DNA of 64,000 bases from contig CAJSYZ010000004.1 in NCBI GenBank assembly GCA_910574455.1, forward strand, positions 1,302,001-1,366,000. Reading direction: 5' to 3'. This DNA is from Trichaptum fuscoviolaceum. Taxonomy: Eukaryota > Basidiomycota > Agaricomycetes > Hymenochaetales > Trichaptaceae. Below the pieces are notes generated by a model. The model saw nothing but the letters and a program-made list of their open reading frames with translations, had not been told where the DNA came from and made no database searches. The position numbers and the translations under genes were made by a program. The first letter of the stretch is position 1; each line of letters starts with the position of its first letter. Positions 1-64,000 of the stretch are shown in pieces.

Positions 1-3000
1 CGATTCGTTGGGGATGATCGGGCACTGGTTAACCCAAGCGGGCCCGTCCATCTCGTTGGTACCATGTTGAAGAAGTCCGTGCCAATGCTTATTGTGACGA
101 TCAGCAAAGCACAAGCCACTTTATTATAAGCTTACAATCGAGGTAGCCCTGCGCATATTTGTATCTGTGAGCTGGTCGATAACATTGATCTAATAAAGTG
201 TTAATAAGCATAGGAGAGGATCTCTGGCGAGAAGGACCAGCCTGGAAGTTGTCGCCAATGTTCCCGCTGATTAGTGGGGCAGGGAAGACCCCTTCAGCGG
301 TGACAGTGCTGCACGTCAAGCGAGATTAACCTGAATACTGTAGATGTTTAGGATGTCGAGTATACGCACGATCGACTGAAACCATCAGGCGAGAGATTTG
401 CATTGATGATGTGCAAGTCTTGAGAAACGACGGCGGCAAGGCTGCGGCAGGATAAAGAGAGCGCAATAAAGGCGCATAGGGAGGCAAAGCTTCGCATGAT
501 GAGCAGCGACCTATGCAGGAAGTAAGCGTAGAGACTTAGAGTTGTCGAGGCTCTAATTTTTGTCCTACCCAAACGTTCCCCCTTTTTATGTGCTCTTTCA
601 GAGCACAGCCCTCGACCGGAATACAGAGGCTGGTCTGGTGTTTAGAAATCATTAGTTAGCGTAACCTCACTGATCGGACAACCATAATGGGCACTGTCAG
701 GTCATCTAAAGGCGTTAACTGCTGATGTTCTGAAACTTAGTATGTGAGAGTTCCTTCAATGCGACCCATTACACCGGCTTCGTTGAGTCGATTAGATACA
801 CCGGATCTAGGTCGCGTCTGTAAATAAATCGTTAATGCTTCAGATCAAGGAGGGACGAGCCATTTCGGCGAACGAGCTCATAAGGTAAATCCCTCACTCA
901 TCGGTGTTCGCAACGTAAGCCCGGAGCTGAGCTTATCCGTCAGACAAGCAAAGCCAACGTGATCAATGTAATTCTAGCATTCGGCAATCACTGCAGCTAC
1001 TGAAGTCTTATGCTCAGTGCGCGGATGGTGGGAGTGATCTGAAGACAAAGTAGAAAGCGTGCCTGGAACAGACCACGGGGAGCCAATGTTAACCGTCGAT
1101 CCACGCCTATGGATTGCCTCCGATCTTCTCGGCTCCGAATGAAATAGACACAGAGATGTAGATCATCGAGATGATGGGAGTCTAGGCTAAGGTCCCGGTC
1201 ATAAGTTATGACTCCCTTTAGTTATGAAGGATGCCAAGAGGCCAGTTGAAGGTCAAGACGAAGCGCTGTGGGAATATGCGAGAAGCTCACAAAAGTCGAC
1301 AAAGTATCCTCCTGCCAATTTGAGCAAAACACTGCTCAATTTTGTTCATATGGACCGGCTTTGCAGCTCCAGCATGGGAACGCACAGAAGATTCATATGA
1401 AGGCATACATCGGAGCGAAGCAGGCCTAGTGCGAACTGTCCGATAATCGTGTAATCGGCTCAAGAGTGAAAGAAGGAAGCATTGATGTATCCGGGCAGTG
1501 TCGGAGAAGTCACCCAGTCCACCGGGCGCTGTCATCTTTTCGTGTGAGAATGAGGTCAGTGCAGCTTTGTAGCATGAAGAGAGGTCATCTCCGAGCGAAG
1601 GTTTGTTGACGCTTCTGCGCGTAAAATCAGAATGTGTGTTTCTTCCTGTCAGAAGTCAAGGTATGTTGGTTCTCAGCAGGTCCGAACTTACCCACCTTTA
1701 TTACGAGACGCTGCGACATTCCTCCGCCGTCGAGCCAGGGTTGAATTTTCTGAGAGATTTCTTGCGAAAGAATGAATTTGCGGATAAAAGCTCTTCGCTG
1801 CGAATGATGTCGCTTACTTCGGAACGAAGACATCGCCGATAGCATGCTGACTGAAGGTGCGAACAATACCAAGGGTGATCAGAGTAGGACTGAATAGCAA
1901 GAGGCTTGAAGACGAGAATAAGGCACCTGCCTTAACTTCGAACCGGGGTGCTCATCTTTCCCGTTTTAGCCTGTGTGGATATCGAATCAAAGCAGTGTGG
2001 AAAGGGAGTGGTGTTCGATAATAAACAGCTTGAAGGAAAGACGTCTTGTTGATTTCGCACCAGGCCTATTACGTTTTTGTTCTAGACTTGGTCAGATGGA
2101 CTGTGAATGTGCCCAGACAACCTAGGCTGATCAAGCTTAGAGCTCTCGCCATCATCGAAGATTCAGGTGAAAGTATAAAAAGGTGCATGTGTTAACGAAT
2201 CTTCGCGATAAGTGGTCTCTCTTGTAGACCCCAATAACAAAAATGAAAGCACCCTGCGCGTCAGCATCACTTATGCTTATAACGCAGCACTTACTGAATT
2301 ACCGGCCTCTCGAATCCATATAATTTACGCAAACTCGTTCGATGTCGTGGTACGCAGTAGATCACTTAGATGGCGATACCCCGGGCATGTTCGCAGGAGC
2401 GAAGAGTGGTCAACGATGCATCTCTGCCCTTATCGGCAGATCTTACAACATTCTGTGGATGGTCGATTTAGCATGGCAATAAGAAGTGATATTCGGTATT
2501 GTGAACGTGCGAGTCGGTGAGACGCGGAAGAAGAAAAAGGATTTTGACGTGTTCAATTTGGTGTTGTTTGTTTATCTACTTACACTGTAGGATCATGACT
2601 ATCTCCACCATGATAGTAGATTCCGAAGGGAGAGTTTAGGTGATGATACAGTATTTGAAGGTGCAGTTGTTTCTTCAGGATTCGTGGTCTCTAATTAAAT
2701 CCATATATGTCAATAATAGCGATGGCATTATCATGGCTGCTATTATCATGATTAACCAGCCATCAGGCTTCCGGTCTGTACTATTCGGATGTGATATGGG
2801 ATTCAAGTTTGCGCGCAAAATTCGGTCGCTGTCGTGGCCAAGATAAGACACCATACAAAGCACGTTCGCCCAGGGGAATTCACTTTCAGGGATGTAGTAG
2901 AGTTTTATCAAGAGATCTTTCAACATTTCGTAGACGACTGACGCACTATAGTAATAAGAGGTGAAAGTTCGGGTTTATTCCCGATACCGTTTAGGTTGAG

Positions 3001-3200
3001 GGTTCTCCACCCAGAATTGTACAAGTAAAATCATCAAATCACGTGTAAGTCATGCTTTTTTGTGTATGTAATCACTTTTTCTCGTGACTTTCTCGCGTGT
3101 TGGCTACGCGCTTCTTTTTTCCCTTTTAAGCCCCATACTCACTGCCACTGCCAGTGGCAGTGTGTCATGTGATACTTTCTCACTGGCAGCATTTGTTAGA
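1..3200. other. No supportable gene
   Basis: I see only short, overlapping open frames with no recognisable domain and no consistent splice pattern. The stretch 2495-2570 resembles the 5' flank of the phosphoglucomutase gene near 9128-9200 (shared ...GAACGTGCGA... and a GAAGAAGAAAAAG run), so part of this may be a decayed duplicate of that flank. Confidence 0.5.
3141..3185. repeat. Cluster of CACTGCCAGTG-type palindromes
   Basis: Overlapping copies of CACTGCCAGTGGCAGTG lie here, with another CACTGGCAG a few bases on. The same motif clusters at 24.6, 38.9, 39.1-39.3, 43.4, 47.75, 49.07 and 58.5 kb. No function can be read from the sequence. Confidence 0.6.
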
Positions 3201-3441
3201 CGGAAAACGAACTGGGCTTATGGACTGCCTTGAGTCGCGTGCTGGGATCTGAGCGGGACGGTCGTGAAGAATCTGTTTGCGCCGTTTGAGACAAACACTT
3301 TGCAAGACTCGCTGTCATCGTTCTTTAACAACGCCAACGCGCGACCAGGGACGCTTGAATAGTATCACGATGGATCCGTATAGCTTCAAGCTGCTTGTGT
3401 CTGAGGCGGAGAGGGTCGCGGTCCCTCCGCAGTTGACGAAG
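3201..3441 (+). pseudogene. AGS1: Alpha-1,3-glucan synthase pseudogene, left piece
   Basis: Cell-wall alpha-1,3-glucan synthases (Ags1/Mok1) have an outer amylase-like part, a linker and one membrane helix, then a cytoplasmic GT5 synthase part. In broken frames this piece reads GTVVKNLFAPFE, LQDSLS and ITMDPYSFKLLV, then PPQLTK; I recognise these as the family's linker region. There is an in-frame stop after the PGTLE segment and a frame change before ITMDPYSF. The family sequence resumes at 4720 with FRPGHDARIHVY, so the two pieces were once contiguous. The match rests on my memory of the family, but many blocks agree in the right order. Confidence 0.72.
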
Positions 3442-3532
3442 CCTATCTTTGGGCCATACATATATACATCTGGACCCTTCAACTTATGTATGATCCAAAC
3501 TAGAGCTTACCACCTCTTCACCTCCTTCCAAC

Positions 3533-4719
3533 ATGTTCGTCCCGCCCTCGACAACACGAGGCACCTGGCGTTGGGGATGGGAAGGTGTCGCTCAGCCTGA
3601 TGTCGAGTATATCTTACTCGCTTTCGCTGCCTCCATCTTTGTCGTGGTTTGGTTGAAGTGGTTCTATTGTATACGACTACGGATTGGCCGTACAGACGCT
3701 CAGGACGAACACAGCGTTTTACCCACACAGCAACAATCTGCGACATATGGGTCTTTTTCAACGGCCCAGCGGGGTGCACACCGTTCGAAGCCAGGGAAGA
3801 CTAAGCAGAAGACATTGGCGCAACATGCTAATACGGAGCCCGCACGAACTCCTACGCGAAGCGGGACTAGCGGATATACCGTGAATGGACGTGTACCACC
3901 GCAGAAAGGAGCGACAATTCATGGCCACTATGCAACTCAGCCTGTCCTTGTGGACCATCATGAAGCGCACCATGGGTCATCGAGCCACATACTGTCGGAA
4001 GGTAATGTACAGCCGTTGGATACTTCGCTGCAATGCCTCATCAGTATAGAAACAGAAACACACGATGAACCGCAGTCTTTGTATCTCAATCAACCTTTAG
4101 CTCACGAGCAATCACAGTATCGTCAAGCCTCAACATCTCGAGGAGGTCGCGGGCATGCTAGTACCATGCATATTGACCCTGCACAAACTCTGCATATTGA
4201 CCATGCACAAACTCTACCTCCACCCCAACCATGCCCACCAGTCCGCACCATAACAATACCCGCAATCATCGCACAACCTCAGGTTGACTCCCCTATTGGT
4301 ACGTAAGCTCTTCTTGATCAGATTTGCTCAGAAACTAACATGTCATAGATGATGATCCCGCTTATACACAGATCGATCGTGTGGGAGCGCGAGCACTTAC
4401 ATGGCGCTGGTCTACATGCGCCCTCGAATCGACAATCGTCCTATGGGTCTGACAGAGATGATGACCTTATTGATGCTGTACTCCGGGAGTGGCCTGCGAA
4501 GCGCTACCGAGAGAAAGCAAGGGAGGAGGCGCGGAGTCGTAGTGCGGCTTTCGAAGCTTCAAAGAAGGCATACAGAGCAGATCAGAAAGCGGAGGCAAAA
4601 CAGGTCCGTGCTATCCTACGATACCGCAGTTGATTATCACTCATACACTATCAGCTAAGCGATCTAGGAAAGATGCATGATGAGAACGTACGACGTTATA
4701 ATAGCATGGCCGCCGCCGA
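3533..4719 (+). pseudogene. Truncated TM plus DUF1771 (Smr-type) protein gene
   Basis: The first exon starts at ATG 3533. It has a short N-terminus, one membrane helix at about residues 25-46 (ending VVVWLKWFYCI) and a long Ser/Thr/His-rich stretch up to an intron near 4299-4348. The next reading frame has REWPAKRYREKAREEARSR and ASKKAYRADQKAEAKQ. After a GT..AG intron (about 4603-4654) it continues LSDLGKMHDENVRRYNSMAAAE. This is the DUF1771 helical hairpin that precedes Smr nuclease domains. The frame join between 4349 and 4440 is not clean. No Smr domain follows; at 4720 the sequence becomes glucan synthase. A TATA-like ATATATAC lies at about 3460. I read this as a gene front half inserted into the AGS gene; whether it is transcribed is unknown. 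Confidence 0.6.
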
Positions 4720-6790
4720 GTTCAGGCCGGGTCACGATGCTCGTATACACGTATACAAGCGGAGTCGGGCGATGCGAACGCGGTGACGGTTGATATGAGC
4801 TTGGAATTAGCGTCCCGATGAACTGTGACCATGTGACGGCGAGCATCTCGTTCAACGACTCAAGCTCGATCAAGGTTGGAAACCCATAGATCACCGTCGT
4901 GGACTGCGGAGCGTTTGCAAACCCCGATCCTGCAACGATTTCGGGTGCTGGGACGAGCTCGTGGGCGTGGAACGCGACGCTGACGGGCGTGCCAGACAGT
5001 ATCATCGACATCATTTTGAATAACCCGTCTTCGCAGGTCGGCACCTCGTCAACAAACGCACGCGACCATCTCCTCCTGCGCCGCTCGCAATCTTATGGTC
5101 TTCCCCTCCATGGACTACGACAACGATGCGTTCGGGTTTGTCTCGGGCTCTGGGAAGTACGTGTCACGCACCAGGGGCTGGGCGCGGATATGTTCAGGTA
5201 CTCGTGGAATTACGGACAGAACTGGACGACGTGGGCTGCGTATGAGGACGTGACGAGCATAGATAAGAGCTTGTCTGATAGTGATGAGAGTTGGTGGACA
5301 TGTGAGCATATTATTGTGCAATGTAAGCCAAGCCTTTTTACTCCTATATTTTCTGTATACTTACTGATTCGATTTGAGTTAGACTTATCTGGTACTGCTG
5401 CATCAGCCTATACTGGTGTGCATGCGGACAGGAATTATGCTCACCAGCGCCGTGTGCCTCATTTACTCGCTCGTGGTCCGTTTAATACGTGGGATTCGAC
5501 AGAGGAGTGAACTTCCTGATGGAAAATACTGTCGACGGACGCTGGGAGCTCGAGATCATGAGCACATGACCGACGTACCTCCAGCGCCCAACATGTTTGG
5601 GTTCATGACTATTTCTACTGCGACACGGACGGCGACGACGTAATGGACCGCCTCCCGCCCAATTCGGCTGCTCCCAACTACTGTACCATCAGTGCCCCGT
5701 CGCACCCGCACCTCGCGTGGACACTGGTCATGGATGACGCGACGCTGCGGTGGAGCCTCGAGCCGCGTGGTGGGCACTATCATGTACGCACTACTCCTTT
5801 CGATCCCGGTAGCTGGCAGTGGCGATCTTCATGCGGAGCTTCTATGGGATCAAGTACTACCAATGGGGTCTCAAGTTGAAGAAGCCGGGCCATTCGCATT
5901 ATCTCCCCATCATTGGCTCGCTGGGCTCGACGTCTGTGCAAGACCTGCATGTGGCGCCGATGTTGAAGAAACACTCAGGCCATGGTCATGCCTATACAGG
6001 CGATATCATTGGCTGGCCTGAAGACAAGAATAAGCGGAGGACTCTGGTCATTGCGACTTTGGAGTACGAGCGTATCGATTAGAAGTTGGAGGACAAGACT
6101 GGAGGTCTTGGTGTAACTAGTTCGTTGATAGGCAAGGCCATGTCGGACGTCGACCTAATCTGGGTTGTGCCAAAGGCGAAGGTTATTGAGCACCTCGCTG
6201 GTGAACTTGCAGAACCTATCGAAGTCATTATCTTCGGTGAGCCTTACCTCATTGGGGCCGAGATGCACGTACTCGACAACATCACTTACATTATCCTCGA
6301 CTCGCCAGTCTCCCGTGCGCAAGCGAAGGCGGTCCCGTATTCGGCACGCATGGACGACCTCAATCAGCCATCTTTTACTTAACGTGGAACCAGGCTATCG
6401 CAGCGACCGTCAGGCGCTACCCGCACGGTCTTGTCACTGTCGAATTGGGTCGTAAAGGTGCTCTTGGTGTGGGTGCTCGTCTTGGTGGTCTTGGTCTCAT
6501 GCCTGGATGGGTAAGTTTGCATCCACTTTTTGGTGTTTTGCATTCTGACTCCAGTCTCCGTTCAGTGACTCCCTGTTGATTCGAGTTCAACAACACACAT
6601 GTTATTGCAGCTTACGAAAACACTTAAAATGACACTTAAGTCTACGGAAGAAGAGCGTGCTATCTTTCGTGCTTGTTTGGCTGTCCAGCGTTCCCCGGTG
6701 TTGAATGTCATCAGCGCATGGAAGACGTCCATAAGCGCAGTATCAATACTAGCCGACAGATCACTCTCTTACATGAAGACCTTCGGATGG
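4720..6790 (+). pseudogene. AGS1: Alpha-1,3-glucan synthase pseudogene, right piece
   Basis: The family order is clear: FRPGHDARIHVY, SVPMNCDHVTAS, DMFRYSWNYGQNWTTW, HQRRVPHLLARGPFN, DTDGD.VMDRLPPNSAAPN, then HPHLAW and WSLEPRG leading into the membrane helix (SIPVAGS... IFMRSFYGIKYYQWG). The start of the GT5 synthase part follows (GGLGVTSSLIGKAM, DLIWVVPKAK, IIFGEPYLI, NQAIAATVRRYPH). The reading then jumps straight to GRKGALGVGARLGGLG, the far end of the synthase domain, so most of the catalytic part is deleted. Breaks I see: TAG at about 4890, a frameshift near 5095, TGA for Trp at about 5568, TAG for Trp at 6080 and a frameshift near 6355. The tail HQRMEDVHKRSINTSRQ at about 6705-6765 is also family-like. 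Confidence 0.85.
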
Positions 6791-6974
6791 TGAAGCTGAG
6801 CATGCGCCTCGCGTAGCAGGCATGGATACGGAAGATTGGGATCGTGAACATCGGGAAGAACGGATGTAGTCCAACTGGGACACCCGAAGCACATATGACA
6901 GCCCACACAACTCGATCCCTGGAGCTTGAGCCATTTGACGCGCAAAGCCACCTCTGCGGAAACGAACCATCCAG

Positions 6975-7703
6975 GTGCAGGTCTCGAAGCCACCCCCACC
7001 GCCGCCACGACTAAAGCCGAAAGCGAAGACAGAGCGAGGGGAAGCTGCTGGTGAAGCTGGAGCGGAAGTAGGATATAAAGATCGAGAGATCCGGGTCGTC
7101 TTTGGCCTCGACGTCCACGGCTGTCAGCGGCGAGGACGCGCCATACCAGGAGTTCAATCTGATGGGCTGCGACAGGCATGGGTGGCGATACGACGTGATG
7201 AAGTTCGACTCGCGAAAGCCGGTTGACATCAGTACATGGGCGCAGCCCGTGAAGCTCAACCGCAAGGAGCTGCGCCGTGACCCTACCGTTGAGGGTCTGG
7301 GCGGAGTCAGCTTGCAAGTGCCCATGATGCCGATGTTGGGAGCAGATGGGAAGCCCGTCATTGCAGCAGACGGACGTATAGTCATGGTTGATGCAGAGGG
7401 CCGGCTGATCCATAATGCCTACGGTGAGGCGATCCCCGCAAAGAGAAAGGATTGCAAAGACAAGGACAAGGACAAGCTGAAATGCAAGTTTCAGAAGAAG
7501 ACCAGGCAGGTGTTCCTGGTGCCCGAGCACATCCGGGAGATGTGTCGAGAGGAACGCTTCCCTGGGTAGCGGAGGACGGGGCGGGCAGTGAATTGTGGGT
7601 GGGAAGGATGGAGGAGGCCGCGAAGAGCAAGACACATGCGATGTTCACGCCTGCAGCGGACCAGGTGTTCAAATTCGTGCCTGCGCACCGGTTCAAGAGG
7701 TAG
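6975..7703 (+). pseudogene. TFG1: TFIIF alpha subunit (RAP74) N-terminal pseudogene
   Basis: TFIIF alpha is a general RNA polymerase II initiation factor. The frame from about 7138 reads PYQEFNLMG, WRYDVMKFDSRKPVDIS, QPVKLNRKELRRDPT, DGKPVIAADGRIVMVDAEG and FQKKTRQVFLVPEHIR, which is the RAP74 dimerisation region. At about 7565 the frame meets TAG. The next frame carries on without a gap (VAEDGAGSELWVG, THAMFTPAADQVFKFVPAH) and stops at 7703. The copy therefore has one frameshift, a degraded Pro-rich front (PPPPPPRLKPKAK) and no charged middle or C-terminal winged helix. The organism must have an intact copy elsewhere. The 288-aa minus-strand open frame here is a shadow. Confidence 0.85.
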
Positions 7704-8875
7704 ATCTGACGTGAGCGTGCACTGGCAGGGAGGCCCAAGTGTGATGTAACGCTGACCTGGCTTCGCTTTCGTCAGTTATCTTACTCTGGATTCTCGGATT
7801 GTATTCTCGACCATGACTGTCACCTTGAAGGACAAGAACCGATCATTCTCGTCCTCGGTCTGCCCCTCAATAGACTCGACTTCAGCTTCAAGAGTCAAGA
7901 CGGCTAGAAGACTTCAAATATCAAACATCATCGATGGGACTTGAGACATTCTCATATACATACGACACACAGCATCACATTAGTTTGAAACAAACGGCAT
8001 GGAGGGGATGTTACCCAGTGACCAGGTAAGCTTCTTTGACATTGTGTACGCTTCTGCGACTCACACCGCGCACAAAGCTATCAAGCTCAGTGGCTCATAC
8101 AAGCCTTAACCCTGATACCTATCAACGATTATCTGTTTGCGCTCGTTCAGAGTAACTTGGCCGATGTTCTATACTGTCCAGTGGCTGCGAATGTGACACT
8201 CGCTGTTGATTCATCGCTATTGCTTTACCTGGTGTCTCTGCCGATGAAGTATTTGTTCTTACTGAAGTTTTGTCGCCAACGTTCCTTGAAGAGGAGCCGC
8301 CAAAACCAACTATCCATAAGCCTTGAACTAAACTGTAGCCTCTGTCAACCCGAGTCATGACAATCATCTTGCCTCTAACCAGATTTATGCATGCGACGGT
8401 CTGTGCTGAGAAAATAAAGTAACGCGTCGACCCTTGCAACGTGCCTTTGCCTGAAGATGGAGATAGTATTTTGACTCTTTTGTCAGCTGTTTCAACTCCT
8501 AGTAGGGCCTTTATTTACCGAAGACGATGGAGTGGACCGCTCTCTGTACTGGTTCGCTCTGACCCTGAACTCAAGAACGCGGCCGCGTCAATACGTCCTG
8601 CATCGTCGCCTACCAATGGACAACGAAAATCTAGGACCGCTGACTGTCGATGCAGTGACCATAAGTATAGCTGATCCTCCGTTGAAGACTGAAGAAGTGG
8701 ATATGCTGAGACGCTCAAATTTGACGCAGAAGCTACTATTGGCAAAGCTCATAAGCTGACAGTGAGTGCGGACATCTTGCTCACCACATTCAATGCATTG
8801 CCCATGATTTGCTCAGACATTCGTGGCGGGGACAAGCTGGCTCTGACGGTGCTATATAATTCAGTAAGTCGCTCT

Positions 8876-8992
8876 TAAATAATGGGAGGACATGCATGAA
8901 TAAGTGAAGCTTGCCTTATTCAAGACTTCAGTCTCTCAGGACCTTTAAGTGATGCTTAAGTCACTTTCAGCAGAAAGTAGTCTTCCTGATGG
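8876..8992. repeat. Dispersed 110-bp repeat, copy 1
   Basis: From AATAATGGGAGGACATGCAT to about CAGAAAGTAGTCTTCCTGATG this matches 52731-52842 with only a handful of differences. Beyond these edges the two loci do not match. It may be a small non-autonomous element or a segmental copy; I see no clear target-site duplication. Confidence 0.75.
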
Positions 8993-9081
8993 GCTGTTCG
9001 TTCGTTCTTCAACTTAAAGTTGTATTTACAAATTTTATACTGTAGTATTTTAATTTTTTTGTCTTGATAAAAGTCGTGGGA

Positions 9082-9131
9082 AATTCGGGAGGGGTATCGG
9101 GCCTTGCCAGCCATGCTGGCCCTCCCGAATT
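9082..9131. promoter_or_regulatory. Nested hairpin upstream of PGM
   Basis: AATTCGGGAGGG (9082-9093) pairs perfectly with CCCTCCCGAATT (9120-9131). Inside, GCCAGC and GCTGGC pair around CAT. It sits about 160 bases before the PGM start codon. It could lie in the promoter or 5' leader; a role is not shown. Confidence 0.5.
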
Positions 9132-9290
9132 ATTGAACGTGCGACGCGGTTGAAGAAGAAAAAGACTTTTAACGCGTTATTTGGAGTTATTTGTTCAAAA
9201 TTGCCTATTTCATCAATTAACGTCATCATGCATATAAACCGGCCAGCACGTAAAGGACCAGCAAATCTCTCTTGATCTCTTACTATCATC

Positions 9291-11285
<1,995 letters not shown>

Positions 11286-11601
11286 ATTCTCGAGACCCGA
11301 CTCGGAAGTTGCGTTTTGCGGTTTGGCGACAGAACTCGAACAATATAGATAGCTGTAGAATTGTGCTATGTCAAAAGAAAAATGTACTCGTAATAGAAAT
11401 ACTTCCGTCCAATAATCGATATGTTTAAAGGCTTGAAGGCATTGTAGAGTATGTTCAAGCGGTAATGGGGTTCAGCATGATGGTGCATGACGTCATCACC
11501 TAAAAGGATCTCACAGGCATGGGAGTTGTGATCCGAGTCGAACTTCGAGTTTCATTCGCCTCTTATTCCGCACTCTCATCCCGGTCTGCAGAGAAGTAGT
11601 C

Positions 11602-12908
11602 ATGCCAGTTCCCGATAGCATATTCAAGCAAATAAAGCAGCTAATTCCCCCACTGAATGGCAAACTGCACAAGGGACAGTCGGGTACGGTCCAAGCCTTT
11701 ATCCTTAAACTGGGGATTGTATTTAACATTCACTGTATGTAGGTAGGGTTGGCGTCCTTGGAGGAGCTCAAGAGTAAGTGCACTAATTTTCTATACAAAA
11801 AGGTGTACTTCAATGAAGCCTATCCATACTTTAGTTACACTGGCGCACCATACTTTGCGTCAATTTCGTCTCAACGATTTGTACGTTTAACAATCAATGA
11901 CATCTGGTCTTCATATCTGGTCTTCATATTCCGTTTACAAAACTCACTGACATTCAAGGGTGCAGATATGTCGCATGTTATTTGTGCACCCTCTGCTGCA
12001 AGTGCAATCAAGAGCTACGCTCCTGATCTGATCGTGCATCCCATCCTGCGGGAAGACAGGTTAGTTTTGTATTACAAATTCTAAGGCAAATAATACTGAA
12101 TGGTACCTCGTGAACTTAGTTCCACGGAATCCGTGAGGTTGGAGCTTCAATCACTGCTTGACCGTCTGCATGTACTTGTAGTCGGACCCGGACTTGGTCG
12201 GGAGGACTACATGCAGAAATACGCTCGCCTTGCAGTAACCATTGCGAAGGAAAAGAAAATGTACCTCGTCCTCGATGCCGATGCGCTCTTTATGGTAGGA
12301 AAAGACATAAGCATTATAAAAGGCTACGAAAAAGCCGTCGTGACTCCGAATGTCGTTGAGTTCAAGCGGTTAAGCGAAGCAGTGGTGAGTTTCTTTTTTT
12401 CACTCGTTAGCGTGCTAGGGAACAAAGCTGAATATCTTAGGACATTGATCCTTCGACCGAACCTTCTAAACGAGCATCGAAAGTCTCGGAAGCGCTTGGA
12501 GGGGTTACGGTCCTTCAAAAAGGCCCGACAGACATTATCGCCGTCAACACGTCCTCAAACCAATCTGCGAAGTCCGAATCCCAGGTGATCGAAGTCGATG
12601 TCTCGGGTGGTCTCAAGCGATGCGGCGGGCAGGGTGATATCCTCTCCGGTGCAGTTGGAACATTTCTCGCTTGGGGTAAATGTTATGAAGAGGGCACATT
12701 TGGCGATGGCTCTATTCCAAGCGAGCGCATCCCTGCTCTCGCAGCGACAGGCGGGTCTATGGTCACTCGGACCGTTTCCAAGATTGCTTTCTCGCAGAAG
12801 GGGCGGAGTGTAATCACAGCTGATATGATAGGCGAGATTGGTCAAGCTTTCAAGGAGGTGTTTGGCGATGAGACACAGGGAGCATCGGCTGAACATGTCA
12901 AGCTATGA
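11602..12908 (+). CDS. NNR2: ATP-dependent (S)-NAD(P)H-hydrate dehydratase
   Basis: This is a metabolite-repair enzyme that uses ATP to turn hydrated, damaged NAD(P)H back into NAD(P)H, with a ribokinase-like fold (yeast YKL151C/NNR2, mammalian CARKD/NAXD). Exons 11602-11683, 11743-11773, 11835-11880, 11959-12059, 12120-12384 and 12441-12908 join in frame to 330 residues. Family marks: [41 protein letters not shown] (108-115), [14 protein letters not shown] and CGGQGD (236-241), whose last Asp is the expected catalytic base. Exon 2 is 31 nt. It lies 316 bases after PGM on the same strand. It looks intact. Confidence 0.94.
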
Positions 12909-13251
12909 GACGATATGTTGAACAGACAATAGGAAGAAACATAGTGCTCTACCGAAATAGACATGGTTTAAAGAAAGCGAAAATGCGGAGTGTAAGTATG
13001 CTCTCTGAGCTTAACCTTTACCGGTGATTACTATGTACTCCGAGTCATGAGAAGAGCGCGGCAACGAGTAAGCGCAACTGCCAGTGAGCAAGACTGTACT
13101 AAGTGGATTAGATTGCTATATATTTTCTCTCTTCCGCTAGCAAAATTCTTAGGAAAATGGGTATAAATACGAGTTCCTTCCTCGAAATGGCACCTGGATT
13201 ATCTTCCACATTTCCACAGCTTCAATCCGACCTACTATCATTATTCAAACA
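12909..13251. other. Spacer with TATA box
   Basis: This is the 3' flank of NNR2 followed by GGGTATAAATACGAG at about 13159-13173, a good TATA box about 85 bases before the ATG of the broken reductase at 13252. Nothing else is seen. Confidence 0.5.
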
Positions 13252-13870
13252 TGTCGGTTTAGCCTCCTCCTCCCCCACCACCGACCGCTCTTGGTCGTTA
13301 CTGGGTACTTAGTCCACTTACTGGAATACGAGTGTCGCCGTTGCAGCTCGGTGTTGGAATATCGGCGATAAATGGGTGGCAATCGGGTATGGAGAAACAG
13401 AAAAAGAGTCATCATTCAAACTCCTTGACGCAGATTACGAGGCCGGAGGAAACTTCATCGACACCACAAGCAACTAGTAAGAGATAATATACAATTTTAG
13501 CACGCTAAATTTTAACGTAGCAAATTTTATACTCAGAATGAGTCCTCTAAAGAATTTCGGGTGAATGGATGGAAGCCCGTGGCATCCGAGACCAGATACT
13601 CATCACAACGAAGGTAAGTTTAAGTCAATGAATGTAATATGAAGAAAAACTCACATAATTTTGACAGTATACGTCCAACTACAAGACTGGCCAGGGTGAC
13701 ATAAGAATAAAGGTCAATTATGCAGGAAATAGCATCAAGAGCATGCGTATCAGTGTGCATGCCAGGCAAGTTCGATTGAGTTATGTCATTCTCAGCTAAA
13801 TGTTGATCGACATCTTTTCACAGCCCAAAGAAGTTACGCACAAGTCCATCGAACAACCAAGTACCTCGAG
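13252..13870 (+). pseudogene. Aldo-keto reductase (aryl-alcohol dehydrogenase type) pseudogene
   Basis: The start reads ATG TCG GTT TAG, a stop at codon 4. It continues PPPPPPTALGRY, GIRVSPLQLG, then after a frameshift IGDKWVAIG, SSFKLLDADYEAGGNFIDTTSN. After an intron comes EWMEARGIRDQILITTK, and after another YTSNYKTGQGD, VNYAGNSIKSMRISVHA and KLRTS. This is the N-terminal third of the NADPH-dependent aryl-alcohol dehydrogenase-like reductases common in wood-decay fungi. The catalytic Tyr/Lys region is only partly present, and the barrel's second half is gone. The normal TATA box and remaining splice sites suggest recent loss. Confidence 0.85.
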
Positions 13871-14447
13871 AGTATCATTCCATTCATTCCTGAATTCCCT
13901 TACTCGTTGATCGTGAGTTGAAGAACTTTTGAAATTTAAGAGATACTAAACTTAACCGTCTCTTCTTTCAGGGCGACGGTTCATCCCCGAGCGCATTGTA
14001 TCCATGGACATTACATTTGTAGACAATCAGCAATCAGACCAGCTAAGCAGTGATAGCTCGGCTTGGTACGAAAAACCCTTGAGGTAAAAATATATTGTCA
14101 AATTTACAGAAAGCGATAGCAGCAGTTAACAGATAGGAGTTGGAGACACCAAATTCAATTTTGAAGCCATTCAGGGTACGAGAATTAAAAAGCTTGAACT
14201 TGTGCAGTTCATTTGTTTAGGTTATGTTGAAGACACTGCAGCATTCATACAGTAGTACACCGATGAGATACATGAGTAGTAGTCCTTATGTTGAGTCGTA
14301 GCAAAGATGACAGTATGGCCCTAACTTCTACACTCATACAGTAGTTATACGTAGCAATAGTCCTTTGATCAGCAGAGAATTCGGTAACAGAGCTCTTTCG
14401 TCGAGTCATAAGTTCTTGAGCCGAGACACTGACCGAGACAAGAGAAA
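13871..14447. other. No supportable gene
   Basis: This is AT-rich sequence after the reductase fragment. No further reductase motifs or open frames with a domain were found. Confidence 0.4.
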
Positions 14448-15909
14448 CTAGTCAAAGTCGCTTTCATCATCGTTGTTGTCAGCATCCGAGTCCGCTAGAG
14501 TATGTTCGCCAAGACGTGTGCACATCTGCTGAAGTAGATAATTGTGTTTCTCTTGCGCCTTGAGTGCCTGTCTCTGCAAGGCCAAGCCAGATTCTGCGAT
14601 CTCTAATCTACGGCGCTTTTTGTCCAGCGATTCTTCGTCATGCTTCCGCTTCCGCGATATCTCTTGCACCTTTAGATAAGCATCGAAGAGAGCCAGTTGC
14701 GTGTTTATGTCCTCTGAGTACGGCATCTCGCCAACTTGCAACTGGTCTATGACCTGAAGAGGTTCAGTAAGCCGTGTTTCATCTCAAGGTTTGCCGCATG
14801 TGACTAACCGAAGCGTAGAGTGGCTGAGAAGGGTCTAAATTTCCCTGCATGTTGTTTCTTAAATATGTACAACGAGTCTCAACGAGTAGGTGTGATTTAA
14901 GGAAGCTTACTGTAGGGTTGCCAACGTGATTGTTCTGAACCTGTTGGTTGCCAGCTTGCTCTGGGACTTCTTGCTCTTCGACGTCGTCCTGTGGAAAGTG
15001 ACAATTGATCAGATAAGTGCGCATATAGCCACTAGAGTCTAACCGCAGAGTCCCCAGCTTCAACCCTAGTTTCGTGCTCTGATTGCTGCTTATAATATGT
15101 CGGTCGTAACGCGGTTAAGTAGGACATTTGCAGAGAGAACATACCAGCTGAACCGCAATATCACTGGGGATACGCTGTAGAGGTATTTTAGACTGCACTA
15201 AATGTAGTTGGATTGCGTGTACTTACGAGTGTCTCACCATCGATGACTGTGGTAGTAACAAGGGTGAAAAGCTTTACACCGATATCCATTAATTTCTTCA
15301 TGTCCTAGGGTAGTGAGTAAGGACATGTAGATATGGAATGGTAGTAGTAGAATTAACCTTCACGCAGATTTCGGAGATGCTTTGAATGATTTCTGGCTAC
15401 ATGAGCTGCGTTCAGTATCTTATTCAGTGCGCATATAAGCACACACAACATACTGTCAGAGTAACATCCTGCAACCAATACATGAACAAATCGTAAGCAA
15501 AACCATAGAAGACGCAGAAGGTCGAACGGCTAAAGTAGAACAGGACTCACGCTGTCCTGATCTTCCTCCTCTGAGGCATTCTAGTACGGAAGTCAGCATA
15601 ACTCAATGCTGCGACAAAACGGTCTCGACTTACTGGAACTCGTTCGAGTTTGTCAGTCTTGATTTCTACCTGAGTTCTTTACAAAGCCATATAAGTATAC
15701 TGTATGTACGAGCAACCATATACTCACTTTGGAATTTGGTCTAGATGAACTGGCATTTCCTTGGCAGCGCTAGTATTTGCCAGTGAAGACCTAGACAGCG
15801 TCGAATGCAATGCATTCACTTACTTTATGGTCTGTTGTTCCGCGCCTTTTTTAAGAGAGTTCTTTGGTTTGTTGGGACGAGTACGATGGCTGCCTTTTGT
15901 CTTGAACAT
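14448..15909 (-). CDS. Micro-exon gene, unknown function, coiled coil
   Basis: On the minus strand a chain of about 12 small exons can be read from ATG at 15909 (MFKTKGSHRTRPNKPK) to the stop at 14448. Inferred pieces include NASEEEDQDS (15551-15580), DVTLT (15454-15468, only 15 nt), PEIIQSISEICVK, DMKKLMDIGVKLFTLV, RIPSDIAVQL and QQSEHETRVEAGDSA. The last exon has a KRKHDEESLDKKRRRLE nuclear-signal-like segment, a Gln/Leu-rich coiled coil and an acidic tail (DADNNDDESDFD). Most introns fall between codons, with consensus GT..AG ends. The protein would be about 270 residues. I do not recognise the family; a nuclear role is a guess from composition. Confidence 0.6.
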
Positions 15910-16777
15910 GGTGTGGAAGCAAGGGTGTTCAAGTCGGGATCAACTCGAGACGCGTCGCTAACGCCAACGCGTTGTTGCTGTGTATTTGTGTTTTATTCTC
16001 ACGCCGTCACGTTCTGACGTCACATTGAACCCTGGCACTCCAGACTCAAACGCCTGTCCGGGTCTCATACCCCTGTGGTACATCAAAGTTTAAAGTTGAA
16101 CTTGAAGCGGACCATACCACCAACTAATCGGTTCTTTTGGGCAACCGGTCCACGACATCAGCATCGCTGTCAATCAGCAACGGAACACAACATATCCCTC
16201 CGGTCTTTGTCCCGTATTGTCCTGCGAAGTTAGTACGGGAGAACGCTGAAGTACATTCTAATTTAGTCAAAGAACTTCCGCCGCGGCCCGCGAATAAGAC
16301 AAACGATTTCCTCAAGATGCTAAGGGCCCGAAAGTTTATTTACCTCCTTAAGATTCCGCATCTCCGAGTCGTCACAGTGGTTCTATTAATGACGATTGAT
16401 CAAGACAGTCATGCGACTCACCCGGCACTGGATTGTCGCGAAAGGCAATGGGCACATACATTCCACGAGGGATTACCCCAGGCCAGTCCACAATACTCAT
16501 ACATAAGTATGAATGACACTTTTCCCATGTCATGCAAAGGAAGTGGATATTGAGATGATGCTTCGCAAAGATAGAGGTTTGATGAAACATACATTTCGCA
16601 ACTCGTGTCTCGTATGCCATGACAGGTCTTCGAAAAGATGGAAAAAGACGCCTCGGGGGAGCATTGACCTAGACTATATCTTAACGCATCCCAGGGTCGC
16701 TTCTGTGCTACTGGGTCTCCGCTGCCTCCGCCCGCCAAGATAGCACTCCAGCCATTGTTAACCAGTCCCTTCCACCA
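15910..16777. other. No supportable gene
   Basis: Open frames on both strands (up to 138 codons) overlap each other and show no domain. Confidence 0.4.
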
Positions 16778-17819
16778 TGCCCAACTCGACTGATTTCCCA
16801 ATTCTCAACCCGAATACGCCTCTTGCATTCTTGCCGCCTTCAACTGCGGCTCAATTGGAGGTTTCCCGTTACATTCGCACTGCGAGTCTTGGAGTACGCT
16901 CTCACTTCATTCAATAGCACGAATCATCCTTACTTACTCCATCGCTAACAGGCATTTATCTGGGACATTCTAATACATTCATATCAAGACTATCAGCTGC
17001 TCTTCAAGTATAAGACTTCATTGCCGACGTTAACTTACTTCTTTTCGAGGTAAACTACCATTTTCCCGGCGTCTAATCCACTTCCTTAACACAATTCTAT
17101 GCTAGAATAACGGCATTTGCGTACATAATATCTGCTACAGTTTTACAAAGTAAGCGAAGCCTATCTTAGCCTTCACTAAACCTATACTAACGTTTTCCCT
17201 CCCTGAAGTCGGTGCTATAGGGAACTGCCAGACCCTTGAAATTGCCCTAGGCTGGTGCTTTGCCGTAGCTGTCCCATCAACATCATTCCTCTTCTTCCTC
17301 CGCATCAGAGCTGTCTTCGCCGATCAACGTATAGTCGTTTGGGTATTTGGAGTCATCTGGCTGGCCGTCCTCGGGGGTTGCATCACCGTGCCGTTCGCAA
17401 TCGAAGGGACTCATATCGGACCTACGTCTCGATGCATCAATGTCGAAGTGAAGCCCTCAGCTCGGCTGGAATCATCGCTTCGGCAGTAAATGATACGCTC
17501 GTCCTCATCGCAATCTCGCTGAAGTTTATGTTCGGTGCCACAGTGAATGTCAGCTTGAAGAATCGCGTTAAGACGATTTGGGGAGGCCTCGCCCTCCCGT
17601 AGCTTTCTCGAGCTCTCTTGCGGAGTGGCCAGCAATACTATCTGTACGCAGCCCATTTCATCCCTGCTGTTCACTGCTAAAGCGAGTTGGCGTAGAATTA
17701 CTGTGGGCAGAAATATCGTCACTATGGCTATGATCCTCTCTCCGTCCATTCCTCCGGTCTACCGAGCGATGCTCACGGTCCCGAACTCAGCGCTCCCACA
17801 TGAGGAACGTTCGCGGTAG
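16778..17819 (+). pseudogene. Seven-helix membrane protein (DUF6533-like) pseudogene
   Basis: It starts MPNSTDFPILNPNTPLAFLP. Five or so exons can be joined: ...RYIRTASLG | AFIWDIL..YQLLFKYKTSLPTL | RITAFAYIISATVLQ | IGAIGNCQTLEIALGWCFAVA | ...ITVGRNIVTMAMILSPS. It shows repeated hydrophobic helices (AVAVPSTSLFFFLRIRAVF; VWVFGVIWLAVLGGCITVPF), as in the large family of fungal multi-helix proteins. A frameshift at about 17448 (after INVEVKPS) and an in-frame TAG at 17600 (GLALP-stop-LSRALLRSGQQYYL) break it. The C-terminus ends early. The family name is from memory and less sure than the fold. Confidence 0.7.
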
Positions 17820-19744
17820 TTCATAGATATCGCCAAAACCAATATTCAAGAGATCCATATCAGAACTATGCAAGCTGCAGTGAAACTACTACTAGTATAT
17901 CGGCTGGGGAGACTTTCATGAGAGACTCATTCAGTCTAACGTTGCAGATTCGCTTTGACGACAAGCACAACGACAGAATAATGTACGTACACGCCCGTCC
18001 ACTCAGTTGTTAATCGAGCTTCGTATTCCAGCATTAGGATACTGAAAAAACGGCTACAACGGTAGCGCGCTATAAAAGAAAGTTCCGCCCGCTGGAACTA
18101 CGCTCCTTGTGTAACTTCTAGCGCCCCCGCTAAAAAGCTATATTTGCACTCTCGTTTGTTCCCCAGCAGACGTAACTTGCCTCATATCACTACAAATTTC
18201 ATCTTTTTGTAGTTCTCAACTATCTGGCAATCGCCTCATGCGCTACGTCTCCGACAGTCTGGCAAAGTTGTCGGCGACATATCAGATCGTTCTACTTCAA
18301 GTTCAGGACTTCACACGCTAGTAGCGGTTTTCGCCGCTCCAAATGTGGCTTCATACTACCGGGAATCTTATTAAATGTGCTTCCTACTTTCACTTATGTA
18401 TACTCATACATTGAGAAGATCTACTAATGTCTTGCACTTGTTTTAGCTGGAGATTTTAGAGCAGCTGACAGTGAAGTTCACACAATCTGGTTCTCACAGC
18501 CGATATTCTCAACTGCTGGATTACAAGGGTAATACGACCCTATATTTGTTAATGACACATCTTCTGTTGCGTCGCGTTCAGTAAGATCTGCAATGACTAG
18601 CTTTAGACTTACAAGCTACGATCAGCACCAGATACTATGGTAGCAAATACACATGTCGATCTTGGGCGGCTCCCGTTACGAGGCCGAACCCCGATTCAGA
18701 GACGCCCATGGATAATGTGCTTCTCCGTAAAGTTATTATCTTTCAAGCGGCAAGGTCAATTCTAATACTCGTTCACAGACTTAATTAATGGGCGCTGAGT
18801 CTATTTATCCGTGTTCCGGACAGCGCCCATGAACTGCGCAGGAAGCACGGTTTATGCTTTGGCCGCCTAAGACCGAATTACCTCATGAAATGTGTACAGT
18901 TTCTCGTCTATCATGGCTCCCCTGCGCATCGACCACTTGGGACACAAGGTCCTGTGATATTTGTCATATCACTCACACACTGTGACGTCTTCTTGGTTGT
19001 GAGCGCGCACCTAAGAAAATATGGATTGGCGCTCCGAGTTGGGCCATCAGTCTCTTGGCATGGACTTGAAAGCTATTCCGAGAATGAGCGAGTGTATTGC
19101 AGTATGCATACTTCAGCAGCCGCTCATGCGCAGTCTCTCGCTGCTTATTGAGCAAGCATGAAAAGGACCACACTTACCGAAGTTCGTCGGCGGAATTTAC
19201 AGAGGAAGATGGTTGTGATTTTATCCGTCTTTCTATTCGGGCGTACTCTCCATGACTAATTCAGTACGTGGTCCAGTCTCTGTCCGGAGGCATCGAAAAA
19301 AACATGAAGGGGGCACTGGCGAATAGGAACCATTAGCAATGTGTCGTTTTGTATCTTCGAAAGGAGTGCATTGATGCTGAAAGTCGATTATATCAACTAG
19401 GAAGAAATTATCATGATGGACCACGTTTCCCAGAACATTTGAGTGTATAGTCGAGTTCGACTCGTTGGTGATCATGTCGCCCTGCACTTGCAATTAGCGG
19501 CCTTCGAATCATGGGTTATCAAGATAGTTATTTCTCACAAAAGCGACTGCGGAGCCTGCACACTGAAACATTTCTATAGCCGCCTCTTGCATGCTAAGCT
19601 GCACAAATCCCAAAATCCTATCCGTTTATGACCGGAGTCAGGCTTCTGATACCAGGGCTTTCTTCTCGTATAAAAGCAGCTGATGAAAGTAAGTAGAGAG
19701 TCAAGTCGAATTCACCAGTCGCACTTACCTCCTCACAGTTCATC
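17820..19744. other. Intergenic with one hairpin and a TATA box
   Basis: No gene is supported. ATGGGCGCTG (18788-18797) and CAGCGCCCAT (18821-18830) form a perfect 10-bp inverted repeat. GTATAAAAGC at about 19668 is the TATA box of the next gene. Confidence 0.5.
19668..19677 (+). promoter_or_regulatory. TATA box of crystallin-like gene
   Basis: GTATAAAAGC lies about 75 bases before the ATG at 19745, the usual fungal spacing for a strongly expressed secreted protein. Confidence 0.65.
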
Positions 19745-20215
19745 ATGCAGTTCAATCAGTCAATTCTCGGCGTCGCCGCTCTCTTGTTCGCCATCGCAGG
19801 CGCAGGCAACGCTGCCGCCATCGAGGCTGTAAGTCCCTGATATTGCAGCGCCTATAATGCCACCCACTTATTTCTTGAGCAGAGGGCTGCCATCGCCGTC
19901 GAGTTCTGCACGGACAACAACTTTCAGGGTAACTGCGTCGTCATTGATCCCTCCGCCGGTCAATGCGTGACCTTCGGATCCGACTTCAACGACCAGGTTT
20001 CCAGCATTCACCTCCAAAGCGGCACGACCTGCACGGTCTTCGTGTAAGTATCCATTTAGTCTTTACAACTTGTCGTGGGATGCTGCTTACCCGCGCACCT
20101 GTTTGGTAGTAACAACGGATGCTCTGGCCAAAGCCTCTTCATCGGCTCCGACGTCGCCGCGCTCGGAGACTTCAACTTCAACGATGTCATCAGCTCGTTC
20201 TCTTGCAGCGATTGA
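19745..20215 (+). CDS. Secreted beta/gamma-crystallin-like protein
   Basis: Three exons (19745-19828, 19883-20043, 20110-20215) encode 116 residues. Residues 1 to about 24 are a signal peptide (QSILGVAALLFAIAGAGNAAA). The mature part has six Cys and the crystallin Greek-key pattern: FCTDNNFQGNC (aromatic then N-F-x-G), then FGSDFNDQVSSIHLQSG and a second half GCSGQSLFIGSDVAALGDF ending FNDVISSFSCSD. Small secreted proteins of this type are common in mushroom secretomes, with unknown or proposed inhibitory and structural roles. Intron phases (0, 2) and the stop are clean. It looks intact. Confidence 0.88.
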
Positions 20216-20662
20216 GAAGTCAGCAGACCGTACGCTGATTCCATCTGGGTTTCCGAGGCCACAGTTCAAGTGTTGAGAATGAGAATATATAATCTTTTTT
20301 TGGTACCCTTTTAGTGATAAAGGAATTCAAGCTCTAGTAGTGATGATCTTGTGGGATTAAGGCCTTCGTAGAGATATATGAAAACTGATGAGAGACCCCC
20401 CTCTGTGCGTCAAATGTGTGCCCGGCAGACTCCGATGCAGATCTTTTCAAGTTGCCTTACCATCTATGGATAATATATGTAAGTACTTACGAAGTTGTTT
20501 TTTGTAGCTTTACCACTTTATTCTTGTCCTATATCAAGTTAATAATGGAAATCTGGGTGCGACTGCTTTGTTATTCTAGCATCTGAGGTCGGCACTTTAA
20601 CTCGGCACTCGTACCTCCGAGTTCGCGGCATCCAGATTTCAAACCGCGCTGTTACCGTATTT

Positions 20663-21040
20663 AAGTTGCTAAATTTCCGCCGCCGGTCCCTGAGACCTCA
20701 AAAAGAAAGTGTGCCCAAAACAGTGGATTTGACCTCCGGCACAGGTGGTTTGAACTCCGGAGGAATGAAAACCACATTTGCAGTTAAAATTAAACAGAGT
20801 GTGCATTTTTGACATGGGGCCATTAAAGTTAATAATTTAATTGGGAGATATAAGGTGACACTACTATTCTATGCAGATTGGTAGATGGTGGAGGGAAAGA
20901 TGGTGAAGGGAGGATAGGAAGGGTGCTCTGTCACAGTCGATGGTGAGTGGTTTCATGCTGTGCAGCGGCAAGTCCTTTACCGATGTGTTGGCACCCGAAC
21001 CTTTTTGGGCTCAGGGACCAGCGGCGGAAAGTCAACACCT
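20663..21040. mobile_element. Candidate MITE (378 bp)
   Basis: TTTCCGCCGCCGGTCCCTGAG at 20674 and its near-perfect inverse CTCAGGGACCAGCGGCGGAAA ending at 21030 form long terminal inverted repeats (one mismatch, with weaker pairing beyond). The sequence CCGTATTT occurs directly at both edges (20655-20662 and 21041-21048), which fits an 8-bp target duplication of hAT type. There is no coding capacity. Exact ends are uncertain. Confidence 0.55.
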
Positions 21041-21048
21041 CCGTATTT

Positions 21049-21770
21049 CGCGCCGCGACCGTTACCCGGTTTGTTTGGCTTAAAAATTTCATTGTTTACA
21101 CAAAGTATATTTAAAGTAACTATTATTTAAGCTACCGGATCGGGCGACCGTAGGGAGCCCCTGCATCAGGGAAACTTCCGTCTGCTTACGGCGACTGGCG
21201 CGTCCTGGCGCGTCCTGAAGCTTCCTTAAATGGGATGAAGCGATGCCATGCCTACCTGAAGCGTTGCCTGGCTGCCTGATGGCCTTAGAACACGGTGTTT
21301 CAGGACGAAATCAGTGCATAAGGAGGGAAGTTGTACATCAGGCGCCAAGCCAGGCTCAAGTGAGATTTAAGCACGAGCGTGCACAGTTTAAGTAAAATGG
21401 CAAGTACAAGATAAGTTCATCAGCAGATTCAGTATAGAAGTCGAAGCCGCCACTCATTACTGCCAACTACTACTACTACTGTGCATGTATTGAGACTTCA
21501 AGCTCAGGCTCGTTCATCATCATCATCATTATAGTATGACAGGTGTTGCTCATGCTATCCAGCACACCCATTCCCTGGGTGTTCACCAAACTATAACTAG
21601 CACTAGTGGTATACAAAGTAAAAAGCAATATGTACTATGTGAAAATGTATAGGAAGGGCTACAGTACTATGGGCAGTTGCAATCATGATCGTACATCTGG
21701 TTCAAGTTACAGTCTATCTCATTCTGAAAACCCGATACTATCCGACACGTTCAAATTTCCCTGCTACATA
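21049..21770. other. No supportable gene
   Basis: A direct repeat GGCGCGTCCT occurs twice near 21196-21215. Otherwise this is low-complexity flank with CTACTACTACTACT and CATCATCATCATTAT runs at 21465-21530. Confidence 0.4.
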
Positions 21771-23989
21771 CTACGCCATGTTCAAATGATCAAATTCAGC
21801 ACATCCCACTATCGATTTCAACTGTTTTTCTTCGGGCTCTGTCCAAGCCCTCGCGCGTGAGATGAAAGCCGCAATTCTCAACTGCCCATTATTATTTGGT
21901 GGAGGTGGTAAGTCAGGACCCAAAAGATCACCGCTGACCTCATAAACACCTGCGACCACCTCCCGAAACGCGTCTGTGAACTTTGCTTTCTCGGTTTCTG
22001 AGAGGGGCGTCCCGTCGGATTCCTCGGCATCTGAAGCGAACAGACTTGACAGCCTTGTAGCGGATTCATAAATCTTCTCGACACTCCACTCTCGCTCATG
22101 TGCGATCGCATTCAGTGCTTTGCCCATAACAGATTTCTTGTTCACGACGTGCTTGAAGATTTCATCATTGGTAACTATCGCGAGCCATCTTTTCACTGTC
22201 GTATATCCATGAATTAGAGCTCTCTGGGTATTTTCCGCCTTATTCAAAGCCGAAGAATAGAAGTTCAATGTCTGGGGTTCGGGAGGGACCACTTCATTGT
22301 CAGAGTTGCGGGGACGTTTCCTCTGAGGATCATCCATAACATCTGTGTGATCCGGAAGGGCACGCTTGCGATGGTCACGTATGTAGCCAGATGAATGAAC
22401 TTCAGGTCCTTGCTTTCGTAGATTTGTCGAATCCATACTTCGATCCAATCGTTTACGGTGCCCCTCGAATGCAGCCATACGTTGCTGGCGAAAGGGCGCT
22501 ACAGTTGGTTCCAATTCCTTCTGTAAGTCCTTGGACGCAAGCATATCGCTGCCTTGGAAAACAGCAATTGCCTCTTGAAGTTTGACATCGATATTTTTGC
22601 TGTTCACCTCCCGTGCCGATAGGTCGCGTTTCACCAATATCAGTAAACGGTTCAAATCAATCGCCCCCACAGATGGCCATCGATCATACCCATCCGGATA
22701 GATATCCTCGTTGCTGGTAAAAATAATACACGCTTTTTGCGCCGGCGTCTGGTAATCGTGTGATCCTCCTGCCCATCCTCCTTCCCTCTCGTGCAGTTCA
22801 ATGCGGTTGCGGAACACGTGAATCATCTCGTCCAGAAGTTCGATGTGGTTCCTATACGCAACGTAATGGGCTAGGAACAAGGGGATGAAGAAATAGAATA
22901 TCCCAGACTTAAATATGGGAAGCTCGAGTTTGTTGTCAGTGTAATTCAGACAGTACTTCTGCTCTCGCAGACTGGGCAGAGGTCCTCTTTCTCGAAAGCG
23001 CGTTCTTTCGTCCATCGGATATAGACTTTCTCCCAATGGGGACCTCGATTGAATCAGACGGAGAGAATTTCCTTCGCCATGAAGAGTTTTATGATAGTTC
23101 ACAAAAATATGTTTCATCTGAAGGTTGAAGCTCATCCATTCTATCTTTCGCTGGCCTCGGAACTGAAGGCAAGCTTCCCTCTCAGACTTCTCAAAGGGAA
23201 GGAGGAAAAACGAGCCGTGAACAACATAGCGTTGAAGGTCCTCCAGGAAAGACCTCAAGGTCACCCCATCCTTCGCCACTTGATTCTAGATGAAGACTGT
23301 CAGACGTTTAGAATCAATGTTAAGAAGTATGACCATTACATACCCCATCAACACTTTCACATAATAGATCGACAGTTTCAAAAACCTCTTCGACGAGCTT
23401 CTCCTGTTTACTGAAGGATTCGCTAAGTCTCGTGAGTTCTTGAAACTTTGCATGGTATGCCTTCTTCATTTCCGTCACCTCGTTTCTCAGAGCGGCTACC
23501 TCTGCACGAAGATCCTCGTCTTCCGTCTGCACGACTGATGCATCCTGTCCTGTCTCTTGCCCTCCTTGCTCTCCCGTCCTAGCAGGATCCAATACACTTA
23601 AATCACAACTATTTTGCATGGCCTCGTCGTGTTCATTCGTTCCGGAAGATAGACACCTGTGTATATCCTTTTGCCGAATTATATCTTGTTTAAGAGTTGC
23701 CATAGCGATAAAGGCTTATAATTTGCGCTAATAAGCAATTATCCATAGATATCAATTGAGATAAGTTAATACCTGAAGGAGCCGACTTTGACTCGTTGAT
23801 CTCAGCTTTGACCCCCCAGACAGGTTCCTTTCTTGGGCCTTCCACATTATCAAGAGTATATTCCACCGGACCATTTTGCGCCTCCATCGCCTTACCCCTC
23901 GGGCTGTCTAAGAGACTCATAGACTGAGCTCGCCCTCCCCCGGCGCTGTCAGATCGTTGACTTGGAGGAGCCGAGTGGGATGGCGTCAA
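21771..23989 (-). CDS. Unknown protein, coiled coil plus membrane-like segment
   Basis: The main exons are 23703-23344 and 23285-21771, joined at ...CESVDG|NQVAKDGVT by a clean GT..AG intron, giving 624 codons from the Met at 23703. A further 5' exon (about 23989-23768, MTPSHSAPPSQRSDSAGG...) can be spliced on in frame, so the true start may be there or further up. The N-terminal part has a heptad coiled coil (DEDLRAEVAALRNEVTEMKK). A hydrophobic stretch follows in the middle (IFYFFIPLFLAHYVAY), then a basic region with RKRALPDH and QRKRPRNSD signals. I do not recognise the family. It lies next to, and in the same direction as, the protease array, and its codon usage looks normal. Confidence 0.65.
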
Positions 23990-24488
23990 GTCCCTTCCTA
24001 TAAGAAGTTCGCCGCGATGTTGGTTGGTGTCGATGCAATTGGTCCCACTGATTCAGCGACTTTGAGATACCACTGCTGCGAGTACAATGCGTGGCATCAT
24101 GCTGTTTCTGGAATTGCATGATGTTGTTTGGAACCTCGGAAGACCTCAGGCTACGTCTCGGGCTGCGAGTACGTCTGGAGTCAACCCGCGTGGGTCTACC
24201 TCGGTCCTGTGCCAGTGTAGTATGAGTAGTATGGTACTGGTGCGAGCAACCTGGGTCGTCCGAGACTTCTTGTTGTTCTTCAAGTTCTTGACCTAACTCC
24301 TGATACCGGTGTGCTTGAGTGCCAGCTGCCAGAGACGACGATACAGGTGTGACACTGTTAGTAGTAAGGCCGCAGCGCCAGACACAATGACCACAACTGC
24401 AGGTGGGACTCAGGCTCCTGGATCGCGTCGTCAGGAGCCAGTCACAGCGGTGGCGAGAGCCTGAGGGTTCGAAGTTCGAGTTTAACAT

Positions 24489-24788
24489 TTCAGGCAGCAG
24501 AGTTGCAGATTTAGAAGTAGTACTACTACTAGTAGTAGTAGTAGTAGTACTAGTGTCAGCCTCAGGCTGAGTGTCCTCTTCTTGAAGCGAGTAGTAGTAC
24601 TACGTAGAGTACTCACTGGCAGGCTACTACTATCTGAGTGGTGGCGTGCCAGTGACTCAGTTTGAAACTGCTACTAAGAATAGTAGTGCTACTACAAGAG
24701 TCGTTCAGGCTCAATACTCAAGTTCGCAACAGATATTCCATTAGTACTAGCGTACAACAACACACAACAAAAGCAGAAAAGCATGAAA
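24489..24788. repeat. Trinucleotide and palindrome-rich spacer
   Basis: It holds (TAG/CTA)n runs such as TACTACTACTAGTAGTAGTA near 24523-24550 and ACTGGCAGGC and GTGCCAGTGAC around 24620-24655. From 24697 it holds the block AGAGTCGTTCAGGCTCAA that marks the 3' edge of each array unit. Confidence 0.6.
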
Positions 24789-27700
24789 CTAGTAAGAATA
24801 GTAGTGGAGGAATGCGGAAGAAAGACAGATTAACAAAGTAAAGATACATTGTTCAGAGTCAGTCCTTGCGTGTCGTTGGTACAACGATCGGCGGAAATTT
24901 GGCATATAGGTAAGCATCTCATCAATAGCGAATGCTGGGAGCGCGTAGGTGAAATCGCCGTTGTCAGCACCTGTGCTAACTTGAAGACCCTTGACACAAG
25001 TTTCGGTAATTATTCCGCCCCATTTGCCGTCCAAGGTAGCAATCAGAGAACCAGAATCACCACTTTTTGCGAAACAGTAGTCGTATTTTGAAGGTATATT
25101 CCAGACAAGGCGTGCAGCTCCTTTTTTCAACTTTGCCAGTGGCGGATTCGTCGGGTTGCCGCCGAGTGTCCTATTTATGACTGCGTAGATCGCAGACTCC
25201 ATCGGGTTCGCATATCCAACTGTTACACCAGTGGTAGCACCAGCCTTTAACACCGCAATCTCATGATTGAATTGATCCGACCTTTCGATATACCCTGACT
25301 TGATTTCGAGACGTTCATTCGTAGGGTACGGAACCTTTGCTTTTCCATAGGCCGACCGAATACACTCGATGTTGGTCTCAGGATGCTGCCCGAAGTGAAT
25401 GACATTACACTGAAAGTTCGTTTCGTTGACTTTCTTGTCAAACAGCTGCACGAGGGCAAACTCAGAATTGAAACCGAATTCATGCCCAATCTCGGCACAG
25501 GTCTGCGAGCCTGAATGCGAATAGCCAACATAGCCAATGGTCCCAGCGCGAGTCCCATTAGGTTCGAGTAGGTTGAAATTTTCGTAAACCTTCCGATGGA
25601 TTTCGCGATAGTCCCCCATTGCTTTAGTGGTAGATTTGGAGAGCGCAGAGGCTATTTCGATTTCTTGGGAAATGTTGATTGTCATTCCACCATAAGGAGC
25701 ATACTTAGCGCTTGGGACTGCGATGCTTCCGCTACCATCTGCTTGTAAATCCTTCGAGATCAATTCCAGTTTGTCAAGTCGTTCTTTGCATCTCTGCCTT
25801 TGTCTTCCAAGCTCATTTAACGCTCGACAGAATTCGTTGTCGATAAAGGAACGGTAGGCATCAGGTAGAATATGGACTAGATATAGTTCACGCTTGTCCT
25901 CGACGTCTGATACACGCTGGTCCTCGTCAGCTGGGTTTTCAACGGCGTCCACTAGTTCGTTGATGGTAGTTTCACTAGAGGCGGAAAATATAGCATGTCC
26001 GTTAATCAAACTGAACAGTTTATCCAACCCCTGAAATTTGATGATGGGACCCCATGTACTGAAAGTGTCCTGACCACTAACTCCTATGCTTGTTCCTCGA
26101 AGGGTTGAAGTGTATGCCTCTAGAGACTTAATTATAGATTCAGGAGATCTGGGTTTACTGGGGTCTCCAATCAATAGTTTATCGGGCGGAAGGACGAGAG
26201 CCGTGCTGTCCGGAATTATGGTATCAGGTGCCAGTGGTCGAAAACAAGGTAAGGAAACGTTCTCTGTCGGGTCCTTGGTTTCTTGGCCGAGACTTCCGAA
26301 CCCAGACGCGGGAGCGGCAAGGCCATCGACTACATGTGATTGTCCAGGTGCTGGTACGGGGCCAGGTAGTTGTTCGTGTTCGAGAGGTTTTCCGTCGTCC
26401 AGGGGATTAGGGGTTGGTACCACCCCACTTGCGGAACAGGACTGAGGAATGGCCTCGCGAAATTCTACCTCGAACCGCCCTGATAATGTCCAGCGCTTGC
26501 GAATGGAGCTTCTAATCGCGTCGGCGCATTCACAATAAACATCACCAACAGGCCTCTCGTAGTCGGAGGGCATAAGCACCTCCAACTCGGACGGTATTAC
26601 TCCAATCCACACGACAACAGGATCTGACCTCCCGTCTTCCCCCTTCCCGTCTTTATGATATCCAATCTTGCATATATCTATGCATGTCACGGTATGCCTG
26701 ACGTGAAAGCGATCAAAAGCGTCTTCAAATATAGGTAGCAAAACGGGCCATTGCCCGATCAGAGGGCAGTTGTTGTCAAGGACGTTTATGTGCTTCATCG
26801 CTTTCTCGCGCTTATGCGGTCCCGGAATGTTCCCCTGGCGTCCCACAAAAAATCCACTACGCCCGACAGGAACAGCGTTGGTCGGACATCCCCAGTAATA
26901 ATTGAGATGATCCTTCAGATCCCAAATCCTCCGAGTCTTCACAGGTTTTTTCGCTTCCAATGATATGATATTAGAACTGTCTGTGAGAAGGGTCGTATCC
27001 GGGATTGTCTTCTGTGTCACTGCCAGTGGCGGCGGTAGAGGTACCGGCCATACACCATGTACTGGGGGTCCATTGAACGTCTAATGGAGGCAGAAGGGGA
27101 AACGGTAACAAATCAGCATGGCTGGGGAAAAAGCAAATGACATAGCACGACATACATCTACGATGTCACCAATCTTCGACAATTGCGTTTCGCGAACTGG
27201 CGCGGCCACCGCAGTATCGGTAGCCTGAGAGTCTTCCTTGCTTGTAGCGATACCGGAACTCAGGCTGAGTTGTTTCACTCCCGAGGACGTCTCTTGTGTC
27301 ACTCGTGGCGGCAACTTCTGCTTACTGTCTACTGGAGGCGCATTGGACGTCTTTAGATGAGACGATGAGAATTCATTATGCATGATAACAAACAAAAGTA
27401 GCACGACATACGTTTACGCTGTCATCAATCTTTGACAATTGCGTTTCGCGAACTGGCGAGGTAACCGCAGCATCGGCAGAATCCTGCTTGCCAGTGAGAT
27501 AGAGATGGGGGAAAGAGACAAATCAGCGTGGAACAGGGAGAATGAGAACAGGACACTACTCGGTTGTTAACTTTTTTGCCATCGTAAACAAACGTTATCT
27601 TGGTGATGCAATGTTGAGGCAGATGGAGAGGGGTCAACTCAACATGACAGATAAGAATAAATTAGTGAATCGTACTTTGACCTTTGCCTTGTTGTTAGGA

Positions 27701-28037
27701 TCGTAATGTAACCGTAACAATTGTTCCGTAGTAGCGGCTCTCCGTTGAGCAGGAATGTTGGACAGCTTCAAGTTGAGAAGAGAGAAAGATAGAATATCAG
27801 TAAAACCTAATAAGAACTTGAAGCCACCGGCACTACACAAAAATTGCATAAGCCTGAGACAACAAGACATACATCAAATATTATGCGAGTGTCACTGCGC
27901 TCTAGTGCAACAATGACCTTCCAGAATAAAGATAATAGTGTCGGGGTGAAGTGGGGGAATAACAAGTCAATACCAGTACAGCGATACAAGAAAGAAGGAC
28001 ATACTTTAAAATTCAGACTGAAGTCGGACTTCGACAT
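24789..28037 (-). CDS. Trypsin-like domain protein, array copy 1
   Basis: Inferred exons: 28037-28005 (MSKSDFSLNFK), 27917-27873, 27765-27676, 27598-27560, 27483-27412, 27350-27156 and 27080-24789. All introns are phase 0, about 921 residues. The last exon holds a shared N-terminal domain (CPLIGQWPVLLPIFEDAFDRF, VVVWIGVIPSELEVLMPSD), a Pro-rich linker and a trypsin-like domain. The domain has candidate His in INGHAI, conserved KAGATTGVTVG and the nucleophile motif KSGDSGSLIATLDGKWGG. The Asp position reads SEFALVQL, that is Glu. The apparent start VTQKT is a GTG inside an exon, not a real start. A 2-bp TA insertion near 24905 switches the C-terminus to another frame, adding a hydrophobic tail. 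Target and role are unknown. Confidence 0.72.
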
Positions 28038-28429
28038 TCTTATCCACTGATAGGAAACCTGAGAGTGGAGAGGCAAGATTTGAAGACAGGACACCGTTCT
28101 TATACTACTAGTAGTAGTATAGTACTGTGATGATCATGATGATGTGGCGTGACGACTCCGACTCGGAGTCCATATCGGACCGTAGTACTAGGCAAACTTG
28201 AACTTGAAATAGAGCAGTGAGGCTAACTTGAACCTAGTAGTACTAGTAGTAAGAATATCACTATACTAGAGTCGTTCAGGCTCAATGCTCAAGTTCGCAA
28301 CAGATATTCCATTAGTACTAGCGTACAACAACACACAACAAAAGCAGAAAAGCATGAAACTAGTAAGAATAGTAGTGGAGGAATGCGGAAGAAAGACAGA
28401 TTAACAAAGTAAAGATACATTGTTCAGAG

Positions 28430-31400
28430 TCAGTCCTTGCGTGTCGTTGGTACAACGATCCGCGGAAAATTGGCAAAGGTAAGGATGTCATCAATAGCGA
28501 ATGCTGGGAGCGCATAGGTGAAATCGCCGAGATCAGCCCTCGTCCAACGTCGAAGACCCTTGACACAAGTTTCGGTAATTATTCCGCCCCATTTGCCATC
28601 CAAGGTAGCAATCAGAGAACCAGAATCACCACTTTTTGCGAAACTGTAGTAGTATTTTGAAGGTATATTCCAGACAAACCGTACATCCCTTTGTTTCAAC
28701 GTTGGCAGTGGCGTCGGGCTGCCGCCGAGTGTCCTACTAATGACTGCGTAGATCGCAGACTCTATCGGGTTCGCTTCTCCAACTGTTACACCGGTGGCAG
28801 CACCAGCCTTTATCACCGCAATCTCTTGATTGAATTGAACCGACCTTTCGATATACCCTGACTTGATCTCGAGACGTTCATTCGTAGGGTACGGAACCTT
28901 TGCTTTTCCATAGGCCGACCGAATATACTCGATGTCGGTCTCAGGATGCTGCCCGAAGTGAATGACATTACACTGAAAGTTCGTTTCGTTGACTTTCTTG
29001 TGGAGCAGCTTCACGAGGGCAAACTCAGAATAGAAACCGAATTCATGCCCAATCTCGGCACAGGTAACCCCCGTCTGGATGCGAATAGACAACATAGCCA
29101 ATGGTCCCAGCGCGAGTCCCATTAGTAGGTTCGGTGAGGACGTAATTTTCAATCTTCTTATGGATTCGGTTACAGCCCTCTAATGCATTACTGATAGATT
29201 CGGAGAGCTGAAGGACCTTTCTCCTTTCTTCGGAAATATTGATTGTCATTCCACCATAAGGAGAATAATTAGGGATATTTGGGACTGCGATGCGTTCGCT
29301 ATCATCTGCTATTAAATTCTTCGAGATCAACGCCAGAGCCTGATAGCATGCTTTGAGTTCGCTATACTCTTTTGAAAACGTATTCCACGCTTTCTCCAAT
29401 GCTTCTCGGATACTAATGACGCGGGCATCAGGTAGAATATGGACTAGATACTGCTTGTCCTCGATGATTGGTACCACGGGTTCTGGTGTCTCGACCTCGT
29501 CAACTGACATCCGATTCTCATCATCTGCTGAACCCTGGTCCTCCGAGTTGTCATTTCGGCGGGTTCCAAAGGCGTCGACACGTTCATCAATTATAATCCA
29601 ATTAGAGTCGGAAACGACAGCATGACGACTGATCAAACTGAACAGTTCGTTGCTCCCTTGAAGTTTGATGATGGGACCCCATGTACTGAAAGTGTCCTGA
29701 CCACTAACTCCTATGCTTGTTCCTCGAAGGGTTGAAGTGTATGCCTCTAGAGAATTAATTATAGATTCAGGAGATCTGGGTTTACTGGGGTCTCCAATCA
29801 ATATTTTATTGGGCGGAAGGACGAGAGCCGGGCTGAACGGAATTTTGGATTCAGATGCCAGTGGTCGAAAACGAGGTAAGGGAACATTCTCTGTCGGGTC
29901 CTCCGTTTCTTGGCCGAGACTTCCGAACCCAGACGCGGGAGCGGCAAGGCCATCGACTACATGTGATTGTCCAGGTGCTGGTACGGGGCCAGGTAGTTGT
30001 TCGTGTTCGAGAGGTTTTCCGTCGTCCAGGGGATTAGGGGTTGGTACCACCCCACTTGCGGAACAGGACTGAGGAATGGCCTCGCGAAATTCTACCTCGA
30101 ACCGCCCTGATAATGTCCAGCGCTTGCGAATGGAGCTTCTAATCGCGTCGGCGCATTCACAATAAACATCACCAACAGGCCTCTCGTAGTCGGAGGGCAT
30201 AAGCACCTCCAACTCGGACGGTATTACTCCAATCCACACGACAACAGGATCTGACCTCCCGTCTTCCCCCTTCCCGTCTTTATGATATCCAATCTTGCAT
30301 ATATCTATGCATGTCACGGTATGCCTGACGTGAAAGCGATCAAAAGCGTCTTCAAATATAGGTAGCAAAACGGGCCATTGCCCGATCAGAGGGCAGTTGT
30401 TGTCAAGGACGTTTATGTGCTTCATCGCTTTCTCGCGCTTATGCGGTCCCGGAATGTTCCCCTGGCGTCCCACAAAAAATCCACTACGCCCGACAGGAAC
30501 AGCGTTGGTCGGACATCCCCAGTAATAATTGAGATGATCCTTCAGATCCCAAATCCTCCGAGTCTTCACAGGTTTTTTCGCTTCCAATGATATGATATTA
30601 GAACTGTCTGTGAGAAGGGTCGTATCCGGGATTGTCTTCTGTGTCACTGCCAGTGGCGGCGGTAGAGGTACCGGCCATACACCATGTACTGGGGGTCCAT
30701 TGAACGTCTAATGGAGGCAGAAGGGGAAACGGTAACAAATCAGCATGGCTGGGGAAAAAGCAAATGACATAGCACGACATACGTTTACGCTGTCATCAAT
30801 CTTTGACAATTGCGTTTCGCGAAATGTAGAGTCTTCCTTGTTTGTTGCGAAAGCGTCTTCCTTGCTTGTAGCGATACCGGAACTCAGGCTGAGTTGTTTC
30901 ACTCCCGAGGACGTCTCTTGTGTCACTCGTGGCGGCAACTTCTGCTTACTGTCTACTGGAGGCGCATTGGACGTCTTTAGATGAGACGATGAGAATTCAT
31001 TATGCATGATAACAAACAAAAGTAGCATGACATACGTTTACGCTGTCATCAATCTTTGACAATTGCGTTTCGCGAAATGTAGAGTCTTCCTTGTTTGTTG
31101 CGAAAGCGTCTTCCTTGCTTGTAGCGATACCGGAACTCAGGCTGAGTTGTTTCACTCCCGAGGACGTCTCTTGTGTAACTCGTGGCGGCAACTTCTGCTT
31201 ACTGTCTACTGGAGGCGCATTGGACGTCTTCAGATGAGACGATGAGAATTCATTATGCATGATAACAAACAAAAGTAGCACGACATACGTTTACGCTGTC
31301 ATCAATCTTCGGCAATTGCGTTTCGCGAGGAGTAGAGTCTTCATCGCTTGTTGCAATACCGGAACGATGGTGTTTCTTATCTTTCTGTGTCACCCGCCGT

Positions 31401-31758
31401 CGCCGCGGAGGCTTCAACTGCTTGCTGTCTACTGGAGGCGCATTGGACGTCTACAGTCGAGACAATGAGAAATTAGCAGGGCAGTAAATAACTTGAAAGT
31501 AAGATATCAAGACACACGTTAGCTAGAGTCGTGTTTGGCGCGAAGATGGCTTGTATGGTTCTTAGAAAACCTCGCAATTTCGTGCGGACTTTGGGGGGGT
31601 TCCTCTTCGAGTCCGAGTCGGAATGAAGACAACAGATTAATATTCGAATGACTTGAAGATACTAGTAGTACTAGTAGTAGTAGCACTTCACTCACTTCAA
31701 GTTTACGATGATTACTGGCGAACTCGGAACGGACTCGCTCTCTCCTCCGTGGCCACAT
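28430..31758 (-). pseudogene. Trypsin-like domain protein, array copy 2 (frameshift)
   Basis: The first exon is probably 31758-31696 (MWPRRRERVRSEFASNHRKLE). It is followed by one or more unclear exons (31518 upward), three repeated exons (31450-31289, 31227-31036, 30974-30783) and the main exon from 30707. The protease part is more diverged than in the other copies (EFALVKLL, SRHAVV, KSGDSGSLI) and ends IVVPTTRKD. At 29066-29080 a +1 base in a CCCCC run breaks the frame between GYVVYSHPDGG and TCAEIGHEFGF. With one such difference in a homopolymer, a sequencing error is possible, so the gene may be intact. Confidence 0.65.
30783..31450 (-). repeat. Tandem phase-0 exon repeat in copy 2
   Basis: Three consecutive exons of 192, 192 and 162 nt begin T-S-N-A-P-P-V-D-S-K-Q and end E-T-Q-L-x-K-I-D-D-S-V-N. 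The first two are nearly identical in DNA, including flanking intron. The first codons of the main exon (TFNGPPVHG...) are a diverged fourth unit. All are bounded between codons, so any number keeps the frame. Confidence 0.85.
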
Positions 31759-32177
31759 TACGAATGCCTGCGAGACAAGATTATGAGGACAGGAGTGAAT
31801 ACGACAGGTCAACTTGAATACGGGAAGGATGGAAACTCAAAAGGAAAGGGCATACCATCGATTACGAGACAAGACCATTTCTTTTACTTTATATACTACT
31901 AGTCACGGTACTTGAAGTTCCTCCGAGTCTGAGTCAGCCTGCACCGTGACACGCGGCGGTGCGGCACTCAGGCTGCCAACTGGCAGTTGAAACTACTACT
32001 AAGAATAATACTTCAAGAGTCGTTCAGGCTCAATACTCAAGTTCGCAACAGGTATTCCATTAGTACTAGCGTACAACAACACACAACAAAAGCAGAAAAG
32101 CATGAAACTAGTAAGAATAGTAGTGGAGGAATGCGGAAGAAAGACAGATTAACAAAGTAAAGATACATTGTTCAGAG

Positions 32178-35100
32178 TCAGTCCTTGCGTGTCGTTGGTA
32201 CAACGATCGGCGGAAATTTGGCATAGGTAAGCATCTCATCAATAGCGAATGCTGGGAGCGCGTAGGTGAAATCGCCGTTGTCAGCACCTGTGCTAACTTG
32301 AAGACCCTTGACACAAGTTTCGGTAATTATTCCGCCCCATTTGCCGTCCAAGGTAGCAATCAGAGAACCAGAATCACCACTTTTTGCGAAACAGTAGTCG
32401 TATTTTGAAGGTATATTCCAGACAAGGCGTGCAGCTCCTTTTTTCAACTTTGCCAGTGGCGGATTCGTCGGGTTGCCGCCGAGTGTCCTATTTATGACTG
32501 CGTAGATCGCAGACTCCATCGGGTTCGCATATCCAACTGTTACACCAGTGGTAGCACCAGCCTTTAACACCGCAATCTCATGATTGAATTGATCCGACCT
32601 TTCGATATACCCTGACTTGATTTCGAGACGTCCATTCGTAGGGTACGGAACCTTTGCTTTTCTATAGGCCGACCGAATACGCACGACATTGGTCTCAGGA
32701 TGCTGCCCGAAGTGAATGACGTTACACTGAAAGTTCGTTTCGTTGACTTTCTTGTCGAACAGCTGCACGAGGGCAAACTCAGAATTGAAACCGAATTCAT
32801 GCCCAATCTCGGCACAGGTCTGCAAGCCTGAATGCGAATAGCCAACATAGCCAATGGTCCCAGCGCGAGTCCCATTAGGTTCGAGTAGGTTGAAATTTTC
32901 GTAAACCTTCCGATGGATTTCGTGATAGTCCCCCATTGCTTTAGTGGTAGATTTGGAGAGCGCAGAGGCTATTTCGATTTCTTGGGAAATGTTGATTGTC
33001 ATTCCACCATAAGGAGCATACTTAGCGCTTGGGACTGCGATGCTTCCGCTACCATCTGCTTGTAAATCCTTCGAGATAATTCCAGTTTGTCAAGTCGTTC
33101 TTTGCATCTCTGCCTTTGTCTTCCAAGCTCATTTAACGCTCGACAGAATTCGTTGTCGATAAAGGAACGGTAGGCATCAGGTAGAATATGGACTAGATAT
33201 AGTTCACGCTTGTCCTCGACGTCTGATACACGCTGGTCCTCGTCAGCTGGGTTTTCAACGGCGTCCACTAGTTCGTTGATGGTAGTTTCACTAGAGGCGG
33301 AAAATATAGCATGTCCGTTAATCAAACTGAACAGTTTATCCAACCCCTGAAATTTGATGATGGGACCCCATGTACTGAAAGTGTCCTGACCACTAACTCC
33401 TATGCTTGTTCCTCGAAGGGTTGAAGTGTATGCCTCTAGAGACTTAATTATAGATTCAGGAGATCTGGGTTCACTGAAGTCTCCGGCCAAAATTTTATCC
33501 AGGCGGAAGGTCAAGAGCCGTGCTGTCCGGAATTATGGTATCAGGTGCCAGTGGTCGAAAACAAGGTAAGGAAACGTTCTCTGTCGGGTCCTTGGTTTCT
33601 TGGCCGAGACTTCCGAACCCAGACGCGGGAGCGGCAAGGCCATCGACTACATGTGATTGTCCAGGTGCTGGTACGGGGCCAGGTAGTTGTTCGTGTTCGA
33701 GAGGTTTTCCGTCGTCCAGGGGATTAGGGGTTGGTACCACTCCACTTGCGGGACAGGACTGAGGAATGGCCTCGCGAAATTCTACCTCGAACCGCCCTGA
33801 TAATGTCCAGCGCTTGCGAATGGAGCTTCTAATCGCGTCGGCGCATTCACAATAAACATCACCAACAGGCCTCTCGTAGTCGGAGGGCATAAGCACCTCC
33901 AACTCGGACGGTATTACTCCAATCCACACGACAACAGGATCTGACCTCCCGTCTTCCCCCTTCCCGTCTTTATGATATCCAATCTTGCATATATCTATGC
34001 ATGTCACGGTATGCCTGACGTGAAAGCGATCAAAAGCGTCTTCAAATATAGGTAGCAAAACGGGCCATTGCCTGATCAGAGGGCAGTTGTTGTCAAGGAC
34101 GTTTATGTGCTTCATCGCTTTCTCGCGCTTATGCGGTCCCGGAATGTTCCCCTGGCGTCCCACAAAAAATCCACTACGCCCGACAGGAACAGCGTTGGTC
34201 GGACATCCCCAGTAATAATTGAGATGATCCTTCAGATCCCAAATCCTCCGAGTCTTCACAGGTTTTTTCGCTTCCAATGATATGATATTAGAACTGTCTG
34301 TGAGAAGGGTCGTATCCGGGATTGTCTTCTGTGTCACTGCCAGTGGCGGCGGTAGAGGTACCGGCCATACACCATGTACTGGGGGTCCATTGAACGTCTA
34401 ATGGAGGCAGAAGGGGAAACGGTAACAAATCAGCATGGCTGGGGAAAAAGCAAATGACATAGCACGACATACATCTACGATGTCACCAATCTTCGACAAT
34501 TGCGTTTCGCGAACTGGCGCGGCCACCGCAGTATCGGTAGCCTGAGAGTCTTCCTTGCTTGTAGCGATACCGGAACTCAGGCTGAGTTGTTTCACTCCCG
34601 AGGACGTCTCTTGTGTCACTCGTGGCGGCAACTTCTGCTTACTGTCTACTGGAGGCGCATTGGACGTCTTTAGATGAGACGATGAGAATTCATTATGCAT
34701 GATAACAAACAAAAGTAGCATGACATACGTTTACGCTGTCATCAATCTTTGACAATTGCGTTTCGCGAAATGTAGAGTCTTCCTTGTTTGTTGCGAAAGC
34801 GTCTTCCTTGCTTGTAGCGATACCGGAACTCAGGCTGAGTTGTTTCACTCCCGAGGACGTCTCTTGTGTAACTCGTGGCGGCAACTTCTGCTTACTGTCT
34901 ACTGGAGGCGCATTGGACGTCTTCAGATGAGACGATGAGAATTCATTATGCATGATAACAAACAAAAGTAGCACGACATACGTTTACGCTGTCATCAATC
35001 TTCGGCAATTGCGTTTCGCGAGGAGTAGAGTCTTCATCGCTTGTTGCAATACCGGAACGATGGTGTTTCTTATCTTTCTGTGTCACCCGCCGTCGCCGCG

Positions 35101-35451
35101 GAGGCTTCAACTGCTTGCTGTCTACTGGAGGCGCATTGGACGTCTACAGTCGAGACAATGAGAAATTAGCAGGGCAGTAAATAACTTGAAAGTAAGATAT
35201 CAAGACACACGTTAGCTAGAGTCGTGTTTGGCGCGAAGATGGCTTGTATGGTTCTTAGAAAACCTCGCAATTTCGTGCGGACTTTGGGGGGGTTCCTCTT
35301 CGAGTCCGAGTCGGAATGAAGACAACAGATTAATATTCGAATGACTTGAAGATACTAGTAGTACTAGTAGTAGTAGCACTTCACTCACTTCAAGTTTACG
35401 ATGATTACTGGCGAACTCGGAACGGACTCGCTCTCTCCTCCGTGGCCACAT
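32178..35451 (-). pseudogene. Trypsin-like domain protein, array copy 3 (two frameshifts)
   Basis: The first exon is likely 35451-35389. Repeated exons are 35143-34982, 34920-34729 and 34667-34473, then the main exon from about 34387 down to 32178. Compared with copy 1 it lacks one base at about 33078 (GATAATTCC for GATCAATTCC), and compared with copy 4 it has an extra C at about 33500. Each breaks the frame. The protease domain is otherwise as in copy 1 (SEFALVQL, KSGDSGSLI) and ends IVVPTTRKD. Both changes are single-base, in a near-identical duplicate, where assembly polishing often fails. It could be functional in reality. Confidence 0.65.
34473..35143 (-). repeat. Tandem phase-0 exon repeat in copy 3
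   Basis: Three exons of 162, 192 and 195 nt match those of copy 2, except that the last carries the QATDTAVAAP variant end also found in copies 1 and 4. This shows that exon units move between copies. Confidence 0.85.
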
Positions 35452-35870
35452 TACGAATGCCTGCGAGACAAGATTATGAGGACAGGAGTGAATACGACAG
35501 GTCAACTTGAATACGGGAAGGATGGAAACTCAAAAGGAAAGGGCATACCATCGATTACGAGACAAGACCATTTCTTTTACTTTATATACTACTAGTCACG
35601 GTACTTGAAGTTCCTCCGAGTCTGAGTCAGCCTGCACCGTGACACGCGGCGGTGCGGCACTCAGGCTGCCAACTGGCATTGAAACTACTACTAAGAATAA
35701 TACTTCAAGAGTCGTTCAGGCTCAATACTCAAGTTCGCAACAGGTATTCCATTAGTACTAGCGTACAACAACACACAACAAAAAGCAGAAAAGCATGAAA
35801 CTAGTAAGAATAGTAGTGGAGGAATGCGGAAGAAAGACAGATTAACAAAGTAAAGATACATTGTTCAGAG

Positions 35871-38800
35871 TCAGTCCTTGCGTGTCGTTGGTACAACGAT
35901 CGGCGGAAATTTGGCATAGGTAAGCATCTCATCAATAGCGAATGCTGGGAGCGCGTAGGTGAAATCGCCGTTGTCAGCACCTGTGCTAACTTGAAGACCC
36001 TTGACACAAGTTTCGGTAATTATTCCGCCCCATTTGCCGTCCAAGGTAGCAATCAGAGAACCAGAATCACCACTTTTTGCGAAACAGTAGTCGTATTTTG
36101 AAGGTATATTCCAGACAAGGCGTGCAGCTCCTTTTTTCAACTTTGCCAGTGGCGGATTCGTCGGGTTGCCGCCGAGTGTCCTATTTATGACTGCGTAGAT
36201 CGCAGACTCCATCGGGTTCGCATATCCAACTGTTACACCAGTGGTAGCACCAGCCTTTAACACCGCAATCTCATGATTGAATTGATCCGACCTTTCGATA
36301 TACCCTGACTTGATTTCGAGACGTCCATTCGTAGGGTACGGAACCTTTGCTTTTCTATAGGCCGACCGAATACGCACGACATTGGTCTCAGGATGCTGCC
36401 CGAAGTGAATGACGTTACACTGAAAGTTCGTTTCGTTGACTTTCTTGTCGAACAGCTGCACGAGGGCAAACTCAGAATTGAAACCGAATTCATGCCCAAT
36501 CTCGGCACAGGTCTGCGAGCCTGAATGCGAATAGCCAACATAGCCAATGGTCCCAGCGCGAGTCCCATTAGGTTCGAGTAGGTTGAAATTTTCGTAAACC
36601 TTCCGATGGATTTCGTGATAGTCCCCCATTGCTTTAGTGGTAGATTTGGAGAGCGCAGAGGCTATTTCGATTTCTTGGGAAATGTTGATTGTCATTCCAC
36701 CATAAGGAGCATACTTAGCGCTTGGGACTGCGATGCTTCCGCTACCATCTGCTTGTAAATCCTTCGAGATCAATTCCAGTTTGTCAAGTCGTTCTTTGCA
36801 TCTCTGCCTTTGTCTTCCAAGCTCATTTAACGCTCGACAGAATTCGTTGTCGATAAAGGAACGGTAGGCATCAGGTAGAATATGGACTAGATATAGTTCA
36901 CGCTTGTCCTCGACGTCTGATACACGCTGGTCCTCGTCAGCTGGGTTTTCAACGGCGTCCACTAGTTCGTTGATGGTAGTTTCACTAGAGGCGGAAAATA
37001 TAGCATGTCCGTTAATCAAACTGAACAGTTTTATCCAACCCCTGAAATTTGATGATGGGACCCCATGTACTGAAAGTGTCCTGACCACTAACTCCTATGC
37101 TTGTTCCTCGAAGGGTTGAAGTGTATGCCTCTAGAGACTTAATTATAGATTCAGGAGATCTGGGTTCACTGAAGTCTCCGGCCAAAATTTTATCAGGCGG
37201 AAGGTCAAGAGCCGTGCTGTCCGGAATTATGGTATCAGGTGCCAGTGGTCGAAAACAAGGTAAGGAAACGTTCTCTGTCGGGTCCTTGGTTTCTTGGCCG
37301 AGACTTCCGAACCCAGACGCGGGAGCGGCAAGGCCATCGACTACATGTGATTGTCCAGGTGCTGGTACGGGGCCAGGTAGTTGTTCGTGTTCGAGAGGTT
37401 TTCCGTCGTCCAGGGGATTAGGGGTTGGTACCACTCCACTTGCGGGACAGGACTGAGGGAATGGCCTCGCGAAATTCTACCTCGAACCGCCCTGATAATG
37501 TCCAGCGCTTGCGAATGGAGCTTCTAATCGCGTCGGCGCATTCACAATAAACATCACCAACAGGCCTCTCGTAGTCGGAGGGCATAAGCACCTCCAACTC
37601 GGACGGTATTACTCCAATCCACACGACAACAGGATCTGACCTCCCGTCTTCCCCCTTCCCGTCTTTATGATATCCAATCTTGCATATATCTATGCATGTC
37701 ACGGTATGCCTGACGTGAAAGCGATCAAAAGCGTCTTCAAATATAGGTAGCAAAACGGGCCATTGCCTGATCAGAGGGCAGTTGTTGTCAAGGACGTTTA
37801 TGTGCTTCATCGCTTTCTCGCGCTTATGCGGTCCCGGAATGTTCCCCTGGCGTCCCACAAAAAATCCACTACGCCCGACAGGAACAGCGTTGGTCGGACA
37901 TCCCCAGTAATAATTGAGATGATCCTTCAGATCCCAAATCCTCCGAGTCTTCACAGGTTTTTTCGCTTCCAATGATATGATATTAGAACTGTCTGTGAGA
38001 AGGGTCGTATCCGGGATTGTCTTCTGTGTCACTGCCAGTGGCGGCGGTAGAGGTACCGGCCATACACCATGTACTGGGGGTCCATTGAACGTCTAATGGA
38101 GGCAGAAGGGGAAACGGTAACAAATCAGCATGGCTGGGGAAAAAGCAAATGACATAGCACGACATACATCTACGATGTCACCAATCTTCGACAATTGCGT
38201 TTCGCGAACTGGCGCGGCCACCGCAGTATCGGTAGCCTGAGAGTCTTCCTTGCTTGTAGCGATACCGGAACTCAGGCTGAGTTGTTTCACTCCCGAGGAC
38301 GTCTCTTGTGTCACTCGTGGCGGCAACTTCTGCTTACTGTCTACTGGAGGCGCATTGGACGTCTTTAGATGAGACGATGAGAATTCATTATGCATGATAA
38401 CAAACAAAAGTAGCACGACATACGTTTACGCTGTCATCAATCTTTGACAATTGCGTTTCGCGAACTGGCGAGGCAACCGCAGCATCGGCAGAATCCTGCT
38501 TGCCAGTGAGATAGAGATGGAACAGGGAGAATGAGAACAGGACATACTCGGTTGTTAACTTTTTTGCCATCGTAAACAAACGTTATCTTGATGTCAGGCA
38601 GTGTTGAAACAAGTAAGAAGGGGGAACACATCAACATCATGGCAGATTAAAAGAAATATCAAGACATTTTACTTCAAGTTCGGCGTTTGAATTGTTGTTG
38701 CTACTAGTCGGTAAGTTTGGCTGCATCAATTGTTGGATGAAGTCTCTCTTGTCAGGAGTAAGGTTGGAAAGCTTGAGCAGAAGCGAAAGGCAGAATGTCA

Positions 38801-39057
38801 GTATAACTTAGTAAGAGGCCACCAAACAATTCTTGTGGCATAGTACAAAACACACATTGTATATTAGTTTGTAAATTTCCGACTGCCATCCTGCCAGTGA
38901 GTGGGAGTCAGCCTGTGCGCCGTCACTGCCAGTGGCATCGCGTCGGAGTGGTACTATCTTTGCCTTCGAGTTGAGAGCAACAGGTAAATACGGATAGCAA
39001 TATATGAACTTTGAAAGAAGGGCATACGTCAAATTCAAGTTGCACGACATCCGACAT
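35871..39057 (-). pseudogene. Trypsin-like domain protein, array copy 4 (two frameshifts)
   Basis: Inferred exons: 39057-39028 (MSDVVQLEFD), 38963-38856, 38771-38673 (LSNLTPDKRDFIQQL), 38586-38548 (ITFVYDGKKVNNR), 38495-38424, 38362-38168 and 38092-35871. All introns are phase 0, matching copy 1 exon for exon. An extra T in TTTT at about 37030 and an extra G in GGG at about 37457 break the main exon relative to the other copies. The protease part equals that of copy 3. The same caution about homopolymer errors applies. Without those two bases the reading is full length. Confidence 0.65.
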
Positions 39058-39612
39058 TGTTACCAACTGATAGTGGGAAGCCTGAGAGGGTGGGGGTGCC
39101 AGTGGAAGACACTGGCGGCGCTCTTATTCTTATATTAGTAGTGTTCAAGTTGCCACGCCGGCACTCAGTGGCAGCCTGAGCCTCAGAGGCTGGGAGTGCC
39201 TGGGAGTGCCAGTGACGACTCGGAGTCCAGTGACTCCGACTCCGAGTCGGAGTTGCGACTCCGGGTCGAAGATAGCACTGGCAATCACTCAGGAGGCTGT
39301 GATACTACTTAGGCTGAGTACGATTTAGATGCCTTCAAGTTCACGTTATAAGTCACTATGCCCAATCTGACTTTACGTTCAACAATTGGAGCTCTACTTG
39401 AACTAGAACTTTACCCATTTCAAGGTTTGATCTGCAAGATTGAAGTTGTAACAGCTTTGGAACATCATGATATTTTTGTATCACAATTTGCAACTACTAA
39501 GTAAGGGCACGCAATAAAACCAACAAAACCAGTATGCTAGTGGAGAGATGGACAAGTGAAGGGGAAAAAATAGATAGGCAACGTCGATTCGGACTTGCTC
39601 TCGCTGTCAACT
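39058..39612. repeat. Spacer dense in short palindromes
   Basis: Between 39090 and 39300 I see AGTGGCAGCCTGAGCCTCAGAGGCT, AGTGCCAGTGACGACTCGGAGTC and GACTCCGACTCCGAGTCGG, in pieces of the same few motifs run together. TTCAAGTT occurs at 39145 and 39333. No gene is seen. Confidence 0.7.
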
Positions 39613-41789
39613 TCAAGGCTGCGGGTCCAAGTCCGGGTCAGTGTCAGCCTGAGCCTGAGGTATTATAATTCTGGGGAATTCAGCCTCATTATAGAGTTGC
39701 TCGAGGATTGCGAAAGCAGGGATTGTATATGTTATGTCGAGTCGATCTTCATCAACCCCGACCCCAGATGCGACGAGACCTCCCCACCGTCCTCGTAAGT
39801 CAGCGACGACAGCTCCAGAATCACCTGCTGTCGAGAAGACGTCCGATAGCGGCGAATACACGGTCCAGTACAGGTGTTGGTCATACGTGAGAATGTATGT
39901 GGGACGGTTGTTGCGATAGCACACATTGACGCGGACGAAGGAGATTGCCTCCATAGGGTTGGCCATGCCGACTGTCACACCGGTGGAAGCACCAGCTTTT
40001 ATAACTGGGATCGAAACATTCATCTCAGCGCTCGGGATGATATCGGCCCTGATAGGCAACGAGTTATTTTCGGGATATAACTCATGTTGCTCATTGAAAA
40101 ATGTTCGTATCCTGTTCAAAATAGTGTTGTCCTGCGCGTAGATACCGAAGTTCAAAACGTTATAGTATGGGACCACTGTGTTAGCCATTACGGTATGGCA
40201 CAGCTGGACGACAGCAATATCGCGGTCGTACATACTCCGGTAGTTCTCGCGCCTTGGTGAAGGCGAATAGACTACTGCGCCGATGACCAGGGTGTTTGAG
40301 TTGTCACTAGTATCCGCATGCCATGTCTGAAGCTGAGTTTTGAAGTTGTTCAGTTCGCTCCTTACTTGTCGCACGTCTGCTATAGCCTGTACGTAGTCAA
40401 CCCGGGTCTGTGCATGGCGTAACAATTTCTCTAGAAGTTCCTCCTCCACCGAACTCAGGTACGATTTGTAAATATAATCGTAGTGGATCGTAGGTGCAAT
40501 TTGCACGCGTTTCAAGTTGTAGGCGGTGGCGTTCTCGACTCTATTGTCGATATGTGAGATGGTGTCTGGAAGCAATACATGACGACACGTTATGAAGTGC
40601 GATAGAAGCCTGGCTTCCTGTCCTTCCGACTGAACTGGAATCTGCACAACAAGTCCCAGAGTTCCGTACGATCGCTTTCCTCGGGGGCTGACAGCAACGC
40701 CTGGTTGCACCGATATAGCGTGTGAGACAGTGGTCTGGACCTTGTGCAACATCCGTTGCATGAATGATCCCAGATCAGATTGTGAGGGGTCAGGAACGGG
40801 TGGCAGCATGAGGACGAGCTGACCCCAAACTTCGTCATCCACTTCCCTGAGAGGTGCAGCGTTCGGTTGAGGTTCGGGATTCGGTCGTTCAACATCAGGT
40901 ACAGGGACATACGTCTCAGGTGGGATTTGGTTTATAGCCATATAGACCAGGGGGTCTGCATCATGATCAGCTTGTTCGTCGGTGTCGACATGACGAAATT
41001 CTATGGCCTCGCGAAATTCTACCTCGAACCGCCCTGATAACTTGAATGTCCAGCGCTTGCGAATGGAGCTTCTAATCGCGTCGGCGCATTCACAATAAAC
41101 ATCACCAACAGGCCTCTCGTAGTCGGAGGGCATAAGCACCTCCAACTCGGACGGTATTACTCCAATCCACACGACAACAGGATCTGACCTCCCGTCTTCC
41201 CCCTTCCCGTCTTTATGATATCCAATCTTGCATATATCTATGCATGTCACGGTATGCCTGACGTGAAAGCGATCAAAAGCGTCTTCAAATATAGGTAGCA
41301 AAACGGGCCATTGCCCGATCAGAGGGCAGTCGTTGTCGAGGACGTTCAAGAACTTTTCTTTTCCCCGATGTTGATGGTCCTCTTTTCGCCGCCGATCATG
41401 GTTCGATCTGCCAACCAGAGGAGGGTTGGACCGAATCCCGATATAATACTGACAGGTATAAAAACTCGACTCGGAGTTCAGTGTCGCCACTGGCCTTCTA
41501 AATGGCTAATTGAGGTAAATGGGGGATCGGTGACATTCAGCATGGTGAAAATTTCAATTAAACAGCAGTACATACTAGTACCTGAGCCCGGCCCACCGGC
41601 GATGACTTCAAGTCCAAGTTGGATGTGAGATAACAAATTTGAAATTGTAGTATAAGACGCCAAGACATAACTCACTTCCAAATTCAAAGAGCTGCCACTT
41701 GGCAGCCTGAGGCTGGCATTGACTTGCTGTGCCAGTGAGCCGCCGGGACGACTCGGACGCTTCATCCGGTCTCGGTTGCCCGGATTCAT
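39613..41789 (-). CDS. Trypsin-like domain protein, array copy 5 (full triad)
   Basis: Probable exons are 41789-41676 (MNPGNRDRMKRPSRPGG... LNLE), 41605-41582 and 41505-39613, about 676 residues. The main exon has the array's N-terminal domain (WPVLLPIFEDAF, IGVIPSELEVLMPSD), then a diverged linker and a trypsin-like domain. The domain has HFITCRHVLL (His), DRDIAVVQL (Asp), VIKAGASTGVTVGMANP and STAGDSGAVVADLRGRWGG (Ser), a complete catalytic triad in family order. The main exon is open throughout. The C-terminus is acidic (QADTDPDLDP) and its stop lies in a CTTGAAG motif. It is probably an active serine protease of the fungal trypsin-like type; the substrate is unknown. Confidence 0.75.
41003..41335 (-). 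repeat. Conversion tract shared with copies 1-4
   Basis: From ATGGCCTCGCGAAATTC to about AGAGGGCAG this part of copy 5 is almost identical to copies 1-4, while sequence on both sides is highly diverged. Inside it, copy 5 alone has six extra bases, CTTGAA, at about 41041. Confidence 0.85.
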
Positions 41790-42329
41790 CGTATTGTGAA
41801 TAAAAGCTGCAAGAGACAGTCAGTAATAATAAGGGGAATGGGAGAGCAGACAATAGTTGAATGCGGGAAGGATAGTGACACGGGAGGAAAGGACATACTA
41901 CTTTTCAGATGAATGAGCGAGGACGAGGAGGGCAAAGGGCGAGGACCTGGCATTGAAGCTTCTTCAAGTCATACTTTATAGAGTAGTTGCAGCCTGAGTG
42001 GCTGCGGTACTAGTACTATTAGCTATTTTCGTAACGTACCCAGACCAGGCTACTACTAGTAGGCTGAGTAAGTAGTATGTCTGCGTGTAGTAGACACGCC
42101 GCCACAGCACTGCCAGTGAGACATATAAGGAAAGTCGCCTGGCCTTCAAGTCATCCACACACCCAAAGCACAACCGGGCCAGCACTTACTCAGAACGTTC
42201 TGGGCAGAAATCCAGCGACTTCGGCAGCCTGAGCAATGAACCACTCTGGCAATCACTATTCACTGGGTACCGAGCCACGAAGACATGGCCGCGAACGGCG
42301 AACAAGCCTGAGTGGACGCGAAAGCCGAA

Positions 42330-42830
42330 ATCGCGGCACAATTCTCCGACTCGAGATAGGTTGGACGCCTGAAGCATCCCGATGTTGCAGACCGGAAACT
42401 CCAATCCTCCTTGCGCTGGAAGACGGAGTGGATCAGATTGAAGAGTGGGAAGAAACTGCGCGCCGTTGACCTCACTGCACCGTCTCGGGCAGTTCGCAGA
42501 ATCTGCAAGGATCGGAGCCGGAACGAGTGTGTGATCATCACACAACTCCGGACGGGATACACACCACTCAATACTCACTTGGCCCGCATATTGTGCACTG
42601 ACTCTCCTCTCTGTTTCAATTGCCAAGTTCCGGATCCGGTCTCCCATTATCTCTTCACGTGCCAGTGTCGATTGCCAGTGTGTACGCAGACACCCGCCGA
42701 CTCGGAGCACTCCAAACGTCACTCAAAAATAAACCCTTCACATTGAGATCAACCCTGGGCAAGGGTACCAGGCATGACCTAGTCCTGCACTACATCAAGG
42801 ACAACGCTTTCCCCACCTGTTCCCGGCCAT
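42330..42830 (+). mobile_element. LINE (non-LTR retrotransposon) 3' fragment
   Basis: The frames read WKTEWIRLKSGKKLRAVDL, RNECVIITQLRTGYTPLNTHL, DSPLCFNCQ then VSHYLFTC, and after a frame change YADTRRLGALQTSLKNK, FTLRSTLGKG and DLVLHYIKD. This is the zinc-binding tail after the RNase H part of fungal LINE pol proteins (Q-L-R-T-G-x-x-x-L-N, C-x-x-C, H-x-x-x-x-C). No RT domain is nearby, so it is a dead 5'-truncated remnant. GTGCCAGTG and TTGCCAGTG motifs sit exactly where the frame breaks (about 42660-42685). Confidence 0.75.
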
Positions 42831-43685
42831 CGCGACTCAATGAACCCGGCTTTTTCTACTTATTCCTCGCTTTTTCTCTCTCTCCCGCTCAAAGGAAGGG
42901 CACTGTTTCAAGTTCCGGAATTGCGTGAGCCTGAGCCTGACTCGGAGTGCCGGCAATTTGAAAGCTCGGCCCGTTTTTTACTACGACTAGTACTATCAGT
43001 TTATTTACTAATAGTATACACTCGGAACGCCTCCGACTCGGATTCTCGGATTCTCGAAAGCGGTTCCCCCCATCGACTCGGACTCGGAGCACTGTATAAA
43101 AACCATCACCAACATATTGTATCAACACTTGAACTATTCCTGTAACTGTATGCACTCCCCTCTGAGAGTCTTTCAAGCAACACTTCGCCTCACAATACCG
43201 TCATTCGGCATATCTCAATCTGATCATACCCTTTGCACTTTTTCTTGTTTGTTAAAATTATTCTGCGCTTTCAAGTTCTACAATTACATTCAAGTTACAG
43301 TAGTGTTAAATTACAATGTATTCTAAGTGCGCCATCATCATGATAGGCCCTACTTAAGGGCCTGCGGTCACTATAATGGAATAATACATCAAATCAAATT
43401 AGTCATGGTGCCACTGCCAGTGGTACTGTGCCAACCCGACTCGGAGTCGGACTCGGCGTGCCACTGCCAGTGTTTTCTAACGCCGACTCCTCGTCAAGGA
43501 TAACTTCAAGTTCGGATTTTGGAGGGTACACCGCCATGACCTCATCACAACTTGAATACTAATCATTGAAATCATATTTGACATGCCCTTGCCGTGCTCT
43601 CTCAAGGTACAAATTATATAGTCATATATGCCAACATACTCACAGGCATGCTAACGCCTAGAAATAGGATTTAACTCTATTCAAG
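42831..43685. other. No gene; palindromes near transposase end
   Basis: It contains GACTCGGA repeats near 43035-43090, and at 43407-43490 CCACTGCCAGTGG, GACTCGGAGTCGG and CCACTGCCAGTG. These may mark the 3' side of the Plavaka element. Confidence 0.5.
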
Positions 43686-46600
43686 TTATCTGGCTTCGTA
43701 TAATGTTTCATGCATGTGCATATCAGCGAATCTGTTAACATAAAACTTATCGTAAAAGTCCAAGGAGCCTTCCGGTTCCAATGATTTCGGAGGAGATTCA
43801 TCACCCTTCGGGACCCCAAGGAGGTGAGCTAACCGAAAGATATCCCCTAGAGCTATCACGGTAAACTTCGAACTCTTAGAGCGGTAGGTGGCTCTGCCAC
43901 TGGCACTCTGTTGAGGACCACTTGCGACAGATTGAGAGGTAGGGGTCGTGAACTCGTACTCTGGTTCGACTATCCACATACTTGTTTTTGGGTCAGGCGA
44001 GTCTCCAACGCATTTGTAAAACTGGACGAGAGCACATTCGTGACGTTCCACTTTGTCGGTGAAGGAAAATAGAAGCATAACACGGGCAACTCTCATTCCT
44101 GCAAATCCCTTTTTGCCGGAGCTAACTCGAACAAGAACTGCATCTCGTCGAGGTTTTCCACGCCAAGAGGGGCTAGACCTAATCACTTCCCTCATTGCTT
44201 GTTCTATGGGAATCGATTCACCACGGTAGGCAAAGAAAGCGGTGGCCGAATGGAAAACTGAAAAGTCATTGCTCATATCCAGTTCAAAGTGTTCAAATCT
44301 GTTGTAGTCCGATTCGGCCATGCCAGCAGAGCACTCTGAATCGGAGTTGTGGTTGCACCTTTCGTACTTGTTGAATAAGTACTTTTTTATGAGTTGTCGG
44401 AGCTGTCGGAGCTCTGGATGGCCTTTTTTTGCCGCAAGAGCGCTGAGCTGTTTAGGGTACACCTTGCTGGACTCTGTGTGGACGACAACAAGGAAGTTAG
44501 ATGTGCAGCATCAGAAAGACGTGTTACTGACGCTGTCTCGAAGCCATTAGCATTAAGCTCAAAGGGTCATTTCTGCCACCCAAGTGGAACTGGCATTCAG
44601 CAAATCCTCTGCCATGAACCGCACCACGCTGTGGCCCATCCGCTAAACCTTCCGAATCGTCCAGATCTGCAATTTCATTTGGCTCTTGATTGGCCGCAAT
44701 ATCATCGAAGAAGTCCTCTGTATCATTGGCTGCACCTACAAATAGTACGCCATGATGTTGCATTTCCTCTCTTTGATTACGGGTCCTCTCAGTGTCATCC
44801 GTGACCGTCTCTGATATATTTTTCCGCAAAACGTCTCGCAAGGCTTTCCACGTAGCCTCAGCCAGCGTATCGTCCAGCAGTCCACGCCTTTTGAAGTCTG
44901 CCCTCGACGCAATAAGTTTGCTGAGTCGTTGGTTCGCTGTAATCATCTGACCCAAAGGATCATTTTTGTTTGAACGTCGCCATGTCTGCTTGACCGCGTA
45001 GATGTGTTTGTTTTCTGTTATAGATGAACACAACCCGCTAGGTGCAGCAAAGAGAGGGATCATTGTAGGATAATGGGTCATGGCATGTTGTCGTGGCAGC
45101 GAAAAGTTATCCCGGATGCCCTTCGCTATGAATATTTGCCGATATTGATGAAAGTGATCCAGAGAGGCTTTGATCTGATCAAGAGTCGAGGCTGTTATCG
45201 TGTACCGACGCACAAGGTAACAGAAGTCCAGAAATGCACTCAATGCGTGAATTATATCATCGTGCACAATGCCCACAATAGCCGGAAGATATACCTAAGC
45301 GGATTGCATCAAATATCAGCAAACCACCGCGTCGAACGAGATGAAAAGACCATATACTTTCATAAGTGCCTTTGAATCATTACCTGTCCATTGCTTGAAG
45401 CCTCGACCTTCGGGAAATCTGCGAAGACCAGGAAAAGGAGCAGCGACTCTGATTCTATGCGAAAGTTAGCACTGAGACTCATATTATTCTACTTGTAAGA
45501 GAATAGCACCTTTTATCCACAATATCCAGCTCTGTTGTGGTCAAGCTCTGGCATATCCACTCGACAAGATGATCCTTGAACACGCCTTTGATGATTTGGT
45601 GCAGAAGGTCCGGAGAAATGAGATCGCATATATCTGCACGCGGGAAGTCATTGGTGAAGGGCTACGGGTTATCGTTGTGGTAAGTGCACATCCAATGGAG
45701 AATTCGGAACCCTTACTACAATATCTTGGTGGAACCCATACTCTTTACGAATTGTTGCTCTACTTATGCTGTTATCATCGACTTGTTCTATCAATCGTTC
45801 GTGCAGCTCTTTTGTTCGAGGATTTGTAAAGAATTCCGGATTATCTAGGTTCTTGTGAGGTGCTGTGCATCTATAAAGACACATTAAGCCATTTTCTCGG
45901 GCTCGGATGCGATGTTGGGGAAGGACGGTACTTACTTGCAGCACCATCCTGTGCATATTGCGCATAGACTCACCTGTTCCGGATAATCGGCTATATACGA
46001 GCCGAGTCCGAGAATCGACCTACGAAAGTGACCATCAGGGCACCGGAGAATGGTTCGCTCTTTGTTCATGGACATTGCGCTCTTCAGTGGTCTCAAGATT
46101 CTCGATATAGATGAATGAAAGACTTGATGTCGAAAGCGGCGGAATTCATCCGACTTTTCGTATTGCCGCTCAGCTGCAAAATGTGTCAGAACTAATCAAA
46201 TATTATGGTATGGTACACACTCTTTGGTATTGCTAGAAATGCTATAAGCTGGACTGTATTCAATTTCTGTGACCGCCGGGCCTTGTTAGATATATTCCCG
46301 ATGGAGAGATATAACGGATAGTATTCGTTGTTTCCAGTTCCGACAGAGACTGTTGTCTTGTCGCTCCCTAAGATTACCGGGACAAACATAGATCCATGGA
46401 CTGCTTTATCTTCGGCGTAGATCTTATTCTAAGTCAAGGATAATCAGTATGTTTCCTGCGAGTTCATGAGTCATGACCTACAGCCTGTTCCCAAGCAAAA
46501 TTTCCGGACATGTAATTTCTGAACACTCGTTCTTTGTTGTCACTGGCATCAGAGTCCTCCTTTGGCTGATATTCACGAAATGGAACACAGTCGAATTCGC

Positions 46601-47802
46601 TTTCCAAAGCCGGATTATCCACCAAATTACGGATCACTTCCAAAGGATCCCGATACCATACATCATACTCTTTCCTCTTCCATGACTCGGAGTTCTCGTT
46701 TGTTGCCTTTTGGCCATTGTCATTCGTATAGAAGTTACTGAAGGATTTCCAAGGCACATCACCAACTCTCGTAGCGTCAATGACATTGTACAACTTCTGT
46801 GCATCTCCATCGAGCAGCGTACTAGTAATATCCAAATCCGAGTCCTCGTCAGGCTCTGTCGCGTCGAAATCAGAATATCCGCCAGATTTCGCATTATCCG
46901 CGAGGTGGATTAGCTGATATGCCTTCATGATTCCAAGAAGCTTCGTTATGTTACCAGCAGACATTTGCTCTTCTCGATAGAGAAAATCTGCGAGCTCGAA
47001 ATCTGCTCGGCACGAATAGGGAAACCAATCATTTGATGTAGGTTTGTTTCGAGGAACGGGGGGTTCTTCGTCTTTTAAGAAGGTTCCTTCTGCATCGCAT
47101 GGAGTGGCTGCACGGTGTCTGGTGTCAGAGTACTACAGTAAACCGAGGACAATAAACATGGCACGCACCATTCAAGTATCTGTGATACACCTTCAAGTTA
47201 TCCCCGCTCTCCTCATGATCTCCAATGTCTAAGTCCAAGTCTTCAGAGGACGCGCTACGGTCATCACTTCCAATGACAGAATGTGACTGAGAATCAGGTC
47301 CGCCTACTAGTAGGTCTCGAAGCAGTTCGTCTCGGCCTACTATACTGAGCATCGAGATATCTTGTGTAAGCATGGAGATATCGTAATCGTAGGAGTCAGA
47401 GCCACTCTCAAGATGACTTTCTGTTGGAAGTTCAGACAACCTAGGGAGAACTTGAAAAGTTGGAGCTCGTGTGGGTCGACTTGGAATGGGTGAAGAATCA
47501 TAGTCATGACCACTACCACTGGCAGTAGAACTTGCCATGAATGACGTCGGATGAGCTGAATATTCATGTCTTGTTCTTCCAGATTGACTCTTGAACGTCC
47601 TACTACAGCCGGGCAAGGTGCATCGAATAGTTGGTGGAAAATGAAAGGGATCGTGCTTTTTCCGTGTCGCTGGCATCAACTTGAATGTAGCCTCAGTAGA
47701 AGTACTAGTACACGTCTTGGGTCTTTGGGTCTCACACCTGAGCCTCAGCCTGAGGCTGCCAGTGAGCCTGAGTGAACCTGACTCGGAGTTAAAATTAGTC
47801 AT
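43686..47802 (-). CDS. Plavaka-type transposase
   Basis: This is a cut-and-paste DNA transposase family found in mushrooms, related to the KDZ/CACTA groups. Exon 1 (47802-47165) has a C2H2 finger, CTLPGCSRTFKSQSGRTRH..H. Exon 2 (47118-46482) has DFELADFLYREEQMSAGNI, then VWYRDPLEVIRNLVDNPA and MSGNFAWEQA. The next exons give MFVPVILGSDKTTVS, EYYPLYLSIGN, CPDGHFRRSILGLGSYIADY, LHQIIKGVFKDHLVEW, APFPGLRRFPEGRGFKQWTG and a 12-nt exon ALMK. Then come ALSAFLDFCYLVRR and LPRQHAMTHYP, and the C-terminal PSWRGKPRRDAVLVRV, RVMLLFSFT and VNRFADMH. All family blocks are present in order. I could not resolve the join at about 44480-44540, so a small defect there is possible. Confidence 0.88.
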
Positions 47803-47919
47803 AGCAGTAGTGGGCGTAAATTTTCAACTTGTCTAAGATAGACGCCCCCGCCTCCCTGATCTTGAACTTGCACCTTCGATCCATCTTATCCTCATACAAG
47901 ACTCAAAACACTGCACAAA
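47803..47919. promoter_or_regulatory. Short divergent promoter
   Basis: Only 117 bases separate the start codons of the transposase (-) and the micro-exon gene (+). It contains TCAACTTG, TCTTGAACTTGC and a C-rich GACGCCCCCGCC. The two genes must share control sequence or have overlapping leaders. Confidence 0.65.
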
Positions 47920-50900
47920 ATGTCAACTCGAAGACAGACAAGGGCTAAGAACAGCGATCAGCACCCCGGAGCAGTAGTTGAACAGCTCAGAACAAGACGA
48001 ACACAGGAGGAGATATTGCGGGAGAAGGAAGAAAAAGAGAAAAAGAAAGTACGGCAGGCAGAAAGGCGGGATGAGGCATTGAAGGAGAAGGAAGAGAAGG
48101 AAAAGCAGAAGGAAGAGCGGGCAGCTTTCCGCAGAGCTGCGGCCCAGCAAGTCGCGGTTGCGAAAGAGAGGAAAAAACTCGCTGCGGAGCAAAAACGGGC
48201 AGCAAAAGAACAAGAGGCAGCTGACAAGGTTCGCAAGAAGGTGACTGCAGCAGAGAACCAAGAAGCAGCGATGCTAGAGACCGTAGAGCTTGAAAACAAC
48301 TTGTCGAAGGCTCTTGAGACACGCACCCAGATGGGCTCAACAGTGCCCAAACTCACTGGCAAACGTGGACGTAGAAAGCCAAAAGGCGAAGCTAGTAGTA
48401 AGTCTTCAACTTTAGATCAGTGATGACACAGATTTGAACTAGCATAAACAGGCTCGAAGAACGATGTTAAAGACGTATCGGGTTGTGAAGATGGACACAA
48501 CGAAGACTTGGATATTCGTGAGTAACATTGCCTATACATTTTCAGATGATCTCAAAGCTTGGAGGTTAAACACTGTGACTCACGTTCATGCGAAGCAGCG
48601 AGTATGGATGAGCCAAACAGGAAGCCTGCAAAAAAGGCTAGGAAGGAAGATTCCAAAGGTGAACTTCCATTTCGCACACGTGTGCAGACCGCAAAGATGT
48701 CCAGGTCTGCCGCCACTCCCAGCGACGCATTCTTTCACGCTCCTGCAGGACCGAACGAGAGTCTTTCTGGTGAAGAAACGGACATAATAGACTCGCCCGC
48801 TACGTCAAGGCGGAACGACAAGACAAAACGCCCTGTCAGGGCGCTTCGCAACACAGATGATTCCACTTTCATCGGTGAAGAGGGTGGAGGTCTTGAGTTG
48901 CCAGTCTCAGAAAGGATCAATTTGTGAGTTTGAAGTTTGAATCTTGCATTGCGTCTGAATCAGTATCTGGTACTGTCAAGTCGATGTAATAGTGAGTGCG
49001 AAGCTTGATTTAGACTCAATTATTAAACATCATCCCGACTAGTACTAGATTACGACTAATGAGCCTGCCACTGGCAGCGGATGCACTGGCAGTGCCAGTG
49101 ACCGGCGTGACACTCCCGGGCCGAGACCCAACTTGGAAGTCCTTCACCTGCAACATTGACTCGGACGCTCTTGTCTTTGCTACCACTGTATTATGAGTCT
49201 TGCTGACGCAAAGCTACACCAGACACACCATCCCATTGCCAGATGATGAAAACTTAAGTCCCTGGGAGGATGAAGGAGAAACAATAACCCTTACAAGCTA
49301 TCATGGTGTAAAAAATAGCACAATCAGCGTACAACAGAAGGCACATCTTGTCGATTCGGAATCAAATGCAGTGAGTTGATGGAGCATTAGAATGGCAAGT
49401 GCAGTCTGAATAACTTGTTTATAGGGTGGAAGCGATCCGAAGAGGCTAACAAGGCCGGCTCAAGCTTGTGTGAGTCCGACTGATTACTGTTCGATTCATG
49501 TCAGTTACTCCATGACTGTTTGTTCATATTCCTTCGTTATTATTTATCTGCCAACTGCCGTGTCATGAACAGGATGGAGGTAGCAGCAACGTCAACTCGA
49601 AGAAAAGGAAGTTATTGCATGACACTCTTTCCGGGTCGCAGGTTTCAACGGTAAGCGACGTCATATCATTTACATTTTTCAATCTACTGAGCAATCCCTT
49701 CCCGTACTCGAGGATAAGAACCACAAGATAAAACCAGGTGGACAGGTGAGTACCAGACAGTGATCTTCATGGTACATCCTTCCTTCATTGCTTACTGAAT
49801 TGGTATTTTGATAGGATGCAAACAAGAGAACTGCTAATTCGCAGCTTAGCGCACCGGTAAGTCTATCTTATTTCAACTTCTCTCGTTCCCCCCTTATTTA
49901 TGGTTGTAAGGTGCAATCACTAGCCTTGGAACCCCGTGTACAGGTATGTGTGAGTGTCGATGCACCCTAGGCTCACTTCCGGTGCTCTCCTGTGGCAACT
50001 ATTCGTTTCCTTCTTCACTTTGAGTCGATCGCTAATGGGTGCATATGAATAGGAAATCACAGTCACAAAGAACGGAAAGAGGAAGTCGCCACCAGACACC
50101 GACTCTCAGGTTAATGTGGTAATTCTTCTACCTTGATGTGCAATGAATTCCTTCATTTTATGTTTACTTATTTTCAGCCATTTCAATTGGCTAATAAAAC
50201 TGTCAAGATCAAGAAGTCATTGTTGACTGACATGGACACACCGGCCGGTGCCACAGTAAGTGTCAATTCTATGGTAACCGGCATTTTAAGTTCGTATCTG
50301 ATCAGGCGGAAAGGACTTGAGTAAGAAGAGGAACCCCTCTGATATTCCTTATCGGCCTGAGGCCGATACGACGGTAAGTGCTTCTTTTCGATCTGCTCAC
50401 TTGCCTTGGATAACAGCTTTCTGACGTGTTGCAGCCGGAGATTGGATCCGCTACCTCTAATCGCAAGAGGCAGTCGCTTGTGGCTGATAATGAAGTAAGT
50501 GAGAGTCGATTGATACACTCTAAATGTGAGCATTCACCTTCTTTTCTTAATAGTCTGGTGGTCGAAACATGTCGTTAGCACCTCGGGCACCGTCGCTTGC
50601 AATGAAGAGTGCATCCTGCACCCCCGGACCCGAAGTGTTAGTGACTGGGGCTTATCAAGGTCATCGCAAAGTCTCTCGGACTACTAGCTCAGTTTGTCGA
50701 ATCAAATTCATTTCTATGACATATTTTGTTGATTTACTTATATGCAGACATCAGTGGGACTTGAGGACAAGGATCGAAATGAAGGAAGGGAAGGATCTCG
50801 CGTGCCAGGCAGGAAAAGGGCGACGAACCAGTGTCTCCCTCCCGGTACTCAGGCAGGTTGGACTCATATTCTATTACCTTCACTATTTCGCGCAGTTGGA

Positions 50901-52006
50901 AAATCCGTCACACCATGGCAAACCCCGGACAATAAGCTCATCAGCTCACTGTGGGGGAAAGTGTTTGATTCTGTGGAACTTAGTTACGAAACTCAGTTCG
51001 CTGATATCTGTTCTCTAGTTGAGTCATTTTTACTTATTCTCAAGTTACCTTTACCAAATTGAGATGCAATCCTCGTATTTCAGGCGGCCCAGAGATGCTC
51101 TGATAGCTGGCGCAAGAAACTTTTTGAGAAAGCTGAGCAATCAGTTGCCAGTTTTATCAGCGGCGAACAATTAAAGTCAATGCAAAACGAAGCAATTGTG
51201 AAGACGTTGCAGACGCTAGTTGACAAGAAGAAAGCCGAACCGTTTCTATGGGAAAGCTGGTATAGTATGGAGAGGGTAAGTAAAAGAGTGTTTATTGTCG
51301 CGTTTTGTGTCCATGCATTGACCCTAAATGTACAGAAGCAAGGACTGTTCTGCTCTGACCTTGTGGTCTCAGTGTTGTCCGTACACATTGTCTTGGCCAT
51401 GGGTCGGCATAAAATACTGGACAGAAACACCATAGGAAAGCCTATCGGTGCCCTCGCCCTTGCGGCAACAGCGGTATCTATTTTTTCAGTACTTATATTG
51501 TCCTTATCCGCTGATCTTCTCATGGATAGGTCAAGGTTGCCATTGATAAACAGGTGGCTCGGTTGCAAAATATCAAAGAAGAACTTGGCGGCGCTGAGTG
51601 GTATTTCACTAGCGCTCTGTGGCAGCCTCATACGGACGACTATGTTAACTTGTTGTCGAATCCCTCTTTCTTCACTGAATCAAACTGGGAAAAGGTTCGA
51701 TCCCGCCTCCTAGCTTACGATGCCAGTACAGATATCGACACGAGAAAGAACACCGAACTTGTTGGATCGGGTATCACTGGCAGGGACTTTTCCTTGTATT
51801 TTGACGGTGTAGATGCAGATTCGACCTGCGAGAAAGCGTATGACGAAGGCGCTGATAATTGGGAAGACGGAACCGACGATAAGGGCGAAGAGCGTGAGGG
51901 GGCTGAACATAGAAGCGAGATGGAAGGTGATGCAGAGGACGAACATGCTAATGCTAAGGGCGACGACGACCTGAGCGAGAGCGGGGACGAGGGCGTTGAG
52001 AAGATT

Positions 52007-52040
<34 letters not shown>

Positions 52041-52234
52041 GCGTTGAGAAGTGAGGACGAGGGGGCGAGGACGAGGACGAGGGCGAGGGCGAGGACGAGG
52101 GCGAGGACGAGGACGAGGACGAGGGCGAAGGCGAGGAGGGCGAGGGCGAGGACAAGGATTTAGGTGGAGATGGTGATCATGAGGAGGACGACGCTTCAAA
52201 ATGGGATTCGGCTACGGACTGCGTAGACTTCTAA
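47920..52234 (+). CDS. Multi-exon nuclear-type protein, DUF6532-like C-terminus
   Basis: Eighteen exons can be read: 47920-48397, 48452-48517, 48596-48923, 49214-49370, 49425-49469, 49573-49650, 49713-49745, 49815-49856, 49911-49943, 50053-50118, 50178 to about 50259, 50306-50373, 50435-50494, 50554 to about 50632, 50748 to about 51018, 51084-51275, 51336-51473 and 51530-52234. The N-terminus is a long charged helix (EEILREKEEKEKKKVRQAE). The middle exons are short, each with a KKRK-like basic patch. The C-terminal part (SLWGKVFDS, LFCSDLVVSVL, IGKPIGALALAATAV) resembles the DUF6532 domain of mushroom proteins, tentatively. An acidic tail follows. An in-frame TGA at 52052 precedes an open, non-repetitive end (SKWDSATDCVDF). 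Some joins need a weak donor. Confidence 0.62.
48924..49213 (+). repeat. Intron with CACTGGCAGTGCCAGTG palindromes
   Basis: The 290-nt intron 3 of the gene above is its longest and contains TGCCACTGGCAG, then GCACTGGCAGTGCCAGTGACCGG, at 49066-49104. No coding sequence is needed here to keep the frame. It may hold an inserted element. Confidence 0.55.
51983..52155 (+). repeat. (GAGGAC/GAGGGC)n acidic-coding microsatellite
   Basis: Hexamer repeats encode Glu-Asp/Glu-Gly runs at the end of the preceding gene. The block GTTGAGAAG(T)GAGGACGAGGG occurs where the TGA arises, so repeat slippage probably made the stop. The opposite-strand Ser/Pro and Arg/Pro frames are shadows. Confidence 0.8.
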
Positions 52235-53042
52235 GGGCAAATCGATCACTGGTGAGCCTCTTCTTTTCGTTTCTGTCCGTGCGCTCAATATTATATTACC
52301 ATCGACTCGCAGAGCAGCCTTCGTTTCTACTGGTCCGCCAAAGAACATGCAGAATTGAAGGTACGGCAGCGAAGTGTGACCTGCCACTGCCCGTCACGGC
52401 AGAGGTTCACGGTAATGTCGTGGGGGATCCCTTCATAGCGACTGCTATGCTTAGTCTTGCGTAGATGACTGATGTACTTGAACACTGAGGCACTGATAGC
52501 TAAATAATGTTGTCTTATATATTTCTGATGCAATGAAATACTTGGATCGTTCTTATGCACTTAGACTCTTGAGCACTGCAATTTGTCTTACAACACTTGT
52601 CTACTGCTGTAATTAAAGGATGATACACTGGAGCACTGGGGTGCTGAATGCCTGAAACACTTAGAGCACTGATTCAGCCATCTTTCCTTATTTAAGCCAG
52701 CCCGCACTTATTTCAGCCAACTTGTCCTGAATAATGGGAGGACATGCATGAATAAGTGAAGCTTGCCTTATTTAAGACTTCAGTCTCTCAGGACGTTTAA
52801 GTAACACTTAAGTCACTTTCAGCAGAAAGTAGTTTCCCTGATGTGGGAAGGAGGGTGGGAAGAAACCCACAATTAACTGTGATTTCGTGTGGATGTGGTT
52901 CGGTTCTCTTAACCACAAGCCACATCCTTTTGCATATAAAATCAACAAGAAGAACCTTTGGCTTACCTACTGAAAGCCTCAACGTCCTGCTACCTATTAT
53001 TGACAGTGTTGACTCTTTGTGTCATATGAACATTTGCCAAGA
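52235..53042. other. Intergenic, no gene
   Basis: It contains ATACACTGGAGCACTGGGGTGC-like imperfect repeats (52620-52670) and the second copy of the 110-bp repeat. No coding frame is supported. Confidence 0.5.
52731..52842. repeat. Dispersed 110-bp repeat, copy 2
   Basis: This is the partner of 8876-8992, in the same orientation, with differences such as TTATTT for TTATTC and AACA for GATG. Both copies end in CAGAAAGTAGT..CCTGATG. Confidence 0.75.
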
Positions 53043-54280
53043 ATGGGACAGGATTGGTTTATGTACGCTGCTCCCTTTGCATTATCTTGCGCGTCGATAC
53101 AATCAACTGACGATATTCTTCCAGCTTGAACTTAGATAAGAAGGAAATTGTAAGAACCGGCGGAAAATTGGGCGAAGTGATCTTTGATATTGGCAAGGAT
53201 TTATACTGTGTCATGTTTCAACCGAAATGGATTCCGGTGACCAAAGTAATGGACGAGTTAAAGTTCGTTACCAGCAATTATCTAAGTTCTTCACTTACTG
53301 ATACTCCCTCTTTATGAAGGATTAATTACAAGAAGGAGTACGACCCCCGCAGTCTTGGACTTTTTGGAAAGCTCCCTAACGAGGTCATAAACATGATCTT
53401 CCACGAGATTGATGACTTGAAACGCATACTCTATCTCGCATGCACCAACACACAGCTCTTGATGCTGAGCGAAAAGCGTCTCCGTTATGCAATGCATATC
53501 CCAAGCTGGGCAGGCGACCGAATCATCTGTCTTGGAGACTACGCGGAGGATGACGACCTTCCCGAAGGAGTCCTATCACAAGAATACCGCGATTTTATTA
53601 GCGGATTATCCACATCAGAAGAAAAAGAAGAGCCAGACTGGACATTTGTGCAGTGGGCAAGGTCAAATTTCGAAAGAGGTCAAAACCAACATGGGTTTAT
53701 GGAATACGTACGTCACGGCCTGCACACAATTGATATATGGAAGAACGTCAACTGGAAAAGGATCCCGAAGCAAGTCCAGAATGACTCCGATGTGGTCGAC
53801 GGTCTCCTAAAGCACATAACCAATGTTGACGAACGTGTCTTCATTCCAAACATGGAAGTGCTCTGGAACCATACAAAGAAAGTCTACATACGCCTTAGCA
53901 CGGCCCTTGACGAACTCGAAGACACGGAGGTGACTGTGTACGACGACTACAACCTCATGGGCACGCTCCTATTTATCCACATCTGCTGGTCGTCTGACCC
54001 AAGCACGAGCATGGGATACGAAGGCGACGACCTCCACCGCGGAAGGTGGGCAGGAGACCGCTTTGAGTTCACGGTGGAGAGTGTCTTGGACTCGCGCTTG
54101 AAGAAAGAGGATGGAAAATGGAAGGATGTCAGTAAGGAAGCTCTCAAGTTTTATGCGGAAGTATTTGAAGGAGACCTCGGCAAGGACTGGAGGAAGGAGC
54201 TGTTTCGTTGGGTCCCTGAATTTGACGGAGAAGGATTCAGGGCTAGAAGAGTCAGACATGCATACCATAAAGCTACGTGA
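53043..54280 (+). CDS. F-box-like protein, mushroom MGQxW family
   Basis: Exons 53043-53062, 53125-53266 and 53333-54280 give 369 residues. The N-terminus MGQDWFILNLDKKEIV..GGKLGE and the block WAGDRIICLGDYAEDDDLPEG are marks of a large mushroom family of unknown function. Residues about 60-105 (LGLFGKLPNEVINMIF, then LACTNTQLLML) form an F-box-like helical motif, which in other proteins binds Skp1 and recruits targets for ubiquitination. The rest is Trp-rich and has no known domain. The second donor (TTC|GTTACC) is weak, but it is the one I found that keeps the frame. The ORF is intact. Confidence 0.8.
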
Positions 54281-55492
54281 CGAGATACATACTAATGAGG
54301 GGAGAATATGGATGTAAAAAGTTATTTTAGGGGGAGCGTATGTAGGTTATGCGTATCCTTACATTTAATGTTGCAATGAAGCTTGGCAATGGACAGTTAT
54401 GTGTTTTGTATAACATGGTTGTAAAGGTGATTCAGGGCGCAAACCTCGTCTCTGCACTAGCCATTTCAGAATGAGCTTTTCGAATACACGCCATGATCTG
54501 GAGGAAGGCGAGGGCGCAGCATGGGAGAACGATCTGGTCGTACATTGCGCAAACATTGCTTATGCATCTTACTTATATTCTCTCGGCACCGAGTTCAATA
54601 ATCAATCTCAGTCTCAGTCAAGGGCGCTCGATATCTCCAAGCAGCGTACATGAATTGAGCACGGCGGCATACACCCATCCTTTGATCCACTGTCCCTGAC
54701 GGTTCATTATTCGTCGCCGACGCAGCAGTGCATACTAGAGTGGCCATTGCCATGAGATTCAACGAGTGCTGAATTGTCGTCGCCTGACTGAGTAGTGGAC
54801 AAACATGAGCATCATGGACGTACCGTGGCCGTGCCACTTTCCGGAATCCGTCTTGGCGGACTCTCACTCGCCCTTTTCGGATATGCTCTGCTCAAGTTGG
54901 ACATTCAATAGATGGTCAAAACGTTGTCTAGAATCACAGTGAGGAACGCAATGGCGAGAAAGGACTCAATAGACCATGACGTCACTGCTAGCCTGAGTGG
55001 TACGGTATGCAGCTTAAAATCTAATTAATTCAGGGCAGCCAGAAGTATGGTCCAAGCCTGGAAGTAATCAGTCCGACAATCGACAACAAGAAGAAAGGTT
55101 AGTTGTTGGCAGTAGTATAGCTTCAAGTTCTCGGTTCCCTTCTAACCTTATTCGTGACGTGCAGTTCGACTCGGCACGCTTGCCAGTCCGTGTGCAATAG
55201 GCAAAGTTCACCTCGACTCAATTGATGAGCCCATAATTGTGCGTTAACGTTGGGCACGTCCTCTCCATTTCTTCGAAGGTTCTCCGAAGGAAGAACCGGG
55301 TTTTTGTACTGTCCTCGGAGAATGCGCTGTTACGGCGCTTTCACGTGGAACACGTAGATGGAGGAGGGAGATGCGGGGCTGCAGCTTGCTGTTGTTGTTG
55401 CTATTGGTAGGCTTGGTGGAAGACGATGAACCATCAGAAGGCTGGATTAGAAACTGTTGTGGATTATGCTGCTGTTGCCCGCTCTTTTGTGT
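54281..55492. other. No supportable gene
   Basis: Short overlapping frames only. A CAGCTTGCTGTTGTTGTTGCTATTGG run lies at about 55380-55405. Confidence 0.4.
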
Positions 55493-56181
55493 CTATCGAT
55501 TTTCAGGAAACAGGGTGGATTGCGTAGAAACAGGCGGCTGGAGTGGAGATAGCTGCGCCTGCCACAGCGCTTGCCGCTGCTCTTGTGAGATCATCTCGTG
55601 CACCGCGTTGACAATGATCGACAGCTTGATTTCTGCTTGGGCCTGACTATTGACATCCTTTGAAGCGGGGAGGAGGGGCACTTTGAGGCTAGGGAGCGAA
55701 CGGGTTCTGGCGATAGTAGGATAAGCCGCCATAGCAGCATCGTACAGCTCGGCCATTGTCCGCATTTCCGCGAACGATGACGCGTCAGCTGGTCGGCAGC
55801 GATGACGCACTCCATTGGCCCGTAAGCGTGTCGAAATTGGACCTGCAAGGTGAACGACTGTAAGCAGTGTTGAAGAAGGAGGGAAACGTGCTCGCACGTA
55901 CAAGCCATATCTCCGAGACTCCGACATTTAATCTCCCTCTTAGACTCACAAGCTAGTCATCGCGATTTATCTCCCTCTCGAGGTTGAGTCGTGGTGAGCG
56001 AGGCAGCTTCGACAACGGCGTCGCGCACAATGTTGGCGGCGAGCGACATGTTGGATGTTAGACGGAGACTGACAGCGGACAACGCGCGGTTGAGTTGAAA
56101 GAGGACCGCGTCAAAGAAAACTTGAACTTGCGCCAACTTGAATGGTCGTGCGACTCGTGTTACGTACACTGGCATGCCCAC
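55493..56181 (-). other. Possible small gene, unrecognised
   Basis: Minus-strand frames 56181-55957 (VFFDAVLFQLNRALSAVSL, SNMSLAANIVRDAVVEAA) and 55927-55493 (MAELYDAAMAAYPTIAR, IKLSIIVNAVHEMISQEQ) have protein-like, Ala-rich helical composition. A GT..AG intron (GTACGTGCGAG...CCTTGCAG, about 55896-55842) fits between them. I see no known domain and cannot prove the joins. Confidence 0.3.
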
Positions 56182-56912
56182 TACATACTACGTGCGACGA
56201 GTTGACCTCCCACTCTAAACACCTTCATAATTTCTGTACCACGATGTTTCCTTCACCATCATTACAAGCAAGCTTCGAGCTTTCGGTTATCGGGATACTC
56301 GGCCATATCTTCTTAGGGGGATATGACCTTGTACAAGTTGTAACTCTTTCTGCAAACTAAGAGAGAAACATCAAAATGTGCTTGAAGCTATCTGCATATG
56401 TAAGTTAGCGGGGCTGTCTGAGTAGTCAAAATTCTAATTTAACAATTTGTATGGTTCTACAAAAGTAGTGTGTATATGCCCATTTACATTCCCTTAACTT
56501 GACGTTTGAGCTGTAACTGAGAACCGGGTGAACCCCAACCTGTGCTTTTTTACTGAATCTATAGGGAATTCAGCAAGTGGAAGTATTCCAAGGCAGTGTT
56601 CCGAACTTGTCATTGGTTGTGGTACTATCCAGGTCTTGCTAGAACCTTAAGGTTAACCATATGAGTGATTTCGCACCTACAGTGAAATGGAAGTTTCACC
56701 CATGAAGATCATGCAATGTTTGAACTACTAGTTTCCGAGAACAATCTAGACTCCTGCTGCAAGCTTATTCATCTGTCTTCATCAAGCACCACATCTCTTA
56801 CATATTAACTATTCACTGATATTGTGTTGCAGTACTAGTATTCTTTCAAATTATGCACCCTTATGATGCATCTACTCTTCTATTTCATAGACCATTGTCG
56901 TCTTCCTCTGCA
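56182..56912. other. No supportable gene
   Basis: AT-rich flank. The plus-strand frames at its right end are shadows of the kinase-like gene. Confidence 0.4.
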
Positions 56913-58179
56913 TCATTGTTTTCGATTTTTCTTCCTACTATACCGCAACTCTATCATAACGAGCCAGTCAAAAGGATTCGGGTTCTCTTCGAGCTCCCTG
57001 ACGAGTTTGATCCATGCGGGTTCGGGGTTGTCCTTCCTGCGCTTTTCGATCCACTTCTTGACGAGGTCCATCTCAACCCCCGCCTGTCTTAGAACGTCAA
57101 CAATCCTGTCGGAGTGTGTTAGGATGTTTAGTGGGTTTTCCAGGCTTCAAACATACGTACATCCACATATGGTAGGGGTCTAATGCCTTTTCAAGAGCTT
57201 CCGCCATGCTGAAGTCAATGAAACACACGGGCGGGAGGAGGTCGTCTCTAACGAGCATATTCCCTCCATGGAAATCTCCATGAGAGATACCACAAGCCCC
57301 TATGTTGCAGATTCCTGAAGCCATTGATTCTGCCTAGGTAAAAGCGAGGACGCGGATAAGTGACGGCTCCGTCACTACATGCATATCATACTCACAATAT
57401 CCACCTGCATTCCTTCAGTGCAATTCTTTAGAGAAATCTTATCTGCTGTGCTTCCTGCGACGTATTCCATAACATGCGCAAACGATATTTCTCCAGTACG
57501 AAGAGCACACTGAAAAAAGCATCAGGGAGGTGGGACTAGATTTGAGCTGTAATTAAATCACCTGAAAGAAGCCAAGCGACCGAGGGACGTCTCTCCCTTG
57601 AGAAAGTTTAGTATATCGAGAAGGTAAGTACTTTATGTACCCAATGAACTGACCTTGCAGAGAATGCATGTGAGCGTATGCCCAAGCTTCGTTCCTAGCC
57701 TGCAGAGGACTTGATGCCCAGAATTCTCGCTGAACTTGCTGGAGATCGTCCGGTAAAGGAAACAGACTTTGAATATATAGTTTTATTGCGACGTCGGCCT
57801 CCTCGCCATTGTATCTGATTTTTCCTTTCCACACCTGGCCCCACTTATTCTCGCCCGTGTACAAGGGAAGTATGAGCTGTACTTCTGGTCTCGTGCCAGC
57901 CGCCACCGTGAACGCTTCGAAGAACGAAGGGCTTAGCGCTTCTCGGTAACCTTTGTCAGTGATTTGGTCGTGACGAGTAGTGTATGTCCATCGATGGAGT
58001 ATGTCAATTTGTGGTGGATTTTTGACAGGGGTGTAAGGCTGGCTGAAAATGTAAGGTTCGCTTCTTAGTAGTGCGTTTCGTTCAGACTGTAAGCGATCGA
58101 GAAACTTCTTCATTTCTTCTATGTTGGACGGGAGTTTCAGATCCCTCTTGAAGAAAACTTCATCTTCAGGTGACCACAT
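56913..58179 (-). CDS. Protein kinase-like protein (fungal, DFS type)
   Basis: Exons 58179-57562, 57509-57396, 57333-57161 and 57105-56913 join in frame to 365 residues. Kinase-fold sites: VAIK with Lys133, a helix-C candidate Glu164 (ARNEAWAY), hinge VMEYVAG, catalytic loop HGDFHGGN (Asp264, Asn269) and metal site IDFS (Asp284, where typical kinases have DFG). There is no classical Gly-rich loop, only NKWGQVWKGK. The ending FDWLVMIELRYSRKKNRKQ is basic. Such short kinase-like proteins are amplified in mushroom genomes and resemble phosphotransferases more than signalling kinases. Catalytic residues are kept, so it is probably active. The substrate is unknown. Confidence 0.85.
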
Positions 58180-59525
58180 TCTCTAGAGCTATGGGCACTC
58201 AGAAGTTGCGTTCTTGCAATTTTGAGTCTTCTGGCTATCGGAATTGAGTTTAAGTATTAACGACGTCCGTGCTATCCGAAGACCGAGAAACAAGAGCTAG
58301 AACGCAGTACGTACCAGTAATGCAAGACACCCAAGAAACACGCCACCAGTTTTATAGCACTAGCCTTTTCTAGGATTTAAATCTATATCAGTATCAGTGG
58401 TCGTAACGCTGCACAAGAGAATCTTGCATTCTTCCGCGATTAAGGAGAGCCGATAATTGAGGAATGGTGCAGACAAGAGCGTCTTTAGCAAGTGAGGTTC
58501 AAGTGATGACTCGGAGTCGCGCGGCGGCACTGCCAATGGCAAGCTCGGCTTCTTCAGGTTCAAGTTCCTATATTCACACCCGGTCACTATACAGGCGGAC
58601 TCGGGCGAACTTGTCTCCTACCCACTGAAGAGGCCGAGGCGGCGAGGCCTCAAGGCCCATCTAATGTATTACATAGTCTACAACTCGGATATTCAGAAAA
58701 GGATGACAGTGCGCCACTTTCTTGCGTTTTTTTTACCCGACCCTGATCGCCTTCAAGTTCTGGGGAAGCTCGGACGTACCCGGACAATATTCTCATCTGT
58801 GTGAACTGAGACCTTGCCGGACCCATGCTGCTCAAAAGTCGTTTGTGACTGAAAACCTTTCGCAAATGCACAATTTAACTGTTACACTGTCTTGATCTTA
58901 GATAATTCTAGACTATGCAATAGTATAGTAATATAATTGTGAGAGCCTCAGCAAACTGCATATAGTACAATTGTAAGCCGATTCCCGCGGTACCGCATAC
59001 CTTACTAAAAGGTGAGATATCAGGGTGTATATATGATATCTTACCTGATATGGTAAGCAAAGGTCAGGGCAGGTGTTTAGGTCGACTGTTCTAGACACGG
59101 AGCATCTGGCAGGCCCCCCTCCCCCCTCTGCCAGATCCAAGAAGTTTAGGTCCTTTAGGATGCCCCGGCAAGACCGACAGTTTGGCTCCGATCAGTTTAG
59201 GACGAAAATGTCGTCCTAAATCCTTACGGGAAGTCATCCAATTACTGCCAGTGGCTGATGTCGAGTCAAGTTAGCCTATACTATAGTACTAGTACTAGGA
59301 GCGCGTACCGGCCCCGGGAATTTAAGTTACCGGTTTAAAGCTTCAAGCTGCACCATACCGTCACCGTGACGGTGGCGGGCCGTAGTGCTACTAGTATGGG
59401 CTTTCTAAGTTTACCCATATCAGGAGTCCCCTGCGACCTGAGTGTTTTTCGCATCACTAACTATGTACTTCTCTTCTTAACATCGCTCGCACCTCGAACT
59501 TGAGCTAAGAATGTACCTCTGGCTC
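58180..59525. other. No gene; palindromes and TAG runs
   Basis: GACTCGGAGTCGCGCGGCGGCACTGCCAATGGCA lies at about 58507-58540, GATATC-rich imperfect repeats at 59018-59060, and TACTATAGTACTAGTACTAG at about 59278-59298. It precedes the retrotransposon LTR. Confidence 0.5.
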
Positions 59526-60343
59526 TGTTACGACCGTCGGGAATTGTAGCGGGAAACAGTTCGGGAAACTGGAATTCGCGACAAGAACCCGCGTTCGGGA
59601 ATCTGGATTCGCGACTGGGAACGAGCGTGGGAATTCAGGCGGGAAACGCGCGGGATTCTATCCAGGCGCGTCGCGGGATTCTCAAGGCCAGCTAGGACTC
59701 TTCACTGCTTTGAACGTCAAGTAAGCGGATCCCTAAGGAAGCACTCCAACAAGTAAGTATTGCGCAACTAACTACACAGGAGAAAAGAGAGAGATCGCAC
59801 CTAAGGAAGCACTCCACAAGAGGTCAAAAGTGGGGTGCTCCTTACGATGCCTACAGCTATTTATCTACTTCGTAAAGACTGTATAGTTAATCTACGCTAA
59901 GTGTCCTTGCGCAATGCGCACCTATCTACTACAAACGATACATGCTACGACCGCACTGCTAGGCATGTCTATCCCGTCTCTCCAGATGGCTACGGCCTGT
60001 CCGTGGACGTCAGCGTCCGGTCCGGGGCCGCGACTAGCCAGACTAGGTATGCCAGACTGTTGCAGGTCGTCACCTTGAGGTACTAACGGATTAATGAGCG
60101 TATGTTGGTAAGTGAATGTACGTGTGCCGTGGCGGGTCGTCGTAAATGAGTGTGTGTATGCGTGCATGGTTGCCGGGACGGTGGTGCGGGATAAGTCACG
60201 TGAGCATGGGATCGTGCGATTCGGGAATGAGGTTTCGCGCGGGGAATCCAATGGCGGGATTCTCCCCGCGGGTTTGTCTGCTCATGTCGGGATCCTTGGC
60301 GGGAAAGTGCGGGAAATGAGAAAAGGAGCCCGGGATCTCGACA
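59526..60343 (-). repeat. 3' LTR of Ty3/gypsy element
   Basis: On the element's own strand it runs from TGTCGAGATCCCGGG to ...CGGTCGTAACA, 818 bp, with TG..CA ends. It lies immediately after the polypurine tract. It is rich in GCGGGAA/TCGGGAA words. The matching 5' LTR is outside the window, so identity and age cannot be judged. Confidence 0.7.
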
Positions 60344-63300
60344 TTACCCCCCTCCAAAGGCGCAACTCCGGGGCGCCAAGCTTGAATCTTGCTCAGGTCA
60401 CAGAGCTCGATAGCGTTGACTTCTCGAGGGGCGTCCGGGTGTTTTCGATAGAAACTGCGAATTTTAGCCTTTGCATTACCCATATCCTTTGCGGGAATCC
60501 ATGTATCTTCCGTGCTCGAATATCCCTTCCATCGTACCAAATATTCAAATCTCCGTCTAAACCTTCTAGCATCCAGAACCTCTTCCACCTCGTACTCCAG
60601 ATCTCCTTCTACTTCGACTGGGGGCGGCGGGGGTTGCGTTCGACCGGGAATGTCGTCTTCGTGGTATGGCGAGAGCAGCGATACGTGAAATACGGGATGA
60701 ATCTTCAGCGACGCGGGGAGTTCGAGTTCGTAGGTGAGGTCACTTAGCTTTGCCTTCACTTTATACGGCCCTAGTCGTTTCGGTAATAATTTGCGCGCTC
60801 CTGGTCGCCGAACGTTTGTCGCCTCAAGCCATACTTTATCCCCGACTGCGTACTGCGGGGCCTCGTTCCTGGCCTGATCGTAGTGCTGCTTCATGCGCTC
60901 TGCCGCAACCTCCAAAGCCGCTCTTGCCTCTTCCTGTGCCTGCTGAAGCTCCTGTAGTCGTGCGTCCGCGGCGGGGACCGTGGACAGGCCGTCGCTCGGG
61001 GCAATCGTGAATTCGGGATTGTAGCCGTAGACAAGCGCGAACGGGGATTGTCGTGTTGCCGCGTGCGCTTTCGTGTTGTGCGCGAACTCTGCCATTGGGA
61101 GTAATCCGGCCCAGTTTTCTTGTCGTGTATCTATGAAAGCCCGTAAATACTGTTCCAGCTCTTGGTTTACCCTTTCGGTTTGCCCATCCGTCTGCGGGTG
61201 ATACGCAGTCGACGTGGTACCCTTGATACCGAGTCGGGAAAAGAGGGCCTTCATGAACTGCGCGACAAACTGTGGTCCGCGGTCGGATATGATCTGGCGG
61301 GGGGTTCCGTGCAGCTTCCAGACGTGCTGCAGGAATAGTTCCGCAGTTTCCGGTGCATCGATGTCAGACGTGGTCGGGATAAAATGCGCTTGCTTGGTGA
61401 GACGGTCGACCACCACGAAAATTGCGTCGTAATCCTCAGATCGGGGGAGCTGGGTGATGAAATCGCACGAAATCGCCTGCCAGGGGCCCTGCGGGATTTC
61501 GTTCGGTTGCAGGAGTCCTACCGGGCGTTGGGATCGGTTCTTCGTGCGTGCGCAGGTATCGCATCCCGAAACGTATCGTTCTACGAAGTTAGACATCCCG
61601 GGCCACCAGTAGTTGCGGCTTACCATCTCAAACGTTTTCCAACGTCCAGGATGTCCGGCAGGGAGACTGTCGTGGTAAGTCTTCACCACATCCCGGCGAA
61701 TGGTCTCGTCTTTCGGGACGTAAACCTTACCCTGGTACAGGATGAGGCCTTCCTCGGTGCTCCAGTCCTCAAGTTCCTTGGTCAGGACTCGAGGCGCCTT
61801 GGACTTGACCAACTCGATTGCGTCCACCAGTTCGTCTTCATACTGATCTGACTTACGAATGCGTCGTAGGAGGGCCTGATCCCCGTGTACCTGTGTCATT
61901 CCCCGACGAATTGCTTTTAGTCGAAACATTTCGGGGGTCAAGAGGGTCCGTCCCGTGTTGTCTTCGCCTTCGGGTTGAAGATCGACGCGTCGTGACATGG
62001 CGTCGGGTTTGCCCCCGAGTCGCCCTGGGCGATGGCGAATCGTAAAGTCGAAGCGAGTGAGGAACAGACTCCACCGGGCTTGGCGTCGCGTCAGCGTTCG
62101 GGATTCAGAGAAATATAGCAGATTCTTGTGGTCAGACACGATATCGAGTTTATGACTCGCACCTTCGAGATAATGTCGCCACTCGTCAAGAGCTCTAATA
62201 ATCGCGAGTAGCTCCTTGTCGTAAATCTCGTAGTTGCGTTCCGCATCGTTGAGGGATTTCGAGAAAAAGGCGACCGGATGTATCAGCCCGTCGTCGCCTT
62301 CCTGGGACAAGACCGCGCCGGTCGCGAAATCAGAGGCGTCGCATTCCACGATGAATTGTCGCGACATGTCTGGCATCATCAGGACGGGGGCGGTCGTGAA
62401 CATGCGCTTGAGATAGTCGAAGGCGAACTGCTGGTTTTCTGTCCAGGCCCAGCGAACGTCCTTCTTCAGCAGCGTCGTGAGCGGTTTGACGATGTGCGAG
62501 AAATCCCGAATGAAGCGTCGATAGAAATTCGCGAACCCGAGGAAGGCTTGAATGTCTTTCACCTTTTTCGGGGTAGGCCAGTCGAGGACCGCCTGTACCT
62601 TGGCGGGATCCATCGCCACCTTTCCCTGCGAAATAATCATCCCGAGATACTCGACGGAAGTCTGTTTGAATTTGCACTTTTCGGGTTTGCAGAACAAGTC
62701 GTTTTCGCGTAGCCGTTTAAGGACTTCCCGTACGTGTTCATCGTGCTGCGATTCATCTTCGGAAAAGATTAGCAAGTCGTCAAGATAGATGATCACGTAT
62801 ACTCCAATGAGGTCTTTGAAGATATCGTTCATCATGTGCTGGAAGGTCGCTGGGGCATTCGTGAGCCCGAATGTCATCACCGTTGGTTCGAAATGTCCTG
62901 CCTGAGTCCGAAATGCAGCCTTCCACTCGTCGCCTTGCTTCAGTCGCACATTGTGGTAGCCCCATCGTAAATCTAGAGTCGTGAAAACCTTCGCCTTTTG
63001 CAGCGCGTCTACGAGTTCCATCGTGAGGGGAAGCGGGTATCGATTCTTGTCCGTGATGTCGTTCAGTCGTCGGTAATCGACTACCATGCGCAAGGTTCCA
63101 TCCTTTTTCTTGATAAAGAAGACGGGAGCCGCTGCAGGGGATTTCGAAGGTCGTATGTACCCCTTGCGCAGGTTTTCGTCAACGAATTCGCGAAGGGCAT
63201 CGCGTTCAGCTGGGGCCAAGGGATAGATTTTACTGTACGGGGGAACCTTCCCGGGTTCTAGATCTATGGCGTGGTCATACGGCTTGCGCAGTGGAAGCCT

Positions 63301-64000
63301 TTCGGATTCAACTTTCGAGAAAACGTCGGCAAACTCACGGAATTCGGGGGGAACTAGTTCTTCGAAGGTTTTCTCGCCTTCCTTCACCGCAGACTTCTCA
63401 GCGATGGCCTGGGAGTGGGTGTACGAAGCGGCAATTTTGTACGCGAAATGGTCGTCCGTCGTGACGAAGTAGGATTCGGCGTCGTGGTACTGGTCCCAAT
63501 ATTTTTCTGAGTACCGAAATCCCGGTGGGACAGCTTCCCATTCGGCCTGGGTCCTGTCGGGCCCCCAGGGGGTCTCGACTTCTTCTGCTATGGCGAGGCG
63601 GGGAAGCGGGACCAGGCGTTGCTGGTTGTCACACTGGGGCGGGCAGCGGTTGAGATCGACCACATCGTTGGTCCAGTCAATGGTTGGGTTATGGTGCCGC
63701 AACCAGTCGATCCCCATGATAATATCGTCGTCGCCAATATCCGCGACGGCCATGGTCAACTGTTCTAAGTGTCCCTTCATCTCGACGTTGAGGACTACTT
63801 CCTTGGTGATGCGTCCAATCGCGTTCGGGGAATTGTCTGCGTTTCGCAAAAGTATCGGGATTACCAAGTCCCGGGTCTGGAGTCCGTGTCGCGAAACGTA
63901 GCGGGAATTTATGAAAGTTCCCGACGCACCGCTGTCTAACATTACTGTGGCTAAGGCATCCGTCTTTCCGTCGCTAACCTGTACCGGGAACTTCAAATGT
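60196..64000 (-). CDS. Ty3/gypsy pol polyprotein with chromodomain (partial)
   Basis: The frame is open from the window edge (the 5' part is missing) to a stop at 60196, more than 1,266 codons with no break. Domains in order, counted from the first complete codon used: aspartic protease DSGAS (21-25), reverse transcriptase (about 230-450, YLDD at 404-407), RNase H (about 545-665, VECDAS), integrase zinc domain (about 770-815, HxxxxH..CDTC) and integrase core D845, D905, E941. A chromodomain follows at about 1133-1186 (EYEVEEVLDARRF, YLVRWKGY, TEDTW). After LEGGN the frame runs on into the LTR, so the functional protein ends about there. The chromodomain probably directs insertion to marked chromatin. 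The open frame suggests recent activity. Confidence 0.95.
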   Translation of the reverse strand, partial: HLKFPVQVSDGKTDALATVMLDSGASGTFINSRYVSRHGLQTRDLVIPILLRNADNSPNAIGRITKEVVLNVEMKGHLEQLTMAVADIGDDDIIMGIDWLRHHNPTIDWTNDVVDLNRCPPQCDNQQRLVPLPRLAIAEEVETPWGPDRTQAEWEAVPPGFRYSEKYWDQYHDAESYFVTTDDHFAYKIAASYTHSQAIAEKSAVKEGEKTFEELVPPEFREFADVFSKVESERLPLRKPYDHAIDLEPGKVPPYSKIYPLAPAERDALREFVDENLRKGYIRPSKSPAAAPVFFIKKKDGTLRMVVDYRRLNDITDKNRYPLPLTMELVDALQKAKVFTTLDLRWGYHNVRLKQGDEWKAAFRTQAGHFEPTVMTFGLTNAPATFQHMMNDIFKDLIGVYVIIYLDDLLIFSEDESQHDEHVREVLKRLRENDLFCKPEKCKFKQTSVEYLGMIISQGKVAMDPAKVQAVLDWPTPKKVKDIQAFLGFANFYRRFIRDFSHIVKPLTTLLKKDVRWAWTENQQFAFDYLKRMFTTAPVLMMPDMSRQFIVECDASDFATGAVLSQEGDDGLIHPVAFFSKSLNDAERNYEIYDKELLAIIRALDEWRHYLEGASHKLDIVSDHKNLLYFSESRTLTRRQARWSLFLTRFDFTIRHRPGRLGGKPDAMSRRVDLQPEGEDNTGRTLLTPEMFRLKAIRRGMTQVHGDQALLRRIRKSDQYEDELVDAIELVKSKAPRVLTKELEDWSTEEGLILYQGKVYVPKDETIRRDVVKTYHDSLPAGHPGRWKTFEMVSRNYWWPGMSNFVERYVSGCDTCARTKNRSQRPVGLLQPNEIPQGPWQAISCDFITQLPRSEDYDAIFVVVDRLTKQAHFIPTTSDIDAPETAELFLQHVWKLHGTPRQIISDRGPQFVAQFMKALFSRLGIKGTTSTAYHPQTDGQTERVNQELEQYLRAFIDTRQENWAGLLPMAEFAHNTKAHAATRQSPFALVYGYNPEFTIAPSDGLSTVPAADARLQELQQAQEEARAALEVAAERMKQHYDQARNEAPQYAVGDKVWLEATNVRRPGARKLLPKRLGPYKVKAKLSDLTYELELPASLKIHPVFHVSLLSPYHEDDIPGRTQPPPPPVEVEGDLEYEVEEVLDARRFRRRFEYLVRWKGYSSTEDTWIPAKDMGNAKAKIRSFYRKHPDAPREVNAIELCDLSKIQAWRPGVAPLEGGNVEIPGSFSHFPHFPAKDPDMSRQTRGENPAIGFPARNLIPESHDPMLT
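60344..60354 (-). other. Polypurine tract
   Basis: GGAGGGGGGTAA on the minus strand directly abuts the LTR start TGTCGAG. It is the expected plus-strand primer for reverse transcription, and the pol frame reads through it as LEGGN. Confidence 0.75.

What the first reader, a model, noticed from the sequence alone, without database searches (positions are those of the whole stretch)
24697..41789. Five-gene tandem array of trypsin-like proteins with variable front exons
Five minus-strand genes share an N-terminal domain and a C-terminal trypsin-like domain, but their 5' exons differ in number and content. Units are mosaics of one another: 2 and 3 share 5' exons, while 1, 3 and 4 share the protease end. 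Fast-changing fronts on a conserved effector domain are what is seen in self/non-self or conflict genes. That role is inference; the array structure is directly visible.
Basis: partly seen in the sequence, partly recalled or inferred. Interest (0 to 1): 0.75.

Follow-up and report, generated by a model that had tools for sequence, protein, structure and literature searches.

The report
Protease gene array inside jumping gene
The row of repeated protease-like genes is real, but it is cargo of a young fungal jumping gene of the Plavaka type found in many places in this genome, and the number of repeats differs from copy to copy.

Summary
The array is real and mosaic as described, but it is not a host gene cluster. 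It is cargo of a DNA transposon at window 21164-52843, with CATCAGGG...CCCTGATG ends, a Plavaka transposase domain and matching 2-bp target duplications in 20 of 21 copies examined. Ends and duplications match the published PlavakaB subgroup (PMC12730594, passages). Copies are young (median 99.73% identity over 4.9 kb in 18 copies) and carry one to four array units. Two C7 copies with identical flanks differ in length by about two units. One sister element lacks the protease; another carries a single one. Gene 5 keeps a His-Asp-Ser triad and is under purifying selection (dN/dS 0.5). Array units have Glu or Gly for Asp, and their protease half has dN/dS not distinguishable from 1. The variable fronts are cassette exons: 30 of 31 found are open and a multiple of three. 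The function is inferred: gene 5 perhaps cleaves a host factor to favour the transposon. A neutral passenger or a transposition regulator is not excluded.

The parts
21164..52843 (.). Whole PlavakaB-type transposon, 31,680 bp, that contains the array
   Evidence: Sharp shared ends in genome searches; ends and target duplications compared in 21 copies
21164..21176 (+). Left terminal inverted repeat CATCAGGGAAACT (13 bp exact; 23 bp at 87%)
52831..52843 (-). Right terminal inverted repeat
21162..21163 (.). Left copy of the 2-bp target duplication TG
52844..52845 (.). Right copy of the 2-bp target duplication TG
21774..24052 (-). Companion gene region left of the array (open frames of 504, 131 and 120 aa), function unknown; 91-93% identical DNA in the old relative on C4
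24662..28241 (-). Array unit 1 (763-aa frame 24792-27080, altered tail)
28242..31991 (-). Array unit 2 (divergent protease end; read in two frames)
31992..35683 (-). Array unit 3 (front of unit 2, protease end of unit 1; read in three frames)
35684..39340 (-). Array unit 4 (own front, protease end of unit 1; read in three frames); right border approximate
39616..41789 (-). Gene 5: diverged paralogue with His309, Asp429, Ser563; 630-aa open frame 39616-41505, short upstream exon inferred by eye
41003..41346 (-). N-terminal-domain segment of gene 5, 97.4-97.7% identical to the matching segments of units 1-4 (26449-26786, 30076-30413, 33766-34103, 37461-37798)
27156..27350 (-). Cassette exon of unit 1, 195 bp
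   Evidence: pattern-based, no RNA evidence
30783..31450 (-). Three cassette exons of unit 2 (192, 192, 162 bp) with their introns
34473..35143 (-). Three cassette exons of unit 3 (195, 192, 162 bp) with their introns
38168..38362 (-). Cassette exon of unit 4, 195 bp
43692..47823 (-). Plavaka transposase gene region; PF18759 match in the frame 46470-47132 (E 1.9e-23); exon joins not worked out
47866..48420 (+). Right-arm open frame, 185 aa, 92-97% identical in three related elements
51063..52051 (+). Right-arm open frames, 94-99% identical in two sister elements

Best explanation
Shown: the array is the accessory module of a large, recently active PlavakaB-type DNA transposon that moves as one block and leaves 2-bp target duplications. 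Inside it, one gene with a complete His-Asp-Ser triad (gene 5) is followed by one to four copies of a paralogue in which the catalytic Asp is Glu. Inferred, well supported: unequal recombination and gene conversion between units change their number, shuffle fronts and protease ends and keep the N-terminal domain uniform; tandem duplication of in-frame cassette exons varies the fronts. Inferred, about 0.3 likely: gene 5 cleaves a host protein inside the cell that limits the transposon (a silencing factor or co-repressor), and the array units are fast-changing partners or decoys in the same contest. The confidence given is for the mobile-cargo and recombination part.
For: Gene 5 in 18 near-full-length copies at 97-100%. 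Shared left end in 19 other copies and right end in 23 at 98-100%. Exact ends in 21 of 21 and matching 2-bp duplications in 20 of 21 copies (19 of 20 independent sites). Plavaka domain and PlavakaB ends as published. Lengths in steps of one unit; one-unit and four-unit copies read directly. Two C7 copies with identical flanks but 20,654 and 28,241 bp. Mosaic and homogenised N-domain. Cassette exons in frame, 30 of 31. Same backbone without the protease or with a single one. Triad and purifying selection on gene 5.
Against: One copy of 21 lacks a matching duplication. No RNA, protein or strain data. The structure model is poor overall (pLDDT 48) and no Pfam trypsin model matches gene 5. Nothing here shows a target or catalytic activity. 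dN/dS near 1 in the array also fits relaxed selection. One search scored 70 of 151 candidates, so counts are lower bounds.
Confidence: 0.85

Rival explanations
1. Passive passenger: the protease genes were captured by the transposon and are not selected for it; units multiply and decay by recombination alone.
For: Two sister elements with the same backbone have no recognisable protease in the stretch read. Array protease halves have dN/dS not different from 1. Units 2-4 in this copy are interrupted. One old unit has lost Asp and Ser.
Against: Gene 5 is under purifying selection (0.51, 0.37-0.65). Protease genes recur on this backbone (C1). Both old units are open although a neutral simulation gives no stop in only 15 and 6 of 2000 runs. 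Cassette exons keep frame in 30 of 31.
Confidence: 0.25
2. Transposition regulator: gene 5 processes or degrades the element's own proteins, and array units dose or inhibit it.
For: Gene 5 travels with the transposase in every full copy listed that I paired; unit number varies between copies.
Against: Sister C3 has complete ends and a backbone without the protease, so the backbone can exist without it. No cleavage site or activity was tested.
Confidence: 0.2
3. Fixed host locus for self/non-self recognition, as first proposed.
For: Mosaic units and rapid change.
Against: Dispersed, near-identical copies with transposon ends and target duplications.
Confidence: 0.02
4. The unit number is an assembly artefact of near-identical 3.7-kb repeats.
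For: Units share identical stretches; the single-base differences of units 3 and 4 lie in or near short single-base runs, where long reads err. The two C7 copies with identical flanks could be one locus assembled twice.
Against: The four units differ in front and protease type, and the same order of types is read in an independent copy on C12. The assembly has 12 contigs.
Confidence: 0.06

Closest known systems
PlavakaB DNA transposons of Agaricomycotina (PMC12730594, passages read)
   Same: CATCA..TGATG ends, 2-bp duplications, Plavaka transposase domain
   Different: Published accessory gene is a TET/JBP dioxygenase; the words protease, peptidase and trypsin do not occur in that paper's main text. 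Here the cargo is a protease gene plus an array of its paralogues.
Rice NAL1 serine protease and bacterial trypsin-like proteases (PDB)
P0002, uncharacterized protein of Fonsecaea multimorphosa with Trypsin_2 and Peptidase_S64 matches
   Same: N-terminal domain plus trypsin-like half, full triad
   Different: 23% identity over 53% of gene 5; its genomic context was not seen

Membership tests
PlavakaB transposon | Plavaka transposase domain PF18759 | tested here: met
   E 1.9e-23, 83.6 bits, cut-off 26.3, one frame
PlavakaB transposon | Ends CATCA..TGATG | tested here: met
   21 of 21 copies
PlavakaB transposon | 2- or 3-bp target duplication | tested here: met
   2 bp in 20 of 21 copies
PlavakaB transposon | Transposase groups with PlavakaB in a tree; C(2)C and H(3-4)H motifs | not tested
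   No tree or motif check was made
Trypsin-like serine protease (gene 5) | His-Asp-Ser triad | tested here: met
   His309, Asp429, Ser563 by alignment with relatives
Trypsin-like serine protease (gene 5) | Trypsin-like fold | tested here: met
Trypsin-like serine protease (gene 5) | Match to a Pfam or NCBIfam trypsin profile | tested here: not met
   Only sub-threshold matches to other families; the Fonsecaea relative matches PF13365 and PF08192
Trypsin-like serine protease (array units) | His-Asp-Ser triad | tested here: not met
   Glu at the Asp place in the window and C12 units read, Glu and Gly in the two old units, Phe for Ser in one of them
NAL1 family | Fold and degradation of a TOPLESS-type co-repressor | tested here: inconclusive
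   Fold alignment tied with bacterial proteases; target not testable
Fungal self/non-self recognition locus | Polymorphic host locus controlling incompatibility | not testable with these tools
   Only one genome is held; the block is mobile

The most novel reading that the evidence does not exclude
A DNA transposon family uses an encoded intracellular protease to disable a host silencing or co-repressor protein, as other Plavaka elements are thought to use a TET/JBP dioxygenase against DNA methylation, and evolves an array of altered protease paralogues with repeated cassette exons as fast-changing binders or decoys whose number is tuned by recombination in each element copy.
Probability: 0.2. 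Interest if true: 0.85.

Novelty: new variant of a known kind. Interest (0 to 1): 0.55.

Why it matters
It would add proteolysis to the accessory functions carried by large fungal DNA transposons, next to the TET/JBP dioxygenases already described. Near-identical element copies with one to four units form a natural series for testing whether unit number affects transposon expression or movement. It also warns that tandem mosaic gene arrays in fungal genomes can be transposon cargo rather than host recognition loci.

Tried and rejected
Host trypsin family: a six-frame search of this genome with PF00089 gave no match, while 11 of 14 control genomes did; intron-split genes could be missed. Homologues: gene 5 found two proteins, unit 1 none, the alignment the same two. 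P0001, from a public source without a name, is nearly the same as the C1 copy in this genome, so it is not an independent distant relative. The PDB sequence search of gene 5 gave nothing. NCBIfam gave nothing for the proteases. The N-terminal domain modelled alone has pLDDT 40 and was not searched. Marasmius oreades was considered as the source and rejected on genome size (44 Mb in PMC8290104, passages, against 59 Mb here); PMC9674265 (passages) concerns that species too. Literature: searches gave no papers; one search gave four that look unrelated in the listing; one search gave four and eight, three and nine, of which I opened only PMC12730594, PMC8290104 and PMC9674265. The 2014 description of these transposases (recalled) is not held. 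A first comparison of 18 copies mixed strands and was discarded, redone. In one search one of 26 element rows (C2:2956335) had a placeholder right end and is not used.

Full report
Observation. Four head-to-tail minus-strand units, 3.6-3.75 kb apart, and a fifth, diverged gene are present at the stated place. An alignment of units 1-4 in 150-bp windows shows the mosaic: fronts of units 2 and 3 are 96-100% identical up to the last cassette exon (85% there) and 46-65% against units 1 and 4; the N-terminal domain is 98-100% in all four; the protease end is 92-100% among units 1, 3 and 4 and 62-96% for unit 2. Gene 5 shares 344 bp of the N-terminal domain at 97.4-97.7% with the units, while outside that domain the proteins are 31% identical (unit taken from the C2 copy). 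This points to gene conversion.

Where it sits. The genome is a 59.09-Mb assembly in 12 contigs. Gene 5 has 18 near-full-length copies at 97-100%, the window included, one with an internal stop, among 111 listed matches (70 of 151 candidates scored). Window 41500-49500 is covered whole by 16 of 21 matches (20 of 449 candidates scored). On the left, 19 other copies begin at window 21155-21164 and run to the end of the query (67 matches, 35 of 448 candidates scored; the window's own place is not listed). On the right, 23 copies at 98-100% end at window 52843-52846 (42 matches, 36 of 1217 candidates scored); thirteen further rows are related copies at 92-95% or partial ones. I fetched the ends of 20 other copies. 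With the window, ends are exact in 21 of 21 and the 2-bp duplication matches in 20 of 21, the exception being C11:2556723; two C7 copies share one site, so this is 19 of 20 independent sites. A Plavaka transposase domain lies inside. PMC12730594 (passages) gives CATCA..TGATG ends and 2- or 3-bp duplications for PlavakaB, from Agaricomycotina. The host is therefore probably a mushroom-forming fungus or relative (inference). Plavaka domains are numerous in this genome: 165 matches, 123 of 834 candidates scored.

Age and array dynamics. Over 4.9 kb around gene 5, 18 copies differ by a median of 13 substitutions per pair (99.73% identity, largest 79). One search pairs typed-in end coordinates for 26 copies. 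Twelve have lengths in four steps: 20.65 kb (2), 24.3-24.6 kb (6), 28.2 kb (2), 31.7 kb (2, window included). The rest carry insertions, truncations or ends not matched in full, and one row had a placeholder end. A one-unit copy (C2:4088245) and a second four-unit copy (C12:630480) were read directly; the latter has the same order of unit types as the window. Its third unit has five cassette exons where the window's has three. Two C7 copies have identical 40-bp flanks on both sides, so they come from one insertion, yet are 20,654 and 28,241 bp long. If the assembly is right, array length changed without a new insertion.

Cassette exons. A pattern for the acceptor side and a GTATGT-like donor found 31 cassette exons in the window, two other copies and an old relative. 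Of these, 30 are a multiple of three (162-201 bp) and open; one, in the C2 copy, is 194 bp. The pattern does not find every repeat, and no RNA supports the joins. dN/dS of cassettes is too imprecise to use (0.77-0.96 with intervals up to 4.4).

Backbone and cargo. A sister on C3, 17,208 bp, has the same ends with CG/CG duplication, shares the backbone at 88.5% (window 43686-52857) and gives no tblastn match to 12 family proteins at 1e-3. The 20 kb read of a sister on C4 gives none either, but its left end was not found. A relative on C1 has a single protease gene of 715 aa with full triad beside the transposase. An old, rearranged relative on C4 has a gene-5 homologue, units in both orientations and rows of five and six cassette exons. 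Another paralogue of 758 aa with full triad lies next to it, and an interrupted one on C2. The protease is thus a recurrent, optional module on a shared backbone.

Selection. Gene 5 against its old homologue: protease 0.51 (0.37-0.65), N-domain 0.57 (0.36-0.85). Array units against old units: N-domain 0.45 (0.23-0.96) and 0.47 (0.25-1.08); protease 0.93, 1.06 and, old against old, 1.41. Unit 1 against unit 2: 1.16 and 0.73. All protease intervals of the array include 1. A neutral simulation gives 4.6 and 5.6 stops on average, none in 15 and 6 of 2000 runs, while both old units are open; long open frames drew attention to them, so this is suggestive only. Diversifying selection fits; so does a mixture of relaxed and constrained sites.

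Mechanism. Shown: mobile block with exact ends and duplications, unit number and mosaic, triad of gene 5, altered triad of units. Well supported: unequal recombination and conversion. Weakly supported: action on a host factor. Maize NAL1a degrades a TOPLESS-like co-repressor (PMC12915138, passages), and TET/JBP genes on other Plavaka elements are thought to counter silencing (PMC12730594). These make an anti-silencing protease a lead, not a result.

Noticed in passing
window 60199-63999 (-): Long open frame of a Gypsy-type retrotransposon with reverse transcriptase, RNase H, integrase and chromodomain.
   Followed up: no
window 8878-8991: A 114-bp stretch 94% identical to the right end region of the sister transposons, probably a remnant.
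   Followed up: no
window 42360-43100 (+): LINE-like fragment by eye between gene 5 and the transposase; it lies in a stretch shared by the element copies; no Pfam match for the frame tested.
   Followed up: partly
L001-L018: C-to-T and G-to-A changes make up 107 of 217 substitutions against the majority, as expected from methylated-cytosine decay.
   Followed up: no
L082:131-2404 (+) (C4:1554930-1557203): 758-aa paralogue with full triad just outside the old relative of the element.
   Followed up: partly
C7:2799623-2820276 and C7:2828773-2857013: Two element copies with identical flanks, apparently a segmental duplication or a locus assembled twice.
   Followed up: partly
C6:1869526-1939935: An element copy whose ends lie 70 kb apart, with extra array pieces, apparently with nested insertions.
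   Followed up: no
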